Assembly: GCA_028715705.1 (NCBI GenBank)
Contig: JAQURJ010000002.1
Span: 1 to 64,000, forward strand
Source of the DNA: Phycisphaerae bacterium
GTDB lineage: Bacteria; Planctomycetota; Phycisphaerae; Sedimentisphaerales; Anaerobacaceae
DNA: 64,000 nucleotides
Direction of reading: 5' to 3'
Below the pieces are notes generated by a model. That model was not told where the DNA came from and did not search any database. It saw nothing but the letters and a program-made list of their open reading frames with translations. Position 1 is the first letter of the stretch. Every line of letters starts with the position of its first letter. Made by a program: the position numbers and the translations under genes. Positions 1 to 64,000 of the stretch are shown here, piece after piece.

Positions 1-714
1 AAGGTCAAGTATGACAATTCAGTTTTGGGGTACTTGTGGAGCCTTCTAAAGCCGCTGCTGATGTTTGGGACGCTTTATCTGGTGTTCTCCGTATTTGTAC
101 GGTGGAATGTTGAAAACTATAAGCTTTATCTGCTTTTGGGCATCATACTCTGGAATTTTTTTGCCGAGGTGACATTAAATAGTATGGTTCTGCTCGAAGG
201 CAAGGCCGCGATACTCAAAAAAATCTATTTTCCTCGCTGGATAATCGTCATCTCGTCATCCTTGACATCCTTTTTGACGTTGTTTTTTAATATACTTGTG
301 TTTTTTACCTTCTTTATTATATCCGGCACTCATTTTTCACTTTCTGATTTTCTGTTAGTGCCGTATATCATTGAACTTTATTTCATTGCTGTCGGTCTGG
401 CATTTCTGTTGTGTGCTTTGTATCCGAAATTCAGAGACATCCACCATATCTGGGAAGTGTTCGTGCAGCTTGGTTTCTGGGCAACGCCGATTATATATCC
501 AATCTCAATAGTGCCGGATAAATACCATAAATTCATATTCATAAATCCTATCGCCCGAATTATACAGGGTTCGCGGGAAGCGTTGATCGGCCCGGGCACA
601 GAATTCCTTACGCTAACGAGCCACATAGTTATAATTTCATTCGCGGCTGTATTATTTTTTGTCGGCTTGAGCCTGTTTAACAGATTTTCGCGAAGTTTTG
701 CGGAGGATCTATGA
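1..714 (+). CDS. wzm: Polysaccharide ABC-2 exporter, permease subunit (5' end outside window)
   Basis: Inner-membrane permease of an O-antigen/capsule-type ABC exporter that moves a finished lipid-linked glycan across the membrane with the ATPase encoded next. The reading frame is open to the first base of the window. The leading residues KVKYDNSVLGYLWSLLKPLL are the typical amphipathic lead-in of Wzm proteins, so the true start lies upstream and the TTG at 25 is not the start. Several hydrophobic membrane segments follow, and the conserved WATPIIYP motif lies near the C-terminal third, as in ABC-2 transporters. The stop overlaps the start of the ATPase gene (ATGA), indicating translational coupling. 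Family assignment is firm; the exported glycan is unknown. Confidence 0.93.
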   Translation, partial: KVKYDNSVLGYLWSLLKPLLMFGTLYLVFSVFVRWNVENYKLYLLLGIILWNFFAEVTLNSMVLLEGKAAILKKIYFPRWIIVISSSLTSFLTLFFNILVFFTFFIISGTHFSLSDFLLVPYIIELYFIAVGLAFLLCALYPKFRDIHHIWEVFVQLGFWATPIIYPISIVPDKYHKFIFINPIARIIQGSREALIGPGTEFLTLTSHIVIISFAAVLFFVGLSLFNRFSRSFAEDL

Positions 715-1472
715 TACATATTGAAGATGTAAGCAAGGTTTTTCTTCTTCCGCACGAAAGAAAGACAACCCTGCGGCAGAGATTTGTCAGCTTATGGCAG
801 CGGAATACTTACGAAAAGTTTCATGCTCTCAAAAATGTCAGCTTGAATGTAAATCAAGGCGAATTTATCGGGATCATAGGCAAAAACGGTTCCGGTAAAT
901 CAACGCTGCTAAAGCTCATAGCCAAAGTCCTCGAGCCGACATCGGGCAAAATAACGGTGAACGGAAACGTCGCGCCGTTTCTTGAATTGGGCGTTGGATT
1001 CCAGTGGGATTCAACGGTTAAGGATAATATTTTTCTTTACGGAGCGCTGCTCGGGATGAGCCGGAAGGAGATAGCCGACAAATTTGACTGGATAATAGAA
1101 TTTTCCGGGCTGGAAAGATTTGTTGACGCAAAGCTGAAGAATCTTTCTTCCGGTATGCAAGTGCGGCTGGGCTTTTCCATTACGGTGAGTGTTGAGACTC
1201 CGATATTATTGGTGGACGAGGTGCTTGCCGTCGGCGATATCGACTTCCAGCAGAAATGCTATGACGTGTTTGATAATTTTAAAAAGAATGGACGAACGAT
1301 CGTATTCGTCAGCCACGAGCTAAATGCTGTTGAAAAATTCTGTGACAAAGTTGTACTTCTGGAGAACAGCGTTATAAAAAAGGTAAGTTCTTCCACCGAA
1401 GTATTGGCTTACTACAGAGGGGCAGGAAAAAAATTGGTAGTTTCAGACACGACAGATTACTTGAACAAATAA
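711..1472 (+). CDS. wzt: Polysaccharide ABC exporter, ATPase subunit
   Basis: ATP-binding subunit that powers the Wzm permease. The 253-residue protein has a Walker A loop GKNGSGKST (about residues 58-66), signature LSSGM, and a Walker B of the form ILLVDEVLAVGD, followed by the H-loop region FVSHELNAV. The Wzt/TagH hallmark NGNVAPFLELGVGF is present. It ends soon after the nucleotide-binding domain, so it lacks the C-terminal carbohydrate-binding domain of longer Wzt proteins; glycan selection by a terminal-cap-reading domain is therefore unlikely. It overlaps wzm by 4 nt and is followed 4 nt later by the amidotransferase gene. Confidence 0.94.
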   Translation: MIHIEDVSKVFLLPHERKTTLRQRFVSLWQRNTYEKFHALKNVSLNVNQGEFIGIIGKNGSGKSTLLKLIAKVLEPTSGKITVNGNVAPFLELGVGFQWDSTVKDNIFLYGALLGMSRKEIADKFDWIIEFSGLERFVDAKLKNLSSGMQVRLGFSITVSVETPILLVDEVLAVGDIDFQQKCYDVFDNFKKNGRTIVFVSHELNAVEKFCDKVVLLENSVIKKVSSSTEVLAYYRGAGKKLVVSDTTDYLNK

Positions 1473-1476
1473 AATT

Positions 1477-3303
1477 ATGAGCGATTTTTTGTTTATCTTA
1501 AATAAACAATATACGGGCCAAGATTTACTGAATTTGATACAAAAGCCTTATGGAGGACACCCTCCCAGAGGTGCTTTTTTTCAATATCCATGGGGGTGTT
1601 TTGCGGTACTTGAAGAGCATTTAGCTGGTAATAAGAATACTTTTAACAAGAATGGGGTAAGTTTTGCATGGATTGGTGATTTAGCTGTAGATTTACAAAA
1701 TTATTTTATCGAGCGATTTGTATCTCGCTTCATAGAACTACAGCAATGCTCAGATACAAATGGTATTCGCCTACAGTCAGATAGCTTGTTTAATCAACTC
1801 AACGGAGCGTTTGCGTTAATCGCCGCAAATCAGGAAGGTTTTTGTATAGTAACAGATCCCCTTAGTTTTGTCCCTGTTTATATTGGAACCAATGATAATA
1901 ATATGCCGATAGCATTCGGAACGCATCCTGACATATTAGCGGCCGTTAGCAGTGATTGTTTAAAATTAGACGCGGTTTCTGCAGGGGAGTTTTTGAACTC
2001 TGGCTATTGCACTTTTCCAAATACAATTCATGCCAATGTCAAAGAAATAGCTCCAGGAAGAGTTCACATAGTAAAAAAAAGGAAAAGTGGGCAATTCATA
2101 TTAAATGATTTAATTTACTGGCTACCCCCTAAAGAAATATGCGGTTGTTATGACAAACTTGAACTGGCGAAAGAACTGGAAAATATAATACGTTCTGCGG
2201 TGGAGTCCCGCTGTAATGCAAAAAAAATAGCGGTACTATTAAGCGGCGGTCTTGATTCAAGAGTTATACTGGCTGCAGTTCCACAATCAGCAGAATGTAT
2301 TGGTTTAACTTTCTCAAATGAGCTTAATCGTGAGACAAATGTGGCCAGCAAAGTTGCCAAATGTTATGATAGGCAATGGATTCCCTTGATTAGAGACCCA
2401 GAGTTGTTGTCAAAAAGTATAGTTAATATTGTTAAATTTATAAGTTGTCAGTCTCAATGGGTCGATGCTCATAATTTTGGACTATCAGATAGAATTAGTA
2501 AGTATGATGCAGATTTCCTGTTGAGTGGGATGCTTTTTGACAGATTTCTTAAGGCCGGTTCTGCGCCCGATATACTTATACAGGAACGATGTAATGGTTA
2601 TTTGCCTCCTAAATATTTAAAAACCACCGTCAATTATGCTGATGCAATTACAAATTTTTGGAAGGAACGGTTTAAAAAAGAGATTGTTGAAGGTGTATAT
2701 AATCGCAAGGGTGACTACTATCGAATGCACATGGATCAAAATCGCAGCAGTCTTGAATGGTTAAATATGTATCCTTTTTCACAGCATTATGAAAATGCTT
2801 ATTGGACTGCCGACAGGAGGGTATTGCCTTTAAGGCTTATTGCTACAGATCGGCGTATATTAGATTTTGCTTTTAAATGTCCTTTTGATTTAAAACTTAA
2901 CAACACGATATTGTTGACCGCCGCCTTAGATATTTATGGTAAAGGAGCGTATATAATTAATGCAAACGACGGTTGCAGACCTGCGAGCAAAACTTATCAG
3001 AAAATATTTGAACGGGCTGTTTACAAGTTTCAAGATAAGGCCGTTAAGATTTTTCAAAAAAATAGAAAAAGCCTCAAAACACAGGATTCTTGGCATAACT
3101 ACCAGGGATACTGGGATAACAGCGCAGAATTGGAGTCCCTGAAAAAACAATACTCTAATTATTTAGATAAATTTAACGGTCTGCTGTTTGAAAATGCCGG
3201 CAAGGAATTACTGTTCAATGATGGTATTGGCTGGCTTTACGGTTTTCGTCTCTTGCAGCTTGCGGTCTGGCGAGATATTATGGAACAATGTTATAAAAGA
3301 TAA
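1477..3303 (+). CDS. Asparagine-synthase-like amidotransferase
   Basis: A 608-residue AsnB-family protein. The C-terminal half holds the ATP-pyrophosphatase P-loop VLLSGGLDSRVIL (about residues 255-267), which adenylates a carboxylate before amide formation. The N-terminal half has the glutaminase-domain layout, with SFVPVYIGT and a late DAVSAGEFL segment, but it begins MSDF and has no Cys at position 2, the nucleophile of class II glutamine amidotransferases. It probably uses free ammonia, another partner, or a degenerate domain. Within a glycan cluster its likely job is amidating a uronic acid or amino-sugar residue rather than making asparagine; this is inferred from context only. It is AT-richer than wzm/wzt, as the whole glycan block is. 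Confidence 0.82.
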   Translation: MSDFLFILNKQYTGQDLLNLIQKPYGGHPPRGAFFQYPWGCFAVLEEHLAGNKNTFNKNGVSFAWIGDLAVDLQNYFIERFVSRFIELQQCSDTNGIRLQSDSLFNQLNGAFALIAANQEGFCIVTDPLSFVPVYIGTNDNNMPIAFGTHPDILAAVSSDCLKLDAVSAGEFLNSGYCTFPNTIHANVKEIAPGRVHIVKKRKSGQFILNDLIYWLPPKEICGCYDKLELAKELENIIRSAVESRCNAKKIAVLLSGGLDSRVILAAVPQSAECIGLTFSNELNRETNVASKVAKCYDRQWIPLIRDPELLSKSIVNIVKFISCQSQWVDAHNFGLSDRISKYDADFLLSGMLFDRFLKAGSAPDILIQERCNGYLPPKYLKTTVNYADAITNFWKERFKKEIVEGVYNRKGDYYRMHMDQNRSSLEWLNMYPFSQHYENAYWTADRRVLPLRLIATDRRILDFAFKCPFDLKLNNTILLTAALDIYGKGAYIINANDGCRPASKTYQKIFERAVYKFQDKAVKIFQKNRKSLKTQDSWHNYQGYWDNSAELESLKKQYSNYLDKFNGLLFENAGKELLFNDGIGWLYGFRLLQLAVWRDIMEQCYKR

Positions 3304-3321
3304 TTTATAAAGGAGACACAT

Positions 3322-3999
3322 TTGATGCTGGGAAATATAATTCGAAAAAGATTAAATACTCAAAGATGGGGAAATTTATATAGTAACACCTGTGTCTGCA
3401 TAACCAATCTCTTGAAATATGGAAATTTCTCTTTCAATCCCAATACAAAGAGTTTTTGGGATAACAGATTTTCAAACATTGACAAGTTTTGGCGAAATGA
3501 ACATTATTTTCATATCTTAGATATTTTTCCAAGGATGGAAGAATTCTCCTGCCTTGATATTGGTTGCGCTATCGGAGACGGCTGTGAACTTTTACAAAAA
3601 GAATTTCCACAAGCAAAAATTACAGGGGTCGATATAAGTGGTACCGGAATACAAAAGGCTATGCAAAAAACAGATTGTATTGAATATTATATTTTGGATA
3701 TTCTGAAAGATCCAATAGCAACAAAATACGATTATATCACAATTATCCAAACGTTAGAGCATTTTGATAAACCTTTTTTTGTAATCGATAAATGTCTGCA
3801 ATATGTAAACAAATCTCTAATTATAAGCGTCCCTTATAGACAGAAAGTATCTTCCCCGGGTTTGATAAATAAATCTGAACACAGATGGTCATTTGATGAA
3901 GACATATTTAGAGATTACAACCATAAAGTAGTAAAAGTATCAGATTTTATAAAATCCACCGATGCTAAATGTATTATATATCAGATTTTCCCCCAATAA
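3322..3999 (+). CDS. Class I SAM-dependent methyltransferase
   Basis: A 225-residue Rossmann-fold methyltransferase. Motif I reads CLDIGCAIGDGCELL (about residues 74-88), followed by the acidic end of strand 2 in ITGVDISGTGIQKA. A later IIQTLEHFDKP segment matches the motif IV/post-motif region of Methyltransf_11/23 proteins. The start ATG has an AAGGAGAC Shine-Dalgarno site about 8 nt upstream. It lies between the amidotransferase and a GT4 glycosyltransferase, so it probably methylates a sugar or chain terminus of the exported glycan. The acceptor cannot be told from sequence. Confidence 0.85.
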   Translation: MMLGNIIRKRLNTQRWGNLYSNTCVCITNLLKYGNFSFNPNTKSFWDNRFSNIDKFWRNEHYFHILDIFPRMEEFSCLDIGCAIGDGCELLQKEFPQAKITGVDISGTGIQKAMQKTDCIEYYILDILKDPIATKYDYITIIQTLEHFDKPFFVIDKCLQYVNKSLIISVPYRQKVSSPGLINKSEHRWSFDEDIFRDYNHKVVKVSDFIKSTDAKCIIYQIFPQ

Positions 4000-4010
4000 T
4001 CGAGGTTTGA

Positions 4011-5117
4011 ATGAAAATAACGTTTATCTTGCCAGGGATTGACATATCCGGCGGTGTTAAAAGTACACTGGAATTGGCCAACCGATTATACAAAAGGGGG
4101 CACCAGGTAAATGTTATTTACTCAGTAACACCTTGGCAATTAGAACATAAAAACCGTGATTTTAGAACCAAAATTAAATATATTTTGTCATATCTCAAAG
4201 GTAGATTTGCTTCCGAACACATAAAATGGTTCGATCTGAAAGCCAATCTTATACAAGCCCCTTCCCTGAAAGAAAAATATATCCCTGATGGTGACGTAAT
4301 AATAGCGACATGGTGGGGTAATGTTTACGATGTAAATAGTTATAAATCGGATAAAGGTGAAAAATTTCATTTTATAAGAAGTTATGAAACATGGTGCGGC
4401 CCGGAATATCTTGTGGACAGATGTTATTCTCTGCCTCTTCACAAAATAGCTGTTTCGAGTTATCTTAAAAAACTTATAGAAACAAAATTTAAGGTTCCCG
4501 TATTCGGTCCTTTGGAAAATGGTTTGGATTTTGAAGTTTTCTACAAGGAAAAACAGGGTTTTGAATGCAATACGCCAAAAAGAGTTGGATTGATGTACAG
4601 AAGGGATACCGTAAAAGGCGCAAAAGATGGTTTAATAACACTGATTAAAGTTCAGAAAAGAATGCTGGATATCCAGATAGTCTTATTTGGTGAACCTCCG
4701 ACTATTGAGGATGAAAAACTCATAAAAAATCTCAAAAATGTTGAGTTTCATGAATTACCCTACGGAGAAAATTTGCGAAATATCTACAGCTCACTTGATA
4801 TTTTTCTTTTTTCCAGTCATTTTGAGGGATTCGCCGCCCCTTCAATGGAAGCAATGGCATGCGGAGTTGCGTGTGTGCTTACGGAAGTTGGGGCTTTTGA
4901 GGATGTCACGATTCCAGGTAAAACTGCCTTGACTTCTCCTCCTAAAAAAACAGAAGAATTATATAACAACCTTCTTAAGTTATTATCTGACGAACAAATG
5001 CGAAAACAAATAGCCGAACAAGGCTACAATTATGTTCAAAAATTTACTTGGGACAAAACTGTAACCACGCTCGAAAACGTTTTTTTTGAGCACCTTAAGA
5101 TAAAAAATGTAAAATGA
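4011..5117 (+). CDS. Glycosyltransferase family 4 (GT-B fold)
   Basis: A 368-residue retaining-type glycosyltransferase. The N-terminus FILPGIDISGGVKSTLELA is the GT4 pattern with a Gly-rich donor loop. The C-terminal donor domain has the E-x7-E motif within HFEGFAAPSMEAMACG, and the protein ends with the usual tail helix. It starts 11 nt after the methyltransferase stop and its own stop overlaps the next gene (ATGA). It should act at the cytoplasmic membrane face, adding a sugar to a growing lipid-linked oligosaccharide. Donor and acceptor are unknown. Confidence 0.9.
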   Translation: MKITFILPGIDISGGVKSTLELANRLYKRGHQVNVIYSVTPWQLEHKNRDFRTKIKYILSYLKGRFASEHIKWFDLKANLIQAPSLKEKYIPDGDVIIATWWGNVYDVNSYKSDKGEKFHFIRSYETWCGPEYLVDRCYSLPLHKIAVSSYLKKLIETKFKVPVFGPLENGLDFEVFYKEKQGFECNTPKRVGLMYRRDTVKGAKDGLITLIKVQKRMLDIQIVLFGEPPTIEDEKLIKNLKNVEFHELPYGENLRNIYSSLDIFLFSSHFEGFAAPSMEAMACGVACVLTEVGAFEDVTIPGKTALTSPPKKTEELYNNLLKLLSDEQMRKQIAEQGYNYVQKFTWDKTVTTLENVFFEHLKIKNVK

Positions 5118-6994
5118 AGAAAATGCCTATACATATTTTGATTGCATTTCGTTCCTTTTGGTGGTTGTTGTTTGGCCTGCATAGAAAAAAACTGCAAAAG
5201 ATTTGGGGTGCATATAAATTTGGCGGCATCAGGTTATGCTGGTATATCGCGATAGAAAAATTTGGTAGAAATTATTCATATGACCACAAACAAAACCAGC
5301 TTTCGCCAACGCAGAGTAAATATGTTCTCACGAAATGTATTATCAAACCGCTTATCTCGATAATCGTTCCTGTTTATAAAATTGATTGTAAATGGCTTGA
5401 TAAATGCATCAAATCGGTTATCAATCAGCATTGCGGTAATTGGGAACTTATATTGGTGGATGATGCGTCACAAAAATCTGATTTGAATCAATTAATGGAT
5501 CGCTGGGCAGCAAAGGAAAAACGTATCCGGGTCTATTATTTGAAGGAAAATTTGGGTATAGCAGGGGCCACAAATTTCGGAATACACAAAGCAAAAGGTC
5601 AATTCATAGCTTTTCTCGATCACGACGACGAACTGACTGAGGACGCTCTTACCTGGGTGACTTTTGCGTTGAACAAAAATCAGGATGCATTGTGGTTGTA
5701 TTCTGATGAGGATTTAATTTCTGTCGAAGGCAAATGCCATAGCCCTCGTTTCAAACCAGATTTTTCGCCAGAATTTCTCTTGTCAAATATGTATACATGC
5801 CATTTCCGCGTTTACTCGGCAAAGGTACTGCGTAATGCAGGAGGCCTTAGATTGGGTTTTGATGGTTCTCAGGACCATGATTTAGATTTGAGGCTTTCAG
5901 AGATAATACCGAAAGAAAAAATTATTCATATTCCGCGAGTTTTGTATCATTGGCGGGAAGTTCCTGGCTCAGCGGCTATTGGCGTTGAAGCAAAACCTAA
6001 GGCCCCATCTGCTGGAAGAAAAGCTGTGGCTGACTCTTTGGAACGACGTGGCATAAAAGGCAAGGTTACTTCTTACGAACTTTGCTCTACAATATACAGA
6101 ATTGAATTTGAACCATCCAGTTTTCCTGAAGTCAGCATTATAATACCTACGAAAAACGCTTTTTCATTGGTAAAAAGATGCATTGATTCGGCAAGAAAGT
6201 TTACGAATTATCCTAATTATGAAATTGTAATTATAAATAACGCGTCCGATGACATTGATTTTCTGGAATATTTAAAAAAGGAACAATCTGAAAAAAGAAT
6301 AAAGGTTATAGACTATGCAAAATCCTTTAATCATTCCGAAATAAACAATATTGCTGTTAATTCGGTTGACTCTGAATTTGTTGTCTTCATGAATAACGAC
6401 ATCGAAATTTTTTCAGAAAATTGGCTGGAACAATTAGTTGCGGTTACCGAACTTGACGAATCTATCGCGGTTGCGGGTGGATTACTTGTGTATCCCAACG
6501 GAACTGTCCAGCATAGCGGCATAATTCTTGGGATAAACCGTTTCGCGGGACATGCCCACAAGCATATTCACAGCGGCCTGCCGGGGTACCTTGGCCGATT
6601 GCACACACTTCAGGAAATGTCCGGCATTACTGCCGCATTGGCGCTTGTACGTCGATCAAGTTTTAAGCATGTCGGTGGGTTTGACAGCAGCCGTTATCCA
6701 ACGTTATATAACGATGTTGATTTGTGCATACGCCTTAGAAAAAATGGATACCGCTGTATTTACAATCCTATGGTAAAAGCTATTCATTACGAAACAAAAA
6801 CCCGCCCTGTTCAGCCAGAAGACTGGGCGTACAAAAAGCGATTAAGAGATGATTACGCTGAAATACTTAACAGTGACCCTTTTTATAATCCCAATTTATC
6901 CCTCAGCAACGAGCAATTTCGAGGTTTTAGAGCTTTTCCAATTGAAAAACAGATTCCTGAATTATCAAATATCATAGAGGAATGTTGTGCCTGA
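5114..6994 (+). CDS. Two-domain family 2 glycosyltransferase
   Basis: A 626-residue protein with two GT-A (GT2) domains in tandem. Domain 1 (about residues 77-310) begins PLISIIVPVYKI and carries a DxD-like LDHDDE and the QDHDLDLRL acceptor-side motif. Domain 2 (about 340-560) begins PEVSIIIPTKNAFS with MNNDIE as its metal-binding motif, and ends with YNDVDLCIRLRKNGYRC. The architecture is that of bifunctional polymerising transferases of O-antigen and capsule clusters that build a two-sugar repeat, though two independent single additions are also possible. It overlaps genes on both sides, consistent with one operon. Confidence 0.9.
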   Translation: MKKMPIHILIAFRSFWWLLFGLHRKKLQKIWGAYKFGGIRLCWYIAIEKFGRNYSYDHKQNQLSPTQSKYVLTKCIIKPLISIIVPVYKIDCKWLDKCIKSVINQHCGNWELILVDDASQKSDLNQLMDRWAAKEKRIRVYYLKENLGIAGATNFGIHKAKGQFIAFLDHDDELTEDALTWVTFALNKNQDALWLYSDEDLISVEGKCHSPRFKPDFSPEFLLSNMYTCHFRVYSAKVLRNAGGLRLGFDGSQDHDLDLRLSEIIPKEKIIHIPRVLYHWREVPGSAAIGVEAKPKAPSAGRKAVADSLERRGIKGKVTSYELCSTIYRIEFEPSSFPEVSIIIPTKNAFSLVKRCIDSARKFTNYPNYEIVIINNASDDIDFLEYLKKEQSEKRIKVIDYAKSFNHSEINNIAVNSVDSEFVVFMNNDIEIFSENWLEQLVAVTELDESIAVAGGLLVYPNGTVQHSGIILGINRFAGHAHKHIHSGLPGYLGRLHTLQEMSGITAALALVRRSSFKHVGGFDSSRYPTLYNDVDLCIRLRKNGYRCIYNPMVKAIHYETKTRPVQPEDWAYKKRLRDDYAEILNSDPFYNPNLSLSNEQFRGFRAFPIEKQIPELSNIIEECCA

Positions 6995-7901
6995 ATCAAC
7001 GGTGAATACAATAGCTGTTTTAATTCCCACGTTAAATGCAGGTGAAAGTTTTCAACATTTACTTTGCTGCTTGCAGCAACAGACCTTAAAACCGGCACAA
7101 GTCATTATAATTGACTCCGTATCCACTGATAAAACTACAGAAATAGCCGAAAAACAAAACTGTAAAGTGATTAAAATAAATCGTTCTGATTTTGATCATG
7201 GAACCACAAGAAATCTGGCTGCGGCTAAAGCAACTGGCGAATTTATAATATTTCTAACACAGGATGCCATCCCCGCCGACGAAAATATGATAGAAGAATT
7301 GATAAGACCGATGCAAGCCGATCCCAACATAGCCGTATGCTATGGTCGTCAATTACATCGACCAGATGCCAAGCCGCTGGAACATTTTGCGAGAGAATTT
7401 AATTATCCTGAAAAATCCCTGCTAAAAACCAAAAACGATACCGAGACACTGGGTATAAAAACTTTTTTTTGCTCAAACTCCTGTGCAGCCTACAGACGCT
7501 CTATTTTTGAAAAACTTGGCGGATTCAAAAACAACGTAATCACAAACGAAGATATGCTGTTTGCGGCAAAGGCCATTCTCAACGGTTATTCGGTTTATTA
7601 TTCGGCTGCCGCAAAGGTTTATCATAGTCACCCCCATTCCTTGCCCCAGACATTTAAGCGTTACTTTAACATCGGCAGGTTTTTTGCCGACAACCGCTGG
7701 CTTATCAAATACGCCAGACTTGGGAACTACGGTGGTGAAATGTTAAAAACAGGCATAAAAACATTCTGGAAAGAACGAAAGCCGCAATATATAGTGATGC
7801 TGCTTATTGAGTTTGTTATCAAAGCGGTCGCATACAAAACCGGCTGGTATTACCAGCTATTATCTTCCACATATTTGCAGGCAAAATGCCTTAAATTTTG
7901 A
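6987..7901 (+). CDS. Family 2 glycosyltransferase, rhamnosyltransferase-like
   Basis: A 304-residue GT2 protein starting at a GTG that overlaps the previous stop by 8 nt. It opens IAVLIPTLNAGESF, carries IIDSVSTDKT (nucleotide-binding strand) and FDHGTTRNLAA, the last being typical of RfbF/rhamnosyltransferase-like GT2 enzymes. LTQDAIPAD contains the QDA metal motif, and TNEDMLFAAKAI is the catalytic-base region. It is the last gene of the glycan block; host sequence ends about 45 nt downstream, at the displaced tRNA half. Rhamnose as donor is only suggested by family resemblance. Confidence 0.86.
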   Translation: MPESTVNTIAVLIPTLNAGESFQHLLCCLQQQTLKPAQVIIIDSVSTDKTTEIAEKQNCKVIKINRSDFDHGTTRNLAAAKATGEFIIFLTQDAIPADENMIEELIRPMQADPNIAVCYGRQLHRPDAKPLEHFAREFNYPEKSLLKTKNDTETLGIKTFFCSNSCAAYRRSIFEKLGGFKNNVITNEDMLFAAKAILNGYSVYYSAAAKVYHSHPHSLPQTFKRYFNIGRFFADNRWLIKYARLGNYGGEMLKTGIKTFWKERKPQYIVMLLIEFVIKAVAYKTGWYYQLLSSTYLQAKCLKF

Positions 7902-7944
7902 CCGTGGTATTTTCAGGCATAAGATAAAGGCTTTTTTTGAGCAA

Positions 7945-7991
7945 CGTCCCCGACAGGATTCGAACCTGTAACCTTCGGCTTCGGAGGCGAG
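7945..7991 (-). other. Left attachment site: displaced 3' half of tRNA-Arg
   Basis: Read on the minus strand this is the anticodon-to-discriminator half of a tRNA. It has an anticodon-loop CTCCGAA, an intact T arm (ACAGG, TTCGAAT, CCTGT), the acceptor 3' strand CGGGGAC and discriminator G. No 5' half follows. It matches the 3' half of the intact tRNA-Arg at 57,961-58,034 at 39 of 47 positions, and its GCCGA strand and CGGGGAC would still pair with the resident 5' half. The common 7-mer CGGAGGC (7,982-7,988 and 57,998-58,004), in the anticodon loop and stem, is the likely strand-exchange core. Confidence 0.75.
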
Positions 7992-8113
7992 TCGCGAGGT
8001 TCTATAACCCCGTTGCAAACAATAGTTTATGAACACAAGTCTTTCGTGCCTAACAAGTTAGTTAGACAACATCCGACATGCTAAGACCGCCGATGACACC
8101 TGTCAAGAGCAAA

Positions 8114-8132
8114 GTTATAAGATCGGTTATAA
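8114..8132 (+). repeat. Left arm-type repeat pair, GTTATAA x2
   Basis: Two direct GTTATAA copies start at 8,114 and 8,126, i.e. 12 nt apart, about 125 nt inside the left attachment site. The same motif, spacing and strand occur at the right end. These are candidate arm-type binding sites for the integrase or an accessory DNA-bending protein. Confidence 0.55.
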
Positions 8133-8206
8133 AAAACCTAAATTTAGGACTTTTATTTCGGATTTAGCATTATATGGGTACATTACATATACCTACAGAA
8201 TAATTT

Positions 8207-9394
8207 TTATTGCTTAATATTGCTTAATAAAGCCGCAATTTTTGTCCACCCTAAGTATTTACAAGCTTCAAACCGAAGGTGACCGGCTACGATTTCATAA
8301 AAACCATCTTTTTGTTCAACTAAAATTGGCTGAAGAAGCCCTCTTTCTGCAATACTTTCCGCCAGCTGCTTAATGTCAGTAATATCGCTTATAGGCCCTG
8401 CATGTCGAATCTTTTCCAGCGGAATTTGAAGAACATTTTCTAATGGTCTTATGTTTTTCGCTACTTCATCCATAGCGGCTCTATATGAATATACATAAGG
8501 AATTGCAAGGTCAACAGAAGACGTTTTTTGAATAGTTTCAAATATCTCCTTTTCAATATTATATGCAATTTCAGCTCTATCTTGAACTTTTGTTTTATAT
8601 CGCAATCTAAGATACACGCCGTAGTCATATAGATTAGAGCGAATATATGGTTTTGTTCCTGTTGCCTGAATGATATCCCGTGTGATATTTTCGGCTGCGT
8701 TAAGCAGTATTTCTTCTGCTTTTTCCCAATCAGAATTATAAGTTATTCGAACAACTACTTCATCAAGTATATATGCAGCTTCTTGTGATACCGTGTAGTT
8801 AATGGCGACATTGGTAAATAGCATCGCATTTGGTATGAGCACTCTTCTACCGACAGCTTCTTCGCTTGTAATACTACCGCCTACTTGATTCAATGTTAAA
8901 TACATTGCGCCAACATCCTCAATGTCGCCGGTAAGATTAAGATTGGGGAATTGGACTCTGTCGCCTGGTCTGATAGACCTTTTTAAACAAATCAATAGCC
9001 AAGCAACTAATCCGCTCAGCGGGGTCTGAAGTGACAAACCCAATAATAAACCGCCGAATATACTAAAAAAACTGATAAAAGCTGTTAGTTTTCCAAAACC
9101 ATAAATTGCAATCAGTCCAATTATTAAAAAGGTTGCAATTCTGACGGGTTTCTTTAACATTTCTATTTCGACCGCTGGTTTTTTTTGTGTATAGATATAT
9201 TGCCGAATCAAGATAGCAACAAAACTCGAGATGGCAAAGCTTAATGCAATAAAAGACAAAGTGCCAAATAATTTGGAGTGTTGAAGAGACTTATTAAGAT
9301 GTGGCGATAAAAAAAATAATAAAGCAAAAAGACATGTAATCGAAATCCACCATACAAAAGCTATAAGACTATTATTGTTTTCTTTACATTTCAT
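8207..9394 (-). CDS. MscS-type mechanosensitive channel fused to a C-terminal ParB-like domain
   Basis: A 395-residue protein. Hydrophobic segments at about residues 10-30, 42-66, 86-107 and 108-140 precede an MscS beta domain (RPGDRVQFPNLNLTGDIEDV, then GRRVLIPNAMLFTN) and the mixed alpha/beta cytoplasmic domain to about residue 300. Residues 319-395 are a ParB/sulfiredoxin-like domain: IPLEKI, then LAESIAERGLLQPILVEQ and the nucleotide-box variant VAGHLRFEACKYLGW. In ParB-type proteins this domain binds CTP or ATP-like nucleotides and DNA. In a heptameric MscS it would hang below the cytoplasmic cage. It is the last gene of a leftward operon, 14 nt after an Rnk-like gene, with an AAGGAA ribosome site. 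The channel family is sure and the ParB homology strong; nucleotide gating is inference. Confidence 0.88.
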   Translation of the reverse strand: MKCKENNNSLIAFVWWISITCLFALLFFLSPHLNKSLQHSKLFGTLSFIALSFAISSFVAILIRQYIYTQKKPAVEIEMLKKPVRIATFLIIGLIAIYGFGKLTAFISFFSIFGGLLLGLSLQTPLSGLVAWLLICLKRSIRPGDRVQFPNLNLTGDIEDVGAMYLTLNQVGGSITSEEAVGRRVLIPNAMLFTNVAINYTVSQEAAYILDEVVVRITYNSDWEKAEEILLNAAENITRDIIQATGTKPYIRSNLYDYGVYLRLRYKTKVQDRAEIAYNIEKEIFETIQKTSSVDLAIPYVYSYRAAMDEVAKNIRPLENVLQIPLEKIRHAGPISDITDIKQLAESIAERGLLQPILVEQKDGFYEIVAGHLRFEACKYLGWTKIAALLSNIKQ

Positions 9395-9408
9395 AGATAG
9401 TTCCTTTT

Positions 9409-9888
9409 TTATAAGTGAAAGTCATCATTGGCTTCAGGTTGATAGATAATTTTATGAACATAGATATTATGTCGAATCCTATCACCTTCCTTTTTTCCGA
9501 TAAGACACATACCAATCCATGAAAATATAGAAATCTGCCCTTTAGTTGTATCTGCTTGCTCAGGATAAACCAAATTTAAAGTTACATTTTTTTCCTTGCC
9601 GGTTAAAACAGTAAATTTGGAATTCATAGTAATGATATTTCGGGGAACTAATAGCAAAGGCCGAATATCTGCTCTTTTCAATAGATGCCAAAATTTTGCA
9701 AGAAGCGTCTTTTTAACACGTCCTTTTCTTTTTTGTTCCTTAAAAGATATAAGAAGACGATAGAAATCGTTTTCGGATAATGGAATACATTTTTGCTTTC
9801 CATAAATTGAGGATAAGAACTGCTCGACATGAGATTTTCTAAACTTCCATGCTCTAAAATAACGCGCAACCAATTTAAGTTTTTTCAT
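9409..9888 (-). CDS. Rnk/GreA-C family protein, paralogue 1 (most diverged)
   Basis: A 159-residue member of the Rnk family (GreA/GreB C-terminal FKBP-like domain), which binds near the RNA polymerase secondary channel. The C-terminal domain (about residues 80-159) has ITMNSKFTVLTG, the LVYPEQAD strand, ISIFSWIGMCLIGKKEGD, and the family end motif IIYQPEANDDFHL. The N-terminal half departs from family norm: it is longer, very basic and lacks the opening ITxxDxxRL helix, so its coiled-coil arm may be remodelled. The start overlaps the upstream paralogue's stop (ATGA), and mscS-parB follows 14 nt downstream. Confidence 0.82.
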   Translation of the reverse strand: MKKLKLVARYFRAWKFRKSHVEQFLSSIYGKQKCIPLSENDFYRLLISFKEQKRKGRVKKTLLAKFWHLLKRADIRPLLLVPRNIITMNSKFTVLTGKEKNVTLNLVYPEQADTTKGQISIFSWIGMCLIGKKEGDRIRHNIYVHKIIYQPEANDDFHL

Positions 9889-10310
9889 AGATTGTAATCT
9901 CCTTGAGCTTCCGGCTGATATAATATTTCGGCTATTTTCACCCGTCCGCCTAAATTATCGCCTGCACTGCGGCCTAACACCAACAGCCCCATGGGGGTCA
10001 ATACAGATATGTTAAATTCTTCCGAACTTTGTTTGAATGTCGTTAGAGCCGTCATCGGAAACACAATGGTAAAAATCATTTCTTCGAGACTTTTTACGTC
10101 TTGCAGCTTGATTTTGGAATTCATTGTGACGCGATCTGGTTCGATAATTTCCGAAGGAACCACAACTGCTGTTTGGAGAAGAGACTGTAATTTTTCGATC
10201 CAAATTTTAATATTGCTCTTAGAATCATTTGCAGTAATTATTAAAATTTCCAATCGCTCTGCGTCAAATTCTGTAACTTTTATTTTTTCTTTTTTAAGAA
10301 TATATGACAT
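9885..10310 (-). CDS. Rnk/GreA-C family protein, paralogue 2
   Basis: A 141-residue protein. The N-terminal helix region VTEFDAERLEILI is the standard Rnk opening, a short coiled-coil arm follows, and the C-terminal domain carries VTMNSKIKL, IVFPMTAL, ISVLTPMGLLVLGRSAGD and the ILYQPEAQGDYNL end. Rnk proteins compete with GreA/GreB/DksA for RNA polymerase; which residues form the arm tip here cannot be judged without alignment. AGGAAAG lies just upstream of its ATG, and its stop overlaps the next start (ATGA). Confidence 0.86.
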   Translation of the reverse strand: MSYILKKEKIKVTEFDAERLEILIITANDSKSNIKIWIEKLQSLLQTAVVVPSEIIEPDRVTMNSKIKLQDVKSLEEMIFTIVFPMTALTTFKQSSEEFNISVLTPMGLLVLGRSAGDNLGGRVKIAEILYQPEAQGDYNL

Positions 10311-10322
10311 TGTTATCTTTCC

Positions 10323-10546
10323 TTAACTTATTTGTTCAAGTGTCACCTCTCCAACATCAGTAAGATTTGAAACAATAATGTAAATACCTTTACTTTTGTA
10401 TTCAAGGTATAGATTTTCGATGTCGAATGCTGTCTAAATTTCGGAAGTGCGGCTTGTTTGGCTTTAATTAGATAGTCTGCCATAGTTACAAAATGTAATG
10501 TTTCATTAGTTTCGAATAATACCATTTCGATATTCCATTTAGACAT
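10323..10546 (-). pseudogene. Small protein gene split by a one-base frameshift
   Basis: A strong GGAGG site precedes an ATG at 10,546 (MSKWNIEMVLFETNETLHF...). The frame runs off in a low-quality tail after about residue 38, whereas the overlapping frame continues naturally as FDIENLYLEYKSKGIYIIV and ends VGEVTLEQIS at a TAA at 10,323-10,325. The 224-nt span is one base short of a whole number of codons, consistent with a single-base loss near 10,435. The intact protein would have been about 74 residues. It is either a real decay event, a sequencing error or, less likely, programmed frameshifting. Function is not recognised; it sits between two Rnk paralogues in the same operon. Confidence 0.6.
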
Positions 10547-10567
10547 AATATACCTCCATCGACACTG

Positions 10568-10990
10568 TTAAAGAGAGCAGACGCCATTCGACTCAGGCTG
10601 ATATAATATGGTATTAATCACAAAATGTTTTCTGCCTTGTGATGATTTTAATTTAAGTACGTCATTTACATGTCGTCCCAATAATGAAATTCCCAAATAG
10701 CTTAATATTGATATTTTATTTCGATTTGGATTTGCATCTTCAGGAAAAACCAAGCTGCAATTAAATGTTTCATTATCGGTCAGAGATTTTAGCCTTACAG
10801 AGGAACACATAGTAACAATGGTGGGCTTGATTTCTCGCCAATCGACAATTTCACTTCTTCGTAGCCGTCCCTCTAACAAGTCGAATAAGTTTTGTTCTTC
10901 TTTACTTAGTTTTTTAGGGCGGTAACTTGTAATAAGCTCTTCAAGTCTTTTTCTATCATAATTCGTGATATATATTGTCCGCTTTTTCAT
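10568..10990 (-). CDS. Rnk/GreA-C family protein, paralogue 3
   Basis: A 140-residue Rnk-like protein starting MKKRTIYITNYDRKRLEELI, with an acidic/basic coiled-coil arm around residues 20-50. The C-terminal domain reads VTMCSSVRLKSL, LVFPEDANP, KISILSYLGISLLGRHVND and ends ILYQPESNGVCSL. The Cys in VTMCS replaces the usual Asn. A good GGAGGAT ribosome site lies upstream. It is co-directional with its paralogues, with 20-21 nt gaps on either side. Confidence 0.87.
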   Translation of the reverse strand: MKKRTIYITNYDRKRLEELITSYRPKKLSKEEQNLFDLLEGRLRRSEIVDWREIKPTIVTMCSSVRLKSLTDNETFNCSLVFPEDANPNRNKISILSYLGISLLGRHVNDVLKLKSSQGRKHFVINTILYQPESNGVCSL

Positions 10991-11010
10991 ATAGCTATCC
11001 TCCTGTTAAA

Positions 11011-11430
11011 TTATTCGTATAAATTCCCCTCAAATTCGGGCTGATATAACATCTTTTTAACTTTAAATTTACGCTTACCCTTTGGAACTTGCCATTCGAT
11101 AATATCTCCAACTTTGTAGCCCAATAAAGCAGTACCAATTGGAGACAAAACAGAGATTTTTCCTGCATCTAAATCAATATCAGAAGGAAAAACTATTTGA
11201 TAGGAAAGCTCTTCATGTGTTTTTAAATCTTCAATCATAAAGCGGCTATTCATAGTCACAATATCGCGAGGAACCTTGTCTGAAGAAACCATCTTAGCTT
11301 TTTCTATCTCATTTTTAAGTTTCTCGATATAATTTTGATCCTTAGAGTTATCTTTTTCTAAAGATTTAAGCATTTCAGTAAGCCTTTCATAGTCATATTT
11401 AGTGATAAAAAGCGTTTTCTTATTTCCCAT
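11011..11430 (-). CDS. Rnk/GreA-C family protein, paralogue 4 (closest to family consensus)
   Basis: A 139-residue protein with the most canonical Rnk features of the set: ITKYDYERLTEML, a predicted coiled-coil arm (about residues 22-50, LEKDNSKDQNYIEKLKNEIE), DIVTMNSRF, IVFPSDIDLDAGKISVLSP, IGTALLGYKVGDIIEW and MLYQPEFEGN at the end. Canonical members act on RNA polymerase as Gre-like or antagonistic factors. A 166-nt gap upstream separates it from paralogue 5 and may hold a promoter and a short ORF. Confidence 0.88.
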   Translation of the reverse strand: MGNKKTLFITKYDYERLTEMLKSLEKDNSKDQNYIEKLKNEIEKAKMVSSDKVPRDIVTMNSRFMIEDLKTHEELSYQIVFPSDIDLDAGKISVLSPIGTALLGYKVGDIIEWQVPKGKRKFKVKKMLYQPEFEGNLYE

Positions 11431-11471
11431 GTTTCTACCTTTCTTTATATGTAAACTATGAATTGTTTAGA

Positions 11472-11555
11472 TTAGCGCAACCTTTGTAGGCATTCTCCTG
11501 TCATCAGGTCAGAAAGAAATTTGAAATATTTAAATTTCTTGCATATTGTTTTCAT
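11472..11555 (-). CDS. Possible 27-residue small ORF
   Basis: ATG at 11,555 follows a GGTGAAG site and opens a Lys/Phe-rich 27-codon frame (MKTICKKFKYFKFLSDL...). It overlaps a perfect 9-bp palindrome (11,514-11,522 with 11,532-11,540), so the apparent coding pattern may simply reflect a regulatory inverted repeat. Weak support only. Confidence 0.22.
   Translation of the reverse strand: MKTICKKFKYFKFLSDLMTGECLQRLR
11514..11540. promoter_or_regulatory. AT-rich perfect inverted repeat between Rnk genes
   Basis: AAGAAATTT and AAATTTCTT form a 9-bp perfect inverted repeat around a 9-nt centre in the gap between paralogues 5 and 4. With no GC core it is a poor terminator; an operator or RNA processing site is more likely. 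Confidence 0.3.
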
Positions 11556-11596
11556 TTTTGCTTCACCTACATTTTTCGATTAACATTTTTTAATCG

Positions 11597-12019
11597 TCAC
11601 AACTTATAATGTTGGTTTGCTTCCGGCTGATAAAATATGTTTGATATTCGCAATTGCACCTTTTTATTATTATTGGTATTAACGACCTCGACTTTAGCTC
11701 CTGTCTTTGAACCTAAAATTGCAATCCCCATATCAGAAACTATGGAGACCTTGTCGTTGCCAAAAGAAGCGTCTTCTGGATAAGCTAACCAAAATTCCAT
11801 ATTTCTTTTATTGCCTAAATCAGTAACGCAGACTTGACAATTCATTGTTATCAAGTACGGCGGAGCCTCTTTTTGAGGGATAACATTAGTAGCGTCAAGT
11901 TTGGCTTTGAGTTTACCCAATAACTCCATATCTGATTTGGGCCAATTTTTAGCTTTGCGAATCAGACCTTGGAGCCGTTTTTTATCATAATCTGTAATAT
12001 AGAAAGCGGGCGTTTTCAT
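11597..12019 (-). CDS. Rnk/GreA-C family protein, paralogue 5
   Basis: A 140-residue protein, first clear gene of the leftward cassette. It opens FYITDYDKKRLQGLI, has an arm segment around residues 25-45, then LITMNCQVCVTDLG, LAYPEDASFGNDKVSIVSD, MGIAILGSKTGA and the end motif IFYQPEANQHYKL. AAGGAT precedes its ATG. Together the five paralogues share the YQPE end motif but are widely diverged in the arm region, which suggests functional diversification rather than recent duplication. Confidence 0.87.
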   Translation of the reverse strand: MKTPAFYITDYDKKRLQGLIRKAKNWPKSDMELLGKLKAKLDATNVIPQKEAPPYLITMNCQVCVTDLGNKRNMEFWLAYPEDASFGNDKVSIVSDMGIAILGSKTGAKVEVVNTNNNKKVQLRISNIFYQPEANQHYKL

Positions 12020-12046
12020 AATTATATCCTTATATCAATCAAATGT

Positions 12047-12223
12047 TCAATGCTCTGCATAAACGCTGAATATTGCAGACAATAATAGGGCATTTCCAGA
12101 GAATAATATATGGGGAATATGCGTAATAAAATTCCGCAAATGATGCAAAACCGGAAATGGTGAAGATGATTGTAAAAAGGTTTTTAGAACGAAGCTTATT
12201 TTGATTAAACGAAATAGTAACAT
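12047..12223 (-). CDS. Possible small hydrophobic ORF at head of the Rnk operon (uncertain, perhaps frameshifted)
   Basis: ATG at 12,223 with an AAAGGAT site opens a 58-codon frame starting MLLFRLIKISFVLK. A shifted frame from about codon 14 reads as a more natural membrane peptide (LFTIIFTISGFASFAEF...) ending a few bases downstream. This resembles the frameshift at 10,435 and could reflect homopolymer errors or decay. The rest of 12,024-12,657 shows no other gene; it holds only a terminator. Confidence 0.22.
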   Translation of the reverse strand: MLLFRLIKISFVLKTFLQSSSPFPVLHHLRNFITHIPHILFSGNALLLSAIFSVYAEH

Positions 12224-12394
12224 TTTAGTATCCTTTACGTTAGAAGAAATAATGGCTTATCAGAAAAACCGAGATAAAATATGTTTGTTGAAACAAACTG
12301 TAACCTGTTTTTTTATTAAACGTTTTTGTTTTATTAGCTTTCATCTATTTTTCTTCGATTCTAATGCCTTAACATTAGCAATTCTGCTAAAGGC

Positions 12395-12425
12395 AAAAAA
12401 AAAGGCCAGCTTTTGGCCGGCCTTT
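12395..12425 (-). terminator. Rho-independent terminator downstream of hsd operon
   Basis: On the minus strand AAAGGCC...GGCCTTT forms a 7-bp stem followed by a run of T (12,403 down to 12,395). It lies about 230 nt beyond hsdS and would stop leftward transcription before the Rnk cassette. Confidence 0.65.
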
Positions 12426-12657
12426 GCTTTCATTTAAGGCTGGCGCATCATGGAATATGCGCAAAAATACTGTTGCAGAAATTAACCATTGTTAAAAATA
12501 TCATATTTCCTATTTCCATAAAAGCCCTAAGTCTTAGGCCGTAAAACACTTATATCAATTTGTCATTTGTAAACCATTAAACAACTATACTATAGCACAA
12601 ATTAAAAATATGTCAAGCCCTCGAACAATTGAGATTTGCTTATTTATTGTACCGTTT

Positions 12658-13953
12658 TTATTTTATACTGACTTGGCCGTTCATCAGCATTGGTAAAAGC
12701 CAGTCGCGTAATTCAGCGAGTTGCTGATTCTCTTTAATAATTACACTTTTTTGTTTTTCAATACCAATCATAATTTTAGCGAATTTACCAAGAGTTATAT
12801 CATCCGGGATTTCAGAAGTGTATTTTTGAATCCCAATAAATACCAAGCCCAAAATATTTGTGCCGTTTGTGTATCCTGCCGCATATTTATGAAAATGGTT
12901 TGTATTAAATAACCGGTGTAAATAATATTTCAGGTTTTCTTTTTTAACTTTTATCGAGTTGACATGGTGAGATGAAACTATGTCACCCTTAAAAATATCT
13001 GGTATCAAAAATGCTTTTCCGATAATATCATTATCATAGTCTATAGCTGTTTGCTGTGTGTTGCACATTACTAAATCGAATGGTTTTAATATTTTTTTTT
13101 CGTTATAAGGTCCAGAATATGTTTTTAACCCGCTGTGCTTATAACTGCCGTCTATATTGAATGAGGCCAGATTTATCATAGGTATCCCCTTCCCATTTAT
13201 GGTGCTTGAGCTATATGAGACACCTCTATTGGAATCAAAGTATTTTCCGATCTGACTTACTTCCCATCCAGCGGGGATTTTTCGCTTGAGCTGTTTATCA
13301 TAGACCATTTTTCCGCCGGAGGATTTATAGGGTTTGCCGTTTTTGTCAGGAAAATCAAACTGGACAAACCAATAATCATATAGCGTCTTGGCCATTGCTT
13401 CTAACTGGGCATTGATGCGATTGTTTAGTCCTATTTTGCTATCTAAAGTATAAAGCAAATCCCCAATCCTTATCTGACGTGGCATATTAGGGAAATGGAT
13501 TTTAATTAAATCAAACATTTTTGCGGAAATACCAAAAACAGTACTACCTGAAGTTTTATTAGCAATTTCTTTTTGGCCTGTTTCGGACTGCAAATAATAT
13601 TTCAAGTATTTGTTATATATTTTCCCATTTGCGCGGAGACCAAACAGTCGCTGACTTAAGACTATCTTTTCTTCTGAATCCCATAATAACGCTTGTCCAG
13701 CAGGTGCTTCTGAAGTCAATAAAACATCGCCTCTTTTTACCTCAACTTTCATCCATTTTTTATATAGAGCTTCGTTTACATAACGAATACTATCAAGTTT
13801 ATATAAGCCATCAAACTTTACATTATCTGCTGAAATAGCTCTGTAACCAAAGGTTGACCATTCACTGCCAAGTTTTTTAGGTGTTTTACCTCTGTAATCA
13901 ATAATTTTATCCAAGCAATTTGAAATTACATCTGACATTAATATCTTACTCAA
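12658..13953 (-). CDS. hsdS: Type I restriction-modification, specificity subunit HsdS
   Basis: A 431-residue DNA-recognition subunit. Two target-recognition domains are each followed by a conserved helical spacer: MPRQIRIGDLLYTLDSKIGLNNRINAQLEAMA...YDYWFVQFDFP in the middle and IGIEKQKSVIIKENQQLAELRDWLLP at the C-terminus. The spacers set the gap between the two half-sites of a bipartite target; the target itself cannot be predicted. Its start overlaps the hsdM stop by 8 nt. No internal repeats suggesting phase variation or TRD shuffling were seen. Confidence 0.93.
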   Translation of the reverse strand: MSKILMSDVISNCLDKIIDYRGKTPKKLGSEWSTFGYRAISADNVKFDGLYKLDSIRYVNEALYKKWMKVEVKRGDVLLTSEAPAGQALLWDSEEKIVLSQRLFGLRANGKIYNKYLKYYLQSETGQKEIANKTSGSTVFGISAKMFDLIKIHFPNMPRQIRIGDLLYTLDSKIGLNNRINAQLEAMAKTLYDYWFVQFDFPDKNGKPYKSSGGKMVYDKQLKRKIPAGWEVSQIGKYFDSNRGVSYSSSTINGKGIPMINLASFNIDGSYKHSGLKTYSGPYNEKKILKPFDLVMCNTQQTAIDYDNDIIGKAFLIPDIFKGDIVSSHHVNSIKVKKENLKYYLHRLFNTNHFHKYAAGYTNGTNILGLVFIGIQKYTSEIPDDITLGKFAKIMIGIEKQKSVIIKENQQLAELRDWLLPMLMNGQVSIK

Positions 13954-15568
13954 ATCGCACCCCCTCTAATTGTTTTCTTATCTCTTTTTCCAGTTTTCTG
14001 GATTCGGCAAAGAGTGATTCCAGATTATCCGTAAAGCCGGTCATTTTGGCTTTGAACTCATTAGGGGTTATATCGACGTATTCAATTTTGACATCGAAAT
14101 ACTGCCCGGCACTTAGCGAATAATTTTTAGATTTGATTTCATCGTAGGAAACCACCACCGAGAAATCATCTTTAGCTTCCTTGTTGTTGAAAGTGCTGAT
14201 AATCTGGTTTTCTTCGTTTTCGGAAAGAAGCGTTTTTTGATTTTTGCCTTGTTTAACCTTAGTACCCAAATTGGAGGCGTCTATTAGAACGACATCTTCC
14301 TTGTTTTCTTTATCAAGAAACAAAATCGAAACATTTGTGCCGGTTGTGGCAAAGATATTGCTGGGCATTGAGACAACACCGGCAAGCATTTTTTTATCGA
14401 CCAGTTTTTTGCGAATTTTCTTATCAATGCCGCTTTGGGCGGTGATAAAGCCAGTAGGTACAACCACAGCGGCTTTGCCCTTACCAGCCATAGAATAAAT
14501 GATATGCTGCAAGAACAACTGGTAGATTGCCATTTTATCTTTTGCCTTATTAGGGATATTGGGAATCCCGGCAAAAAAGCGTTCATTATTTTCTTTTTTA
14601 TCGAGGTCGTCGCGATAATCGCTGAAATCCATTTTAAAAGGCGGATTTGAGACGATGTAATCAAAATTCATCAGGCCCTTACCATTTTTATGATAAGGAA
14701 GTTGAATTGTATTACCTTGAATGATGTTCGGCAGCGAATGGACAAGATTATTCAATATCAGGTTAAGACGCAGCAGAGTGGATGATTTTTGAGAAATATC
14801 CTGCGAATAGATAGTGCAGCGGTCTTCACCGATGGCATGGGCAAGATTCATGAGCAAAGTTCCAGAACCAGCCGCAGGGTCATAACAGGTTACATTTTTA
14901 ACCTTTTTCGTTACCAGAATGGCTGCCATAATTTTGGCCACAGCGTGAGGGGTATAGTATTCGGCATATTTGCCGCCGTTGTCTTTGTTGTAATCCTTAA
15001 TCAAGTATTCAAAAATAGTGGCATAGAAATCATATTTCTGGTTGAAAATGCCCTCGAAGCTGAATTTAACGAGTCTATTGATAATTGCTTTGCAAAAATC
15101 ATCCCGTCTGGAAGGGTCTGAGATATATTCACTAACCCGGTCAAAAAGTGTAACTTTGTGGCCGCCTTCTGTTTTGATTGCGAAAATATCGTTATTAGTT
15201 ATGGCAATATCCCGCAAGGTATCATCGAAAAGTTTGGCAAAGTCCTGCTCGTTCTGTCTGTCAAAGAGTTCAGCGATGAAGTGTTCGGGCTTGATCCGGG
15301 CAGTATCAGGCCCAATGCGGCGAAGCAGCATTTGAAAATCTTCTTCCGGCATGTCTTTGACGGCACGTTCCCATTTATCCGCATTTGCCAGCCGAGGGTT
15401 AATTTTTTTGGTCTCGAAGGCGAATTTATCATTAAGGAATTTATAAAGAAAAGCCTGTGTGATAATTTTGAATTCATTGCCGTCATTACCAAGCCCATAA
15501 GAAGCGCAGACGGCTTTGAGGTTATCAATCAGTTCCTTTGTTTTTCGTTCAAAGTCAATCGCTATCAT
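13946..15568 (-). CDS. hsdM: Type I restriction-modification, N6-adenine methyltransferase HsdM
   Basis: A 540-residue modification subunit. The N-terminal HsdM helical domain precedes SAM motif I YDPAAGSGTLLMNLAH (about residue 227 on) and the catalytic motif IV NPPF in IVSNPPFKMDF; the LLDKENKE and later KIRKKLVDKKMLAGVVSMP segments are typical of HsdM. It methylates adenines in the HsdS-defined target. It overlaps hsdR by 4 nt (ATGA) and hsdS by 8 nt, so the three subunits are translationally coupled. Confidence 0.95.
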   Translation of the reverse strand: MIAIDFERKTKELIDNLKAVCASYGLGNDGNEFKIITQAFLYKFLNDKFAFETKKINPRLANADKWERAVKDMPEEDFQMLLRRIGPDTARIKPEHFIAELFDRQNEQDFAKLFDDTLRDIAITNNDIFAIKTEGGHKVTLFDRVSEYISDPSRRDDFCKAIINRLVKFSFEGIFNQKYDFYATIFEYLIKDYNKDNGGKYAEYYTPHAVAKIMAAILVTKKVKNVTCYDPAAGSGTLLMNLAHAIGEDRCTIYSQDISQKSSTLLRLNLILNNLVHSLPNIIQGNTIQLPYHKNGKGLMNFDYIVSNPPFKMDFSDYRDDLDKKENNERFFAGIPNIPNKAKDKMAIYQLFLQHIIYSMAGKGKAAVVVPTGFITAQSGIDKKIRKKLVDKKMLAGVVSMPSNIFATTGTNVSILFLDKENKEDVVLIDASNLGTKVKQGKNQKTLLSENEENQIISTFNNKEAKDDFSVVVSYDEIKSKNYSLSAGQYFDVKIEYVDITPNEFKAKMTGFTDNLESLFAESRKLEKEIRKQLEGVRFE

Positions 15569-18500
15569 GCTGCCCGTCCGTTAAATTCGTTGACGTATTC
15601 ATTTACCACCAGATTGTTAACGTCATCAGCGGTTTTTGAATTGAGGTTTATTTTGTTTTTCGTTTCAAATTGGTCAATCACCAGCGGAGCCATCAGGCGG
15701 CTAAGATAACTTTCGTGATTAAGAAGCCGTGTATTTTGTAGAATTTGTTGGTCTGCGCCAGTTTTTATACCCATAAGAGCATCGAAAATTTTGCGTTCCT
15801 GATTAGAAAATATTGAGTTTTCTTTTAACCGCTTATGAATGCGAACGAATTTTTTATCGTTCTGGTATTTTTCTTTGAGCCGGTTATTGAGCCGATTCAG
15901 TTCTTTAACTTTTTCATGGATTTTACGCAGTGTGCCGATATTGGCGTTCATTTCTTCCTGAGTAACCTCCGAGAGGTTTTTTTTCTTGAACAGCCGCTGA
16001 AGTTCCTCATAGAGTGATACAAATTCGGGGTCTGCTTTATCAAAGTTATCAGCCAAATCTTCCCTCGTCCTGCGGAGAATATCTTTCAATTCATCGGCCA
16101 GCTTTAATTCTTCTTCTGAAATTTTTCTAAAAGCAAAATAGACGTCTTCCAACGCAATGTTTAACAGATTAAGGGTTTCCACCTTATTTTCCATTGACTC
16201 TTTCAAATTTAAGAGATCCAAACGTCTGCTAACTTCCTGATATAGGATAGAGAGTTTCTGGAAGTCTATTTTATCCAGCATGTCATAATGACCAAGAAGC
16301 CGTATAACATTATATAAGCTTCGCGCTAAGCCAAGGGCTTTTTTGATTTCCTGAATTTTTTTGCGGTCATCTATCTGGCTTATCTGCTGCGAGAAAATTT
16401 CAGCGTTTTCGGTATTAAACTCGAAAAGGGTATCTTTGATTGTCTCAATGTCTCGTTCGATTTCTTCCTTTGATTTGAATAGATTTGAATAACGTTCCAT
16501 TTCATCGCCTAATTCGGCATTAAGTTCATCGAGGTAGGCTTTGTTGGTAGCGTCAAATTCCGAGCGAATGTCAGCAAAATCGACGACATAGCCGTAGCGG
16601 AATTCATTATATGGACGATTCACCCTTGTCAGCATCTGCAAGAGATTGTGTTTTTTAGTTACACGGCCAAGATAAATCTTTTTCAGGCGTTTGGCATCAA
16701 ACCCGGTCAGCAGCATGTTGAAAACAAACAGAAAGTCAATTTTACCAGCTTTGAAATCCTCTACCCACTGTTTACGGTCGTCCTTAGTACCAATGTCATA
16801 TAGTATCAAAGCCGCAGTTTTTACCTTATATGCCTCTTTTGAAGTAGTGTCCGATGCCAGATATTTTGACTCAAATATCTCAAACATTTTTTTTGCTTGG
16901 TCGGCACTGTCACAGACGACCATGCCACCAATGGAGTTATCATCAAAAGTTCTGCGGCTTTTTTCAAAATCCTCAATGATATAATCCAGCATCGGCTCTA
17001 CAAACTGTTTATGGGCATATATATCCCGCTTGTCAATATCGCCCTGTTTTAGTTTGACGCTATCTAATATTTGCGCCAATTTCATTTTATAGCTGGTTTC
17101 TATTTCTTCACGAATCAACCGCAATGTGTAACCGTCTGCTATTGAGGCGTTATAATAATATTTATGAATATAATCACCAAAAAGCGATCTTGAATTGAAA
17201 TCATCCCCCAATAGCGGCGTTCCGGTCAGGCCAATCTTAATTGCGTTTCTGTCAGATTCATTAAGATTTGCCAGAAAGCTGCCTTTGGGATTGTAACTGC
17301 GGTGAACTTCATCGAGAAAATAAACCCGCTGAATATTAATATCATAGTCTTCGGTACGGACTACATTAGGGTCGTCCTGAAATTTATGAATATTGACAAC
17401 CGTGATTTCCGGCAGACCAGAAGCGTTATGGATTGCAGTTGTTGACTTGATGGCTCTGGCAAATTCATCTTTTGAATCGACCGTATGAACAACAAGTCCC
17501 CGGCTTGTAAATTCTCTTTTAGCCTGTATAAGTAAATCTATACGGTCAACTATGAAATAAAATTGAGGAATGATATGATTTTTTTGGAAATAATCGGTTA
17601 GAAATTTGACATTATAATAGGCCAATGCGGTTTTGCCGCTGCCCTGAGTATGCCAAATAATACCTTTTTTTACACCGTCATCGAGTTTGGCTTCAATAGC
17701 TTTGGTCGCAAAAATCTGCGGGTATCGCATGATATGCTTTTCAATGCCGTTTTCTTCTTTAACATAGGCAATTGCATACTGCAAAAGGAAAGACAGCCGC
17801 TCTTTGCTGAAAAGTGAGGTTGATAGACGATTTGTTGGAGTATTCGGGTCTTTGTTAGTTAGGAATTCGGGATTATATTTGATAACAGCCAAATTATTGT
17901 CTTTGAGAATATAATTTTCAATTTCCTCGTCTTCGTCTTTTAGTAGAATAGATAAATCAAGGTCGTGTTCTTCTCTAAAATAATTAAAAACAGGTTTATT
18001 GTATGACGGCGAAGCATAAAAAGCACCCTCGACTTGCAATGGTGATTCGTTGTCATACTCCATATTGTTGGAAAAAACCATCAATTGAGTTACGTTTATA
18101 AATTTTCTGAATTTCTTATTTTGAAACCGCCTGTTGATCCGGTCTCGCTCAGCTAAAATACCTTCTTTATTATTTGGCTTTTTCACTTCAATAAAAATAA
18201 GCGGCATTCCGTTGATTAAAAGGGTAACGTCCGGTCTAAATTCGTCATCACCATTTTTATAGGTCAGTTCCGTGACAACATGAAATGAGTTTTCGTGGAA
18301 GTGCTTAAAATCAATAAGTTTGATTCCTGATTTTTCAATCAGACGTTCATAGAACGCATGACCTAAATCTTCGTTATCCAGCAACAAAGAAACATCTGCC
18401 AATAAGCGGTCGATGTCATTATATTCGATGTCGGCATCCCTGTTGATTTTGAAAATACTTTCTTTGAAAATCTCTGGAAATATATTGGTAGATTCGTCCC

Positions 18501-18594
18501 AAACCACGTTTTTCAATGAAAGATACTGATAGCCCAGATGGGTGAGGTGTAATATAGAAGGAATTTTTACCCTTGTATCTTCATTAAATGTCAT
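15565..18594 (-). CDS. hsdR: Type I restriction-modification, endonuclease/translocase HsdR
   Basis: A 1,009-residue motor-nuclease subunit. The PD-(D/E)xK nuclease lies near residues 115-140 (FRPDVTLLINGMPLIFIEVK). The SF2 translocase carries HTQGSGKTALAYY (Walker A), FLDEVHRSYN (DEAD-like box), GLTGTPLLG (motif III), FNMLLTGFDAKRL and LLQMLTRVNRP (motifs V-VI), followed by a long coiled-coil C-terminal region that docks to HsdM. All key residues are present, so the system looks intact. A GAGG site lies upstream of the ATG. As the first gene of an R-M-S operon it is preceded by a small gene on the same strand. Confidence 0.95.
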   Translation of the reverse strand: MTFNEDTRVKIPSILHLTHLGYQYLSLKNVVWDESTNIFPEIFKESIFKINRDADIEYNDIDRLLADVSLLLDNEDLGHAFYERLIEKSGIKLIDFKHFHENSFHVVTELTYKNGDDEFRPDVTLLINGMPLIFIEVKKPNNKEGILAERDRINRRFQNKKFRKFINVTQLMVFSNNMEYDNESPLQVEGAFYASPSYNKPVFNYFREEHDLDLSILLKDEDEEIENYILKDNNLAVIKYNPEFLTNKDPNTPTNRLSTSLFSKERLSFLLQYAIAYVKEENGIEKHIMRYPQIFATKAIEAKLDDGVKKGIIWHTQGSGKTALAYYNVKFLTDYFQKNHIIPQFYFIVDRIDLLIQAKREFTSRGLVVHTVDSKDEFARAIKSTTAIHNASGLPEITVVNIHKFQDDPNVVRTEDYDINIQRVYFLDEVHRSYNPKGSFLANLNESDRNAIKIGLTGTPLLGDDFNSRSLFGDYIHKYYYNASIADGYTLRLIREEIETSYKMKLAQILDSVKLKQGDIDKRDIYAHKQFVEPMLDYIIEDFEKSRRTFDDNSIGGMVVCDSADQAKKMFEIFESKYLASDTTSKEAYKVKTAALILYDIGTKDDRKQWVEDFKAGKIDFLFVFNMLLTGFDAKRLKKIYLGRVTKKHNLLQMLTRVNRPYNEFRYGYVVDFADIRSEFDATNKAYLDELNAELGDEMERYSNLFKSKEEIERDIETIKDTLFEFNTENAEIFSQQISQIDDRKKIQEIKKALGLARSLYNVIRLLGHYDMLDKIDFQKLSILYQEVSRRLDLLNLKESMENKVETLNLLNIALEDVYFAFRKISEEELKLADELKDILRRTREDLADNFDKADPEFVSLYEELQRLFKKKNLSEVTQEEMNANIGTLRKIHEKVKELNRLNNRLKEKYQNDKKFVRIHKRLKENSIFSNQERKIFDALMGIKTGADQQILQNTRLLNHESYLSRLMAPLVIDQFETKNKINLNSKTADDVNNLVVNEYVNEFNGRAA

Positions 18595-18692
18595 TTTGCC
18601 TCTTTCGTCTTTTAACTCTTTGAGGATCTGCTAACGCCCAGAATGGGCTAATAATACCCAAATTAACAGCTAAGTCAATTATTATTAAGACA

Positions 18693-18974
18693 TTATGCCA
18701 TTTTTCCAATGGCTAACAACGGTATCCCCTCAATATCAGACTGCTCGAAACAGAATGCTCGCTTGAACCGGGTTAAAACGCTGTCAGGGTTGCCATATAT
18801 CTTTTTGCTGGCTTTTTTGAACTCTTTTGGGGTTAAACTACCGAGGTATCGGCATAAATACGCCCATTCAGCCGGATCAATACCGGGGTTCAGATTGCAC
18901 CATACGCCGGTTTCGGCTACCGATGGTTCGGAAAACAGAAATCCTTGGGGTTGATTCTTTTTAGCGGTTTGCAT
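18693..18974 (-). CDS. Small protein upstream of hsdR, unknown function
   Basis: A 93-residue protein starting MQTAKKNQPQGFLF; the ATG at 18,974 is chosen for its GGAAG site 6 nt upstream. Features seen: a Pro/Gly-rich opening, DPAEWAYLCRYLGSLTPKEF (helical) and a basic segment ASKKIYGNPDSVLTRFKRAF. No family recognised. It lies 98 nt upstream of hsdR on the same strand and diverges from the sigma-54-driven module. It might be a regulator of hsd expression, but nothing in it proves DNA binding. Confidence 0.55.
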   Translation of the reverse strand: MQTAKKNQPQGFLFSEPSVAETGVWCNLNPGIDPAEWAYLCRYLGSLTPKEFKKASKKIYGNPDSVLTRFKRAFCFEQSDIEGIPLLAIGKMA

Positions 18975-19265
18975 TTGCCACTTCCTTTCACTAAAATACT
19001 TGTTAATAAATAGCTTAGAAGGGCTTAGGAGGGACTTAGTATGAAACCAGAGGTCGGTGCCACCCATATGATGGATAGATGGATATATAATATGTCGGAA
19101 TCACCGGCTGTCAAGGAAGATTTTTGACGAAGTTGGCCAGATTTGGCAGAATTAGTTTGCTGTTAGCATTTTTTGGCAGGGGTTACAGCATTCAATCCAA
19201 CGAAGTAAAAACTCATAAGTTTTTAACAATAACAGGTTTATGTGAATAGTTGTTTTGTTTCGATT

Positions 19266-19282
19266 TTGGCATAAAAATTGCA
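19266..19282 (+). promoter_or_regulatory. Sigma-54 (-24/-12) promoter
   Basis: TTGGCATAAAAATTGCA matches the sigma-54 consensus YTGGCACGRNNNTTGCW at nearly every conserved base, with exactly 10 nt between the GG and GC pairs. Transcription would begin near 19,294 and read into the two-gene module starting at 19,407. Activation would need an AAA+ enhancer-binding protein, which is not encoded in this window. Confidence 0.7.
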
Positions 19283-19293
19283 CATTCGGTTTT

Positions 19294-19406
19294 TGTTCGG
19301 GTACGTTATCCGAATAAATATCGTGGCTTGGGGGCTGCGGTCGCTCAAGTCTTAACCGAATACCGGCGGAGCCGGGAAACCCCCTTTTCATGGAGGGAAA
19401 TAACAT
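19294..19406 (+). promoter_or_regulatory. Structured 5' leader of the sigma-54 module
   Basis: About 113 nt of likely untranslated leader. It contains CCGGC-GGA-GCCGG (19,362-19,374 region), immediately followed by GGG-AAA-CCC, and then the Shine-Dalgarno GGAGGG near 19,392. The C-run ahead of the start could pair either with the preceding GGG or with the Shine-Dalgarno, so alternative folds could control translation. It matches no riboswitch class I can name. Confidence 0.35.
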
Positions 19407-20678
19407 ATGGGTACTGATTACTCACCAAATCATTTTTTAAGGCAAATCCCTAACTGTTTATTGGAAATTTATTTCCAAAAGCAAGGTATCACCCCAACCG
19501 TTCTTGTTGAGACCGAGCAAGAAAACGGGGAAAAAGTTGCACAATCGGTCAGGGTTTCTGAACTTGACGAAAATTGTGTCGCTCCTATCCTTGCTCTTAT
19601 CGAATCCCAAGATAATGATAGACAAGCTGAGATCGAAAAAGATTTTCGTGACATAAATGAGCGGGCATGTAAAGCAGGTATTGAATGTCTTATTGAGGAG
19701 TCTCGTTGGGAAGGACATGACTTGGATATTGCCGACGACCTCGAAAAAATGGGCAACCATTATGAACGAGCAATGTGGGTATTCCTTAGCCACCCTACAG
19801 TATTTGCGCATTCTGGTAATTTCCAAAGAATGGACAGCATAACTTTCAAAAAAGCCTTTGCGTGGAAAGGTTTAAATCCCCGCCAGCTTGACGATGAATT
19901 AGAGGACTTCAAGCAAAAAATGATAGATCATTACAAAAATGAAGGCAGAGGCAAGCATTGTAAAGTAGAAGTTCTCAAACGCATAATGCCTGAACGCTAT
20001 TGTTATTTTGTGTATCTGGAAGACTATGGCGATATTCTGAATGAGTTTGAAGGTGATGAGTTTAAGCGCAGGGCTATTAAACCAGCATTTGAAGTTATAT
20101 TTGTTTATCACCCTGAAAGCGGGCGCATTGAAACAAATGCCAAAGGCCGCAAAAACCAGATTAAAAAACTTCATGAAGCATTTTGTCAAGGAATTTTGGA
20201 GATGGATAAACTTCCTGACAAAGACAGTAACATGTACGATCTCGAAAAACTTAAAACTCGCTTTAATTTTATGCCTCGTGACCCTCAAGATAACATAGCT
20301 TCGGTAAAATTAAAATTTATTGAAATGGAAATAGGTCATTTCAGCGGTAGGCGAATAAGTTTCACCGATAATGGTAGCCGGTCTGATATTTACAATCTTA
20401 TTGATGATGCTCTAAAAAAAGAAAATATAACGCTTGATATTATTACGATCACTAAAGCAAAAATACAAATAACATTCCGAAAAATGGCTGATGAGAAAAA
20501 GGCCAAAACTGTTACATTTGAGATAGGCACTCCTGATCGTTGCAACCTAAAAGATTCACCTATTCATCAGATAGGTTGGAAATATATTGAAAAATGGGAG
20601 TTTGCTTCAGATGAAACTATCGAAGTTGAAGAAGACGATTCAGAGCCTGAGGCGGAAGCGGAAATGGCTACAGTATGA
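19407..20678 (+). CDS. Unknown 423-residue protein, first gene of a sigma-54 module
   Basis: Not recognised. It is a soluble protein without signal peptide or membrane segment. The N-terminal third contains acidic helices and a conserved-looking NHYERAMWVFLSHPTVFAH stretch; the middle has KAFAWKGLNPRQLDDELEDF; the later half is mixed alpha/beta (FEVIFVYHPESGRIETNAKG, FIEMEIGHFSGRRISFTDNG) and ends in an acidic tail (VEEDDSEPEAEAE). The start has a GGAGGG site 9-10 nt upstream. It overlaps the next gene by 4 nt (ATGA), so the two products probably work together. Its position between restriction genes and the replication module of a mobile element makes defence or counter-defence possible, but that is guilt by association. 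Confidence 0.7.
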   Translation: MGTDYSPNHFLRQIPNCLLEIYFQKQGITPTVLVETEQENGEKVAQSVRVSELDENCVAPILALIESQDNDRQAEIEKDFRDINERACKAGIECLIEESRWEGHDLDIADDLEKMGNHYERAMWVFLSHPTVFAHSGNFQRMDSITFKKAFAWKGLNPRQLDDELEDFKQKMIDHYKNEGRGKHCKVEVLKRIMPERYCYFVYLEDYGDILNEFEGDEFKRRAIKPAFEVIFVYHPESGRIETNAKGRKNQIKKLHEAFCQGILEMDKLPDKDSNMYDLEKLKTRFNFMPRDPQDNIASVKLKFIEMEIGHFSGRRISFTDNGSRSDIYNLIDDALKKENITLDIITITKAKIQITFRKMADEKKAKTVTFEIGTPDRCNLKDSPIHQIGWKYIEKWEFASDETIEVEEDDSEPEAEAEMATV

Positions 20679-21400
20679 AATTACTTGAATATCTTGAAAA
20701 ACAGGCAAAACTTTCTGAAAATTTACTTATCAGCTATGACGAACTTGCGAGATGGCCTACGCAACAAATAGAGCAATCTCAGCAACTTGGGTTTCTTATA
20801 CAAACCAATGACGCTGATGGAATCATCTGTCACCAATGTTCTGAGCATTGCTGGAAAGATGTTGAAATTAGGGAAAAGAACGGACAAAAAATAGGGGTAG
20901 CCCATTGCGAGGCAGAAGATACTGCTGGATTGATACCTGTCAAAATTGAACGACTTCAGCAATGGAAAATCAATGCGGTGAAGTTTCTAACAAAGACTAA
21001 ACCAATAAGCACCAAAGAATCACCATCCTCAAAAACTCCCAAAAAACGCCCAACACAAAAGGAAATGGCGGATAGAAATCGTTCCATTGCTTTGGCAGCA
21101 GCAAAATTCCAAACGTCACATGGCCGATTACCTAATGTAGATGATATAGTGCGAGAGACGAGTTACACTCCAAAACAAATATACCATACTGATCCTTATA
21201 AAGAAGGTAAAATTGCTAAAAATACCGCAAAGGTGACAAATGAAATAACAGGGTCAAGTGTAGCTTCAAGTGAATATTTTGGTGATAAGTCAACCCAACA
21301 TACCCGTGCCAAAAAGAGAAGTAAAGCAGATCAGGCCGAATTAGACGCATTCATTGAGGAACAGACCGAAGATAAGAACAGCCGTTATGTAATGAAATAA
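20675..21400 (+). CDS. Unknown 241-residue protein with Cys/His cluster, second gene of the sigma-54 module
   Basis: Not recognised. The N-terminal 100 residues include a likely zinc site CHQCSEHC (about residues 51-58) with a further HCEAED at about 78, surrounded by beta-strand-like sequence (VEIREKNGQKIGV). A Lys/Pro/Ser-rich linker (about 105-130) leads to a helical segment MADRNRSIALAAAKFQTSHG...VDDIVRETSYTPKQIY that resembles a helix-turn-helix, and then a charged tail. It may be a zinc-ribbon/HTH nucleic-acid-binding partner of the 423-residue protein. It is followed by a good terminator. Confidence 0.7.
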   Translation: MKLLEYLEKQAKLSENLLISYDELARWPTQQIEQSQQLGFLIQTNDADGIICHQCSEHCWKDVEIREKNGQKIGVAHCEAEDTAGLIPVKIERLQQWKINAVKFLTKTKPISTKESPSSKTPKKRPTQKEMADRNRSIALAAAKFQTSHGRLPNVDDIVRETSYTPKQIYHTDPYKEGKIAKNTAKVTNEITGSSVASSEYFGDKSTQHTRAKKRSKADQAELDAFIEEQTEDKNSRYVMK

Positions 21401-21470
21401 TGGTTTTTATAGATTTTTATGGAGTCTTTATAGAATAGCAAAAAAATCCTGAACATTCATAAGTGATTAT

Positions 21471-21517
21471 AAGGCAGTAACTTAGCTCATTTAGCGGTTG
21501 CTGCCTTTTGTTTTTTA
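21471..21517 (+). terminator. Rho-independent terminator of the sigma-54 module
   Basis: AAGGCAGTAAC (21,471-21,481) pairs with GTTGCTGCCTT (21,497-21,507), followed by a T-rich run TTGTTTTTT. It separates the two-gene module from the replication genes. Confidence 0.75.
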
Positions 21518-21572
21518 TCGAATAGAAAGCCTTTTCAAAAACAGACAATTTAATTTTTGAAAGGGCTTGAAA

Positions 21573-21797
21573 ATGTCAGATTTATTAACTGTTTCACAGA
21601 TTGCCGAGCGGTTCGGCGAACCCCCTCAGCGGGTGGCTTACATCATCCGCAAATTTCGTATCAAACCTAAAACTCGAATAGGCATAATCCGTTTGTTCGA
21701 GGACAAGCAGGTCGTTGCTATCAAGGAAGGGTTATACGGAATTCGTATCTACCAAGACCACAATCACGTCACTTTTAGAAGAAAGGAGTCGGCATAA
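21573..21797 (+). CDS. Small HTH protein, excisionase/MerR-like
   Basis: A 74-residue protein. The ATG at 21,573 is preferred over an in-frame TTG six bases earlier because GAAAGGG lies 7 nt before it. The N-terminus LLTVSQIAERFGEPPQRVAYIIR is a winged-HTH of the kind found in excisionases and helix-turn-helix_17 proteins, followed by a short beta hairpin (TRIGIIRLFEDKQV). It could be the excisionase/directionality factor or a repressor of the replication operon. It overlaps csrA by one base. Confidence 0.72.
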   Translation: MSDLLTVSQIAERFGEPPQRVAYIIRKFRIKPKTRIGIIRLFEDKQVVAIKEGLYGIRIYQDHNHVTFRRKESA

Positions 21798-22003
21798 TGC
21801 TAATACTCTCACGTCAAATCAATGAAAAAATCAAAATTGGGAATGACATTGAAATAGTTGTTGTCGCCATAAAAGGCAAGAAAGTCAGACTCGGCGTTAA
21901 TGCACCTGAAAGTATTCAAATCATCCGGGACGATGCCAAATGTCACTGTTCTGACCCATCTAAATGCGGCGAAAATTGTTGTGGGGGGCGCAAAAATGGC
22001 TGA
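21797..22003 (+). CDS. csrA: CsrA-family RNA-binding regulator with Cys-rich C-terminal tail
   Basis: A 68-residue protein. Residues 1-50 follow the CsrA pattern: MLILSRQINEKIKIGNDIEI, then KGKKVRLGVNAPESIQIIRD, including the conserved RLG-x-NAP and Arg near 44 used to bind GGA motifs. The usual C-terminal helix is replaced by a 20-residue tail with five Cys and one His (CHCSDPSKCGENCCGG), which could bind a metal. CsrA dimers repress or activate translation at ribosome sites. Here it is coded between two small HTH genes and the primase, with AAAGGAG as ribosome site, so it may regulate its own operon or reprogramme host mRNAs. Confidence 0.88.
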   Translation: MLILSRQINEKIKIGNDIEIVVVAIKGKKVRLGVNAPESIQIIRDDAKCHCSDPSKCGENCCGGRKNG

Positions 22004-22190
22004 AACCTTGTTAAGTAGAAAAGAGGTATCATTGCGCTTGAATATCTCCACTCGGACATTTGCTCGCAAAAAGGCCAAATTGATAGCCTTTGGGCTGCAA
22101 GCGGTGCAAATCGGGCAATACCCAAAGTTTAGAGAATCATCTTTGGATCGACTTATTCAACGATTAGCGGAAAACGGAGGAGTTGGATGA
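21996..22190 (+). CDS. Second small HTH protein, excisionase-like
   Basis: A 64-residue protein beginning MAETLLSRKEVSLRLNISTR, a classic excisionase/AlpA-type HTH start, with a basic recognition region ARKKAKLIAFG. The ATG at 21,996 lies within the end of csrA (8-nt overlap). Longer in-frame extension through csrA is rejected because it has no ribosome site and reads as shadow. It ends in an ATGA overlap with the primase gene. It is the alternative candidate for the element's excisionase. Confidence 0.68.
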   Translation: MAETLLSRKEVSLRLNISTRTFARKKAKLIAFGLQAVQIGQYPKFRESSLDRLIQRLAENGGVG

Positions 22191-24529
22191 TAGAAACGGT
22201 TCTCAACGACATTGGACTTGAATCTGTCAGACCCGAAGGAAATGGCCAGCTGTTATGTATCTGCCCAGATTGCCAGACGAAGCATCTGTATATCAATAGC
22301 AACAGCGGTTTGTGGGATTGCAAGCGAGGGTGCGGTGAAGGCAATCTTTTCGAGCTTGTTCGCAAGATTACCGGATGGCCGGATAAACAATGTTTTGAGC
22401 TTCTCGAAAATCACGGATGCCAAACGGATGCCGCTCAAGCCGCACCATCAAAGCCGAAAGATATATCATGGTTTACTGGTCAGCTTAGCAATGCTCCCCC
22501 GGAAGATTTGCAGAAACTCTGTGAGTTCAAACAGATTCAGCCTGAAGCTCTGCAAAAGTACAGTCCGGCTGTTCACCTTACCGACCCGATTATTTGTATT
22601 CCCACCTATACCCCATCAAACGGCGATATATGCGGTTATCTTCGAGTTGGCAAGGAAGGCCAGCTTGTCAAACTCAAAAACGGCAAAGAGGAAAAGTATC
22701 CCGCTATCGGCGAACATGGGCTTTACGGTTTGCCCTGGCTGGAAAATGAAAAACCAGAAACGATTATTTTCTGTGAGGGTTGGCGTGATGCTTTGGCGGC
22801 AATCGGAGCAGAGTTCTACGCTACCGCATCCAGTGGCGGAGCCTCTACATTCAAGGATAGCTGGCTGCCTCTATTTTGCGATAAAACCGTTTATATCATT
22901 ATGGATGCCGACACTCCCGGACAAAAGGCAGCACGGCGAGCAGCAAAAAGAATCAGCACCGTTGCCAAGGCTGTTTATATTGTTAGCCTTCCATACACAA
23001 TTACCGAGAATCACGGCAAAGATTTACACGATTATCTCGTGTGTGATAAAGGTGATATAAAAAAGCTGCTTAAAGAGGCGAAACCGTACAAACCTTGCGA
23101 ACCGAGCGGCGATGTCATCCTTCTTGCAAACGATGAACCTGATACGGTTGCGGAAAAAATCAATGAGTATTCCCGGATAAAACAAAATACTATTCACCGT
23201 TATAACTCTATTGATGGCTGGAGCAGATATAAACATAACAAATACCTCAGAATCGAAGATGAGAAAGAGCTTGAGATATTTATTCGTCGCTGTCTGCGAA
23301 AGTGTTTTATCGCTGTTAAGGAAAAACAGGAAGACGGCTCGGTCAAGATAACATACAAACCGTTTAAGCGAAAAAATCAGCGGTTTGTAAGCGATGTAAA
23401 AAGTTTTTGGAGTTCGCTCGACGCGGTTTATCTACAGCCAGATCGACACACACCATCGAGCCTTGATGATAGATTTGACCCTGCCTATGTGATACCGCTG
23501 AAAAACGGGTTGTTGGATTTTTCTATATATCCTTACAAATTGCATCCTCATACTCATCAGTTCTACACATTCAACTATCTGGATTTTGACTGGCTCGAAG
23601 AAAAAGACAGTGATATGTGGGTAGATTTTCTGATTACCGCTACCTGCGGCGATGAGGAATTGTTCCTATTGCTTCAGCAGTGGACAGGCTACCTGCTCAA
23701 ACATTCATGTGAACAGCAAAAGTTTCTGTTGTGCTACGGTGATGGTGCGAATGGCAAGAGTGTCTTCTTTGATTGTGTCATGGCCTTGCTGGGGCCGCAA
23801 AATTGTTCCACAGTGCCGCTGTCAAAGTTCAACGATGTTCATCATCTGACACAAACCTATGGCAAACTTGCCAATATCACAGATGAATCATCCAAAGGGC
23901 TTGAGGAAGAAGCTGAGACAGCTTTGAAGCAATATACAGGCGGTACTCAGGTTACATTTAAGCGGCTTTATCAGCAGCCTTTTAGTGCGTATCCAACTGC
24001 CAAGATAATGATTGCTACAAACAAACTGCCCCGGTTTGTTGATACTTCCAACGGTATTTGGCGAAGGATACTGCTTGTCCCGTTTGATGCGATAATCCCG
24101 GAAGATAAGCAGGATAAACACCTCGCCGAAAAAATTAAAGCCACCGAAATGAGCGGGGTTTTGAAGTGGGCATTGGAGGGATTACGAAGTCTCGAAGAAA
24201 TGGGCGGATTTATTGAACCCAAGGCATGTAAAAAAGCTCTCGAACAATACAAGCGAGAGATGAATCCGCTTGTTGTCTTTCTTGAGGAAAACTTCGAGCC
24301 AAGTTCGTGTGAATTTGACAAAGTTCTGACCAAACAACTGCGTACATGGTATGAGCAGTGGTGCAACGAACACGGATACAAACCCAAAAACGATACCAAC
24401 GTCGGGATGCAAATCAAAAAATTATGGCCTCAGATCGAGAAGAAGCAACTGCGTCAAGGTGGTGACAGAAGCCGCTACTATATCGGGATGAAACTCAAAA
24501 CCGATTCGGAGTTTAGCCATGAAGTCTGA
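22187..24529 (+). CDS. P4-type primase-helicase
   Basis: A 780-residue replication protein. The N-terminal zinc ribbon is CICPDC...CKRGCGEG (about residues 22-50). A TOPRIM-type primase core follows with IIFCEGWRDALAA and IIMDADTPGQKAA (about 185-250). The C-terminal D5_N/superfamily 3 helicase has Walker A YGDGANGKS near residue 518, Walker B/sensor region ANITDESSKGLE and TAKIMIATNKLPRF. Such proteins open and prime P4, phage and plasmid origins by themselves. It is translationally coupled to the upstream HTH/csrA genes, so all four are one operon. Clustered GTGAC repeats lie at and after its 3' end. Confidence 0.92.
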   Translation: MIETVLNDIGLESVRPEGNGQLLCICPDCQTKHLYINSNSGLWDCKRGCGEGNLFELVRKITGWPDKQCFELLENHGCQTDAAQAAPSKPKDISWFTGQLSNAPPEDLQKLCEFKQIQPEALQKYSPAVHLTDPIICIPTYTPSNGDICGYLRVGKEGQLVKLKNGKEEKYPAIGEHGLYGLPWLENEKPETIIFCEGWRDALAAIGAEFYATASSGGASTFKDSWLPLFCDKTVYIIMDADTPGQKAARRAAKRISTVAKAVYIVSLPYTITENHGKDLHDYLVCDKGDIKKLLKEAKPYKPCEPSGDVILLANDEPDTVAEKINEYSRIKQNTIHRYNSIDGWSRYKHNKYLRIEDEKELEIFIRRCLRKCFIAVKEKQEDGSVKITYKPFKRKNQRFVSDVKSFWSSLDAVYLQPDRHTPSSLDDRFDPAYVIPLKNGLLDFSIYPYKLHPHTHQFYTFNYLDFDWLEEKDSDMWVDFLITATCGDEELFLLLQQWTGYLLKHSCEQQKFLLCYGDGANGKSVFFDCVMALLGPQNCSTVPLSKFNDVHHLTQTYGKLANITDESSKGLEEEAETALKQYTGGTQVTFKRLYQQPFSAYPTAKIMIATNKLPRFVDTSNGIWRRILLVPFDAIIPEDKQDKHLAEKIKATEMSGVLKWALEGLRSLEEMGGFIEPKACKKALEQYKREMNPLVVFLEENFEPSSCEFDKVLTKQLRTWYEQWCNEHGYKPKNDTNVGMQIKKLWPQIEKKQLRQGGDRSRYYIGMKLKTDSEFSHEV

Positions 24530-24758
24530 TTTTCTGCAAATTGTCTCTACCTTGACACTACCTGTCACAACCTTTGGGTGTGACGGAATATCGGCATTAT
24601 CAGTTGCATTATGGCCGATTTTCAATCTCTGTCACCACTGTCACTACGTTGTAACCATAAAACAGCATATGAAGGAAAATTTAATGAAAAGTATAGATAT
24701 ATATAGGCGTAAGAAAAACAATAGGGAAAAAGGTGGTGACAGTAGTGACGCCTGTGAC
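24462..24758. repeat. GTGAC/GTCAC repeat cluster, candidate replication origin
   Basis: Eight copies of the 5-mer GTGAC or its complement occur at 24,462, 24,564, 24,580, 24,631, 24,640, 24,736, 24,745 and 24,754. Two blocks are phased at 9 nt and oppositely oriented (24,631/24,640 as GTCAC; 24,736/24,745/24,754 as GTGAC). P4-type primases bind short iterons near their own gene, so an origin is plausible, but part of the cluster is inside coding sequence and the motif is short. Confidence 0.4.
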
Positions 24759-24986
24759 GCTGCAATTACCGCACAACCCAGCTCAAACGTTCATACCTAT
24801 ACGGCCTGCTGCTACCTGCTCTGGGGAACATATCACCGGCACAAATGGAAAAACCCTAACGACCACCGAGTTTATGACAAGGGCCAAGCCAAGACGATTT
24901 GCGTCGAACTGGTCGGTATCGACAAAAAAGACGCTCTTTCAAAACTAAATACCAACGCTTATGAATTTATTGAATGGTGGGGATAA
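24684..24986 (+). CDS. Small protein after primase, unknown function
   Basis: A 100-residue protein. The start at 24,684 is chosen for the GAAGGA site 7-8 nt upstream; in-frame starts further up overlap primase and carry the repeat cluster. It has a basic N-terminus (MKSIDIYRRKKNNREK), a middle CCYLLWGTYHRHKWKNPNDH with Cys/His residues and an ending typical of small phage proteins. No family recognised. Confidence 0.5.
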   Translation: MKSIDIYRRKKNNREKGGDSSDACDAAITAQPSSNVHTYTACCYLLWGTYHRHKWKNPNDHRVYDKGQAKTICVELVGIDKKDALSKLNTNAYEFIEWWG

Positions 24987-24990
24987 AACT

Positions 24991-25308
24991 ATGACCAGAC
25001 AATGCCCTGAATGTGAAAGAACACTCGAACTCAATGAAATAAATTTCAGAAAATTTAACGGCTCTTGGCGCAGCAAATGCAGAGATTGCCAGAATAGGCG
25101 AAAACGCATTATGTACAGGAAAGAAACAGTAAATAAGCCGGAAAAGCCAAATCCATTCAAGACAGTGCAGGAAGCCAGAGTACAGGCTCAGATTGGCAAA
25201 TTTGATAAGATTTTCAAACTCTTGAAAAAACTTGGTGTCAGTCCAGATGCCCCTGCGGAATATGTTGACAAGGTTCTCGAAGCGGCGATGCGTAAGACCG
25301 CTTGCTGA
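24991..25308 (+). CDS. Small zinc-finger protein
   Basis: A 105-residue protein starting MTRQCPECERTLELNEINF. Two CxxC knuckles (CPEC near residue 5, CRDC near 33) form a treble-clef/HNH-like zinc finger, but no HNH catalytic His is visible. A Lys/Pro linker and a helical C-terminus (FDKIFKLLKKLGVSPDAPAEY) follow. A likely DNA-binding phage accessory protein; it follows the previous stop by 4 nt. Confidence 0.6.
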   Translation: MTRQCPECERTLELNEINFRKFNGSWRSKCRDCQNRRKRIMYRKETVNKPEKPNPFKTVQEARVQAQIGKFDKIFKLLKKLGVSPDAPAEYVDKVLEAAMRKTAC

Positions 25309-25346
25309 TAAAATTCGTGCCTGAAATAATAGGGTTGTAGGCTCTT

Positions 25347-26039
25347 TTACAAGTTAATATCGTAGCGGTTAATTATCCGCTTGACTGTTGTATGATGCCA
25401 ATTGGGATTGTCACGGCATTTGATACCGTCTGTCTCTAATTGTCGGCAGATGGCTCTAAAGGATAGGCCAGACTCTTTCATCGTGATTATGCGGTCGATT
25501 GTTTGCTGTTCTGTTATGTTCTCGATGAGACCAGCGAGATTATCGGGATCGACAGCAAAGCCATAAGGCGGTTGTTTGCTCATACGTCTGCCATTGGCCT
25601 GATGGCGAAGCATTGCGGCCTTGGTACGTTCTGCTATGCGTTCTCGTTCCAGTTCATCGAGAGCGGCGAATACGGTAAAAACAAAACGTCCTGTGGGGGT
25701 GGTGGTGTCGATCTGCTCTTTTAGGCTTATAAGGTCAGCACCGGCATTTTGCAGAATCTCGGCATTGATTATGGCATCCTTTGTGCTGCGGGCGAATCGG
25801 GATAGTGAATGGACAACCAAAGCGGCCTTATGCTTACAGGCTTTTTTTAGAGCGGCTTGCAGTCCGGGCCTATTGTCGGCTTTAGAGCCGGATAAGCCTT
25901 CGTCGCTGTATGAATCTAAAATTTCGATATTGGCAAATTCACAATAACGCTGACAAGCCTCTAACTGCAACTGGCAACTTTCGCATTGGTCGGCATTGCG
26001 TCGGGGACTGAAACGAGCATAGAGAATAGCTTTTTTCAT
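25347..26039 (-). CDS. Serine recombinase (resolvase/invertase type)
   Basis: A 230-residue small serine recombinase. The catalytic Ser lies in AILYARFSPRR (residue 11), with the conserved SLSRFARS and the ELERERIAERTKAA helix, followed by PPYGFAVDP and an HTH-like recombinase tail. It is too short for a large serine integrase and more like a resolvase or invertase; roles could be dimer resolution or inversion of a nearby segment. It is last in a leftward block of five genes and overlaps the preceding gene by 4 nt. The tyrosine integrase at the right end is the better candidate for integration. Confidence 0.88.
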   Translation of the reverse strand: MKKAILYARFSPRRNADQCESCQLQLEACQRYCEFANIEILDSYSDEGLSGSKADNRPGLQAALKKACKHKAALVVHSLSRFARSTKDAIINAEILQNAGADLISLKEQIDTTTPTGRFVFTVFAALDELERERIAERTKAAMLRHQANGRRMSKQPPYGFAVDPDNLAGLIENITEQQTIDRIITMKESGLSFRAICRQLETDGIKCRDNPNWHHTTVKRIINRYDINL

Positions 26040-26290
26040 TCTTCCCTAATCAAAGCACCTTTTTTCATTGCCTCGCCGATGTTTGAGTGCTTAGAGTCAA
26101 GAATCTGGCTTTCGGTCAGTTCCTGTTCGCTGTCGTCAATGAGGTTCAACACATAGAACGTGTTACTATCAGGCTGGTATCTGATATGCTTGGAACTTTT
26201 CAGGCAGCCGTGAAACAGGATGAAACAGTCAAGGCCGTTTTGTGCCAGCTTCTTGAGTTGTCGGATTGTTGTTATGCGTCTGTTTGTCAT
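26036..26290 (-). CDS. Small protein in recombinase operon, unknown
   Basis: An 84-residue protein; the ATG at 26,290 is chosen because GAGGTG lies 4-5 nt upstream. Sequence MTNRRITTIRQLKKLAQNG, then CFILFHGCLKSSKHIRYQPD and VLNLIDDSEQELTE suggests a compact alpha/beta fold; no family recognised. It overlaps the recombinase start (ATGA), indicating coupled translation. Confidence 0.55.
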   Translation of the reverse strand: MTNRRITTIRQLKKLAQNGLDCFILFHGCLKSSKHIRYQPDSNTFYVLNLIDDSEQELTESQILDSKHSNIGEAMKKGALIREE

Positions 26291-26291
26291 T

Positions 26292-26474
26292 TTACACCTC
26301 GTCCTCAAATTTAACAGATAAATGGGGTTTAATTGCGATTGATACATCTTGGGCGGCATCGAATAAAATCATTGCTTCATCCCGACTTTCAGACTCGCCG
26401 AGTTTACAGGAATCGGTATCGCAGATTTTTTGGTCGTTATCCCATTCTTCTATTGTTATCCATACTGGATACAT
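26292..26474 (-). CDS. Small acidic protein, unknown
   Basis: A 60-residue protein beginning MYPVWITIEEWDNDQK, acidic overall, with an alternating strand/helix pattern and SREAMILF-like helix. No family recognised. It stops 1 nt before the next gene's ATG and continues the leftward block of small genes. Confidence 0.5.
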   Translation of the reverse strand: MYPVWITIEEWDNDQKICDTDSCKLGESESRDEAMILFDAAQDVSIAIKPHLSVKFEDEV

Positions 26475-26486
26475 AGCTAAACCCTT

Positions 26487-26729
26487 TCAAAATTTACGTT
26501 TTTGTTTCTTGTTCTTAACCTTTTCACGTTTGATAGCCGCCATTTCAGCTTTGACAGCGGTCGAGTAACAGGCATCGGCAGGAAGGTAATAGACCTTGCG
26601 ACAGCCTTTGGCACGCAGACCGATTAGATTAGGCGGCTCAAGGATTATGATAATCTGGCGTACCTTACCGGCTTCTCTCACAAGGCCGTTACTTTCACGG
26701 CTGACAGCTTTTTTCAATGGATAAGGCAT
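26487..26729 (-). CDS. Small basic protein, unknown
   Basis: An 80-residue basic protein (MPYPLKKAVSRESNGLVREA...) with a beta-rich centre (VRQIIIILEPPNLIGLRAKG) and a Lys-rich tail (KREKVKNKKQKRKF). The tail suggests nucleic-acid binding. It overlaps the previous gene by 16 nt. No family recognised. Confidence 0.5.
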   Translation of the reverse strand: MPYPLKKAVSRESNGLVREAGKVRQIIIILEPPNLIGLRAKGCRKVYYLPADACYSTAVKAEMAAIKREKVKNKKQKRKF

Positions 26730-26896
26730 AATCCGTCCTTTGCTCTCACATAAGACATTGCGGCATCGAATTCACCTCGATATGGGTTGGTATCGCTGAA
26801 CACCACAAAGGTCTGGTTGGGTGATATACCATCCCATTCGCACATCTTCTGCCACAGTTCATCGGCTCTTGTTTTTGCAAGCTCTTTTAGTGTCAT
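26714..26896 (-). CDS. Small protein, first of the leftward block, unknown
   Basis: A 60-residue protein with its ATG at 26,896 after AAAGGA. It reads MTLKELAKTRADELWQKMCE and later FVVFSDTNPYRGEFDAAMSY. No family recognised. A sigma-70-type promoter lies 42-70 nt upstream. Confidence 0.5.
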   Translation of the reverse strand: MTLKELAKTRADELWQKMCEWDGISPNQTFVVFSDTNPYRGEFDAAMSYVRAKDGLCLIH

Positions 26897-26937
26897 TTCA
26901 AGTCCTTTCAAAATTCGGTATCAAACCAGTTTTATAT

Positions 26938-26966
26938 ATGTTACTATTGTGAATCCAGAAAGTCAA
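26938..26966 (-). promoter_or_regulatory. Sigma-70-type promoter for the leftward small-gene/recombinase block
   Basis: On the minus strand TTGACT (26,966-26,961) and TAACAT (26,943-26,938) are separated by 17 nt, close to consensus and suitably placed ahead of the gene starting at 26,896. Confidence 0.6.
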
Positions 26967-27355
26967 GATATATTTCTAAGTTTTCAGTAAAATTTTTTAC
27001 GAGCGGGGAAAAGCTAACTCAAATAGGCTGGTCGCTCGCCTCCGCGCGCGAGGCAAAACCGGTAAAATTGTCGAGTTGTCCTGTTCAAATGTCCCCGTTT
27101 GGTGCGGTGCGTCCCCATCACACCGGCTGTTGTCCGCTGATGTCACTGGTTTAACAAAGAGCAAAGCAGATTTTTAGAACGCAAACACACGAATAAAAAA
27201 AAATAAGTGGGACTCCAATCCGTCCAGAACCGAACCACGCCCCCAACCGGTCTGTCGATTACCTCCTTACTTAACCCGAAAGCCGAGATACTGATTTTTG
27301 AAAAAAGTCACTTTGTTTGACATAACTTTTCGTGCCTGAAAAAATATTAGTAACG
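26967..27355. other. Divergent intergenic region between early and virion genes
   Basis: About 390 nt without a convincing gene. It contains a GC-rich hairpin GCCTC-CGCGCGC-GAGGC (27,039-27,055) and a TTGACA at 27,317-27,322 that could be the -35 box of a rightward late promoter; the matching -10 (AT-rich, around 27,341-27,348) is poor. As the switch point between leftward small genes and rightward virion genes, it is a natural control region or packaging start. Confidence 0.35.
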
Positions 27356-27871
27356 ATGGAAACAAAAGAGCAGTTCAAAACAAGATTAAAAAATGAAGGA
27401 CGCTGGAATGAATTTATCGAATATCGTGAAAGCCTTAAAGCAAAAGGTTACGACGCTAAAGGCGCATGGAGTGAGGCTCGTGCAAGATTTGGACTATTGG
27501 CACAGAACGCATCCTTGGGCGGAGGTACTGATACTGTGGATACTCCTGCTTCTGATTGCGGGTTTTGCCTTGATGACTGGAAAAATAAAGCTCCCGTGTC
27601 AGCGAGACAGGTCGTCAACTGGGTCTTCGATAATATCGACGTCGCAGATGTTAAGCCCGAAGACGCACCAAGCAGCGGAGCATGGAGTTTCTTACAACGG
27701 GTGCGAACCTATCCCGACCTTCTCAAAGAATTTTATCGCAGTGTCTGGGCAAGAATGCTTCCCAGCCGTTCTGAAATCGAGGCCAGAGAAAAATTTGAGG
27801 ATGACGGACGGGAACAGTTACACCTTATCGACCAGATACAGCGGGCGAGGGATAAAGCAAATGGCGAATAG
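27356..27871 (+). CDS. Putative small terminase or DNA-packaging protein
   Basis: A 171-residue protein from ATG 27,356 (a GTG at 27,332 is in frame; neither has a clear ribosome site). It is mostly helical: METKEQFKTRLKNEGRWNEF, a Gly/Ala-rich middle, then WSFLQRVRTYPDLLKEFYRS and a charged tail. The only evidence for a terminase small subunit is the position directly before TerL, with a 11-nt overlap. It could equally be an unrelated packaging accessory protein. Confidence 0.5.
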   Translation: METKEQFKTRLKNEGRWNEFIEYRESLKAKGYDAKGAWSEARARFGLLAQNASLGGGTDTVDTPASDCGFCLDDWKNKAPVSARQVVNWVFDNIDVADVKPEDAPSSGAWSFLQRVRTYPDLLKEFYRSVWARMLPSRSEIEAREKFEDDGREQLHLIDQIQRARDKANGE

Positions 27872-29645
27872 AACACCGTACTACGACCTTGTACCCAAAG
27901 ACTTTGTGGCGAATCTTTGTTTTCGCAAAGAAATGATCCAGATGGGTTGCACAGACCCAAAAGCGGCTGAGGAACTTTGGATAATGTGTTCCAGAGACCC
28001 ATTGTTTTATATCAATGCCTTTGTTTTCACCTACGACCCAAGACGCCAACCGTCGGCACTGCCATTTATCACTTATGATTATCAGGATGAGGCGATACTT
28101 TCTATTGACGATGCACTCGGCGACCACGACCTGTTTATCGAAAAATCCAGAGATATGGGCGCAAGCTGGCTATCCATATTCGGCTTTGAGTACCGCTTCC
28201 ATTTCAGAACGCTTCAGTCGTTTCTCTGCGTCAGCCGCAAAGAAGACCTTGTTGACAAGACAGAAGACCCGGACTGTTTGTTCTGGAAAATAGATTTCAT
28301 ACACAAGAATCAACCCGGCTGGTTAAGACCGAACGTCAACCGTACCAAGTTGCACATTTACAATATCGAGAACGGCTCGACGATTGATGGTTCATCCACA
28401 ACTGGCGATGTTGGACGCGGCGGTCGTAGAACTGCGATACTTCTTGATGAGTTCGCAAGTGTTGACGATGGTCATGCCGTACTTAGGGCGACACGTGACA
28501 CTACGACCTGCCGCCTTTTTAACTCCACACCCAAAGGTACTGGCAATGCGTTCTATGACATGAAGCAGACCGACGTTGCCAAACTCCGTATGCACTGGAG
28601 TAAACACCCAATAAAATCCGCCGGTCGTTACGTCTCTGAAAACGGCGTTGTGAATATCATCGACACTGCTTTTACTTATCCGGCTGATTATGAATTTATC
28701 CTCGACGGCAAACTTAGAAGTCCTTGGTATGACGCTGAATGCAAACGTGCAGCCCATGCGATGGAAATAGCTCAGGAACTCGATATTGATTATCTCGGCA
28801 GCGATTATCAGTTCTTCGATAGTGTTGTGCTTGATAGAGTTCAAAAAGAGCAGGTCAAAGAGCCGTATCTGCAAGGCGATCTTGATTTTGATATAAATAC
28901 AATAACGCCGCACGGATTTATCGAAAGAGAAAAAGGTTCGCTGCTATTGTGGGCTTATGTCGATGCACATGGCAATCTACCCGAAGACCGCAATTATTGT
29001 TTAGGTGTTGACGTTGCCGCTGGCACTGGCGCAAGTAATTCATGTATAACAATCGGTGATTGCAAAACCAAAGAAAAAATTGGCGAATACGCCGTCAACA
29101 AATACAAACCTCACGAATTGGCTAAAGTTGCCGTTGCACTTTCCAGATGGCTTAAAGGATCATCCGGTACTGCACGGCTTATCTGGGAGGCCAACGGGCC
29201 GGGCAGGGAATTTGGCGATACGGTAATCGAACTTGGCTATCGCAATGTATATTACCGCGTAAATGAGCGGAGTTTATCAAAGAAACAAAGCGATACACCC
29301 GGCTGGTTTAGTACCAAAGAGGGAAAACTTGCATTACTTGGCGACTATCGAAAGGCTTTGGCTGCAAGTGACTTTGTGAACCGCTCATATCAGGCCATAA
29401 GGGAAGCAAGGGAATATGTTTTTACGGCTACCGGCTCGGTAGAACACGCAGGAAGCATTAACACCGTCGATCCAACCGGGGCAAGAGAAAATCACGGCGA
29501 CAGGGTTATTGCCGACGCTCTCTGCTGGCGCGGCATGAAGGAATTCCACACGGCTACCGCTACTCAGCAGGAGATACCGGATAACTGTATTTTCGCACGG
29601 CGGATGCAGGTGGAAAACCGCAAGAGGGAGAAAGTATATTGGTAA
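27861..29645 (+). CDS. terL: Terminase large subunit
   Basis: A 594-residue packaging motor/nuclease. The start ATG at 27,861 (MANRTPYYDLVPKDF) is chosen; the open frame further upstream overlaps the previous gene and is shadow. The ATPase has a Walker-A-like SRDMGAS (about residues 95-101), Walker B TAILLDEFASVDDG (about 190-203) and coupling motif NSTPKGTGNAF. The RNase-H-fold nuclease shows GVDVAAGTGASNS (about 381) and late acidic NHGDRVIADALCW (about 543). All catalytic elements are present. It cuts and pumps the phage genome into the capsid through the portal encoded next. Confidence 0.93.
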   Translation: MANRTPYYDLVPKDFVANLCFRKEMIQMGCTDPKAAEELWIMCSRDPLFYINAFVFTYDPRRQPSALPFITYDYQDEAILSIDDALGDHDLFIEKSRDMGASWLSIFGFEYRFHFRTLQSFLCVSRKEDLVDKTEDPDCLFWKIDFIHKNQPGWLRPNVNRTKLHIYNIENGSTIDGSSTTGDVGRGGRRTAILLDEFASVDDGHAVLRATRDTTTCRLFNSTPKGTGNAFYDMKQTDVAKLRMHWSKHPIKSAGRYVSENGVVNIIDTAFTYPADYEFILDGKLRSPWYDAECKRAAHAMEIAQELDIDYLGSDYQFFDSVVLDRVQKEQVKEPYLQGDLDFDINTITPHGFIEREKGSLLLWAYVDAHGNLPEDRNYCLGVDVAAGTGASNSCITIGDCKTKEKIGEYAVNKYKPHELAKVAVALSRWLKGSSGTARLIWEANGPGREFGDTVIELGYRNVYYRVNERSLSKKQSDTPGWFSTKEGKLALLGDYRKALAASDFVNRSYQAIREAREYVFTATGSVEHAGSINTVDPTGARENHGDRVIADALCWRGMKEFHTATATQQEIPDNCIFARRMQVENRKREKVYW

Positions 29646-31414
29646 GTTTTAGCGATACCCAATTACCTAAGCTGCGAGAGGCTATTTCATACAGCCGCAG
29701 GAAACTTATGCCGTTCCGTCAGCAGCGGTACGAGGCGATACGTCAGTATGTCGGCTTTCATTATTCCGATGATGGTACATCAGACCGTGTCCCGGTAAAT
29801 CTTTTGGAGCTTGCTGTAAATATCTATACCCAGCAGGTAGCAGCCCGTGCGCCGAAAGCGTTGGTGCAGACACGTTTCAGAGACTTGAAACCGATGGCGG
29901 CTGATTTTGAACTGGCATTAAATCACCTTATTAAGGAAATCCGGCTTGGTCAGACTATCCGTTTAGCTGTAATTGATGCTCTGTTTAGTCTCGGTATTAT
30001 TAAAAGCGGTTTGGAACGACGTGCCTCTGTCGAGATAGCCGGTTTTCTGCATGATGTAGGCCAGCCATTTGCCGATGTTGTTTCATTAGATAATTGGGTT
30101 CACGATACCACTGCTACAAGGTTGGAACAATGCCAGTTTATGGGCGATAGATACAGACTTCCGCTTGAACTGGTCAAAGAATCAAAGGCGTTCAAGAATA
30201 CTGCTCAATTACAGGCTACTGTAAAAACAGGCTATAACGAAAGCGGTGACACAAAAACAGAAAGTTTGTCGCATGGTACTGAATCTGACCCGGACGAATA
30301 TAAAGACCATATCGAACTTTGGGATATTTGGCTTCCGCTTGAAAATCTTCTTTTGACAATCCCAGCAGAAGGCGAAGGAAAAACTTTACGCATTATCGAA
30401 TGGGACGGCCCCGAAACCGGCCCCTATAAGGTACTTTCATTTTCCGATGTGCCGGGAAATATCATGCCGCTTGCGCCAAGTGCGTTATGGATGGATTTAC
30501 ACGACCTTGCCAATAGATTGTTCCGCAAACTTGGCAGACAGGCAGAACGTCAAAAAACTGTACTCGGCGTACAAGCCGGTTCTGAAGACGATGGCGACCG
30601 GATTATCAAGGCAAATGATGGTGAAGCGTTAAAGATGGATAATCCCGACCGGGCAAGGGAATATCGTTTCGGCGGAATAGACCAGCCTTCTTTGGCGTTT
30701 TTGTTACAGGTAAAGGATTTATTCGTCTATCTGGGCGGCAATCTCGATACATTGGGCGGTTTATCGCCGATGGCCGAGACGTTGGGACAGGATCAACTTT
30801 TGGCGCAGAACGCATCAAAACGTGTAGCTGATATGCAGGATAGAGTCATTGAGTTTTCCAAAGAGGTTATCTGTGACCTTGGATTCTATTTATGGAATGA
30901 CCCTCTAATCGAACTTCCGCTCACCAAACGAGTGCCGGGTTTTGACAATCTTTCCGTCCCGGTTACTTTTGACGCTGAATCCAGAGAAGGTGACTTTTTC
31001 GACTATAACATCGAAATAGAGCCGTTCTCGATGCAGCATCAGACACCACAAATGAAATTACAGGCGTTAGTACAGGTATTCCAGCAGTTCCTTGCACCTT
31101 ATGCCCCGATGATGGCGGAGCAGGGAATCGGAATTAACTTTGAAGCACTGCTTGCAATTATATCCAAATATACCAATGTCAGCGAACTTCAAGATATTTT
31201 GGAATTTGCCGCACCGCCAACCGTTTATAAACCGGGCGTGGTAGGTCAGCCACCGCAAAAAATGGGTATGGGCGGTACTACTCGTCATATATCTGAGCGC
31301 GTAAATCGTCCCGGCGCAACTCGTAGCGGTAAAGACGCTGCGCTTATGCAAACTCTTTTAGGTGGTAATCCACAGGCATCGGAACTTGCAGCTATTAGGA
31401 GACCGACAGGATGA
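29639..31414 (+). CDS. Portal protein
   Basis: A 591-residue protein placed directly after TerL and before the capsid genes. It starts at a TTG with GGGAG upstream and overlaps terL by 7 nt. Its length, the alpha-rich N-terminal region (LREAISYSRRKLMPFRQQRY, YVGFHYSDDG, VNIYTQQVAARAPKA), an IKSGLERR-type core and Gln-rich C-terminal helices (LQALVQVFQQFLAPYAPMM) fit short-tailed phage portals. It forms the dodecameric ring for DNA passage. Assignment rests on position plus overall pattern. Confidence 0.85.
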   Translation: MVSFSDTQLPKLREAISYSRRKLMPFRQQRYEAIRQYVGFHYSDDGTSDRVPVNLLELAVNIYTQQVAARAPKALVQTRFRDLKPMAADFELALNHLIKEIRLGQTIRLAVIDALFSLGIIKSGLERRASVEIAGFLHDVGQPFADVVSLDNWVHDTTATRLEQCQFMGDRYRLPLELVKESKAFKNTAQLQATVKTGYNESGDTKTESLSHGTESDPDEYKDHIELWDIWLPLENLLLTIPAEGEGKTLRIIEWDGPETGPYKVLSFSDVPGNIMPLAPSALWMDLHDLANRLFRKLGRQAERQKTVLGVQAGSEDDGDRIIKANDGEALKMDNPDRAREYRFGGIDQPSLAFLLQVKDLFVYLGGNLDTLGGLSPMAETLGQDQLLAQNASKRVADMQDRVIEFSKEVICDLGFYLWNDPLIELPLTKRVPGFDNLSVPVTFDAESREGDFFDYNIEIEPFSMQHQTPQMKLQALVQVFQQFLAPYAPMMAEQGIGINFEALLAIISKYTNVSELQDILEFAAPPTVYKPGVVGQPPQKMGMGGTTRHISERVNRPGATRSGKDAALMQTLLGGNPQASELAAIRRPTG

Positions 31415-31674
31415 TGGATGATAACTCAATTTTAATGACACCGATTTTGCAGTACGGCTTTGCCGGTATGTGCGCTGTTTTGCTGGTGATAATTGTTTGG
31501 CTTATCTGGAATCTTATGAAGCTATTGGAAAAAACCAACCAGATAATCAGTGCCAATACTCAGGCGATATGTCAGGTCGATCAGCATTCAGTCGAAGCAT
31601 TGAAGTTATTGCGGGAAACGCGCGAAAAAATTATCGCAAGGCCGTGCATCGCCCAGAAAGAGAGGGATGGCTGA
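31411..31674 (+). CDS. Small single-span membrane protein (possible holin or spanin-like)
   Basis: An 87-residue protein with one strong membrane span at about residues 17-40 (FAGMCAVLLVIIVWLIWNLM) followed by a polar helix with coiled-coil character (LLEKTNQIISANTQ...). It overlaps the portal stop by 4 nt. Such proteins in phage genomes are often holins or inner-membrane lysis accessories, but no endolysin neighbours it, so the call stays structural. Confidence 0.6.
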   Translation: MMDDNSILMTPILQYGFAGMCAVLLVIIVWLIWNLMKLLEKTNQIISANTQAICQVDQHSVEALKLLRETREKIIARPCIAQKERDG

Positions 31675-32021
31675 TGCCTCGTTATTGTTTTACTGACGAT
31701 GAGGATAACACGATTTGCAGGTTTTACCCGATGGGGAAAGCACCCAAAAAATTTAAGTTAGGCGACACAGTATTTAGACGTGACATCCGGGCGGAACATA
31801 TAAACGTGAGACACACCCCCGGAACATGGCCGCTTGAATCTGATGCGGCAGGTGTTCATCCTGACCAGATAAAAGAGGCTTATGAACATTCGGTAAAGGT
31901 CGGCATCCCTACGCAATTTACACCTGACGGACGCGCTATCTTTACCGGCAAAAAACACAGGAAAAACTATTGCCGGGCGATTGGACTGCATGACCGGAAC
32001 GGAGGATACAGCGACCCATGA
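31674..32021 (+). CDS. Phage protein of unknown function
   Basis: A 115-residue protein starting MPRYCFTDDEDNTICRFYPM at the ATG at 31,674, which has GAGAGGG upstream. The opening resembles small MPxYxF-type proteins found next to phage portals. A KKFKLGDTVFRRDI segment and HPDQIKEAYEHSVKVGIPT follow, the latter resembling a domain that recognises polypeptide or DNA ends. No family is certain. It overlaps the previous gene by one base and the next by 4 nt. Confidence 0.6.
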   Translation: MPRYCFTDDEDNTICRFYPMGKAPKKFKLGDTVFRRDIRAEHINVRHTPGTWPLESDAAGVHPDQIKEAYEHSVKVGIPTQFTPDGRAIFTGKKHRKNYCRAIGLHDRNGGYSDP

Positions 32022-32296
32022 TAAGTATAGTGAATAAAGCGGATACTGACTTCGATGTCAACGGTGAGTTGGTCTATAAAGTTCCCGACGATACTGCGGT
32101 GATAACGATACGACCCAAAGGCGGATGTGTCTATCTTATACCTGCGCCGCAAAGTTCTACAGTTTGGACAATAGATGAAAATGAGAAGTTCGAGATTCGC
32201 ACGAGGGATACCTCGGCTAAGAGTCTCTATATCAAAAAGGAAACAGGAAAAACAGTAACAGTTGAAATTCTAAGATATGCAGGAGTTTTATCATGA
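32018..32296 (+). CDS. Small beta-rich virion-module protein, paralogue A
   Basis: A 92-residue beta-strand-rich protein. It resembles the 85-residue protein at 35,885-36,142 in the order of features: an opening strand, P-D/E-D-x-A-x-I, GG-x-V, a Trp-Thr-Ile (VWTIDENEKFEIRTRD here) and a C-terminal ILRYAG. The pair probably arose by duplication and may be decoration or accessory head/tail proteins. It overlaps both neighbours by 4 nt. Confidence 0.6.
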   Translation: MISIVNKADTDFDVNGELVYKVPDDTAVITIRPKGGCVYLIPAPQSSTVWTIDENEKFEIRTRDTSAKSLYIKKETGKTVTVEILRYAGVLS

Positions 32297-33294
32297 CAGA
32301 AAGTGCCATAGTTGAAGAAATTGATTCGCAGGATGAACAAATTGTCGAAGATGATCCTCAGCCCGAACCGGCTGATAATGATTATGACATCGAAGAACCG
32401 GACGATGACGAAGAAGTCAAAGTCCCTGTAATAGATAATCTCGATGAAGGCGATGACAAAGTTCCGCCTTCTAAAGATAAAAATGAGCCGAAGCCTACTG
32501 CAAAAGCAGAAAAGGAAATTCCCGGCAAACCCGAAGTCAAGGCGACCGAACAGGTTGTCCCCGACGAGCTTGTTGCGAAAGCTAAAAAGCTGGGCGTATC
32601 AGATGAGGATTTGGCCTTGTTTACAAAGCCGGAGCAGCTTGAAAGACTTTGCAGTCTTATCGAACCATCCGCAGCCGCTCCAAAGCAGGAAAAGGAAACA
32701 GCCGAAAAGCCTAACGCTTCTTATGAAGAAGGTGAGTTTAAGCTGGAACTCGATTCCGACCTTTACGACCCTGACATCTGCAATGCGATGAAATCTACCG
32801 CCGAGCAGATAAACGGGCTAAAGAACATGTTAAACAATGTTGTTTCCGTCATTCAAAGGCAATCGGAAGAATCTTTTGAAAAAACCTTTGAGGGATTTAT
32901 TTCCGGTCTCGGCGACCAATTCGGTGACACTCTTGGCAAAGGAACTCTCGATGAAATTGGAAAAGACAGTGAGTTTTTTAAGAACCGCTGCAAACTCATC
33001 GAGGAAATGAACGCAATTGCCACAGGTTACAACCAGACCGGCAAACCCATACCAAAACCGAAAGAGCTTTTCAAAAGAGCAGTCAATAGTGTCTTTGGTG
33101 ACTCAATCAAAAAGAACGCAAAAAAAGAAATAGCCGGTCAGTTGGCCAAACGCTCCAACCAGATAATTTCCAGACCCACCGGACGAAACGGCAAGGATAC
33201 TCAAACACCTGAGCAGCGTGCAACCACTGCCGTTCGGGAAAAGCTGCGAGAGTTCGGGGCTAATGAAGAAATTGAAATCGAAGAAGAATTCTAA
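32293..33294 (+). CDS. Capsid scaffolding protein
   Basis: A 333-residue protein with the scaffold pattern: a highly acidic, disordered N-terminal 100 residues (DNDYDIEEPDDDEEV), a coiled-coil centre (about 165-200, MKSTAEQINGLKNMLNNVV) and a basic C-terminal part (SIKKNAKKEIAGQLAKRSNQ) suited to bind capsid protein. Position immediately before the major capsid gene supports this. It organises procapsid assembly and is normally absent from mature heads. No protease domain seen. Confidence 0.78.
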   Translation: MTESAIVEEIDSQDEQIVEDDPQPEPADNDYDIEEPDDDEEVKVPVIDNLDEGDDKVPPSKDKNEPKPTAKAEKEIPGKPEVKATEQVVPDELVAKAKKLGVSDEDLALFTKPEQLERLCSLIEPSAAAPKQEKETAEKPNASYEEGEFKLELDSDLYDPDICNAMKSTAEQINGLKNMLNNVVSVIQRQSEESFEKTFEGFISGLGDQFGDTLGKGTLDEIGKDSEFFKNRCKLIEEMNAIATGYNQTGKPIPKPKELFKRAVNSVFGDSIKKNAKKEIAGQLAKRSNQIISRPTGRNGKDTQTPEQRATTAVREKLREFGANEEIEIEEEF

Positions 33295-33314
33295 TTACGA
33301 AAGGTAAATAGATT

Positions 33315-34397
33315 ATGAATCTTACAGATGAACAAATTAAGGATTTAGCTCTTTCCACTCAGAAAGAGCTTGGCAAGCTGAAGTTTAATCAAATTGCCCA
33401 AAAACTTCAGCATTACGACGTTATGGGCAAAATAATGAAAAAGGATAAGGTGCAGTTCGATTCGGGCAATGGTATTCAGCGAAATATCATGGTCGATAAC
33501 TCTCAGGCTGCCCGTAACACCGGATTGTATGCAAAAGATGCGGTAAACGTCGCCGACGTGATGAAGCAGATTTCTATCCCTTGGCGGCATACCACAACCA
33601 ATTACGCATTCGAGCGGCGTGAGATGGCTATGAACAGCGGCGCAAGTCGTATCGTCAATCTGATGAAGGTACGGCGAACCGATGCGTTCCTTGCCCTTAC
33701 CGAACTGATGGAAAAGAATTTCTGGGGTGCGCCAGCCGATTCCAGCGATACGCTAACTCCGTTCGGTGTAAGGTACTGGATTAACAAGTACGCTGCAATC
33801 GGCGGAAGCGGTGTGGCACATGCCGGTTTCAATAGCGACAGTCCATCTTTTGAATCCAACGGCCCCGGTGGTTTAAGTCATGCCAAATGGCATAACTACA
33901 CAGGTCAGTACGCCTCGGTATCTAAAACAAGTCTTATCGCTTTGATGAGACGGGCGCACAGGATGATTAAATTCGAGTCTCCTGTTGATATTCCCGATTA
34001 CCGAAAGGGTAAGGGACAGCAGTACCGTATCTATACCGACCTGCCTACCGTAGAGGCAATGGAAAAAATCGGCGAGGCTCAGAATGAAAACCTCGGTCGT
34101 GACCTTGCGCCTTACGACGATTCGATGACCTTTAGAAGGCATCCGATTGTCTGGTGTCCTCAGCTTGATGCAGGTAACGATAATGAAGGTTCTCCGGCTA
34201 ACACCGAAGGTGATATTTTCTTTATCAACTTTGCGTGGTTCTATCCGGTGTTCCTCAAAGGTGAATATCTGCGAGAAGCTGAACCTGAGAAAGCACCCGG
34301 CCAGCATACCGTATTTGTCAACCATATCGACCTGACTTGGAATATCCTTTGTACCGATCTTCGCAGACAGGCGATTCTCTGGAAAGCAGCAGCTTAA
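33315..34397 (+). CDS. Major capsid protein
   Basis: A 360-residue protein expected to have the HK97 fold. It has an N-terminal helical arm (LTDEQIKDLALSTQKELGKL), a DNSQAARNTGLY stretch and a Trp-rich core (IPWRHTTTNYAFERREMAMN), and a C-terminal segment DLTWNILCTDLRRQAILWKA that closely fits short-tailed phage major capsid proteins. A GAAAGG ribosome site precedes it. Placement between scaffold and decoration-type genes makes the call firm. Confidence 0.88.
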   Translation: MNLTDEQIKDLALSTQKELGKLKFNQIAQKLQHYDVMGKIMKKDKVQFDSGNGIQRNIMVDNSQAARNTGLYAKDAVNVADVMKQISIPWRHTTTNYAFERREMAMNSGASRIVNLMKVRRTDAFLALTELMEKNFWGAPADSSDTLTPFGVRYWINKYAAIGGSGVAHAGFNSDSPSFESNGPGGLSHAKWHNYTGQYASVSKTSLIALMRRAHRMIKFESPVDIPDYRKGKGQQYRIYTDLPTVEAMEKIGEAQNENLGRDLAPYDDSMTFRRHPIVWCPQLDAGNDNEGSPANTEGDIFFINFAWFYPVFLKGEYLREAEPEKAPGQHTVFVNHIDLTWNILCTDLRRQAILWKAAA

Positions 34398-34415
34398 TCG
34401 AAAGGAGCTAAAACT

Positions 34416-34895
34416 ATGGATGTAACGTATATAGACCAACAGTTAAATCACCCCAAGCGGGTTTGTATTGATAACTCGGAAGGTGCAAGTGCAATTTCGG
34501 TCAGCCGGGGCGAGGCTTTAGCTTATGACCTTACCAAAGATAACCTAAACTACGTCGCTAAATTAAGTGACACAGCGGCTAATAACAGGCTGTTTGCCGG
34601 TATCAGCCGAAAAAACATCACTGTCCCTGCCGGTCAAAAGGGGTATCTGGAAATTGACGAACCGGGCAGTATCACCGAAGCGTTCGTTCTCGACGGCGGT
34701 GTTGACGGTGTCGCTGAATACCTTACTCTCAAATGGAAGTATGACGCTACTTACGGCGGCGTTTTATTTGAGACGGCAAGCGCGGCTGGCTGCGGTGCGG
34801 CAGTTCTTCTTGATGCGGTTGCAGCCGCTAATCCAGCCGTTGTTCAACTGAAAAAAGTTTATCTCGATAAAGGAAACCGACAAGTGTCGGCATAG
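34416..34895 (+). CDS. Capsid decoration-type protein
   Basis: A 159-residue protein, beta-rich with Ala/Gly-rich loops, reading RVCIDNSEGASAISVSRGEA and ITVPAGQKGYLEIDEPGS. The pattern of a first strand pair, then FAGISRKNI and VPAGQKG resembles capsid cement/decoration proteins of the DUF2190 kind. The ribosome site AAAGGAG is strong, as expected for an abundant virion protein. Function inferred from place and shape. Confidence 0.6.
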   Translation: MDVTYIDQQLNHPKRVCIDNSEGASAISVSRGEALAYDLTKDNLNYVAKLSDTAANNRLFAGISRKNITVPAGQKGYLEIDEPGSITEAFVLDGGVDGVAEYLTLKWKYDATYGGVLFETASAAGCGAAVLLDAVAAANPAVVQLKKVYLDKGNRQVSA

Positions 34896-34904
34896 GAGTA
34901 AACA

Positions 34905-35096
34905 ATGAATCAGATTAACTTTGAACGTGAATTTGATGAAAGGCTCGATGCCGTACTGGATAGCAAACTATCTGCTATTTTTGGTGACGCTTACGCAACG
35001 CTAAAGGCAATGCCGACAGCCGATGCTCAGGACGGCGAAACTGTTTATGTCGATACCGCCAACGGAGTTTTGAAGGTATCAAGCGGCGGAGTGTAG
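34905..35096 (+). CDS. Small virion-module protein, unknown
   Basis: A 63-residue protein starting MNQINFEREFDERLDAVLDS with a strong GGAG site. It has a helical N-terminus and a short beta C-terminus (GETVYVDTANGVLKVSSGGV) that resembles a motif found at the tips of tail or fibre proteins. Function is unknown. Confidence 0.6.
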   Translation: MNQINFEREFDERLDAVLDSKLSAIFGDAYATLKAMPTADAQDGETVYVDTANGVLKVSSGGV

Positions 35097-35099
35097 CAG

Positions 35100-35876
35100 T
35101 TGAGCCTATCGGTTACTTACAATGAATTGCAGAAAGCTATTGGCCGTTATCTGGGCTATGGACGAAATGTCTATGGCCCGGATGACGGTTCTGAAAAGTG
35201 GGCTGATATTGAAGACTGTGTAAAAAGTGGTTTGCGTCAGTTTTATTCGCCGCCGCCGGTACAAGGTCAGTCCGGTTCGCACCAGTGGTCTTTTCTGCGT
35301 CCGGTGACAACACTATCTTTAACTGGAAATACTTGTGATTACGATTTACCCGATGATTTTGGCGGTATAATAGGATGTTTGACTTACCCAGCATCCATTG
35401 CATCCAGACCGGTAGTTACTGTAAGTGAACAGGCGATAAGGACTCTTAGGCAAAATAGTTCTCAAACCGGCAAGCCTACTCATGCGGCGGTTAGACCGAA
35501 GGCATCGGATGGGACAGCGAACCAGAAATTTGAGATTCTTTTTTGGCCTACGCCTGATTTGGAAACGCTTTTGACTTATAAGTATTATGTTGCTCCGCAG
35601 GCACTCACTACAGAAAATCCATACCCTTACGGCGGACAGGCACATGCCGAGACGATTCTTGAAAGCTGTCTATCCATAGCCGAGCAGAGGCTAAACGATG
35701 AAAAAGGAATCCATTGGGAAAAATTCCTCGAAAGACTTGCTTCAAGTATTCAATCAGACCGCAAGACAAGCGGTGCTGATTTTTTGGGCTATAACGGCGA
35801 TAGTTCCGACGGGGCTGGCAAATCAAAAAATTCTCGGCTTGATTATGTAACAGTAAACGGACAGGAAATTGATTAG
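35100..35876 (+). CDS. Head-tail adaptor protein
   Basis: A 258-residue protein starting at TTG. It has the layout of the gp4-type adaptor that attaches below the portal of short-tailed phages: VTYNELQKAIGRYLGYG, IEDCVKSGLRQFYSPPP (helix then Pro-rich), a beta centre (YDLPDDFGGIIGCLTYPA) with FWPTPD and TYKYYVAPQ, and a helical C-terminus (HAETILESCLSIAEQRLNDE). This arrangement is recurrent in podovirus adaptors. Placement between capsid and nozzle genes agrees. Confidence 0.75.
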   Translation: MSLSVTYNELQKAIGRYLGYGRNVYGPDDGSEKWADIEDCVKSGLRQFYSPPPVQGQSGSHQWSFLRPVTTLSLTGNTCDYDLPDDFGGIIGCLTYPASIASRPVVTVSEQAIRTLRQNSSQTGKPTHAAVRPKASDGTANQKFEILFWPTPDLETLLTYKYYVAPQALTTENPYPYGGQAHAETILESCLSIAEQRLNDEKGIHWEKFLERLASSIQSDRKTSGADFLGYNGDSSDGAGKSKNSRLDYVTVNGQEID

Positions 35877-35884
35877 GTGAAAAA

Positions 35885-36142
35885 ATGATAGAGATAACAG
35901 AACTTACGATGGACGGTACTGACAAAGAGTATAAGATACCTGAAGATGCCGCATCCATTGGTTTTCAGGCAAGCGGCGGTGTAATCAATATGAAAGCCGC
36001 CGTTGGCGGTGCAAGCTGGACTATCGCAAACGGTCAAAAAGAAGCAATTAATTCCCGTGACATTCAAAACGGACTTTTATATTTCAACGGCCAAGCCGGT
36101 GTAATTTTACAGATACGATTGCTGACGGGATTAATGGCATAA
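35885..36142 (+). CDS. Small beta-rich virion-module protein, paralogue B
   Basis: An 85-residue protein related in pattern to the one at 32,018-32,296: strand, PEDAASIGFQASGGVINMK, then SWTIANGQKEAINSRD and YFNGQAGVILQIRLLTG. The stop overlaps the next start by a single base (TAATG). It probably shares a fold and location with its paralogue. Confidence 0.6.
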   Translation: MIEITELTMDGTDKEYKIPEDAASIGFQASGGVINMKAAVGGASWTIANGQKEAINSRDIQNGLLYFNGQAGVILQIRLLTGLMA

Positions 36143-36669
36143 TGATTATCATACCACAGAATATCAATAATAAGCTGCCTAAAACTGGCCAGACAACAAG
36201 TTATACCGCTGGCGATGACGGAGACTATGAGGCCGGATGGAATTTAGGGACGCGATTTTTAAATAAAACAATTAACGGCGATATGGTTGTAATCGACCGT
36301 ACGACAGGGTTAATGTGGCCAAAAAATTTCAGCGGCTTTCCGTGCAATAACAACGTCGATACTAATTGGGCTAACGCTTTTTCTTATATAGTCAACACTT
36401 TGAATCCCGCCGGTTTTGCAAGTTTTAGTGACTGGATATTGCCGAATATTCAGGAACTTTTTTCCATCGTCGATACCAGCAAAACAAATAACAATCCGTT
36501 TTTTTCCGTTTTTACCGCGCCTATCAATAAGACATGGTGGAGCTCGACAACATGGGGACAAAATACAGGGCAGGGAAAGGCGGTAAGTTATCAGCAAATG
36601 GTAACTGCTTATGCCAAAACATTTCCGATAGGTATGAATTTTATTCCATGCAGGAGATTTAGTACATGA
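36142..36669 (+). CDS. DUF1566/C-type-lectin-like protein, probable receptor-binding tip
   Basis: A 175-residue protein. It opens with KTGQTTSYTAGDDGDYEAG and carries the DUF1566 hallmarks VVIDRTTGLMWPKN and WILPNIQELFSIVD, then a WWSST strand and an IPCRRF end. DUF1566 has a C-type-lectin/FGE-like fold used by phages as a receptor-binding module. Position among tail genes suggests a fibre tip or adhesin. No reverse transcriptase or template repeat is present in the window, so diversity generation is not supported. Confidence 0.75.
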   Translation: MIIIPQNINNKLPKTGQTTSYTAGDDGDYEAGWNLGTRFLNKTINGDMVVIDRTTGLMWPKNFSGFPCNNNVDTNWANAFSYIVNTLNPAGFASFSDWILPNIQELFSIVDTSKTNNNPFFSVFTAPINKTWWSSTTWGQNTGQGKAVSYQQMVTAYAKTFPIGMNFIPCRRFST

Positions 36670-36863
36670 TTAAAGAATACACGAAAGACGGCCTAAAAAT
36701 AACACACCCCAGCGGTGTTATAATTATCCACACTAAAGAGCAATTACAATCTCAGGTCACATCCAATCAACAGACGATTGATTTGTTGGCTAATGACAAT
36801 TTGCGACTGCAAAATGACATCGACCAGATAACCGCAGCCGAGCAAGCCGCTATTGAGAAATGA
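36666..36863 (+). CDS. Small coiled-coil protein
   Basis: A 65-residue protein with a short beta start (YTKDGLKITHPSGVIIIHTK) and a coiled-coil C-terminus (QQTIDLLANDNLRLQNDIDQ). It may trimerise and help mount the adjacent DUF1566 tip. It overlaps both neighbours by 4 nt. Confidence 0.6.
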   Translation: MIKEYTKDGLKITHPSGVIIIHTKEQLQSQVTSNQQTIDLLANDNLRLQNDIDQITAAEQAAIEK

Positions 36864-37216
36864 TTATGGCCGGTGAAATTTGTGTATCTTATTTTACAGG
36901 TTTGAATCTATACGCAATACGCAGGTTAGGCAATCTCGTACTGAATCCTGACAGCGGAGTTTTTGAGATTTGGGGAACTGGCGGAAGGACGGCTGCTGAT
37001 TATGCAATCGCTTTATCGCCGGGTCAGGATGATTACACAGCGGACTTTGCCAGCGATGTCACTGTACCTTCAGGCAAATATATAGTTCAAATCTATGAGA
37101 GATTGGGAGCAAGCCCTGCTGACAACGATCCATTGGTTGGCTCAGGAGAAATTGTTTGGAACGGTTGGTCGGAACATCAAGAAATTGGTGATAAAATTTT
37201 TATTCAGGGAGGCTGA
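36860..37216 (+). CDS. Virion-module protein, unknown
   Basis: A 118-residue beta-rich protein (start at 36,860 or 36,866; both ATG). It contains NLYAIRRLGNLVLNPDSGVF, a DYTADFASDVTVPSGKYIVQ stretch and ends with IFIQGG. The pattern resembles small virion appendage proteins, which often have PSG-K-Y-I-V-x-I-Y strands; no family name is given. It lies between the lectin-like tip and the nozzle. Confidence 0.6.
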   Translation: MIMAGEICVSYFTGLNLYAIRRLGNLVLNPDSGVFEIWGTGGRTAADYAIALSPGQDDYTADFASDVTVPSGKYIVQIYERLGASPADNDPLVGSGEIVWNGWSEHQEIGDKIFIQGG

Positions 37217-37218
37217 CA

Positions 37219-37461
37219 GTGGCAAGAAAAAGTATTATCACGCTTCCATTTCCATTAAAAGGCATAAATAAAAATTATGCCCAAAGCGACCAGCCTAATC
37301 TTACAAGTCCTGCTATGCAGAATGTCCGGCCATCTGATGTAATGGAAAATCGTGTTCGAGGCGGCCAGCGTCCGGGTTTGAAAAGACAGTATCCGGTCTG
37401 CATTGGAAACGGTAAACCCGTTGTGGCTATTGCCGAGGTAACAATCGTGGAGGTAAGCTGA
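37219..37461 (+). CDS. N-terminal piece of the tail nozzle protein, encoded separately
   Basis: An 80-residue protein from a GTG start, ending one base into the next ORF (TGATG). It contains LKGINKNYAQSDQPNLTSPA, then NVRPSDVMENRVRGGQRPGL. The last motif is what I would expect near the start of short-tailed-phage nozzle proteins, with the rest of that protein following. Here the remaining part begins in the following ORF after two Fn3-like repeats, so the nozzle appears split into two chains or was interrupted by the repeats. Confidence 0.65.
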   Translation: MARKSIITLPFPLKGINKNYAQSDQPNLTSPAMQNVRPSDVMENRVRGGQRPGLKRQYPVCIGNGKPVVAIAEVTIVEVS

Positions 37462-40064
37462 TGGCTTATACGTCCGGTCATTTTACGATAGCTCAGCCCG
37501 CACAAGGTGCTATTATTGCATCCAATTCGGTAACAGTTCAGGGTTCGGTAGTTATCTCATCAACGGGTTACTATAGGATTGGCGGCTATATATTTGTCGG
37601 TACGAATCAGGCTGAAATTGCTGCAAAAGAATATAACGATAGCGGTGGACAGTATTGCAGTATAGATTATACCGGCACTACAACACGAACATATACGCTT
37701 ACGGCCAATGTCGATATATCCAGTTATGCAAACGGTTCTGTAATATACTGGAAATTAGCATTCAGATACAGCTACAACGGCACACCGCAAGCTGATAGTT
37801 TTCGCTATTCGGCAGTCGAAAACATATCGAAACAGCTTCAACCTACTGCACCGTCTTTAAGCTCGCCAGCCCACAATGCGGTAAATTGTCCGATTTCGCA
37901 GCAATTAAGCTGGTCAAAAGGATTGTATGGAACGGATCAGAAGATATTCTTCGGCACTGATAGCGCAGCTACCAATATACTCAACGGGGTAAGTGTCGGT
38001 AATTCGGCCACATCTTTTAATCCCGGCACATTGTCTTACAGTACAAAATACTACTGGAAGGTTCAAAATTTTAATTCTTATGGAACGGCAAACAGTACCA
38101 TAAGAGCATTTACCACAATAGCCGCGCCGCTTCCTCCCGGCAAAGCTGTTATTGTTGCGCCTGCTGATGATGCGACTGATATTCCGAGAACTCAGCAGTT
38201 GCAGTGGAGAAGCGGAACTGACGGTGACCCGGCGACAAATTATGATATTTACTTTGGGACAAGTGAACAGGCTGTTACGGATGCTACCACAGAAGATAGT
38301 GAATTTAAGACCAATCAATCACACACAGGCGACCCGGCCACAACTCAAAGTTTCATACCAAATTCACTTGGAAATAATGTTGACTACTATTGGCGGATAG
38401 ATGCCAAAAACGCACAAGGAACGGTAAAAGGCGATACATGGCACTTTAAGACTATAGAAGTTCAGCTTGGCACGCCAATAGAAAAGGTCTATCGCAAAAA
38501 ACTTATCGCTCTGGCAGACGATAAATTCTGGTACGAAGATGCAAATCATATCCTAACCAATCTTGGTAATCTTGAAATTGTCGCAGGTGACGGGCTGGAT
38601 TTAACTAAACCGGTATCTATCGTCTCTGCGTACCAGAAAGTTTTTATTGTAAACGGCTCTGTAAAAAAGGTAGTGGATTTTTCCAATACTCGCCTTACGG
38701 TTTCAACTATGACGCACATACCGCTTCGGGGCGGCATACTCACACAGGCAAATGGCGCGGCAATGGTGATAGATTATGTCGATACGCAATACAAATACAT
38801 CTACGGCTTTGTAACTAATGGCACATTTGCATCAGGCCAGACCGCAAGCGTTACTGAAGAAGGGGTCGGTTATAACTATTCGGTCACTGCCGTGCGAAAT
38901 GTCTCTGCAATACCCTTATATTACAATTGGCAGGTCTATCCCAACGACGACGATACCGCTAACGAAAAAGTAAACGGTAAAATGCCCGATGAGCCTACGA
39001 TAGTGGCTCTTTACAGGGGAAGGATTGTTTTATCCGGCGATAAAAATTCGCCTCACGTTATCTATATGTCTGAGGTTGCCAATCCGTTTAATTTTTCTTA
39101 CGGCGGTGATGACGCTGTCGGTGCTGCTGCGGCAAGCGGCGGCTACCTTGGTAATATCGGCGATATTGTTACAGCCTGTATTCCATACAGGGACGATTAT
39201 ATGCTCATCGGCTGCTCTCAAACGATGTGGCTTATGAGAGGAGACCCAGCTTCGGGGGGTTCTATCGACCAGATTAGTTTCACAGCCGGATTATTCGATA
39301 AAACCAGTTTTGCATGGGATAGCGAAGATAATTTATATTTCCTCGATTGTAACGGTATATACCTTATACCTGCCGGGTTTGGTGCGGTTGCCAAACTAAC
39401 TCAAAATACCTTGCCTGATTTTAATACAGAGTTTGCTTTAACCCCGGATGTCCACAGGGTAACTTTTGCATACGACCGCAAAAAGCATGGTTTGCTTATT
39501 TGTAAAACGGATGTCGATACCGGCGATAATCAAGATTTCTGGCTGGATTTAAGAACGAGCGGATTCTTTCCCGAAAAATATCCGGCTGATTGCAGTGTTT
39601 ATTCGGCTGATTATTATTCTGCCGACGACCCTGCATATAGAGAACTTTTGTTAGGCTGCCGGGATGGTTACATTCGTGTATTCGATATGCGGCTCTATAA
39701 GGATCAGGCAAACGACACCGAACAGCCAATCGAAAGCTATATGCTAATCGGCCCCGGTCAGATTGCTTCTGAAAATATGCAAAGCATTTTGACAGAAATA
39801 CTTTTCGTTCTTTCAGAAGAATCCAACATGCTCGATTATGAACTTTACACCGCAAAAACTGCACAAGCAGCGGTAAAAGCGGCACAGGATGACCAAGTTG
39901 CCCCAAATTCAAGTGGAATTATCTCTGCCGGTATTTCTTCAACAATAAGACCGAGATGCAGAGGCGCATATCTGATTTTGAAAATAAGCAATAGCGTCGC
40001 TGATAGAAGTTTTGCATTTGAAAAGATTACAGGAAAACTCAAAGAAGCAGGAGTACTTAGATGA
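37461..40064 (+). CDS. Tail nozzle protein with Fn3-like repeats
   Basis: An 867-residue protein. Residues 1-130 form a beta domain; two Fn3-like repeats follow (about 130-220 and 225-330), each ending in a Y-Y-W-K/R strand (KYYWKVQNFNSYGTANS; DYYWRIDAKNAQGTVKG). From about 335 (IEKVYRKKLIALADDKFWYE) to the end is a beta-propeller-like nozzle body: VFIVNGSVKKVVDFS, RIVLSGDKNSPHVIYMSEV, MLIGCSQTMWLMRGDP and GCRDGYIRVFDMR. In short-tailed phages this hexameric nozzle ends the tail and holds fibres; the repeats could bind cell-surface glycan. Confidence 0.8.
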   Translation: MAYTSGHFTIAQPAQGAIIASNSVTVQGSVVISSTGYYRIGGYIFVGTNQAEIAAKEYNDSGGQYCSIDYTGTTTRTYTLTANVDISSYANGSVIYWKLAFRYSYNGTPQADSFRYSAVENISKQLQPTAPSLSSPAHNAVNCPISQQLSWSKGLYGTDQKIFFGTDSAATNILNGVSVGNSATSFNPGTLSYSTKYYWKVQNFNSYGTANSTIRAFTTIAAPLPPGKAVIVAPADDATDIPRTQQLQWRSGTDGDPATNYDIYFGTSEQAVTDATTEDSEFKTNQSHTGDPATTQSFIPNSLGNNVDYYWRIDAKNAQGTVKGDTWHFKTIEVQLGTPIEKVYRKKLIALADDKFWYEDANHILTNLGNLEIVAGDGLDLTKPVSIVSAYQKVFIVNGSVKKVVDFSNTRLTVSTMTHIPLRGGILTQANGAAMVIDYVDTQYKYIYGFVTNGTFASGQTASVTEEGVGYNYSVTAVRNVSAIPLYYNWQVYPNDDDTANEKVNGKMPDEPTIVALYRGRIVLSGDKNSPHVIYMSEVANPFNFSYGGDDAVGAAAASGGYLGNIGDIVTACIPYRDDYMLIGCSQTMWLMRGDPASGGSIDQISFTAGLFDKTSFAWDSEDNLYFLDCNGIYLIPAGFGAVAKLTQNTLPDFNTEFALTPDVHRVTFAYDRKKHGLLICKTDVDTGDNQDFWLDLRTSGFFPEKYPADCSVYSADYYSADDPAYRELLLGCRDGYIRVFDMRLYKDQANDTEQPIESYMLIGPGQIASENMQSILTEILFVLSEESNMLDYELYTAKTAQAAVKAAQDDQVAPNSSGIISAGISSTIRPRCRGAYLILKISNSVADRSFAFEKITGKLKEAGVLR

Positions 40065-40243
40065 AGATTTCTCTAACACCGGGAGATTGGACAAAGCTGC
40101 GACAAATACTGCAAAGATTATTTGCGACAAAGTTTTCTGTGCCTGATATGAAAAGAGGTACAAGCCAGCAGAACGCAGATGCGGCTAAAAATGAACTTTG
40201 GATTGATACAAGTGACAATTTTAGAGTAAAGGCAGGTGAATAA
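40061..40243 (+). CDS. Small virion-module protein, unknown
   Basis: A 60-residue protein (MKISLTPGDWTKLRQILQRL...) with a basic helical N-terminus and a NELWIDTSDNFRVKAGE end typical of small structural phage proteins. It overlaps the nozzle gene by 4 nt. No family recognised. Confidence 0.55.
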   Translation: MKISLTPGDWTKLRQILQRLFATKFSVPDMKRGTSQQNADAAKNELWIDTSDNFRVKAGE

Positions 40244-40244
40244 T

Positions 40245-40859
40245 ATGTCTGCAAGTGCCTCATTAGTTGACTTGACGAAATCGGTTATGACTCGTTCGGA
40301 GTGGGCGGCGCAGCAGCCGCGTTATTTTGGTTATGTTCCGCAAGGCGACCGTGTAGGCTACGAAAACTATGTAGCGTTGTACGAGCGGGAACTGCAAAGG
40401 CAAAGAACGCAGGGACTTTTGGGCAAGTATATGAAAGAGTACCAGTCCGCTTTCGACGAGGCCAAGACCGCAAATGAACAGCGATACAATCAAATTCTTG
40501 GCGGTTACGATACACTTTTTAACGATACAATGACCGGATTGGAGGGGATGGGCGACGCCGCTCGCAAGGATGTCAACACCGGCTACAACAAGGCGTTCTC
40601 TCAATCCATGCAGGGACTTGTAAATAGCGGTTTGGCGAATTCAACTATCATACCGTCAGTGACCTTAAATAACACTCGACAGCGAACGGACGCATTAAAC
40701 AGCCTAAATGAAATGCTTCGCCGGGAAAAACTTGGTTATATGAACAATATCACCGGCAACAAACTTGCCTTTATGGAACGGCGAGAAGATACATATCCAG
40801 ACCTCGGTCTGTACATTCAGTTAATGCAGGGTTTGGGTAATGTATCGCCTCCGACCTGA
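40245..40859 (+). CDS. Putative internal/ejection protein
   Basis: A 204-residue protein from ATG 40,245 (GGCAGGT upstream; a GTG at 40,236 is in frame). It is highly helical and polar: YENYVALYERELQRQRTQ, SAFDEAKTANEQRYNQILGG and Ala/Asn-rich GLVNSGLANSTIIPS, similar in character to internal proteins ejected with DNA by short-tailed phages. The frame stays open beyond its TGA (40,857-40,859) for another 60 codons. Function inferred from composition and location. Confidence 0.6.
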   Translation: MSASASLVDLTKSVMTRSEWAAQQPRYFGYVPQGDRVGYENYVALYERELQRQRTQGLLGKYMKEYQSAFDEAKTANEQRYNQILGGYDTLFNDTMTGLEGMGDAARKDVNTGYNKAFSQSMQGLVNSGLANSTIIPSVTLNNTRQRTDALNSLNEMLRREKLGYMNNITGNKLAFMERREDTYPDLGLYIQLMQGLGNVSPPT

Positions 40860-40895
40860 AATGGGAGCAGCGTAGCTGGCGGTTCTGTCAAGAGT

Positions 40896-41042
40896 ATGAG
40901 TTATGGTGGCGGCAGTATGACAGACACAAAAGTATCGACGCCTCTTAAAACAGTCGCGCAGTTACAGGCACAGCAGGATGCGGCTTTCATTGCAGCAGGA
41001 TATAAGAAAACTGCTAATGGTGCTTGGACACCGGATAGATAG
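40896..41042 (+). CDS. Short in-frame continuation after the TGA of the previous gene
   Basis: A 48-codon frame from ATG 40,896 (MSYGGGSMTDTKVSTPLKTV) ending at TAG 41,042, in the same frame as the preceding gene. The intervening codons from 40,860 (NGSSVAGGSVKS) are also open and protein-like, so TGA readthrough or a recent nonsense mutation could join the two. A start at the internal ATG has only a weak AAGAG site. Segment QLQAQQDAAFIAAGYKKTAN resembles C-terminal tails of ejection proteins. Confidence 0.45.
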   Translation: MSYGGGSMTDTKVSTPLKTVAQLQAQQDAAFIAAGYKKTANGAWTPDR

Positions 41043-41053
41043 GTATAAATTTT

Positions 41054-42409
41054 ATGGGAATAAAAATTGAACATAGACCCAGCGGTGAATCGGTCGGTAA
41101 TATTGCTTACGCAGTGGGACAAGGAGAGGGGCTGGAACGCCGCACACAGCAGGATAGAGAATACAGTCTCCAGCGGGAAATAAACGCTATCAGAGAAAGA
41201 GCGCGTCAGGATGCGAACGCTCAGTTCTATGCTCAATTACAGGCTCAGATTCAAGCCCGCAATGACGAAATGGCATTTCGGGAAAGACAGTATGAGGAAC
41301 TTCCGGGAAGGCAGCAGCAACTTGGTGAAATTGAAAATAGTCTAAGAAAAGATTTAGGTGAATGGGAATACTCCCGCGCACAGCAGCGGGAACTTGCTAA
41401 ACTGTCACAGGCAAGAGACTATGTCACGCGCAATCCCGACGGACGCTACAGTCCGCAGGAGCAGGAAAATTTTCTTCGCCAGATAGATGAAATGGAGTTC
41501 GGCTTTAAGCCAATGCAGAAAAAGACCGAATCGCCTTGGCCTAAAGAGCAGGATGTAGGCCAGATTTGGACAGACCAGACCAGCGGCGCAACTTTAACTC
41601 GTGACGACAAAGGCAATGTCAAAGTGCTTGTTGACCCTGATGACAGCACATCTTTTGCCAACCAGCTTAAACTGAAGGAAACAATCGCCAAACACGCAAA
41701 GGATATTTACGATTCTCGTCAGATGTCGGAAAATCCTATTTCTATAGAAGAATCCTTCAAAATCGCCGAAAAATTTTATGCCGATCTTATGCCGCAGCCG
41801 CAAAATAATCCCACGCCAGCCGGTGATGAAGAAACAATGGCCGACACAATGCTTCGCAGCGTAATGAGTCCGCAAACTTATCAAGCGGCCAAAGCGACAG
41901 GACTGCCTTTAAAAGATATTTACTTTATGACTCAGCAGTTAATGTCGCAGCCGCAAGGAAGTGTTACTCTTGCAGACGACGTTAAGAAAAAAGACTGGCT
42001 TGCAAATGACAATAATTTTAATAAATTCAAAGAGCGGTACGCAAGAGGTGTTCCTCGAAGTCAGATAGAACAGGACTACCAAAATCAGAATGCTGCTCCT
42101 GATAAAATCGCTTTGGAATGGCAACAAGCCGGGGGCGATCCAAGTGCAGAGTACGCATACCAAAAATATCTCAAAGAACACAAGAAAAAAAATCTGCCCA
42201 CAAAAAAAGGATGGAAAACGGTTGATGGTGAAATTGTATCTCTTGATTGGACACCGCCTTTGACAAGAAAAGAGTTTTGGGAAAAAGCTAACGAAGATGA
42301 TGCGTTCGCAAAAAAATATTTTGCCGGAGCAATAAACAGGAAACCGCCTTCTTTCACAGGCGGCGGAATACCAACCGCAAAAGGCACAATGGCTTTGGGG
42401 ATTAGATAA
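41054..42409 (+). CDS. Putative internal/ejection protein, coiled-coil rich
   Basis: A 451-residue hydrophilic protein. Residues 25-150 are long charged helices (QQDREYSLQREINAIRERAR), a small beta segment follows (GQIWTDQTSGATLTRDDKG), and the rest is helical with Gln/Asn/Pro linkers. The C-terminus has KKGWKTVDGEIVSLDWTPP. Length, composition and place before the giant polyvalent gene match virion internal proteins. Its stop overlaps the next start by one base (TAATG). Confidence 0.65.
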   Translation: MGIKIEHRPSGESVGNIAYAVGQGEGLERRTQQDREYSLQREINAIRERARQDANAQFYAQLQAQIQARNDEMAFRERQYEELPGRQQQLGEIENSLRKDLGEWEYSRAQQRELAKLSQARDYVTRNPDGRYSPQEQENFLRQIDEMEFGFKPMQKKTESPWPKEQDVGQIWTDQTSGATLTRDDKGNVKVLVDPDDSTSFANQLKLKETIAKHAKDIYDSRQMSENPISIEESFKIAEKFYADLMPQPQNNPTPAGDEETMADTMLRSVMSPQTYQAAKATGLPLKDIYFMTQQLMSQPQGSVTLADDVKKKDWLANDNNFNKFKERYARGVPRSQIEQDYQNQNAAPDKIALEWQQAGGDPSAEYAYQKYLKEHKKKNLPTKKGWKTVDGEIVSLDWTPPLTRKEFWEKANEDDAFAKKYFAGAINRKPPSFTGGGIPTAKGTMALGIR

Positions 42410-45400
42410 TGAACTGGCAGGAAATGTTTCTCGATGACTTGACCAACCAGCGAAATGCAACCGCTGTAGCCGAACCTAAGCCAATTGGTCTATTGGAAAA
42501 CATCGAAAGAGGCGGCTGGTCTGGATTTGCAGACAGAGCCACATTCGGTGTTAAGCCGATGGTCGAAGCAGGTATGCTTTATAACGCAACCAAAAGATTC
42601 CAGCTTGATGATTACCCCCGAACTGATGAAGGCTGGCAGCAGAGACTTGATGATAAAGACCGCATTGTCGAATATCTGGAGGAACAGGCCGAAATTTCCC
42701 AGAGAGGTTTGACAATACCGGCTAAGGTGGGAACGGTTGTTTTCGATATGCTTCCCTTTATGGCGGAATTTTTGGCTACAGGCGGATTGTCAGCACTTGG
42801 CAAGGCTGCCGCTAAAAAATCTATCCTTAACTTAGCTGGGAAATACGCAGCCAGCCGTACCGCTCGTATTGCCGCTGATATTGGCTCTACTATGGTGTCT
42901 GCCGGGATAAGAAGCTCACTGACACCACAGCACATAGCGGAAAAATACTTTGAGAATCAGTTACCTCAAATGCAGCTTGATGAAAGTAATAGTGTTGTTC
43001 TCGGTGACACAGAAAATACTCCTGCCACTGCCATTTATAAAGCGATTGGCGATTGGTACATTGAGCTATTAAGCGAAGAATCCGGGGCCGGTATCGCTCG
43101 CATGGCGAAAGGTATAATGCCAAAGGGAATAAATAGTTCCGCATCGAAGCTCATAAATTCACTTCGCAGGAAATGGATAAAAGCTATGCCCGGTAGGGAT
43201 AGTGTGGCATTTGCCAAACGAATGGCTCAAAAAGCTGGTTTTCACGGCATACTTGAAGAAATGGGCGAGGAACGGCTCGGTGACTTGCTTCGTGCGACAT
43301 TTAACATCGAAGATTTTGGTCAAAAAGATGGTAATACTTTTGACAGGCTTGTTGCCGCTATCCCAGATGGCGAGCAGTTGCTTGTCGAGTCACTTGCCTT
43401 TAGCGTACCCAGTGCTGGCAGAATGGCTTTAGCGGCAGGTCACGAACTTGCGGTACAGCCTAAAAAAGAACAGCAGTCAAAAGAATATCTATTGACCCCG
43501 GAGGGTGCGCAATTGTTTGCACGATTAAATCCGCAGGCCGCTTCCACCATTGCACAAAAAGAAAATCCAAGCAGAAAGGATATGCTGGCAACCGGAATAT
43601 CACGCTGGAGCGGCGATGAGAGAAATAAGTTTTCACAGCTTTTACGGCAGTTTCAACAGCCTGCTACACAACAACCGGCGCAGGATTTGCCGCAACCGCC
43701 GATAGAAGAAGCAGAAACTTTGGAAGACCAACCAGAAGAACAACCGCCACAAGTTCCGCAAATACAAACAGACGCCGAAAAGTATTACTATTTCGACGCC
43801 GATGAGGAAAAATTTGTCGAGGCCGAAGATGCCGAAAGGATAGTTTTTCCCGGTCTTGACGGAGCTGATTTCTTTGTCGCACAGAGAAAAGGTAAATGGA
43901 GTGTCTATGAAGCCATCAGCGGTTTGCAGGTCAGCGTTAAAAACAAAACCAAAAAAGGCGCAGTACAGGAGGCTATTGAAAAATTAGGCAAACACACTGC
44001 CGATGATATTCAGAAATATATTGATGCCGCTGTAGAAAAACACGGACATAGCCCAAAGTACCCAGACTACGTTAAAACTCAGACAGAAAAACCGCAACCT
44101 AAACCAACGATGGCGAAATACGGTGATACATATACCGGAGATGCTTTCCGTGCAGAAACCGGCTTCACCCATGATAAGAATGCAACCGCTGCCGATGTTG
44201 TCAGGTATGAGCAGGATGAATTAGGTAATGATTTAGGTGTATCGGATGAACAGCTTAGCGAACTGGAAAATTACTCTGCCGACCAGATTAAATGGGTGAC
44301 AAGGACAGAAGAAGCGGCAAATAGATACGGAACGCCACAGCAGGTACAGGCTGAGGGCGGGAAAGTTATCGCTGAGATCGGCTCTGATGGTGTTTTGGTC
44401 TTAATGCAGAAAACTGAATCCAAAGAGCAACCACAAGAGCCGCAAACAACCACACCAAAGTTTAACGAAGGCCAGAAGGTTAAATACACAGACAGAACCG
44501 GTAAAATCGTTACAGGGATTGTCACTGGCACTACAAAAATCGGCGAAAAAGATTATGTGAATGTAACAGCCGATCCCGAACATGAAACAGTTGTCGGCGG
44601 CGGTATCCCGATTGGCCGAAAGGAAACTATCCCTATTGGTAAGGTGACAGCTATCGAAGAAACTGAGCGAAAAGCTGAATCGAAACCACAGCCCAAAAAG
44701 AAAAGCATTACCGAAAATCTCTCAGCCCAAAAACAACAGCGTCTTGAAGAACTCAAAAAACGGTTCAAGGATAAAATAAATAATCAGCTAAATATGGGTT
44801 TTGACCCTGAAATGCTGACAATCACCGCTGAAATGGCCGCCCTTTATATCGAGGCCGGTGCGAGAACTTTCGCCAAGTTTGCAAAAGCGGTTGTTGCTGA
44901 TGTCGGCGGTCAGTTTAAGCCGTATCTTAAAAGCGCATACCTTGCGGCACGGAATATGCCGGGTATGGAAGATTTTCGCAGCGAAATGGATGGGGCTGAT
45001 TTTGTTGATAAATTGACGGACAGGGAAATTTCTAATATATTGGAAACAGATTCAAAGGAGACAGACAATGCTGGATTGGAACATAGAGGATTGGAAGAAA
45101 CTGGATTTGAGCGGCAAGGACAGCAATCTGATTCAGGCGGCTCTATGGCATCTTCAGGAACAGTGGCCGCGGAAACTGGAGAGGCTTCTATTGAAGGGCA
45201 AGCTGATGAATTATCTTCTGGACGTTCACGACAAGGCACTGGAGCAGAGGACGATACTCAATCAGCAGAACATGCCGGAGGACGTAGTCGAGGAGATGAT
45301 ACACAGACAGGTGGTAGCACCGGAAAATCCCAAGTACCCGGACATGGAAGTGGAGGATCAGATTCTAAACGAGAAGGCGACGAAGCTGCTGGAACAGTTC

Positions 45401-48400
45401 AACAACCTTCTGTGGAGGGACAAGGAAGATTACGACCAGATGCAGTTAACCACAGGATAGCTTCCGATGATGTAATCGCCCCAAAAGGTGCTATTACACA
45501 AATAAAAGCCAATATCGAGGCGATAAAACTATTAAAACAGCTTGAAGCTGAAAACCGCAACGCAACACCCGAAGAACAAAAAATTCTCGCTCAATATAGC
45601 GGCTGGGGGAATCTCTCACAGGTTTTCCACGAAGGCTATGGCCGGGCAATGATTGCCTTTGAGAATAATGAGGACGAATATGAATGGAAGTGGAGCCGAG
45701 ACGAGAATTGGGAAAAAAAATGGGGCAAATACTATAAGCAATTAAAAGAACTTCTCACCGAGCAGGAATTTAACGCCGCTGCCGCTTCTACACTTAACGC
45801 TCATTACACTGAAAGAGGTGTAATTGAGTCGATGTGGGATATGGCCGAAAAACTTGGCTTTAAGGGGGGAACTATTCTCGAACCGGGTGCAGGGATTGGG
45901 CATTTCTTCGGCCTTATGCCGCAGCAGCTTTCAGAAAACAGCAAACTTATCGGTGTTGAACTTGACTCTATCAGCGGTCGCATTCTTTCAAAACTGTACC
46001 CGAAGGCAAAGACATTTAACAAGGGCTTTGAGGATGTAAATATCCCGCCCAATTCAGTTAATTTGGTTATATCAAATTATCCATTCGCTCAGCAAGGCCC
46101 GGCTGATGCGAAAAAACGGTACGGTATAGATTTGAATCTGCACAATTATTTCTTTGCACGCAGTATTGACGCTCTGCGTCCGGGTGGAGTGCTTATCGCA
46201 ATTACTACCCATCACACGATGGATTCGGCGATGAACCAAAGAAAACTGCTCGCTTCAAAAGCAGAGCTTATCGCCGCAATCAGGCTTCCCAATACCGCAT
46301 TTAAGGAAAACGCCGGTACGGAAGTCACTACCGATATTATCATTCTGCGAAAACCTTTGACAGAGCAAATAGGCGGTAGCGACTGGACAAGGGTGGGTGA
46401 AATCGAAACTGAAGAAAGCAAGGTCGCCAGCATAAACGAATATTTCATCAGTAACCCCGAAATGATGTTGGGTAAGCCGAGTATGGAAGGCTCTTTGTAT
46501 GGGGCAGAAGAAGAATTTACCTTAAAACCATTGGATATGCCGCTTTCGCAGTCTATTGATGAGGCTATTGAGAAACTGCCTGAGAACATAATTTCCGCTG
46601 ATACTGCCGATGTCGATTTTGAGGATATTGGTTCTGCTGACGGGTACAAGGATAATTCGCTTATTTTCCAGAACGGAAAATTAGTTGTTTTGCAGGAGGG
46701 TAAATTTGTACCTGTATCGGAAGTAAGCGACAAACTAAAATCAGCCAGCGCGAAAAAACAGGCCATTCGCTACATAAAACTTCGTGACACATACCAACAG
46801 CATCTTCAAACAATGCTTCGTGAAGACGCTACAGACGACGATATTATCCAGTCCCAAAAGAAATTAAACGAAGCCTACGATGAATATATCGCAAAATACG
46901 GCTTTGTTACCAACGACAGTACCAAGAAATTCTCGTTTGATCCGGGCTATTACCTTGTCGCCTCTCTTGAAGAAGTACATACATCCAAAGACCTTGTAAC
47001 CGGCAAGGACGTAAAACAGGTCGATAAGGCCGCTGTCTTTACTAAAAGGACAATCGAACCTGTCAGACCCCCGGCAAATGCAGAAAGTCTCGCCGACGCA
47101 TTGAAGATTTCACTGTGCTATCGGGGTAAGGTCGATATTAGGTATCTATCAGAACTGATAAATAAAAGTGTGGAAGATGTTCAAAAGCAGCTTTTAGACA
47201 GCGGTATCGCTTACGATAATCCCGCTACCGGCCTTTGGGAAACTTCTGAGCGGTATTTAAGCGGCAATGTCCGGGAAAAACTGCGCGTAGCAGAGGTTGC
47301 CGCAAATAGCGATAAGCATTTTGAAAAGCATGTCAAAGCCCTCGCTGAAATCCAGCCTAAAACGGTAGGTATAAAGGATATTCATTTCAGGCTCGGTGCG
47401 GCATGGATACCGCAGGATATTATTCAGGACTTTGCCCGTGACATCCTCTCCAGCCCATACGCAAAGGTGAAATATGTCGCAAGCCTCGATGAATGGACGG
47501 TCGTTTCCGATAGTTTTGTTCACAACGCCCGAAATACCGAGACCTACGGCACGAAAAGGTTCTATGGGCATGAACTTCTGGAAAAAGCCCTGAATATGCG
47601 CCAGATCAGGGTGACTGATAAAATTAAGGATGGCGACAGCACTCGAACCGTCTTTAATCAGAAGGAAACCCTTGCGGCTCAGATGGTTGTTGAAAAACTC
47701 CAGCAGGAATTTTCAAAATGGATTGAAAAGCATGATGAATACTCCCTGAAATTGCAGGAAGAATATAACGAGCATTTTAATTTCTATGTAACCCCCAAAT
47801 ATAACGGTCAGCATTTGGAACTGCCCGGTTCGAGCAATGTCTTTCAATTAAGAGACTATCAAAAGAACGTCGTCTGGCGGATGCTTCAGGATAGATGCGG
47901 TATGATTGCTCATTGTGTCGGTGCGGGGAAAACTTTGGCAATGGCCGCAACTGCTATGGAGATGCGAAGGCTTGGTTTGGCTAAAAAGCCTTTGATTGTG
48001 GTTCAAAACTCTACGCTTGGGCAGTTTCCGTCACAGTTTAGGGCGATGTACCCAACAGCCAATATACTTGTGGCAACGCCGGAAGACCTTGAGGCGAAAA
48101 AACGCCGTGTCTTTATGGGTCGTATTGCATCGGGTGATTACGATTCCATCATAATGGCACAGAGCAGTTTCGACCTTATCCCCAATGACCCGGCCAGACA
48201 AGAAGAGTATATGCACCAGCAGATGGCTGAGTTAAAGGATAGTCTCTATGATGTTGCCGCTGCTGAGGGTGATAAAAGTCCATCTGTAAAGGCGATTCAA
48301 AGAAGGTTAAAATCACTTGAAAAGAAATTAACTAAACTGCGTGATAAACTCTCCGCTCGGCAGGACGATGTGATAAACTTTGAGCAGCTTGGTATTGACG

Positions 48401-51400
48401 CTCTATTCATAGATGAGGCTCATGCCTATAAAAAACCGCCATTTACCACCAAACTAAGCAATATCAAGGGAATAGACAATAATCCAAGTCAGAAGGCATC
48501 AGACCTGTTTTTGAAATGCCGCCATATTCAGGAAAAAACCAATGGCAAAGGGGTAATCTTAGCCACAGGTACGCCGGTAACGAATACTTTAGGTGAGGCA
48601 TGGCACATGCTGAATCTCTCGACACCACATCTATTGGATGAATTCAGTATTGATACATTCGATAGGTTTGTTGCTGCATTCGCACAAATCCTGCCTACAA
48701 TCGAAATGAACGCAGGCCAGAGATGGGTACAGCGTCAGGTATTGAGTAAATTCGCCAACGGGCCGGAACTATCGAGACTGATACAATCGGCTTGGGACGT
48801 CCTTACCCGTGACGATCTGGCAGCAGAACTTGAAAAACTCGGTAAAAAATTGCCTCAGCTAAGGGGCGGAAAAACTGAATCTGTTAGCGTACCATTGTCA
48901 CCTGCTGTAAAATCATTCAACGGCTTTTTGAAAAAAGTCTATGAACGATATGAAAACTTGCAGGGAAAGGAAAAACAGCAGTATAACTGGGTCCCGGTAG
49001 TAACATACAACGCAGCAAAAGCGGCGGCTCTGGATATTCGATTGGTTTATCCAAAAGCCAAAGACGATCCCGGCAGCAAGGTAAATACATTAGTTAAAAA
49101 CGCTTTGGATATTTATAACAAAACAACCGATTCAAAGGGAACGCAATTATTATTCTGCGATTCATTTAATCACGTCAATATGTCTAATCTAAGCAGGTTT
49201 GTTTCGGGCGAGGCAGTGGAAATAGATGTCGAGGAGGACTCCGAAGCACCTATTATGGAGGATATGTTCCTCTATAAGGATATAAAGCGAAAACTTATAG
49301 GACAGGGAGTTCCTGAACACGAGATTGCTGTTGTCAGGGATTATAAATCCACAGCGCAAAGAGAAGCTCTGTTTGACCGAGTTAATGCAGGAGATGTGCG
49401 AATACTAATCGGCAGTACATCCGCTATGGGTGTCGGTGTAAATGTCCAAAAGAAACTCTATGCTATTCATCATCTCGATACCCCTTGGCTTCCGGCTGAC
49501 CTCGAACAGAGACAGGGAAGGCTACTTCGGTATGGTAATGAAAACGAATTTGTCGAGGAACTTGCCTACGGTATGGAAAATACACTCGATGCAGCCATAT
49601 ACGCAAAGATTGTGCGGAAGGCAAAGTTTATATGGCAGGTATTAAGCGGTCAGGTTAGCGCAAGGGAATTTGAAGACCCGGCAGGTGCGCTGATTATCTC
49701 GGCTGAGGAACAGATGGCTTCATTATCGGGCGATCCGAGAATATTTGAAAAGATCGAACTTGAAAATTCACTTCGCCAGATGCGAATGGAAAAAGACGCA
49801 CACGCTGATGCGGTTGCCCGCAGCCGGGATACCAAATTCAAGAGTCAAAAGGAAATAATGGAACTGGTCGATAAAACAATCCCGGCTAAAAAAGAGAGGC
49901 TTGAAAAACTTGAAAAACTTATCGACGGAACTAACTGGAAACTGAACGGCGAATCTATTGATAAAAAGGATTTAACTGCAAAGCTCTCCGATATAATCGA
50001 CAAACGCAGTGAAAAGATTCTAAACGACACCAAGAAAAGTATTATCGAGCCGTATAATCCAAGAGGTCTTGCTGCCTTGACGGATAATAATATCGTCCTT
50101 AAAAAAAATATAAACGGCCTCGATATTTTGATGGTGATGGGGGTATATAAGGTAGCCGCACACGATGTTAAGGGGGGATTAACTTTTGACTGGCAGGTAG
50201 AGGTAAATACCAAAATTAGTCTTGACGGAACTGGCCTTTATCACAGTGACGCTAAAACCGGCACTGGCGTTGTTATGGCGATTGCCAATATGCCTAAACA
50301 AGCGGCAAGGGAACTTGAAACCAGTGAAAACAGGGTTCAGTATCTAACGAATAACATTAAGGAACTTGAAGCGATAATCGAAAAGCCCTACGAAAAACAA
50401 TCGCAGCTCCAAGCCGCTGAGCAGAAATTATCCGAAATCAATCGAGACCTTGTCGGAGAGGATAAGGATAAACCGCACAATATCAAAAAACCAAAACTTG
50501 CGCCAGATGCGGCAAAACAAACAACATCGGATAATGAGGCTAACACCGAAGACGGCAAAAAGCTGATAAAGAAAATAAACGATGGCAGTACCAAAGGCCC
50601 CCGAACGATTGTTGAATTTGTAAACGATCTTGTATCTGCAAAGATGCTTGTTGGTAAAAGTCAGACTTCCAATAGAAATCCTGCACACTATACCGCATTC
50701 GGTCATATCATTCGCAGCAGAAGCGGTATATGGCAGCTTAACTTCCATGAGGCCGGTCACGCTCTTTCTGAAATGCTCAGCGACAGCAAAAAGAACTGGA
50801 ACAGTGACATTAAAGACGACCTTGTTGCGTTCGCTAAAAGAAGCGGCTCTATGGCCTCAGCGAAAACTGCCGAAGAAGGATTCGCCGAACTTATCCGCTG
50901 CTATATCACAAACCGAGACGAAATACCCGGCAAACTCGTTAAGGGTTTTGAAATGGCTTTAGGCGAATTGTCACCTGATATTCTGGATGGCTTAAATGAT
51001 GCTCGTAAGGCATACAGCCTGCACCGCTCAAAGCCGATTCTCGACCAGTTAAAAGCCATTCAGCAGGATAAACCTGCTGGAAAATCTTTATCAGAATCCC
51101 TTACAGACCTTGCGTATAACGGATTGTACGCATTGCTCGGCGGTTCTGCTGTTATACACCGGCTTATCCGAAGCACATTCAATAAAATGGCTGGCAATGG
51201 AAAATTCTCTGCTTTGGATATTACCGGTGCGGTGGGACTGGTTAAATCGAAGTTGGATAGTGCGTATAAGGCACGGCTAAAACTTGCTCGTAAATTCCGT
51301 GACGAAATTACCAATACCAAAGCGGATATTATGTCAGCATACCAGACTATGATACATCTGCGGCAGGAGGTACAGCGGGCGTTATACGGCATAAGAAAAG

Positions 51401-54060
51401 GCCGGGAGGGTATCAGGGTATATTCAACCGGAAATGGATTTGAGGAACTCGTTGAACAGGAACTTGAATTATTAAAGACCGCTGGCTTTGAAATTCCAGC
51501 CGAATCCCCAAAGCATGGTCACTGGCTGTATCTATCGGATAAATCTATAAGCCGGATAAAACATGAGGTGGGGCTGGAAAATTGGGAGGCATTCTGTTTA
51601 TACGGTCAATACCGTGCTGCACTTGAACGCTATTACAAAAAACGTCACGAATACCCCGGCATGTTCGACGGATTGAATCCAGAGGTTTTGCAGGATTGGC
51701 TAAGAGAGCAAAATGCCCAAAATCCGCAATGGGATAATCACTTTAAGCAAATCCAGAAATACATGGATCAGTTGCTGCTTGTGTCGGTGTTTTCCGGCGA
51801 GCATACTGTTGCCGAAGCGGTGAAAATTAAACTTGCATGGGAAGATTACTGGCCGCTGCCCCGACAAATTGAAGATAAGCGGATAAAGAACAGCGGCGGT
51901 GGCATTGACCCGGATAGCGGAATAAGGGCGGCGTTTGGTTCGTCACTACCTTTTAGAACTCTTGACGAGGCGATTGAAACCCGTACTCGAATGGCATTTG
52001 AGGCATACTATACGAACCGGCTTATGTGGTCGATGATAGAGTTCGGCAAAAAAATAAACAATATGAAGGAGCTTCCCTTTGAGGTTAGGAAGAACGCTGC
52101 TCGGATTATGCTTCCACTTCGATTGGATACTAAACTTGCCGCCACGATGAGCGATTTAGAACAGGCACAGATAATTGCCGATTACCTCAATAAGCAGAAG
52201 GCACAGGAATTAGGTATGACAATCCAGATGCTGAAACTTACCGCGCAAGACTACGACCCCGACGATATAGAAATTACTCATCCCGGCAGAAAACTTTGGC
52301 GGTCAGCCAGACCGAGAGCTATTCGGGTTGTTTCGGTTTTCAGGAATGGAAAACGAAGGTATTATCAAGTTACAGACCCACTATTGTTCGAGATGTTGTC
52401 ACGAGGTAATAATCCATCGAAGTATTTCGGTTGGATTTCAAAGGCGATGACCGGCATGATTGCTCCGTGGCGCAGGGCTTTGACACAGAATATCGGGTTT
52501 GCTCTGGCAAATAGTATCAGCCGTGACCCTGCTAACGCTGGATTTATGGGTAAAGACGGTGCAAAGTCACTCATTCCTTATTATTATGCCGGTTGCGGCC
52601 TGATTAACCGCCTCAAAGGAAATAACATAAATGCCGATGCGGTCAGCCAGTCGGAACTTTTAAGCAAGGCACTCGACCATACCACAAAAGACGCTCATCA
52701 GGGGATTGTAGGCTCGTTTAAGGAAATGCTGAAAGAGGGAATAGTTCTCGGTGATTATCGTGAACTAAATCTGTCTGACAAAGCCGCAACTCTGCCCGGA
52801 CAGATTATGAGTACCTTGATGAAGCCAATAGATATATTCAATTGGACAAGCGGTGGACGCTGGCTTTCACAGACCGGCGAAGAACTGCCCCGTGAGGGTG
52901 CGTATATCTCCGCTATCAAGCGAGGACAAAGCCCGGAAGCAGCACAGGTCGATTATGATTATATAACAGGTGACTTTGGCGGCAAACCGGGTTCTGCCAA
53001 TATCGCCTCGATGGTTAAGGCTGCTGGATTCCTTAACCCTGCTTTGCGTATTATGTGGGGGCAATTTACACGGGTATCAGACCCAGACCCTGCGGCACGA
53101 GCGTTTAATATGGCCGCTAAAGTTCCTGCTCTTATGATGTGGGGTGCGATTGGTGCGGCAATAAATTACCTGATTATCCGGGCAATAAATCCTGATGACG
53201 ATGACAGGGAATCTGTATTGGAACAGATGAGGGAACGCCCGGACGATAATCGTTTGGCATATATGGCTATAGCCGGAAAAATCCGATTACCATTCGATTA
53301 CGGCCTTATCGGCGCGGCATGTTCTTATGGCTGGAACTCTGTTGAACAGTGGCTCTTGGATGATCCGATTTCCGCTGAAAAGAAAGCACAGGTTTTGTTG
53401 GCGAGGGCAAGGGAACTGCCCGGTATAACTGACATCATTAATCCATACATTAAGACCGGCGCGGAACTTTGGTTAAATCACAGTTTCTTCTATGATGACG
53501 ATATTGTGCCGGTGTGGATGGAAGCGGCTTATCCATATAATCCCGAAATGAAGACTTGGCCGAATATGCCGGAAATCTATAATAAAATTGGCAGAGGACT
53601 AAAGGTAAGTCCAATTAAGGTGCGCTATGCAGTTCAGAACATCTTTACTCGCCAAATGGACGATGCAGTCAAAGTAGCCGAAAAAATAGCTGGCAAAGAG
53701 CCATTTAATGAGGCAGCGGATTTGCCGGTAGTCGGACGGCTTATAGATCGTAAATCCACTGGCTGGCAATCACAGTCCGTAAAAAGTCTTTCAGACCTTG
53801 ACCAGCAATACGATTCGCTCAAAGCGCAATTAAAGGATATGGAAAAACGAGGTCAAACAAAGGATTACCGGCAGTTACAAAGGGAAATAGCGAAACTCCA
53901 GCCACTGCATAACGCCATGCGGCAGATAGAGAAGCTGTGGAAACAGGTGAAAACCGAATCGGCCAGACCGAACCCTGACAAGGGCAGGATAGACCGGCTG
54001 AAGCAGGAAATGACGAGAAGGGCTAAGATGTTCCTGAAAAGAAACCAAAAAGCAGCTTGA
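42409..54060 (+). CDS. Giant polyvalent protein: DarB-like methylase, SNF2 helicase, zincin, LPD38-like C-terminus
   Basis: A 3,883-residue protein. N-terminal helical region 1-450; small domains near 460-510 and an SH3-like segment near 683-750; a helical ADVGGQFKPYL domain near 815-857; a low-complexity linker about 887-1017. Then a DarB-like N6-adenine methylase (motif I ILEPGAGIGHF near 1155, motif IV SNYPF at 1222-1226), a SNF2-type helicase (CVGAGKT with K1841, DEAH 2002-2005, ATGTPVTN, DLEQRQGRLLRYGN), a coiled coil, a zincin (HEAGH 2780-2784, then EEGFAELIRCY), and a C-terminal region from about 3290 matching large polyvalent domain LPD38. Such proteins are packaged and injected to protect incoming DNA, DarB of P1 acting against type I restriction. 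Function in this phage is inferred from architecture. Confidence 0.85.
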   Translation: MNWQEMFLDDLTNQRNATAVAEPKPIGLLENIERGGWSGFADRATFGVKPMVEAGMLYNATKRFQLDDYPRTDEGWQQRLDDKDRIVEYLEEQAEISQRGLTIPAKVGTVVFDMLPFMAEFLATGGLSALGKAAAKKSILNLAGKYAASRTARIAADIGSTMVSAGIRSSLTPQHIAEKYFENQLPQMQLDESNSVVLGDTENTPATAIYKAIGDWYIELLSEESGAGIARMAKGIMPKGINSSASKLINSLRRKWIKAMPGRDSVAFAKRMAQKAGFHGILEEMGEERLGDLLRATFNIEDFGQKDGNTFDRLVAAIPDGEQLLVESLAFSVPSAGRMALAAGHELAVQPKKEQQSKEYLLTPEGAQLFARLNPQAASTIAQKENPSRKDMLATGISRWSGDERNKFSQLLRQFQQPATQQPAQDLPQPPIEEAETLEDQPEEQPPQVPQIQTDAEKYYYFDADEEKFVEAEDAERIVFPGLDGADFFVAQRKGKWSVYEAISGLQVSVKNKTKKGAVQEAIEKLGKHTADDIQKYIDAAVEKHGHSPKYPDYVKTQTEKPQPKPTMAKYGDTYTGDAFRAETGFTHDKNATAADVVRYEQDELGNDLGVSDEQLSELENYSADQIKWVTRTEEAANRYGTPQQVQAEGGKVIAEIGSDGVLVLMQKTESKEQPQEPQTTTPKFNEGQKVKYTDRTGKIVTGIVTGTTKIGEKDYVNVTADPEHETVVGGGIPIGRKETIPIGKVTAIEETERKAESKPQPKKKSITENLSAQKQQRLEELKKRFKDKINNQLNMGFDPEMLTITAEMAALYIEAGARTFAKFAKAVVADVGGQFKPYLKSAYLAARNMPGMEDFRSEMDGADFVDKLTDREISNILETDSKETDNAGLEHRGLEETGFERQGQQSDSGGSMASSGTVAAETGEASIEGQADELSSGRSRQGTGAEDDTQSAEHAGGRSRGDDTQTGGSTGKSQVPGHGSGGSDSKREGDEAAGTVQQPSVEGQGRLRPDAVNHRIASDDVIAPKGAITQIKANIEAIKLLKQLEAENRNATPEEQKILAQYSGWGNLSQVFHEGYGRAMIAFENNEDEYEWKWSRDENWEKKWGKYYKQLKELLTEQEFNAAAASTLNAHYTERGVIESMWDMAEKLGFKGGTILEPGAGIGHFFGLMPQQLSENSKLIGVELDSISGRILSKLYPKAKTFNKGFEDVNIPPNSVNLVISNYPFAQQGPADAKKRYGIDLNLHNYFFARSIDALRPGGVLIAITTHHTMDSAMNQRKLLASKAELIAAIRLPNTAFKENAGTEVTTDIIILRKPLTEQIGGSDWTRVGEIETEESKVASINEYFISNPEMMLGKPSMEGSLYGAEEEFTLKPLDMPLSQSIDEAIEKLPENIISADTADVDFEDIGSADGYKDNSLIFQNGKLVVLQEGKFVPVSEVSDKLKSASAKKQAIRYIKLRDTYQQHLQTMLREDATDDDIIQSQKKLNEAYDEYIAKYGFVTNDSTKKFSFDPGYYLVASLEEVHTSKDLVTGKDVKQVDKAAVFTKRTIEPVRPPANAESLADALKISLCYRGKVDIRYLSELINKSVEDVQKQLLDSGIAYDNPATGLWETSERYLSGNVREKLRVAEVAANSDKHFEKHVKALAEIQPKTVGIKDIHFRLGAAWIPQDIIQDFARDILSSPYAKVKYVASLDEWTVVSDSFVHNARNTETYGTKRFYGHELLEKALNMRQIRVTDKIKDGDSTRTVFNQKETLAAQMVVEKLQQEFSKWIEKHDEYSLKLQEEYNEHFNFYVTPKYNGQHLELPGSSNVFQLRDYQKNVVWRMLQDRCGMIAHCVGAGKTLAMAATAMEMRRLGLAKKPLIVVQNSTLGQFPSQFRAMYPTANILVATPEDLEAKKRRVFMGRIASGDYDSIIMAQSSFDLIPNDPARQEEYMHQQMAELKDSLYDVAAAEGDKSPSVKAIQRRLKSLEKKLTKLRDKLSARQDDVINFEQLGIDALFIDEAHAYKKPPFTTKLSNIKGIDNNPSQKASDLFLKCRHIQEKTNGKGVILATGTPVTNTLGEAWHMLNLSTPHLLDEFSIDTFDRFVAAFAQILPTIEMNAGQRWVQRQVLSKFANGPELSRLIQSAWDVLTRDDLAAELEKLGKKLPQLRGGKTESVSVPLSPAVKSFNGFLKKVYERYENLQGKEKQQYNWVPVVTYNAAKAAALDIRLVYPKAKDDPGSKVNTLVKNALDIYNKTTDSKGTQLLFCDSFNHVNMSNLSRFVSGEAVEIDVEEDSEAPIMEDMFLYKDIKRKLIGQGVPEHEIAVVRDYKSTAQREALFDRVNAGDVRILIGSTSAMGVGVNVQKKLYAIHHLDTPWLPADLEQRQGRLLRYGNENEFVEELAYGMENTLDAAIYAKIVRKAKFIWQVLSGQVSAREFEDPAGALIISAEEQMASLSGDPRIFEKIELENSLRQMRMEKDAHADAVARSRDTKFKSQKEIMELVDKTIPAKKERLEKLEKLIDGTNWKLNGESIDKKDLTAKLSDIIDKRSEKILNDTKKSIIEPYNPRGLAALTDNNIVLKKNINGLDILMVMGVYKVAAHDVKGGLTFDWQVEVNTKISLDGTGLYHSDAKTGTGVVMAIANMPKQAARELETSENRVQYLTNNIKELEAIIEKPYEKQSQLQAAEQKLSEINRDLVGEDKDKPHNIKKPKLAPDAAKQTTSDNEANTEDGKKLIKKINDGSTKGPRTIVEFVNDLVSAKMLVGKSQTSNRNPAHYTAFGHIIRSRSGIWQLNFHEAGHALSEMLSDSKKNWNSDIKDDLVAFAKRSGSMASAKTAEEGFAELIRCYITNRDEIPGKLVKGFEMALGELSPDILDGLNDARKAYSLHRSKPILDQLKAIQQDKPAGKSLSESLTDLAYNGLYALLGGSAVIHRLIRSTFNKMAGNGKFSALDITGAVGLVKSKLDSAYKARLKLARKFRDEITNTKADIMSAYQTMIHLRQEVQRALYGIRKGREGIRVYSTGNGFEELVEQELELLKTAGFEIPAESPKHGHWLYLSDKSISRIKHEVGLENWEAFCLYGQYRAALERYYKKRHEYPGMFDGLNPEVLQDWLREQNAQNPQWDNHFKQIQKYMDQLLLVSVFSGEHTVAEAVKIKLAWEDYWPLPRQIEDKRIKNSGGGIDPDSGIRAAFGSSLPFRTLDEAIETRTRMAFEAYYTNRLMWSMIEFGKKINNMKELPFEVRKNAARIMLPLRLDTKLAATMSDLEQAQIIADYLNKQKAQELGMTIQMLKLTAQDYDPDDIEITHPGRKLWRSARPRAIRVVSVFRNGKRRYYQVTDPLLFEMLSRGNNPSKYFGWISKAMTGMIAPWRRALTQNIGFALANSISRDPANAGFMGKDGAKSLIPYYYAGCGLINRLKGNNINADAVSQSELLSKALDHTTKDAHQGIVGSFKEMLKEGIVLGDYRELNLSDKAATLPGQIMSTLMKPIDIFNWTSGGRWLSQTGEELPREGAYISAIKRGQSPEAAQVDYDYITGDFGGKPGSANIASMVKAAGFLNPALRIMWGQFTRVSDPDPAARAFNMAAKVPALMMWGAIGAAINYLIIRAINPDDDDRESVLEQMRERPDDNRLAYMAIAGKIRLPFDYGLIGAACSYGWNSVEQWLLDDPISAEKKAQVLLARARELPGITDIINPYIKTGAELWLNHSFFYDDDIVPVWMEAAYPYNPEMKTWPNMPEIYNKIGRGLKVSPIKVRYAVQNIFTRQMDDAVKVAEKIAGKEPFNEAADLPVVGRLIDRKSTGWQSQSVKSLSDLDQQYDSLKAQLKDMEKRGQTKDYRQLQREIAKLQPLHNAMRQIEKLWKQVKTESARPNPDKGRIDRLKQEMTRRAKMFLKRNQKAA
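45068..45460 (+). CDS. Gene nested out of frame inside the polyvalent gene; TnpV-like
   Basis: A 130-residue frame shifted one base from the host gene. AAAGGAG (45,054-45,060) lies 7 nt before its ATG, a textbook ribosome site. The protein looks genuine: MLDWNIEDWKKLDLSGKDS, LLLKGKLMNYLLDVHDKA, QQNMPEDVVEEMIHRQVV and a helical charged end. The LLLxGKLxxYLxDxxxxA pattern and helical build resemble TnpV proteins of mobile elements. In the same interval the giant frame reads as low-complexity Gly/Ser/Asp/Glu sequence, as expected when a frame is overprinted. The nested frame is thus probably the older one; TnpV identity is moderate. Confidence 0.6.
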   Translation: MLDWNIEDWKKLDLSGKDSNLIQAALWHLQEQWPRKLERLLLKGKLMNYLLDVHDKALEQRTILNQQNMPEDVVEEMIHRQVVAPENPKYPDMEVEDQILNEKATKLLEQFNNLLWRDKEDYDQMQLTTG

Positions 54061-54082
54061 TATTTACAAATATATATGAGTT

Positions 54083-55546
54083 TCAGCTTAATTTAAATTT
54101 ACCAAATGATGTGAGCAAAGCATTGCGAACTGCCCCTTCATCTTTTGCATGCGCCAGAATCGTTATCTGATCCCATCCCTGTAAACGGGTAGAACCTGTG
54201 GGGGCGATTACATTATCACCACGGGTAATCATTGTGATAACCGCAGCTTGAGGCAGCTTTAATTCTTTTATCATGGGGCCTAATGACCCTTTTGGGTCTG
54301 GCAAATCAACTTCAATTAAATCAAGATCGCTTTCGGCCATCGTAATTAGCTCAAGTTTATATAATGGTTTGGGCCTTGAGGGGCTGGATAGACCAAGCCA
54401 CATAGCAAAATGCCCCATTGTGGAACCTTGGATCAGAATAGACAGTAGTACTGCAAAAAACACTAAATTGAAAACATCCTGTCCGATAGCCATTCCCGCT
54501 GCCAATGGGTATGTTGCTAAAACAATGGGAACAGCACCTCTAAGGCCTGCCCAGCTTATAAAGAGCTTTTCTTTTATCCCTATCCTCATTCCAATAGTTC
54601 CAAGCAATACCGCAACAGGTCTTGCTGCAAAAGTTAACGTTAGGAATAAGACAAGACCTTCAAACCAGAGTGCCGACCATTGGTGTGGAAAAACCAAAAG
54701 CCCCATCAACGCAAACATTCCGATATTTGCAATAGTAGATAAAGCCGCCACAAAATTTGAAATGCCTTGTTTATGAACAAAAGAATGATTACCTATGACA
54801 TAACCTGCAATAAACACGGCCAGCATTCCACTGGTATAGATTAATTCTGCCAGTCCGTAGACTAAAAGAATAATACCTAAAGAGAGTACATAGTAATGCC
54901 CTCTATCCTGAGGACGGAGGCGGTTGAAAAGCCAAATCGATGCACGAGCCAAAAGCCAACCAAGAACCGGAGCCACAGTAAATTTCCAAAAAAACGATAA
55001 TACCGACAAATACCATTTGGGCTGCCCGGAGGACAAGCTTTGTACTGCTATAATAGTTAATAAAATCGCCATCGGATCGTTGGCGGCACTTTCGATCTCA
55101 ACTGTCGAAGCCAATTTTGAAGGTAATGACTTGCGGCGAAGAATAGAAAAAGTCGCCGCAGCATCGGTAGATGAGATAATAACCGATAGCAGTATCGCCT
55201 TTTCAAATGGCCAGTTCAGAACCCCATAAAGCACTCCAAAGGTTGTTGCTGCTGTTAAAACTACCCCCCATGTAGCCAGCCCGCCAGCTGGCAAAGCAAC
55301 TGCCTTAAATTCCTGTTTTTTTGTGCTGAATCCTCCTTGAAATAAAATAAACACCAAAGCAATATTGGTAACATGATTGGTCAGACTAACGTTGTCAAAA
55401 CTCCATAAGTTTAGGACATCACTTCCAAAAATAATTCCAGCACATAAAGCAACCAGGATAACAGGTACGCTCCAGCGATCCAGCCATACCGCAGCCAGCA
55501 CAACAGCGATTAGAAGAATTGGGCCTACTATGTAAATGGTGCTCAT
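54083..55546 (-). CDS. Cation/proton antiporter with C-terminal RCK_C domain (NhaP2/CvrA-like)
   Basis: A 487-residue protein from ATG 55,546 (an in-frame TTG at 55,564 adds six residues). About 12 membrane spans form a CPA1 fold with ALVFILFQGGFS, SSTDAAATFSILR and the ion-site ESAANDPMAILLT. Residues from about 395 form a TrkA-C/RCK_C domain (LIEVDLPDPKGSLGPMIKEL). NhaP2-type proteins exchange K+ or Na+ for H+ and are gated by the RCK_C domain. It converges on the polyvalent gene with a 22-nt gap. It is physiological cargo at the right end of the element. Confidence 0.9.
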   Translation of the reverse strand: MSTIYIVGPILLIAVVLAAVWLDRWSVPVILVALCAGIIFGSDVLNLWSFDNVSLTNHVTNIALVFILFQGGFSTKKQEFKAVALPAGGLATWGVVLTAATTFGVLYGVLNWPFEKAILLSVIISSTDAAATFSILRRKSLPSKLASTVEIESAANDPMAILLTIIAVQSLSSGQPKWYLSVLSFFWKFTVAPVLGWLLARASIWLFNRLRPQDRGHYYVLSLGIILLVYGLAELIYTSGMLAVFIAGYVIGNHSFVHKQGISNFVAALSTIANIGMFALMGLLVFPHQWSALWFEGLVLFLTLTFAARPVAVLLGTIGMRIGIKEKLFISWAGLRGAVPIVLATYPLAAGMAIGQDVFNLVFFAVLLSILIQGSTMGHFAMWLGLSSPSRPKPLYKLELITMAESDLDLIEVDLPDPKGSLGPMIKELKLPQAAVITMITRGDNVIAPTGSTRLQGWDQITILAHAKDEGAVRNALLTSFGKFKLS

Positions 55547-55649
55547 AAATGCTTTCAATAACAAAAACTATGTCCAGGACATTTATCGGACAATTTGTAT
55601 GCTCCGTTTTACTTTTAATCTTCCTTCCTTGCAGGTTTAAGTTTTATTT

Positions 55650-56105
55650 TTAAGGTTCTCCAAAAGGATATTCAATCGACACCGGTCTATTATAGGGTAA
55701 AGCTCCGAGATAAACTCCAACACGGCCCCAAAATGGCAGTGATTTTTTCCATTTTTTAAAAGTTTCGATAAGTTTGCTCTTGTGTTTACTTTCTTCTTTA
55801 ACATCGTTTAACAAACTTTTTGCTCCGGCGACATTCCCAACAAGAAACATCGCTTCGGCTAAGTTAAGTTTTATCTTATCAGATATTTCAACATCTGCAA
55901 CAACAGTTCCTTTGGGATAAACAATAGGAGTAAGTATTTTCAAGGCATCTTCTGTGAAATCCAGTCGCATTAAACAAACGGCACGGGCATTTTGAAACCA
56001 GATTGATTTGTCATTACTGCGATTAAGTATCTCCATTGCTTTTTCAATCTGATTCTCCACAATCAGCTTTTTTATATGTTCTAATGAGTTTGTGGTAAAA
56101 TTCAT
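55650..56105 (-). CDS. TPR-like protein
   Basis: A 151-residue protein with two or three helical hairpins of TPR type: IKKLIVENQIEKAMEILNRS, FQNARAVCLMRLDFTEDALK and LNLAEAMFLVGNVAGAKSLL. The C-terminus (WKKSLPFWGRVGVYLGALPY) is Trp/Pro-rich. No signal peptide. It lies upstream of the antiporter on the same strand, 104 nt away, and may be cotranscribed. Partner unknown. Confidence 0.65.
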   Translation of the reverse strand: MNFTTNSLEHIKKLIVENQIEKAMEILNRSNDKSIWFQNARAVCLMRLDFTEDALKILTPIVYPKGTVVADVEISDKIKLNLAEAMFLVGNVAGAKSLLNDVKEESKHKSKLIETFKKWKKSLPFWGRVGVYLGALPYNRPVSIEYPFGEP

Positions 56106-56206
56106 TATAAACTCCGTAAATTAATCACAACAAATTAGGGGAATTACTCATAAAATTCATGAAACAGTAATTCCGGTTTTGAATTGAAAAGGCAAAAGCG
56201 GTGCGA

Positions 56207-56539
56207 TTAGATTGTCAACAGAGTTTTTTGAAGGAAAAGACTTCTAAATTCCAAGCTGTTATATTTTTTGCTATTGTAATTTATGCAAACCGTATTAGTG
56301 GATTCATCTCCAGAACATCTTGCAATTAAAAAGGATTGGAAAGCGCAATCACCAGAACAGCCTTTCTGTTGTCTGCCATGCTTAAACATTATTAATAAGA
56401 CATCAGATTGTTGGTTGAAAGCGTAAAGTCGCGCCAAAGGTGGGGAATCTATATATTCTTTTCCTAATTGCCTCGACAACCCTATAAAGAATGATGCGGC
56501 CAGTGCTGAAGCAACAACTATTTTAATATACCGATTCAT
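56207..56539 (-). CDS. Small secreted or membrane-anchored protein, unknown
   Basis: A 110-residue protein from ATG 56,539. Basic MNRYIK is followed by a hydrophobic segment IVVASALAASFFIGLS, a signal peptide or anchor. The rest has four Cys (CSGDCAFQ, ARCSGDE, TVCINYN), possibly two disulfides, fitting an extracytoplasmic location. No family recognised. Confidence 0.5.
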   Translation of the reverse strand: MNRYIKIVVASALAASFFIGLSRQLGKEYIDSPPLARLYAFNQQSDVLLIMFKHGRQQKGCSGDCAFQSFLIARCSGDESTNTVCINYNSKKYNSLEFRSLFLQKTLLTI

Positions 56540-56590
56540 AGAAAATATTATAGAATGAAAAAACAACAAATCAAGAATTTTGTCAATATA

Positions 56591-57847
56591 TTATCCCAAT
56601 TTCTTCGCTACTTCATCCGCCAAACCCTGATTCCGCTCGGCATAAATTGCCGTTGCGCTCATATTTGAATGCCCAAGCAAAGCACCGGCAGTCTCGTAGT
56701 TGAACAGTTTCCTTGCTTTTGTAGCAGCAGTATGGCGAAGCTGGTAAGGCGTCCATTTGGGCAGTTCTTCGTCAGGGTCGCCGCCTCTGGCTTTAATATC
56801 CTTCCTTGCGGCATCTATTGCCGCTTTTACGGCCTTCGCATAGCTGCATGAATCATAATGATCTCCCGGCTGTTTTTGTGGGTTATCCTTTCGATTGCTG
56901 CCAACGGTATTTCCACATGAAAGGGGGGTTTGACGGTCTTCGGTACGTTTTTCCAGTCTAAATTTTTCCGATTCAGCGGGGGAAAAACAGTAGCTATCAG
57001 CATTCCTCAACAGAAACGGCATGAGTATTCTTTGCCCTTGCGGCCCCAGCGGTACAATTCGTTCGTGTCCTCTATATTCGTTTTTGTGCCTCTCTGGAAA
57101 GTAATGCCAAACTTCATCGCTTCGATCTATATCCTTGGGTTTCATCTGAACCAATTCTCCCGGGCGCATGCCGGTAAGCAATTGAAGTTCGACCATTGTA
57201 GCTATTACAGGTGTTGCGTAATTGAGAATTTGATAAACATGTTTTTCGTCGATAGGCTTTACTTTCTTGCCTTCTTTTGCAGCACTTCTCCCTCGCTTTA
57301 GACCTTCGATGGTCGCCAGTGCTTGGTACAGAAATGACGAAATAAGTTGAGTGCTTACCGCCCACTTAAACATTCTTTTGATTTTGCAGATTTGCTTATT
57401 TATCTGTTTTCTGCACCATCCGAGTTTAATCATTTTTTCACGAACGTCCATCAGTTTCAGCGGGCCAAATTCTTCAATAGCTAAACTTCCATATAGGTCA
57501 ATAAGCGGTTTTAAGGCATAGCGAATATGCAGTGGTTCTGAAGTTGGATTACCGTTGTCATCAAGGTAGTATTTATTCGCATAGTTGGTATATGCTTTAG
57601 CCAGTTCCGCGATATTTTCAGGTCTGCCAGTGATTGTTTTTTCTGACTCGAATATGGCCTTTGCCCATAAATATCTGGCACATTCTTCGGCAACACTTTT
57701 ATCCTTTGTGGCCTGTGTTGAGCCGACTGGTTTGAGCGGGTACGACTTTACTTTGTCCTCTCCCGGCAATTTGACCTTCCACCAATAGCGGTTTCCGTTC
57801 TTGTAGATTGTACCCGGAATGTCGGTCGTTCTTTTTGTTTTTGCCAT
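56591..57847 (-). CDS. int: Tyrosine integrase of the element
   Basis: A 418-residue tyrosine recombinase from ATG 57,847 (AGGAGC 7 nt upstream; upstream in-frame sequence is rejected). An N-terminal arm-binding domain (KNGNRYWWKVKLPGEDKVKS) and a core-binding domain precede the catalytic domain, with the first Arg in LLTGMRPGELVQM, the box-II YQLRHTAAT with Tyr in place of the usual first His, GHSNMSATAIYAERN with the late His, and the nucleophilic Tyr. It lies 113 nt from the 3' end of tRNA-Arg, its likely target, with GTTATAA repeats in the gap. It should catalyse insertion at the anticodon-loop core and excision with an excisionase. Confidence 0.93.
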   Translation of the reverse strand: MAKTKRTTDIPGTIYKNGNRYWWKVKLPGEDKVKSYPLKPVGSTQATKDKSVAEECARYLWAKAIFESEKTITGRPENIAELAKAYTNYANKYYLDDNGNPTSEPLHIRYALKPLIDLYGSLAIEEFGPLKLMDVREKMIKLGWCRKQINKQICKIKRMFKWAVSTQLISSFLYQALATIEGLKRGRSAAKEGKKVKPIDEKHVYQILNYATPVIATMVELQLLTGMRPGELVQMKPKDIDRSDEVWHYFPERHKNEYRGHERIVPLGPQGQRILMPFLLRNADSYCFSPAESEKFRLEKRTEDRQTPLSCGNTVGSNRKDNPQKQPGDHYDSCSYAKAVKAAIDAARKDIKARGGDPDEELPKWTPYQLRHTAATKARKLFNYETAGALLGHSNMSATAIYAERNQGLADEVAKKLG

Positions 57848-57871
57848 TTCATGCTCCTTAAAACTTAAAAG

Positions 57872-57890
57872 GTTATAAAAAAAGTTATAA
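57872..57890 (+). repeat. Right arm-type repeat pair, GTTATAA x2
   Basis: Two direct GTTATAA copies start at 57,872 and 57,884, 12 nt apart, between the integrase ATG and the tRNA. Motif, spacing and strand equal those at 8,114/8,126, supporting a shared binding protein and thus a common element. A CACG-n6-CGTG inverted repeat follows at 57,893-57,906. Confidence 0.55.
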
Positions 57891-57913
57891 GGCACGAAAA
57901 AACGTGTAAAGGG

Positions 57914-57954
57914 CAAAAGAAAAGCCCTCGTAAGGTTATTATTTACAAGGGCTT
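57914..57954 (-). terminator. Rho-independent terminator after tRNA-Arg
   Basis: On the minus strand AAGCCCT (57,954-57,948) pairs with AGGGCTT (57,928-57,922), followed by TTCTTTT. It lies 7 nt beyond the tRNA 3' end and would stop tRNA transcription before int. Confidence 0.75.
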
Positions 57955-57960
57955 ATGAAA

Positions 57961-58034
57961 CGTCCCCGGCGGGACTCGAACCTGCAACCTTTGGCTCCGG
58001 AGGCCAACACTCTATCCAATTGAGCCACGGGGAC
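57961..58034 (-). tRNA. tRNA-Arg(CCG), integration target
   Basis: A 74-nt cloverleaf on the minus strand: acceptor GTCCCCG/CGGGGAC with discriminator G, D arm GCTC/GAGT, anticodon arm TTGGC-CTCCGGA-GCCAA (anticodon CCG), T arm GCAGG-TTCGAGT-CCCGC. No CCA is encoded. The T stem has an A-C mismatch (51-63), absent from the displaced half at 7,945-7,991. If the element crossed over at the anticodon loop, everything 3' of about 58,004, including this T arm, was supplied by the element. Confidence 0.93.
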
Positions 58035-58228
58035 TAAAGTCCTGATTCACAAGACGTTATGACACATTCTTTTATTCGATTTTTTCTAAATATACCCCCA
58101 GTTGAGCAATATTGCAAGAAGATTGCGTATGCTTTACTGCTTCGGCAATGATATCTCTGCCATTTACATTCGAACAACATCAACCTGGAGCGTTGTATTT
58201 ACTTTGATTAACTCGATCAAGACATGAT

Positions 58229-58345
58229 GCGCCGTGGGTTTTCGCGGCTGGTGATACCATCAGCGGAGCTTCTCTGGTCGTTCGCGCAATCAATGCCGGA
58301 CGAAAAGCGGCAAAGACAATTGACAACTGGCTTAAAAATCGTTAG
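58229..58345 (+). pseudogene. 3' remnant of a GltD-like FAD/NADPH oxidoreductase gene
   Basis: The frame ending at TAG 58,345 reads DAPWVFAAGDTISGASLVVR and then [19 protein letters not shown], the C-terminal FAD-binding signature of glutamate synthase small-subunit-type proteins. A stop lies in frame just upstream, and no start or remainder is seen, so it is a decayed 3' fragment. The rest of 58,035-58,413 has no clear gene. Confidence 0.7.
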
Positions 58346-58413
58346 GCTTTAGCAATTTTGTATTTAGAGCGTCAAACAAGCAGGATGCGATATCCGAAGA
58401 TAAAAGGATTGCA

Positions 58414-61400
58414 ATGCCTAAACGTAAAGATATTCACAAAATACTAATAATCGGGTCGGGTCCTATCGTGATAGGTCAGGCCTGTGAGTTCGATTACTCC
58501 GGCGCCCAGGCCTGCAAGGTTTTGAAAGAACAGGGCTATAAAATCGTACTGGTCAACAGCAATCCGGCCACGATAATGACCGATCCCGAACTGGCTCACC
58601 GGACGTATATTGAGCCGATAACACCTGAAGCGGTCGAAAAAATCATCAAAAAGGAACGCCCCGACAGCCTTCTTCCGACACTTGGCGGCCAGACCGGATT
58701 GAATACGGCTGTGGCACTTGCCGAGAGCGGTGTGCTGAAAAAATATAATGTGAAACTTCTGGGGGCAAACCTGCGCTCTATCAAACGTGCCGAGGAGCGC
58801 GACAAGTTCAAAAAAATAATCATGGAAGAATGCGGGCTTGAAGTGCCAAAGAGCGGTCATGCCCAAAACTGGACGGAGGCAAAAAAAATCGCCGAATCCA
58901 TCGGTTTTCCGCTTATCATCCGACCGTCATATACACTCGGCGGAATGGGCGGCAATGTCGCATACAATATGGATGAGTACCGCGAGTACATCGCGTGGGG
59001 GCTGAATCTTAGTCCCGTCAATCAGGTGCTTGTCGAGGAATCGGTTGTAGGGTGGAAAGAATATGAGCTTGAGGTGATGCGGGACAGGAAGGATAACGTG
59101 GTTATCGTCTGTTCGATCGAGAACCTTGACCCGATGGGTATCCACACCGGCGACAGCATAACGGTTGCGCCGGCTCAAACACTGACCGATAAAGAATATC
59201 AGATAATGCGCGACGCGTCATTGAAGATAATTCGCGCTATCGGTGTGGAAACGGGCGGGTCCAATATTCAGTTCGCGGTAAATCCGGCTAACGGCAAATT
59301 ATACGTAATCGAGATGAATCCCCGGGTGTCGCGAAGCTCGGCTCTGGCGTCGAAGGCGACAGGTTTTCCTATAGCAAAAATAGCCTCACTTCTTGCGGTC
59401 GGCTTTACGCTCGATGAAATATCTAACGACATTACGAAAAAGACACCGGCTTGCTTTGAGCCGACAATAGATTACTGCGTTGTAAAGTGGCCTCGGTTCA
59501 CCTTTGAGAAATTTCCAAAGACAAATTCGCTTCTAACCGTACAGATGAAATCGGTCGGCGAGGCGATGGCTATCGGCAGGACTTTCAAAGAGTCGGTGCA
59601 AAAGGCCATTCGTTCGCTGGAAATCGACCGGTACTCGCTGGACAACAGGCATATAAATAAGGAACTGACAGCGACCCAATTGAAGGATAAACTGCGGACG
59701 AATTGCTGGGATAAGATGTGGTACATAGCCGAAGCCCTGCGGCGGAAGATGAGCGTTGATGAACTTTTTGGACTGACAAAGATCGATCCGTGGTTTTTGA
59801 ATAACTTCAAAGACATAATCGCGCTTGAGACGAAAATAAAGAAGCTGGGCGACTATAAGCAAATAAACTCAGAATTAATGCGGCAGATAAAGGAGTACGG
59901 TTTCAGTGACAAGTATCTGTCGATAGTTTTTGGCATAACGGAAGTCGAGTTTCGCAAATACCGTCAGGGGCTCGGCATCAACCCTGTTTATAAGATGGTT
60001 GATACTTGCGGAGCAGAATTTGAAGCGGCTACACCGTATCTTTATTCGACTTATGAAACCGAATGCGAGGCCAACCCAACGAAGAAACAAAAGATCATAA
60101 TTCTTGGCGGCGGGCCGAACCGAATCGGACAGGGTATAGAATTCGATTACTGCTGTGTTCATGCGGCGTTCGCACTGAAGGAGATTGGTGTCGAGTCGAT
60201 AATGGTAAACTGCAATCCGGAGACGGTGAGTACCGACTATGATACGTCGGACAGGTTGTACTTTGAGCCGTTGACGTTTGAAGATGTGATGGCTATCGTG
60301 GAAAAAGAAAAACCCGATGGCGTTATTGTGCAATTTGGCGGGCAGACGCCGCTGAAACTTGCAGTGTCTCTGGAAAAAGCGGGCGTACCCATCATAGGGA
60401 CAAGTCCTGACAGTATCGACCAGGCAGAGGACCGAAAGCGTTTCAACAAACTGGTCGATAAGCTCAAGCTGACCCAGCCGTTCAGCGGAACAGCAAAATC
60501 TTATGAAGAAACATTGAAGATAGCCAAAAAACTTGGTTATCCATTGCTTATACGTCCATCGTTCGTTTTGGGGGGGCGAGCGATGGAGATTGTTTATGAC
60601 GAGTCTTCATTAAAGAACTGTGTAGCAAACGCGATAGAGGCTTCCGGCGAGCATCCGATACTTATAGATAAATTCCTCGACGACGCGACCGAACTCGATG
60701 TTGACGCTATCTGCGACGGCAAGATGGTTGTCATCGGCGGGATAATGGAGCATATCGAAGAAGCCGGCGTGCATTCAGGTGACAGCGCATGTTCCCTGCC
60801 GCAGATGTCACTATCTAAAAAGCTCATTGATGAAGTAAAGCGGCAAACAAAGCTGCTTGCGCTGGAATTGAAAGTGAAGGGATTGATTAATATTCAGTAT
60901 GCTATTAAGGATGAGAAGATTTATATCCTTGAGGTCAATCCGAGGGCATCACGGACAATTCCTTTCGTGAGCAAGACTATTGGTGTGCCGCTGGCAAAAC
61001 TTGCCGCCAAAATAATGGCGGGCAAGACATTAAAGGAACTCTGTTTTACCGAAGAGGTATCGCCAAAGCATTACGCGGTCAAGGAAGCGGTATTTCCGTT
61101 CCTTAAGTTCCCCGGCTGCGATACGCTGTTGGGACCGGAGATGCTCAGTACCGGCGAAGTGATGGGGCTAAGTGATGACTTTGGTATGGCATTCGCCAAA
61201 TCGCAGGTCGCGGCTGGTAATCTTTTGCCGACCAGCGGAACGGTGTTTTTCAGCGTCAAGGATGTTGACAAGAAACGCGCGGTAGGGCTGGCAAAAAAAC
61301 TGCATGAAATGGGATTTAAAATAATTGCGACCAAAGGGACCTGTATCGAGTTTATCAATAATAATATCCCTTCTGAGTTTGTGTTGAAAATGTTTGAAGG

Positions 61401-61641
61401 GCGCCCAAACGTGGTCGATACAATCATAAATGGCCAGATCGACCTTATTATCAATACCACCATCGGCAAACAGTCGATACTTGATTCGTTCAGCATTCGC
61501 CGCACCGCACTTGACCGGCAGGTGCCTTATTTTACGACAATACGCGGGGCGGCAGCGGCTGTGAAGGGTGTCGAGGCACTCGGTAAACAGGAGATGACGG
61601 TTAAGCCGATTCAGCTTTATTATAAAAAGAAAGGTTCATAA
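58414..61641 (+). CDS. carB: Carbamoyl-phosphate synthase, large subunit
   Basis: A 1,075-residue, full-length CarB. Two homologous ATP-grasp halves are seen: [20 protein letters not shown] opens the first, [20 protein letters not shown] the second. Paired [16 protein letters not shown] and [20 protein letters not shown] motifs and [20 protein letters not shown] confirm it. The C-terminal MGS-like allosteric domain is present ([15 protein letters not shown]...). It makes carbamoyl phosphate for pyrimidine and arginine synthesis with ammonia from CarA. AAAGG precedes the ATG. It is followed by carA after one base, an order opposite to the usual carA-carB. Confidence 0.98.
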
Positions 61642-61642
61642 C

Positions 61643-62764
61643 GTGAAAGCGATTCTGCTGCTGGAAGACGGTACGGTTTTTGAGGGCAAAAGCTTTGGCG
61701 CCAAGGGGTTTAAGTGCGGCGAGGTGGTGTTCAATACTTCGATGACCGGCTATCAGGAAATTTTGACCGACCCGTCGTATTACGAGCAGATAATCACGAT
61801 GACGTATCCATTGATCGGCAACTACGGGACGAACACGCTTGATGTCGAATCTGTAAAGCCGTGGGTCAGCGGTTTTATCGTTAAGGAAAATTGCGATTAT
61901 CCGAGCAACTGGCGAAATGGAAAGTCACTGGGGGATTACCTCAGCGAAAACGGCGTCGTCGGGCTTGAGGGAATAGATACGCGACAACTGGTAAGGCATA
62001 TCCGTACGAAAGGCGCGATGCGGGGGATCATTTCATCATCGGACTTGAATCTTAAAAATCTAAAAAAAGAACTGGATAAATATCCGGGTCTGGTTGACCG
62101 TGACATTGTAAAAGATGTCACTTCGGCAAAACCTTATCACTGGGATAAAGGCGTTGTTGACGCCATCAGCGGAGAAGAGTGTCTGCCGAAAAAGCGATGT
62201 AAGGTAGTGGCTTACGATTTCGGTATCAAGCAGAACATTCTGCGGCTGTTGGTTAGCAACGGCTGTGACGTTCAGGTAGTGCCCGCCAAGGCAACAGCCG
62301 AGGAAGTACTGGCGCAAAAGCCGGATGGCGTATTTTTAAGTAACGGACCCGGCGATCCCAGCGGCGTCGATTATGCCGTCGCAGAGATTAAAAAGCTTTT
62401 GGGTAAAAAACCAATATTCGGAATTTGCCTTGGACATCAGCTTTTAGGGCTTGCTCTTGACGGCAAACGATTCAAGCTGAAATTCGGCCATCGCGGGGCA
62501 AACCATCCGGTAAAGAATTTAAAGACAGGCGAAATTGAGATCACCAGCCAGAATCACGGCTTCTGCATAAACTGCGACTCGCTAAATGAAAAAGAAGTTG
62601 AAATGACACACCTGAACCTGAATGATATGACCTGCGAAGGTTTCCGGTGCAGGAATATTCCGGCGTTCTGCGTTCAGTATCATCCGGAGGCATCGCCCGG
62701 CCCGCACGATTCGAATTATCTCTTTGCCGATTTCATCACGCTGATGGAACAGAATAAAAGGTAG
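61643..62764 (+). CDS. carA: Carbamoyl-phosphate synthase, small (glutaminase) subunit
   Basis: A 373-residue CarA starting at GTG one base after the carB stop. The N-terminal CPSase small domain has FNTSMTGYQEILTDPSYYEQ; the class I glutaminase has the catalytic Cys in PIFGICLGHQLLGLAL and the His/Glu pair in VQYHPEASPGP. It supplies ammonia to CarB through an internal tunnel. The tight spacing implies co-translation. Confidence 0.98.
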   Translation: MKAILLLEDGTVFEGKSFGAKGFKCGEVVFNTSMTGYQEILTDPSYYEQIITMTYPLIGNYGTNTLDVESVKPWVSGFIVKENCDYPSNWRNGKSLGDYLSENGVVGLEGIDTRQLVRHIRTKGAMRGIISSSDLNLKNLKKELDKYPGLVDRDIVKDVTSAKPYHWDKGVVDAISGEECLPKKRCKVVAYDFGIKQNILRLLVSNGCDVQVVPAKATAEEVLAQKPDGVFLSNGPGDPSGVDYAVAEIKKLLGKKPIFGICLGHQLLGLALDGKRFKLKFGHRGANHPVKNLKTGEIEITSQNHGFCINCDSLNEKEVEMTHLNLNDMTCEGFRCRNIPAFCVQYHPEASPGPHDSNYLFADFITLMEQNKR

Positions 62765-62782
62765 GTTGTAGGACGTGAAAAT

Positions 62783-63979
62783 TTACCGCTCGTACCAGCC
62801 GGTAATTCGAAAGCTTATACAATTATCGTTGAATGAAGGCATATCCAGCGCCTCGTCATAATAAAAGTCTGTATTATTTTTAACCGTAAAGGATTTGGAT
62901 ACCACAGCGCCGTACATATCGAGCGAATTTTTGAATTCAACATCAGCGTTAGGTGCGTAAATAACGCCATAAAAATCAGCGGTGTTTTTCATTTCAAATT
63001 CCTGGCTGCCTGTTCCGCCGTATATCACAAAATTGGCAGGTTTTTTGGCTATATTATTGATTTTCGCGCTATTCTCAAACTTTATGTCATCTCCTGCATA
63101 AATTACAAGAGAAGAATCTGCGTTAACAATTATCTCGGTATTGTTCCTCGCTTCGATTTTACCGGTAATATACAACACAACATCGCCGTCGATAGTGAGT
63201 TTTTTGTTGTTATTAATCTTCAATTTGTTATACTGGCCATTGTCGGCCGATGTCAAAGTGGTATTCTTGCTTATCTCCAAGTCACCTTTACCTGTCAAAA
63301 CAGGGGTTGCTACAGGCGACAGGATAATATCTTGGCTCAACGCATAGGTTGATCCCTCTATGGTTCCGCTTCCTGTTATAACCTTATCGGGATCGCCGCC
63401 AAAACCGACAAAAACATTACCTTCAATAATCGTATTGTTTTCAATTTTAATATCATCATTGCCGGTGCTCAATGTCCCCACATCAACTCCGACCAGAACC
63501 ACCTCAGAATCCTGCGAATTATAGCCTTTGACAACCCCATTGTTCTTAATCTCAAGTTTTTTGACTACAACGATCCCCTTCCCGAACATGCCCGTCAGTT
63601 TTAGCGTGCATACCACAGTTACCTCTTTTTCATTGCAAACACCTGTAGCCGTTACAAGATATCTTCCGCTAACATCGCCGGGTTCTATAGTATAACTGTA
63701 AAGGCCAGGACAGTCAGGTAATGTTACGTTCTCTGCTGACGGAAGCTCGGCATCATTCCACGGCTTGTCCAGAAGTTTATCGTTCATTTGGTAAAGCGCT
63801 TTGGTCAGGCCCGCGTCGGCAGTCGTACGAGCGATTATTTTGTTGATCTGCCCCTGTGTAAAGGTCATATAAATCTGGCTCATAAACAGCAGTGACGTCC
63901 CGATCATCAAAAGCATAACCATCATCGTCATAGCGATGACAAGTACCGAACCTTTTTTGAGCTTTTTATCCCTTCCCAT
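62783..63979 (-). CDS. PilX-like/type IV pilus-associated protein with beta-helical body
   Basis: A 398-residue protein. The N-terminus GSVLVIAMTMMVMLLMIGTS is a type IV-pilin-like/PilX_N membrane helix after a short basic leader. The body has degenerate strand repeats rich in N and G (IEGNVFVGFGG, KLTIDGDVVLYITGKIEARN, DFYGVIYAPNADVEFKN), typical of beta-helical surface proteins. An AGGAAT site precedes the ATG. It converges on carA with an 18-nt gap. Role in pilus assembly or adhesion is inferred. Confidence 0.78.
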   Translation of the reverse strand: MGRDKKLKKGSVLVIAMTMMVMLLMIGTSLLFMSQIYMTFTQGQINKIIARTTADAGLTKALYQMNDKLLDKPWNDAELPSAENVTLPDCPGLYSYTIEPGDVSGRYLVTATGVCNEKEVTVVCTLKLTGMFGKGIVVVKKLEIKNNGVVKGYNSQDSEVVLVGVDVGTLSTGNDDIKIENNTIIEGNVFVGFGGDPDKVITGSGTIEGSTYALSQDIILSPVATPVLTGKGDLEISKNTTLTSADNGQYNKLKINNNKKLTIDGDVVLYITGKIEARNNTEIIVNADSSLVIYAGDDIKFENSAKINNIAKKPANFVIYGGTGSQEFEMKNTADFYGVIYAPNADVEFKNSLDMYGAVVSKSFTVKNNTDFYYDEALDMPSFNDNCISFRITGWYER

Positions 63980-64000
63980 TTTTTATTCCTTACCTGTTAT

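Follow-up and report, generated by a model that had tools for sequence, protein, structure and literature searches.

Introduction

Rnk is an E. coli factor whose function was described as unknown, and TraR is a secondary-channel factor borne on a plasmid (PMC4598747). The subfamilies of MscS channels differ by added transmembrane or ligand-binding domains, and bCNG is cited as a case (PMC4560390). In many fusion proteins, the ParB-CTPase fold was recently found to bind a nucleotide (CTP, ATP or GTP); the arginine of its GxxR motif is needed for NTP binding, and the loops of CTP binders include GLLQS and GLQEP (PMC12704722). Noc is a membrane-linked CTP switch (PMC8429893). In the main text of PMC12704722, there is no mention of mechanosensitive, MscS, channel or transmembrane. 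Literature searches on MscS-ParB proteins, operons with several Rnk genes, Rnk in Planctomycetota or under osmotic stress, and a role of MscS in phage defence brought up no paper on either arrangement.

Here we analyse a locus combining these families. It lies in a window (the whole stretch of DNA analysed) of 64,000 nucleotides from a Phycisphaerae bacterium. The original prediction had described five diverged Rnk genes together with an MscS-ParB fusion and a small gene with a frameshift, all on one strand of a mobile element. It had proposed a sensor-effector layout, possibly serving stress or abortive-infection-type defence.

Results

Organization of the locus and its prophage setting

All seven genes were found on the minus strand at 8207-12019, in the 5′-to-3′ order RnkA, RnkB, RnkC, small ORF, RnkD, RnkE and channel (Table 1). 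The reading frames of the five Rnk genes and of the channel gene are all open and full length. The predicted spacing, mostly 20-nt gaps or ATGA overlaps, was seen between RnkB and RnkC (20 nt), between RnkC and the small ORF (21 nt) and at RnkD/RnkE (a 4-nt ATGA overlap), but not between RnkA and RnkB, which are 166 nt apart. The gap between RnkE and the channel gene is 14 nt. We infer that the Rnk genes and the channel gene are co-transcribed. A promoter scan gave 15 promoter-like sites against 19.1 expected by chance, which is no excess.

Table 1. Features of the Rnk-channel locus and the surrounding prophage
Feature	Position	Strand	Evidence
Displaced 3′ half of tRNA-Arg(CCG), distal attachment site	7945..7990	-	40/46 bases identical to 3′ half of intact tRNA
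MscS-type channel with C-terminal ParB-CTPase-fold domain (residues ~320-395), 395 aa	8207..9394	-	Pfam; AlphaFold model
RnkE, 159 aa, basic N-terminal helix extension and Rnk fold	9409..9888	-	GreA_GreB 40.4 bits; AlphaFold model; tree
RnkD, 141 aa	9885..10310	-	GreA_GreB 30.6 bits; tree
Small frameshifted gene	10318..10546	-	Three-frame translation; small-gene HMM matches
RnkC, 140 aa	10568..10990	-	GreA_GreB 51.2 bits; long tree branch
RnkB, nearest to canonical Rnk, 139 aa	11011..11430	-	NCBIfam Rnk 121.1 bits; PDB 2pn0 and 3bmb matches
RnkA, divergent Rnk/GreA-C protein, 140 aa	11597..12019	-	Pfam GreA_GreB 43.0 bits; NCBIfam Rnk 80.9 bits (below equivalog cut-off)
Terminator-like hairpin between hsd genes and RnkA	12401..12425	-	10-pair stem, then T run
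Type I restriction-modification hsdS, hsdM, hsdR; neighbouring cargo outside the Rnk operon	12658..18594	-	PADLOC Specificity_I, MTase_I, REase_I
Integrase, adjoining intact tRNA-Arg	56591..57916	-	PHROGs phrog_1, E 3e-36

The mobile element proved to be a prophage of ~50 kb, with genes for terminase, portal, head, primase and integrase, bounded by a pair of tRNA-Arg(CCG) att sites. The intact tRNA is at 57961-58034, and the genome contains exactly two matches to the half-tRNA pattern. The end of an element distal to its integrase is a common location for accessory genes. The Rnk-channel operon is carried here as prophage cargo beside the type I restriction system; among the channel loci, restriction genes were seen next to the window copy only.

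Five divergent members of the Rnk family

All five Rnk proteins passed the Pfam cut-off for GreA_GreB (26.9 bits), with 86.6, 51.2, 43.0, 40.4 and 30.6 bits. The NCBIfam cut-off for Rnk equivalogs (109 bits) was passed by RnkB alone; RnkA (80.9 bits), RnkC (76.9), RnkD (67.5) and RnkE (59.1) fell below it. By these profile scores, the latter four are divergent Rnk relatives and not equivalogs. RnkB matched E. coli Rnk (3bmb) by sequence, and the motifs VTMNS and YQPE are common to both. The other four proteins are 27-31% identical to RnkE, the one Rnk protein that was modelled. Its AlphaFold model (pLDDT 86.9) has the Rnk fold with a short N-terminal coiled coil, and its first PDB match was again 3bmb (TM 0.78, target).

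The subfamilies of four paralogues (all but RnkC) have orthologues in other genomes of the taxonomic order; as a rule these stand in tandem (13 of 161 genomes), and often they adjoin housekeeping genes. RnkA orthologues were found in five genomes (G472, G433, G537, G504 and G503), and its set in the tree has 6 rows with local support of 100. The corresponding sets have 6 rows with support of 94 for RnkB and 12 rows with support of 99 for RnkE. RnkD has orthologues in G478 and G537, and elsewhere in the family it is fused to an uncharacterised N-terminal domain. RnkC had no clear orthologue, and the tree places it on a long branch without a reliable partner.

The host genome, a metagenome-assembled genome (MAG) of 95.67% completeness, gave no match to the DksA/TraR family at E 0.01 and has one further GreA/B-type gene. 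The array therefore accounts for most of the host's detectable secondary-channel factors.

The small gene

The small gene belongs to a conserved family of ~75-aa proteins, and its copy here carries a frameshift. Its first frame (10546-10343) encodes 67 aa, and homology runs on in another frame to ~10318. Intact relatives of ~75 aa are beside Rnk genes in 13 other genomes, and every HMM match had a same-strand Rnk gene in its locus. A plain indel or an assembly error is as likely a cause of the frameshift as programmed frameshifting.

An MscS channel with a ParB-CTPase-fold domain

The channel scored above the Pfam cut-offs for the MscS beta-domain (PF00924, 35.5 bits; cut-off 20.2) and ParB_N (PF02195, 43.3 bits; cut-off 26.3); the C-terminal MscS model (PF21082) stayed under its cut-off (17.6 versus 21). 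Its AlphaFold model (pLDDT 84.6) matched the fold of MscS 7onj (E 8e-13). The best structural match of the ParB-fold domain was Noc 7ol9 (Z 12.7, 1.3 Å over 75 residues), and ParB bound to CDP or CTPgammaS and sulfiredoxin were matched as well. The GLLQP and GxxR motifs, both kept in the window's channel, are near-invariant in the family: among 46 aligned proteins, 45 of which reach the domain, G352 is present in 44, Q355 in 43, P356 in 44, G371 in 45 and R374 in 44.

The same Pfam scan detected no helix-turn-helix (HTH) DNA-binding domain and no dimerisation domain in the channel protein, which stops at residue 395, just past the fold. We therefore rejected its reading as a ParB partition protein, for lack of an HTH. 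Judged by its domain content, the ParB part consists solely of the N-terminal, nucleotide-binding fold of ParB.

The wider channel family comprises 49 loci in named genomes of several bacterial phyla, where most copies stand alone. A second channel in the same host genome has no Rnk neighbour. Channels without a ParB domain exist in archaea and Poribacteria, so the channel fold does not depend on this domain.

Recurrence of the Rnk-channel pairing

The pairing recurs beyond the source genome, as the original prediction had suggested should be looked for. The closest case, G537, has RnkA-B-D-E-channel in the same order beside a priA-like gene. RnkD and RnkE overlap there as they do in the window, a gap of 16 nt is present, and the channel gene is ended by the contig end ahead of the ParB part. 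In two Pirellulaceae-type MAGs (L228 and L234), the order is DksA/TraR, channel, Rnk, Rnk, with gaps of 151 and 154 nt; these MAGs are near-identical and thus not independent cases. A Rhodopirellula MAG (L238) has the order HPF, Rnk, channel, the last two separated by about 1.0-1.1 kb, and G429 has the small gene, Rnk and a decayed channel that has lost its middle. The channel of G428/L219 adjoins a gene for trehalose synthase (GT20).

Among the 161 genomes of the order, we found five ParB-type channels (counting that of G537, cut by the contig end before its ParB part), three of which adjoin Rnk genes. In the 1.01 Mb of DNA surrounding the 80 channels, 10 Rnk genes in four loci were seen, against ~0.3 expected on our assumption of 1.5 Rnk genes per 5-Mb genome. 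Rnk was absent from the flanks (up to 8 kb, some ended by contig ends) of 46 of the 49 ParB-type channels in named genomes, including all 32 outside Planctomycetota. No channel adjoins 12 of the 14 tandem Rnk clusters of the order. An HMM validated with a positive control detected no Rnk gene adjoining the near-full-length channels of the phylum sample, and a class-wide search found the channel in 7 of 397 genomes with no further Rnk linkage.

Neither the channel profile nor the Rnk profile found a relative in viral contigs. Plasmids and phages gave no channel-ParB fusion; plasmids carry ordinary rnk genes, and RnkB had two weak partial matches in 50,697 phage records. Among the neighbours of the channels, a Pfam scan of 118 ORFs (111 of 191 counted neighbours and seven added by hand, four of them from other loci) gave, among the 25 commonest families listed per run, no recurrent partner family beyond 2-4 members and no recurrent defence family. 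Three of the hand-added ORFs were already known Rnk or HPF genes, so the counts for those families are not independent.

Discussion

A possible stress-adaptation operon

The same pairing occurs in a few related bacteria, and the Rnk array with its channel therefore seems to be a genuine, as yet undescribed module for stress and not one for defence against phages. With the gene content and order, their recurrence, family membership, predicted folds, motif conservation and att site observed here in view, we tentatively read the locus, at somewhat less than even probability, as a stress-adaptation operon carried as prophage cargo, in which secondary-channel factors are combined with a putative NTP-gated MscS channel. 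The five Rnk-type proteins would act on the host RNA polymerase: binding to its secondary channel, they would displace Gre factors and reset transcription under stress. As members of a panel, the diverged copies probably differ in affinity or regulation. Each channel subunit is predicted to carry its ParB-CTPase-fold domain beneath the cytoplasmic cage, where the domain may bind an NTP (CTP or ATP) via GLLQP and GxxR. Opening of the channel would then depend on nucleotide supply as well as on membrane tension, and release of ions or solutes could be coupled to the energy state by which transcription, too, is limited. The neighbours of channel relatives include genes of stress type (DksA/TraR, HPF and trehalose synthase). 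Of the predicted sensor-effector layout, RNA-polymerase-directed factors with one channel survived comparison, and the abortive-infection part was not supported.

A bolder proposal, which we regard as doubtful, is that an NTP-gated (perhaps CTP-gated) mechanosensitive channel and a panel of RNA-polymerase factors form one regulatory unit, spread partly by prophages. If so, a single nucleotide signal would coordinate membrane leak and transcription, and turgor would be tied to RNA polymerase and nucleotide supply by a link of a new kind. With several Rnk copies next to a channel, the operon would provide a first genetic handle on the role of Rnk-type proteins, and the fusion of a ParB fold to MscS would allow the control of an ion channel by NTP to be tested directly.

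Alternative explanations

The two families might be unconnected and only sometimes adjacent, with no functional meaning to the adjacency: the Rnk arrays would be ordinary, vertically inherited transcription factors of the order, and the channel an ordinary osmotic valve with a ParB domain that binds nucleotide for some separate purpose. Solitary copies are indeed the rule for both channels and Rnk clusters, and on the chromosome the B-E pairs have a fixed position next to genes resembling hisS and bioB. The adjacency is, however, far above our rough chance estimate and occurs in at least three separate settings (G000/G537, the Pirellulaceae-type MAGs and the Rhodopirellula MAG), and two families of the order have the gene order in common, along with a short gap; we consider this explanation rather unlikely. 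Decay is a further candidate, because the small gene is frameshifted and the channel of G429 is broken, yet a remnant without function in the window's strain is hard to reconcile with six open, full-length frames and a channel that keeps its ParB motifs, and we hold it to be highly improbable. A role of the ParB domain in tethering the channel to DNA or to a partner rather than in gating has its precedent in Noc, the best structural match of the domain and itself membrane-linked (PMC8429893); as the protein ends right after the fold, without HTH or dimerisation domain in the Pfam scan, such tethering seems very improbable.

The position of the operon, between the att site and the restriction genes at the integrase-distal end, would suit two further explanations. 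The Rnk set could tune host transcription for the benefit of the lysogen or phage, as TraR from its plasmid sets a precedent for (PMC4598747), with the channel as a fitness or superinfection gene. Against this, the nearest relatives of RnkA, B, D and E look chromosomal, and the phage records and viral contigs yielded almost nothing (the two partial RnkB matches and none to the Rnk profile, respectively), which makes it improbable. In the abortive-infection reading of the original prediction, the Rnk proteins would sense a hijacked RNA polymerase and the channel would open the membrane. PADLOC, run on nine proteins including the channel, RnkB and RnkE, matched otherwise only the separate type I restriction genes; it gave no match for RnkB or RnkE and, via the ParB domain, a weak MTase_II match for the channel. 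Relatives adjoin housekeeping or stress genes, none was seen in viral contigs, and small diverged Rnk sets occur without any channel. We regard defence as quite improbable. The possibility raised beforehand that the genes are chromosomal housekeeping copies in relatives lacking the element holds in part: RnkA, B, D and E have orthologues there that seem to be chromosomal, and the stress-adaptation operon that we favour is thus not an element-specific system.

Comparison with known systems

E. coli Rnk shares its fold with the RnkE model and matches RnkB by sequence; the window differs in that a single array holds five diverged copies along with a small partner gene. Like TraR, the window's Rnk set consists of predicted binders of the RNA polymerase secondary channel on a mobile element, but with the Gre/Rnk fold instead of the DksA fold and in several copies. 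The channel resembles the bCNG-like MscS subfamilies in its MscS pore and cage fold followed by a C-terminal domain of ligand-binding type, which here is a ParB-CTPase fold, not a cyclic-nucleotide-binding domain. This domain in turn shares its fold, the Box I loop GLLQP and the Box II GxxR with ParB, Noc, sulfiredoxin, SerK and the surveyed fusions; in contrast to those proteins, it is fused to a membrane channel, without HTH and with no parA in the operon.

The Rnk array and its prophage setting

The array consists of five diverged genes, RnkA to RnkE, a small frameshifted gene placed between RnkC and RnkD, and, last, a gene for an MscS-type channel fused C-terminally to a ParB-type domain. 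RnkA and RnkB are 166 nt apart, the next two gaps are 20 and 21 nt, RnkD and RnkE overlap by 4 nt (ATGA), and the channel gene follows RnkE after 14 nt. Upstream lie type I restriction genes, apparently a unit of their own and set apart from the array by a terminator-like hairpin. All five Rnk proteins exceeded the Pfam GreA_GreB cut-off. Only RnkB, which matches E. coli Rnk (3bmb) in sequence, reached the cut-off of the NCBI Rnk equivalog. RnkE had the lowest score of the five against that model, and its AlphaFold model (pLDDT 86.9) again gave 3bmb as the top PDB match.

The array is part of a prophage roughly 50 kb long, in which terminase, portal, head, primase and integrase genes were recognised. 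An intact tRNA-Arg(CCG) adjoins the integrase gene and its 3′ half is repeated at the array; the half-tRNA pattern occurs exactly twice in the whole genome. These phage genes, the integrase position and the repeat bear out the location on a mobile element in the original prediction. The operon has a G+C content of 0.346, lower than the 0.45-0.47 of stretches from two other contigs of this genome (assembly size 2.33 Mb; the window is in contig C2).

Coordinates of the array and of related features (domain likenesses marked "by eye" are from inspection)
Feature	Location	Strand	Remark
RnkA-RnkE, small gene, MscS-ParB fusion	window 12019-8207	minus	
Repeat of tRNA-Arg(CCG) 3′ half	window 7945-7990		just past channel gene
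Open frame, 3883 codons	window 42409-54060	plus	within prophage; methyltransferase-/helicase-like stretches (by eye)
Second MscS-ParB channel	G000:C57:6615-7838 (L037)		47% identity to window copy
HNH- or AP2-like ORF (by eye)	L077:11582-11887	plus	between RnkA and RnkB in genome G472
Rnk domain behind apparent TetR-type DNA-binding domain (by eye)	L121:7741-8829	plus	
Same fusion (by eye)	L119:8504-9628	minus	
Extended RnkD-type copies	L185:7634-8365, L183:7981-8682, L195:8210-8937		

Recurrence of Rnk arrays and the small gene

A profile search found 79 Rnk matches in 41 of the 161 genomes of the order. Same-strand Rnk neighbours less than 1 kb apart formed 14 clusters in 13 of these genomes, with five genes in the window, four in G537, three in G504 and two in the remaining clusters. 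In a FastTree tree of 101 rows and 139 columns, in which many forks are open, RnkA (support 100), RnkB (94) and RnkE (99) grouped with rows from other genomes, RnkD fell with G478 (96) and, at the lower support of 87, with G537, and RnkC had no clear partner. Other arrays include A-B-D-E in G537, A-B-E with the small gene in G504, B-small-D in G478, and the two-gene sets A-B (G472), A-E (G503) and B-E (G142). Several of them adjoin genes that, on inspection of the sequences, look priA-, pyrF-, hisS-, bioB- or leuA-like. Because the same subfamilies recur elsewhere, several beside these apparent chromosomal genes, the set in the window looks like an expanded form of an old chromosomal array that is now on a prophage.

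Variant Rnk proteins were also seen. The TetR-like fusions (G324 and G126, other families of the phylum) adjoin another Rnk gene. Many genomes of the window's family have RnkD-type proteins with an extra N-terminal domain (motif YYHxCWW...HTK.H..F); the single copy scanned against Pfam had no match. In locus L195 the domain also stands alone, in copies that come after the Rnk gene.

A profile of the small gene, built from four copies including the hand-joined window reading, had 19 matches in 13 other genomes, all 19 at loci that also carry an Rnk gene on the same strand; the 288 loci searched were nearly all picked for Rnk, channel or tRNA matches and are not an unbiased sample. It had none in 80 channel loci, and two intact copies scanned against Pfam matched no family above cut-off. 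By these sequence matches, the small gene belongs to the Rnk array.

The MscS-ParB channel family

Near-full-length relatives of the channel were found in the same genome, on a 14-kb contig (C57) without any Rnk gene, and elsewhere in the phylum sample. When 84,980 named species genomes were scanned, 80 of 89 relatives were kept, and a profile built for this analysis detected the ParB-type domain in 49 of the 80. According to record titles, these came from Planctomycetota, Lentisphaerae/Verrucomicrobia, Bacillota, Chloroflexi, Latescibacterota and others, and the channel relatives from archaea and Poribacteria were without the domain. The archaeal ones (L249, L251-L260; Bathyarchaeota, Brockarchaeota, Thaumarchaeota or uncultured archaeon by title) have 44-57% identity over the matched MscS part. 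The Poribacteria loci (L263, L265, L266, L268, L269, L273, L274) share a conserved neighbourhood resembling, by eye, PhoU and phosphate-transport genes.

An AlphaFold model of the channel from 46 sequences (pLDDT 84.6) has a predicted MscS fold. Its modelled C-terminal domain matched Noc (Z 12.7, 1.3 A over 75 residues, 35% identity), and further matches were ParB with CDP or CTPgammaS, and sulfiredoxin. Both its Box I loop (GLLQP) and its Box II (GxxR) vary hardly at all across the channel alignment. In a published ParB-fold survey (PMC12704722), nucleotide binding was lost when the GxxR arginine was replaced, and it was not possible to tell from sequence which nucleotide a protein binds. Given this conservation and the need for the arginine, the domain likely binds an NTP.

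Linkage of Rnk genes and the channel

The neighbourhood on which the original prediction was built recurs outside the window. In G537, the channel starts 16 nt past RnkE and the contig ends within it. L228 and L234, from near-identical MAGs, have the order DksA/TraR-type, channel, Rnk, Rnk (gaps of 151 and 154 nt); L238 has HPF, Rnk and, after 1.0 kb, the channel; and G429 has the small gene, Rnk and, after 81 nt, a channel with its middle lost. Rnk genes adjoin three of the five such channels of the order (161 genomes). In the 1.01 Mb examined around the channels, ten Rnk genes were found, in four loci, versus about 0.3 expected, a rough estimate assuming 1.5 Rnk genes per 5-Mb genome. Of the 49 named loci with a ParB-type channel, 3 were linked (3/17 in Planctomycetota, 16 of these 17 placed by record title, and 0/32 elsewhere). 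Thus the link is real yet optional: a channel usually has no Rnk array beside it, nor an Rnk array a channel.

Possible function

Rnk is established to bind RNA polymerase, displacing Gre factors and DksA (in part, PMC4598747). As the host genome has one other GreA/B-type gene and no DksA/TraR match, the array would, by gene content, supply most of the host's secondary-channel factors. Neighbours of the channel or Rnk genes in other genomes include DksA/TraR, HPF and trehalose synthesis (a GT20 gene adjoining the channel of G428, L219). Together with the action of Rnk and the NTP-binding-type fold, they suggest that array and channel form a putative stress module, in which the Rnk proteins would act on the secondary channel of host RNA polymerase and the partner channel would sense NTP through this fold, so that both transcription and leakage through the membrane would depend on nucleotide or energy state.

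The abortive-infection-type defence also raised in the original prediction was not supported. The Rnk proteins scanned (RnkB and RnkE) matched no PADLOC family, the channel had only a weak methyltransferase match via its ParB part, viral scans found no relatives, and relatives of the array and channel adjoin housekeeping or stress genes; these outcomes argue against a defence role.

The component folds are known ones. No report of the MscS-ParB fusion or of a multi-Rnk array was found in the literature searched, and the ParB-fold survey (PMC12704722) does not mention the fusion in its main text.

What the first reader, a model, noticed from the sequence alone, without database searches (positions are those of the whole stretch)
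45054..45460. A complete gene with its own Shine-Dalgarno nested out of frame inside the 3,883-codon gene
Seen: AAAGGAG seven bases before an ATG opens a 130-codon frame with well-formed protein sequence, while the giant frame over the same bases is low-complexity Gly/Ser/Asp/Glu. Inference: the nested gene is ancestral (TnpV-like), and the giant gene arose by joining an upstream gene (ending near residue 880) to the DarB-like gene through this region, overprinting it. Dual coding of this length in a phage is rare.
Basis: partly seen in the sequence, partly recalled or inferred. Interest (0 to 1): 0.8.

Follow-up and report, generated by a model that had tools for sequence, protein, structure and literature searches.

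The report
Hidden gene inside phage giant DarB-like gene
A small protein gene really is hidden out of frame inside this phage's giant anti-restriction gene, and the same unannotated hidden gene sits at the same place in dozens of other phages, including sequenced Klebsiella, Erwinia, Pseudomonas, Vibrio and Burkholderia phages, where it, rather than the giant gene, shows the stronger constraint over those bases.

Summary
A 130-codon +1-frame ORF (45068-45460) with SD AAAGGAG lies inside one unbroken 3,883-codon ORF. Its length alone is not significant (P=0.12), because a disordered linker has few +1 stops, so the case rests on comparison. Three close relatives keep the nested ORF with the identical start AGGAGACAGACAATG. 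Most of 80 IMG/VR DarB-like loci, and reference phages (LASTA, PEp14, Itty13, VvAW1, Atu_ph08, BcepIL02), carry a +1 ORF of about 100 aa at the same point before the methyltransferase domain; I found none annotated as a separate gene. Codon-position rates flip in the overlap. Nested-frame identity exceeds a null fixed on the giant's amino acids in 22/22 pairs (mean z +5.5; control -5.8). The giant frame has 0 stops against 138-327 expected in 72 loci. So both frames are kept, with sequence constraint mainly on the nested protein; the giant reads through it as an open spacer. The nested protein is helical (pLDDT 88.6) and TnpV-like: below the Pfam cut-off here, but one nested relative passes. 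Function is unknown; a partner of the injected giant is my best guess. No report of it was found in the searched literature.

The parts
42409..54060 (+). giant DarB-like polyvalent protein gene (3,883 codons; methyltransferase + SNF2-type helicase)
   Evidence: single ORF; PHROG 10089 'DarB-like antirestriction' E=1.7e-89 on residues 1-1197; Helicase_C and SNF2-rel_dom
44713..45054 (+). conserved upstream domain of the giant (FAKFAK...PYLKS...NMPGMED)
   Evidence: 75-82% identical in 4 viral contigs; part of the same giant ORF in reference phages
45054..45060 (+). Shine-Dalgarno AAAGGAG of the nested gene, 7-nt spacer
   Evidence: AGGAGACAGACAATG identical in window, L002, L003, L024
45068..45460 (+). 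nested +1-frame gene, 130-aa TnpV-like helical protein
45469..46602 (+). start of the N6-adenine methyltransferase domain of the giant
   Evidence: 43-81% identity to most of 16 loci; Eco57I weak match
47842..49537 (+). superfamily 2 (SNF2-type) helicase region of the giant
   Evidence: ResIII, SNF2-rel_dom and Helicase_C matches

Best explanation
A conserved, unannotated gene for a small (about 100-130 aa), mostly acidic, all-helical TnpV-like protein is nested in the +1 frame of the linker between the upstream domains and the methyltransferase domain of DarB-like giant genes. Ribosomes on the giant's mRNA start independently at an internal SD/ATG to make the small protein, while others read straight through and make the giant, for which these bases encode only an open, hydrophilic spacer. 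Shown by sequence: both frames stay open across diverse phages; the nested protein sequence is under purifying selection; the SD and start are conserved in close relatives; the nested gene follows the methyltransferase phylogeny. Inferred: translation by internal initiation, and that the small protein serves the giant it is made with (stabilising, packaging or injecting it), because the family was found only inside DarB-like giants.
For: Three relatives plus the window nested at the same place with identical AGGAGACAGACAATG. In all 6 pairs nested pos2 is slowest and nested pos3 fastest, while giant pos3 is fastest in the flank. In 62 pairs chosen by methyltransferase identity and aligned in the giant frame, overlap differences at giant pos1/2/3 are 0.46/0.34/0.36 against 0.24/0.17/0.54 in the flank. 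Nested identity exceeds the null fixed on giant amino acids in 22/22 pairs, mean z +5.5; negative control z -5.8. Giant stops 0 observed, 5.7-11.3 expected in the window, 138-327 over 72 loci. SD of 5 nt or more in 40/70 nested ORFs against 26/242 control out-of-frame ORFs, P=8e-15. 212 nested against 60 giant-linker BLASTP pairs; 39 proteins in one cluster. 22 INPHARED records, 21 of them inside the DarB-like/methylase region. Nested types follow the methyltransferase tree. AlphaFold pLDDT 88.6, pTM 0.79.
Against: No expression data. ORF length alone is not significant. 30 of 70 nested ORFs with an ATG lack a 5-nt SD. A few DarB-like loci lack the nested gene (L080, L088, L104, L021-L023, gut records, P1). 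No functional test; no solved-structure match. The partner role is inferred only from location.
Confidence: 0.85

Rival explanations
1. The nested ORF is a non-coding by-product: a disordered linker lacking hydrophobic residues is automatically free of +1 stops.
For: Synonymous shuffles of the giant frame often keep the +1 frame open (window P=0.12, many loci not significant).
Against: Reversed codon-position rates, nested identity far above the null fixed on giant amino acids in 22/22 pairs, SD enrichment, a family conserved where giant linkers are not, confident fold.
Confidence: 0.03
2. The giant frame is not continuous in nature (assembly indel); there are three ordinary genes: upstream, TnpV-like, DarB-like.
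For: Sinorhizobium phage PBC5 is annotated as split, with the TnpV-like part in frame with the upstream domain.
Against: The giant frame is open through the overlap in every locus where the nested ORF was counted, 0 stops against 138-327 expected; the giant is a single CDS in many finished phage genomes.
Confidence: 0.03
3. The nested frame is reached by programmed frameshifting from the giant, giving an N-terminal giant half capped by the TnpV-like domain, rather than by internal initiation.
For: The PBC5 record encodes exactly such a fusion in frame.
Against: Conserved SD plus ATG; the previous nested-frame stop lies within 20 codons of the start in 47 of 72 loci, within 2 codons in LASTA and PEp14, leaving almost no room for a shift site.
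Confidence: 0.07
4. The small protein acts as a TnpV/Xis-like factor in phage integration or excision rather than as a partner of the giant.
For: TnpV of Tn4451 is postulated to act in excision by similarity to lambda Xis (PMC3158075); the window has an integrase-like gene at 56591-57916.
Against: Membership in PF14198 is below the cut-off for the window protein; the gene sits inside the giant gene in every carrier seen, and in the window lies downstream of the head genes.
Confidence: 0.15

Closest known systems
PF14198 TnpV (transposon-encoded protein TnpV of Tn4451-like elements)
   Same: Central motif region (W..e..P..l..Ll..GkL...L); nested relative L109 scores 41 bits, 22 of 45 family members match at E<=0.1
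   Different: Window protein only 18.6 bits, cut-off 27; known TnpV genes are separate genes in mobilisable transposons, these are nested in a phage giant gene
Phage P1 DarB / polyvalent DarB-like methyltransferase-helicase proteins (PMC5512222)
   Same: The host gene of the nesting belongs to this class (PHROG 10089)
   Different: P1 darB itself has no upstream giant part and no nested ORF; the words overlap and TnpV do not occur in the polyvalent-protein paper
Nested phage genes such as lambda Rz1 in Rz and phiX174 E in D (from general knowledge)
   Same: Complete gene in another frame inside a longer gene, with its own start
   Different: Here the nested frame carries the sequence constraint, the outer frame is a spacer, and the outer gene is a multi-domain giant of thousands of codons

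Membership tests
PF14198 TnpV | curated gathering score (27 bits) reached by the window protein | tested here: not met
   18.6 bits, E=0.0018
PF14198 TnpV | nested homologues in the same position reach the score | tested here: met
   L109 41 bits, E=2e-10; others tested that matched gave 18-24 bits
PF14198 TnpV | role in transposon excision | not testable with these tools
   only postulated in the literature
DarB-like polyvalent protein (the giant) | MTase fused at its C terminus to an SF2/SNF2 helicase | tested here: met
   PHROG 10089 E=1.7e-89; SNF2-rel_dom and Helicase_C above cut-off
DarB-like polyvalent protein (the giant) | packaged in the virion and injected | not testable with these tools
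   in phage JC1 the DarB-like gp69 was found among virion proteins (PMC9144972)
Overlapping (dual-coding) gene pair | both frames kept open or conserved beyond chance | tested here: met
   giant stops 0 of 138-327 expected; nested conservation z +5.5
Overlapping (dual-coding) gene pair | purifying selection on amino acids in both frames | tested here: inconclusive
   nested yes; giant only weakly beyond openness (mean z +0.4; window-L031 P=0.035)
Overlapping (dual-coding) gene pair | both proteins made in the cell | not testable with these tools
   no ribosome profiling or proteomics on hand

The most novel reading that the evidence does not exclude
An ancient, obligate nested gene: DarB-like giant antirestriction proteins of many phages are two-protein systems, the giant plus a small helical TnpV-like partner made from the same bases; the partner's frame dictates the sequence of the giant's linker, and the site has hosted several partner families over time.
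Probability: 0.4. Interest if true: 0.9.

Novelty: new variant of a known kind. Interest (0 to 1): 0.8.

Why it matters
Nested genes in phages are known, but here one is conserved at a fixed site across a large class of phages, including sequenced phages of known hosts, and in every record examined it is not annotated as a separate gene. It may be a missing component of DarB-type antirestriction, explains the odd low-complexity linker of the giant protein, gives a clean natural case in which the outer frame is the spacer and the inner frame the gene, and can be checked at once by reanalysing existing virion proteomics.

Tried and rejected
Single-sequence searches of INPHARED, PLSDB and GTDB contigs with the window protein found nothing, so family members had to be reached through the giant. 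A profile search of 294 genomes of the phylum gave one hit besides the window's own genome, L116, judged a false positive (a lipoprotein-like ORF). ORF length and synonymous-shuffle tests were rejected as evidence. The upstream-gene fusion story was rejected for lack of separate genes in relatives. PBC5 as an ancestral split layout was rejected: a one-base frame difference against intact relatives, in a record with no other support. Foldseek against PDB gave nothing; against viral models the top hit for the window protein was Q8W6J4_2 (E=0.2, probability 0.99), which I take from its length to be half of PBC5 orf33; the second nested family had no convincing match. Profile comparison of the two main nested families gave only weak similarity. 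Literature searches found no report.

Full report
What is there. The window holds most of a 69,163-base contig with phage genes: terminase large subunit 27393-29645, portal-like 29639-31414, major head protein 33315-34397, integrase-like 56591-57916 on the minus strand. ORF 42409-54060 (3,883 codons) is a DarB-like giant: methyltransferase region from about 45469, SNF2-type helicase at about 47842-49537. In its +1 frame, 45068-45460, lies a 130-codon ORF with AAAGGAG at 45054-45060.

Why length is not the argument. A +1 stop requires the giant codon to end in TA or TG, that is L, I, M or V, followed by A or G. A disordered linker has few of these, so its +1 frame is open almost by construction; with the giant protein fixed, shuffled codons keep as long an open stretch with P=0.12 in the window. 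The case has to be comparative.

Close relatives. Viral contigs L002, L003 (identical to L004 in this region) and L024 encode the same giant (81% identical in the methyltransferase start for L002 and L003/L004; upstream domain 75-82% in all) and carry the nested ORF at the same place, 43-47% identical in protein to the window's, all starting AGGAGACAGACAATG. In the overlap the second position of the nested codon is slowest and the third fastest in all six pairs, the opposite of the giant frame, in which the third position is fastest in the flanking methyltransferase domain. Given the nested protein, 5.7 to 11.3 giant-frame stops are expected in the window and none is found; the same holds in the three others. 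Both frames are thus maintained.

Distant relatives. Of 80 DarB-like loci fetched with a methyltransferase alignment, nearly all have a +1 ORF ending 0-170 bases before the aligned domain, or running slightly into it. After removing duplicates, 66 nested proteins were compared: 39 fall in one BLASTP-linked cluster, 212 pairs match in the nested frame and only 60 in the giant frame, and in 207 of 212 nested identity is higher (these pairs were picked by nested similarity). An unbiased set, 62 pairs picked by methyltransferase identity and aligned in the giant frame, still shows reversed rates: 0.46/0.34/0.36 at giant positions 1/2/3 in the overlap against 0.24/0.17/0.54 in the flank; giant position 1 is fastest in 53 of 62, whereas in the flank position 3 is fastest in 62 of 62. 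Conditioning on the giant's amino acids, nested identity exceeds simulation in 22 of 22 pairs (mean z +5.5); the same test on the +1 frame of the methyltransferase domain gives mean z -5.8, so the test is conservative. Conditioning on the nested protein, the giant's identity is hardly above expectation (mean z +0.4; window-L031 P=0.035): there the giant mostly just has to stay open and hydrophilic. Over 72 loci there are no giant stops where 138 (own-codon shuffle) to 327 (codon usage) are expected; this set includes one doubtful nested ORF, L104.

Initiation. An SD of at least 5 nt lies before a nested ATG in 40 of 70 loci against 26 of 242 other long out-of-frame ORFs of the same giants (P=8e-15). 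The preceding nested-frame stop is within 20 codons in 47 of 72 and within 2 codons in LASTA and PEp14, which speaks for internal initiation rather than frameshifting.

Reference phages. A tblastn search with the LASTA nested protein finds it in Klebsiella phages LASTA, SJM3 and SopranoGao, Erwinia phages PEp14, Stean and Pavtok, Pseudomonas phage Itty13, Vibrio phage VvAW1, Agrobacterium phage Atu_ph08, Sinorhizobium phage PBC5, Ochrobactrum phage POI1126 and Microcystis phage Mwe-JY07; a 22nd record, Gordonia phage LittleFella, is a chance-level match. In the regions read, no separate gene is annotated for it. A profile also finds it in BcepIL02, DC1, JC1 and USP_18. It was not seen in P1, a Streptococcus phage, several human-gut records, L080, L088, L104 or L021-L023. 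On a methyltransferase tree the TnpV-like type is spread over the whole tree, four other nested types each form one clade, and absence is concentrated in one clade (quick tree, inner support moderate). In PBC5 the upstream domain runs in frame into the nested protein because of a net one-base frame difference just before it; relatives are intact.

What the protein is. AlphaFold with 44 family rows gives a confident all-helical model (pLDDT 88.6, pTM 0.79). A second family (L066, L091 and kin) gives the same helix order, though profile similarity is weak. No solved structure matches. Pfam TnpV is the only recurring match: 22 of 45 members at E<=0.1, one shown above the curated cut-off; the window protein is below it. 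I therefore call it TnpV-like, not a TnpV. Median pI is 5.1, and 56 of 72 nested proteins have pI under 6.

Interpretation. The nested gene is real in the evolutionary sense and is the constrained reading frame; the giant frame is its open shadow. What the protein does is not known. I think a partner of the co-expressed injected giant most likely, with an Xis-like role as the main alternative; neither was tested. Expression was not tested.

Noticed in passing
L113 1500-2800 (Sinorhizobium phage PBC5): The giant is annotated as two genes; the upstream part runs in frame into the TnpV-like protein because of a net one-base frame difference. PHROG 938, called endolysin, has the same length as this ORF and matches nested proteins strongly, so its C terminus probably derives from it.
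   Followed up: partly
L050, L051, L052, L056, L059; L062, L070, L074, L077, L089, L108; L045, L049, L057: Three further families of +1 nested proteins at the same site (for example one with a PDSxEA motif), each a single clade on the methyltransferase tree, with no convincing Pfam assignment: the site seems to have hosted different nested proteins.
   Followed up: partly
L131 around 600-1000 (Listeria phage LM 4-11-1 contig): A TnpV-like sequence by eye in the +1 frame of a DarB-like giant in a record assigned to a Firmicutes phage, suggesting the arrangement may reach Gram-positive hosts.
   Followed up: no
L121 around 1600-1900 (Bacteroides phage BKO1-TP3): A +1 ORF of roughly 90 codons at the corresponding place with no evident similarity to the other families.
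   Followed up: no
window 13946-18594, minus strand: A second DNA methyltransferase-like gene overlapping the end of a 1,009-aa helicase-like gene, separate from the giant.
   Followed up: no
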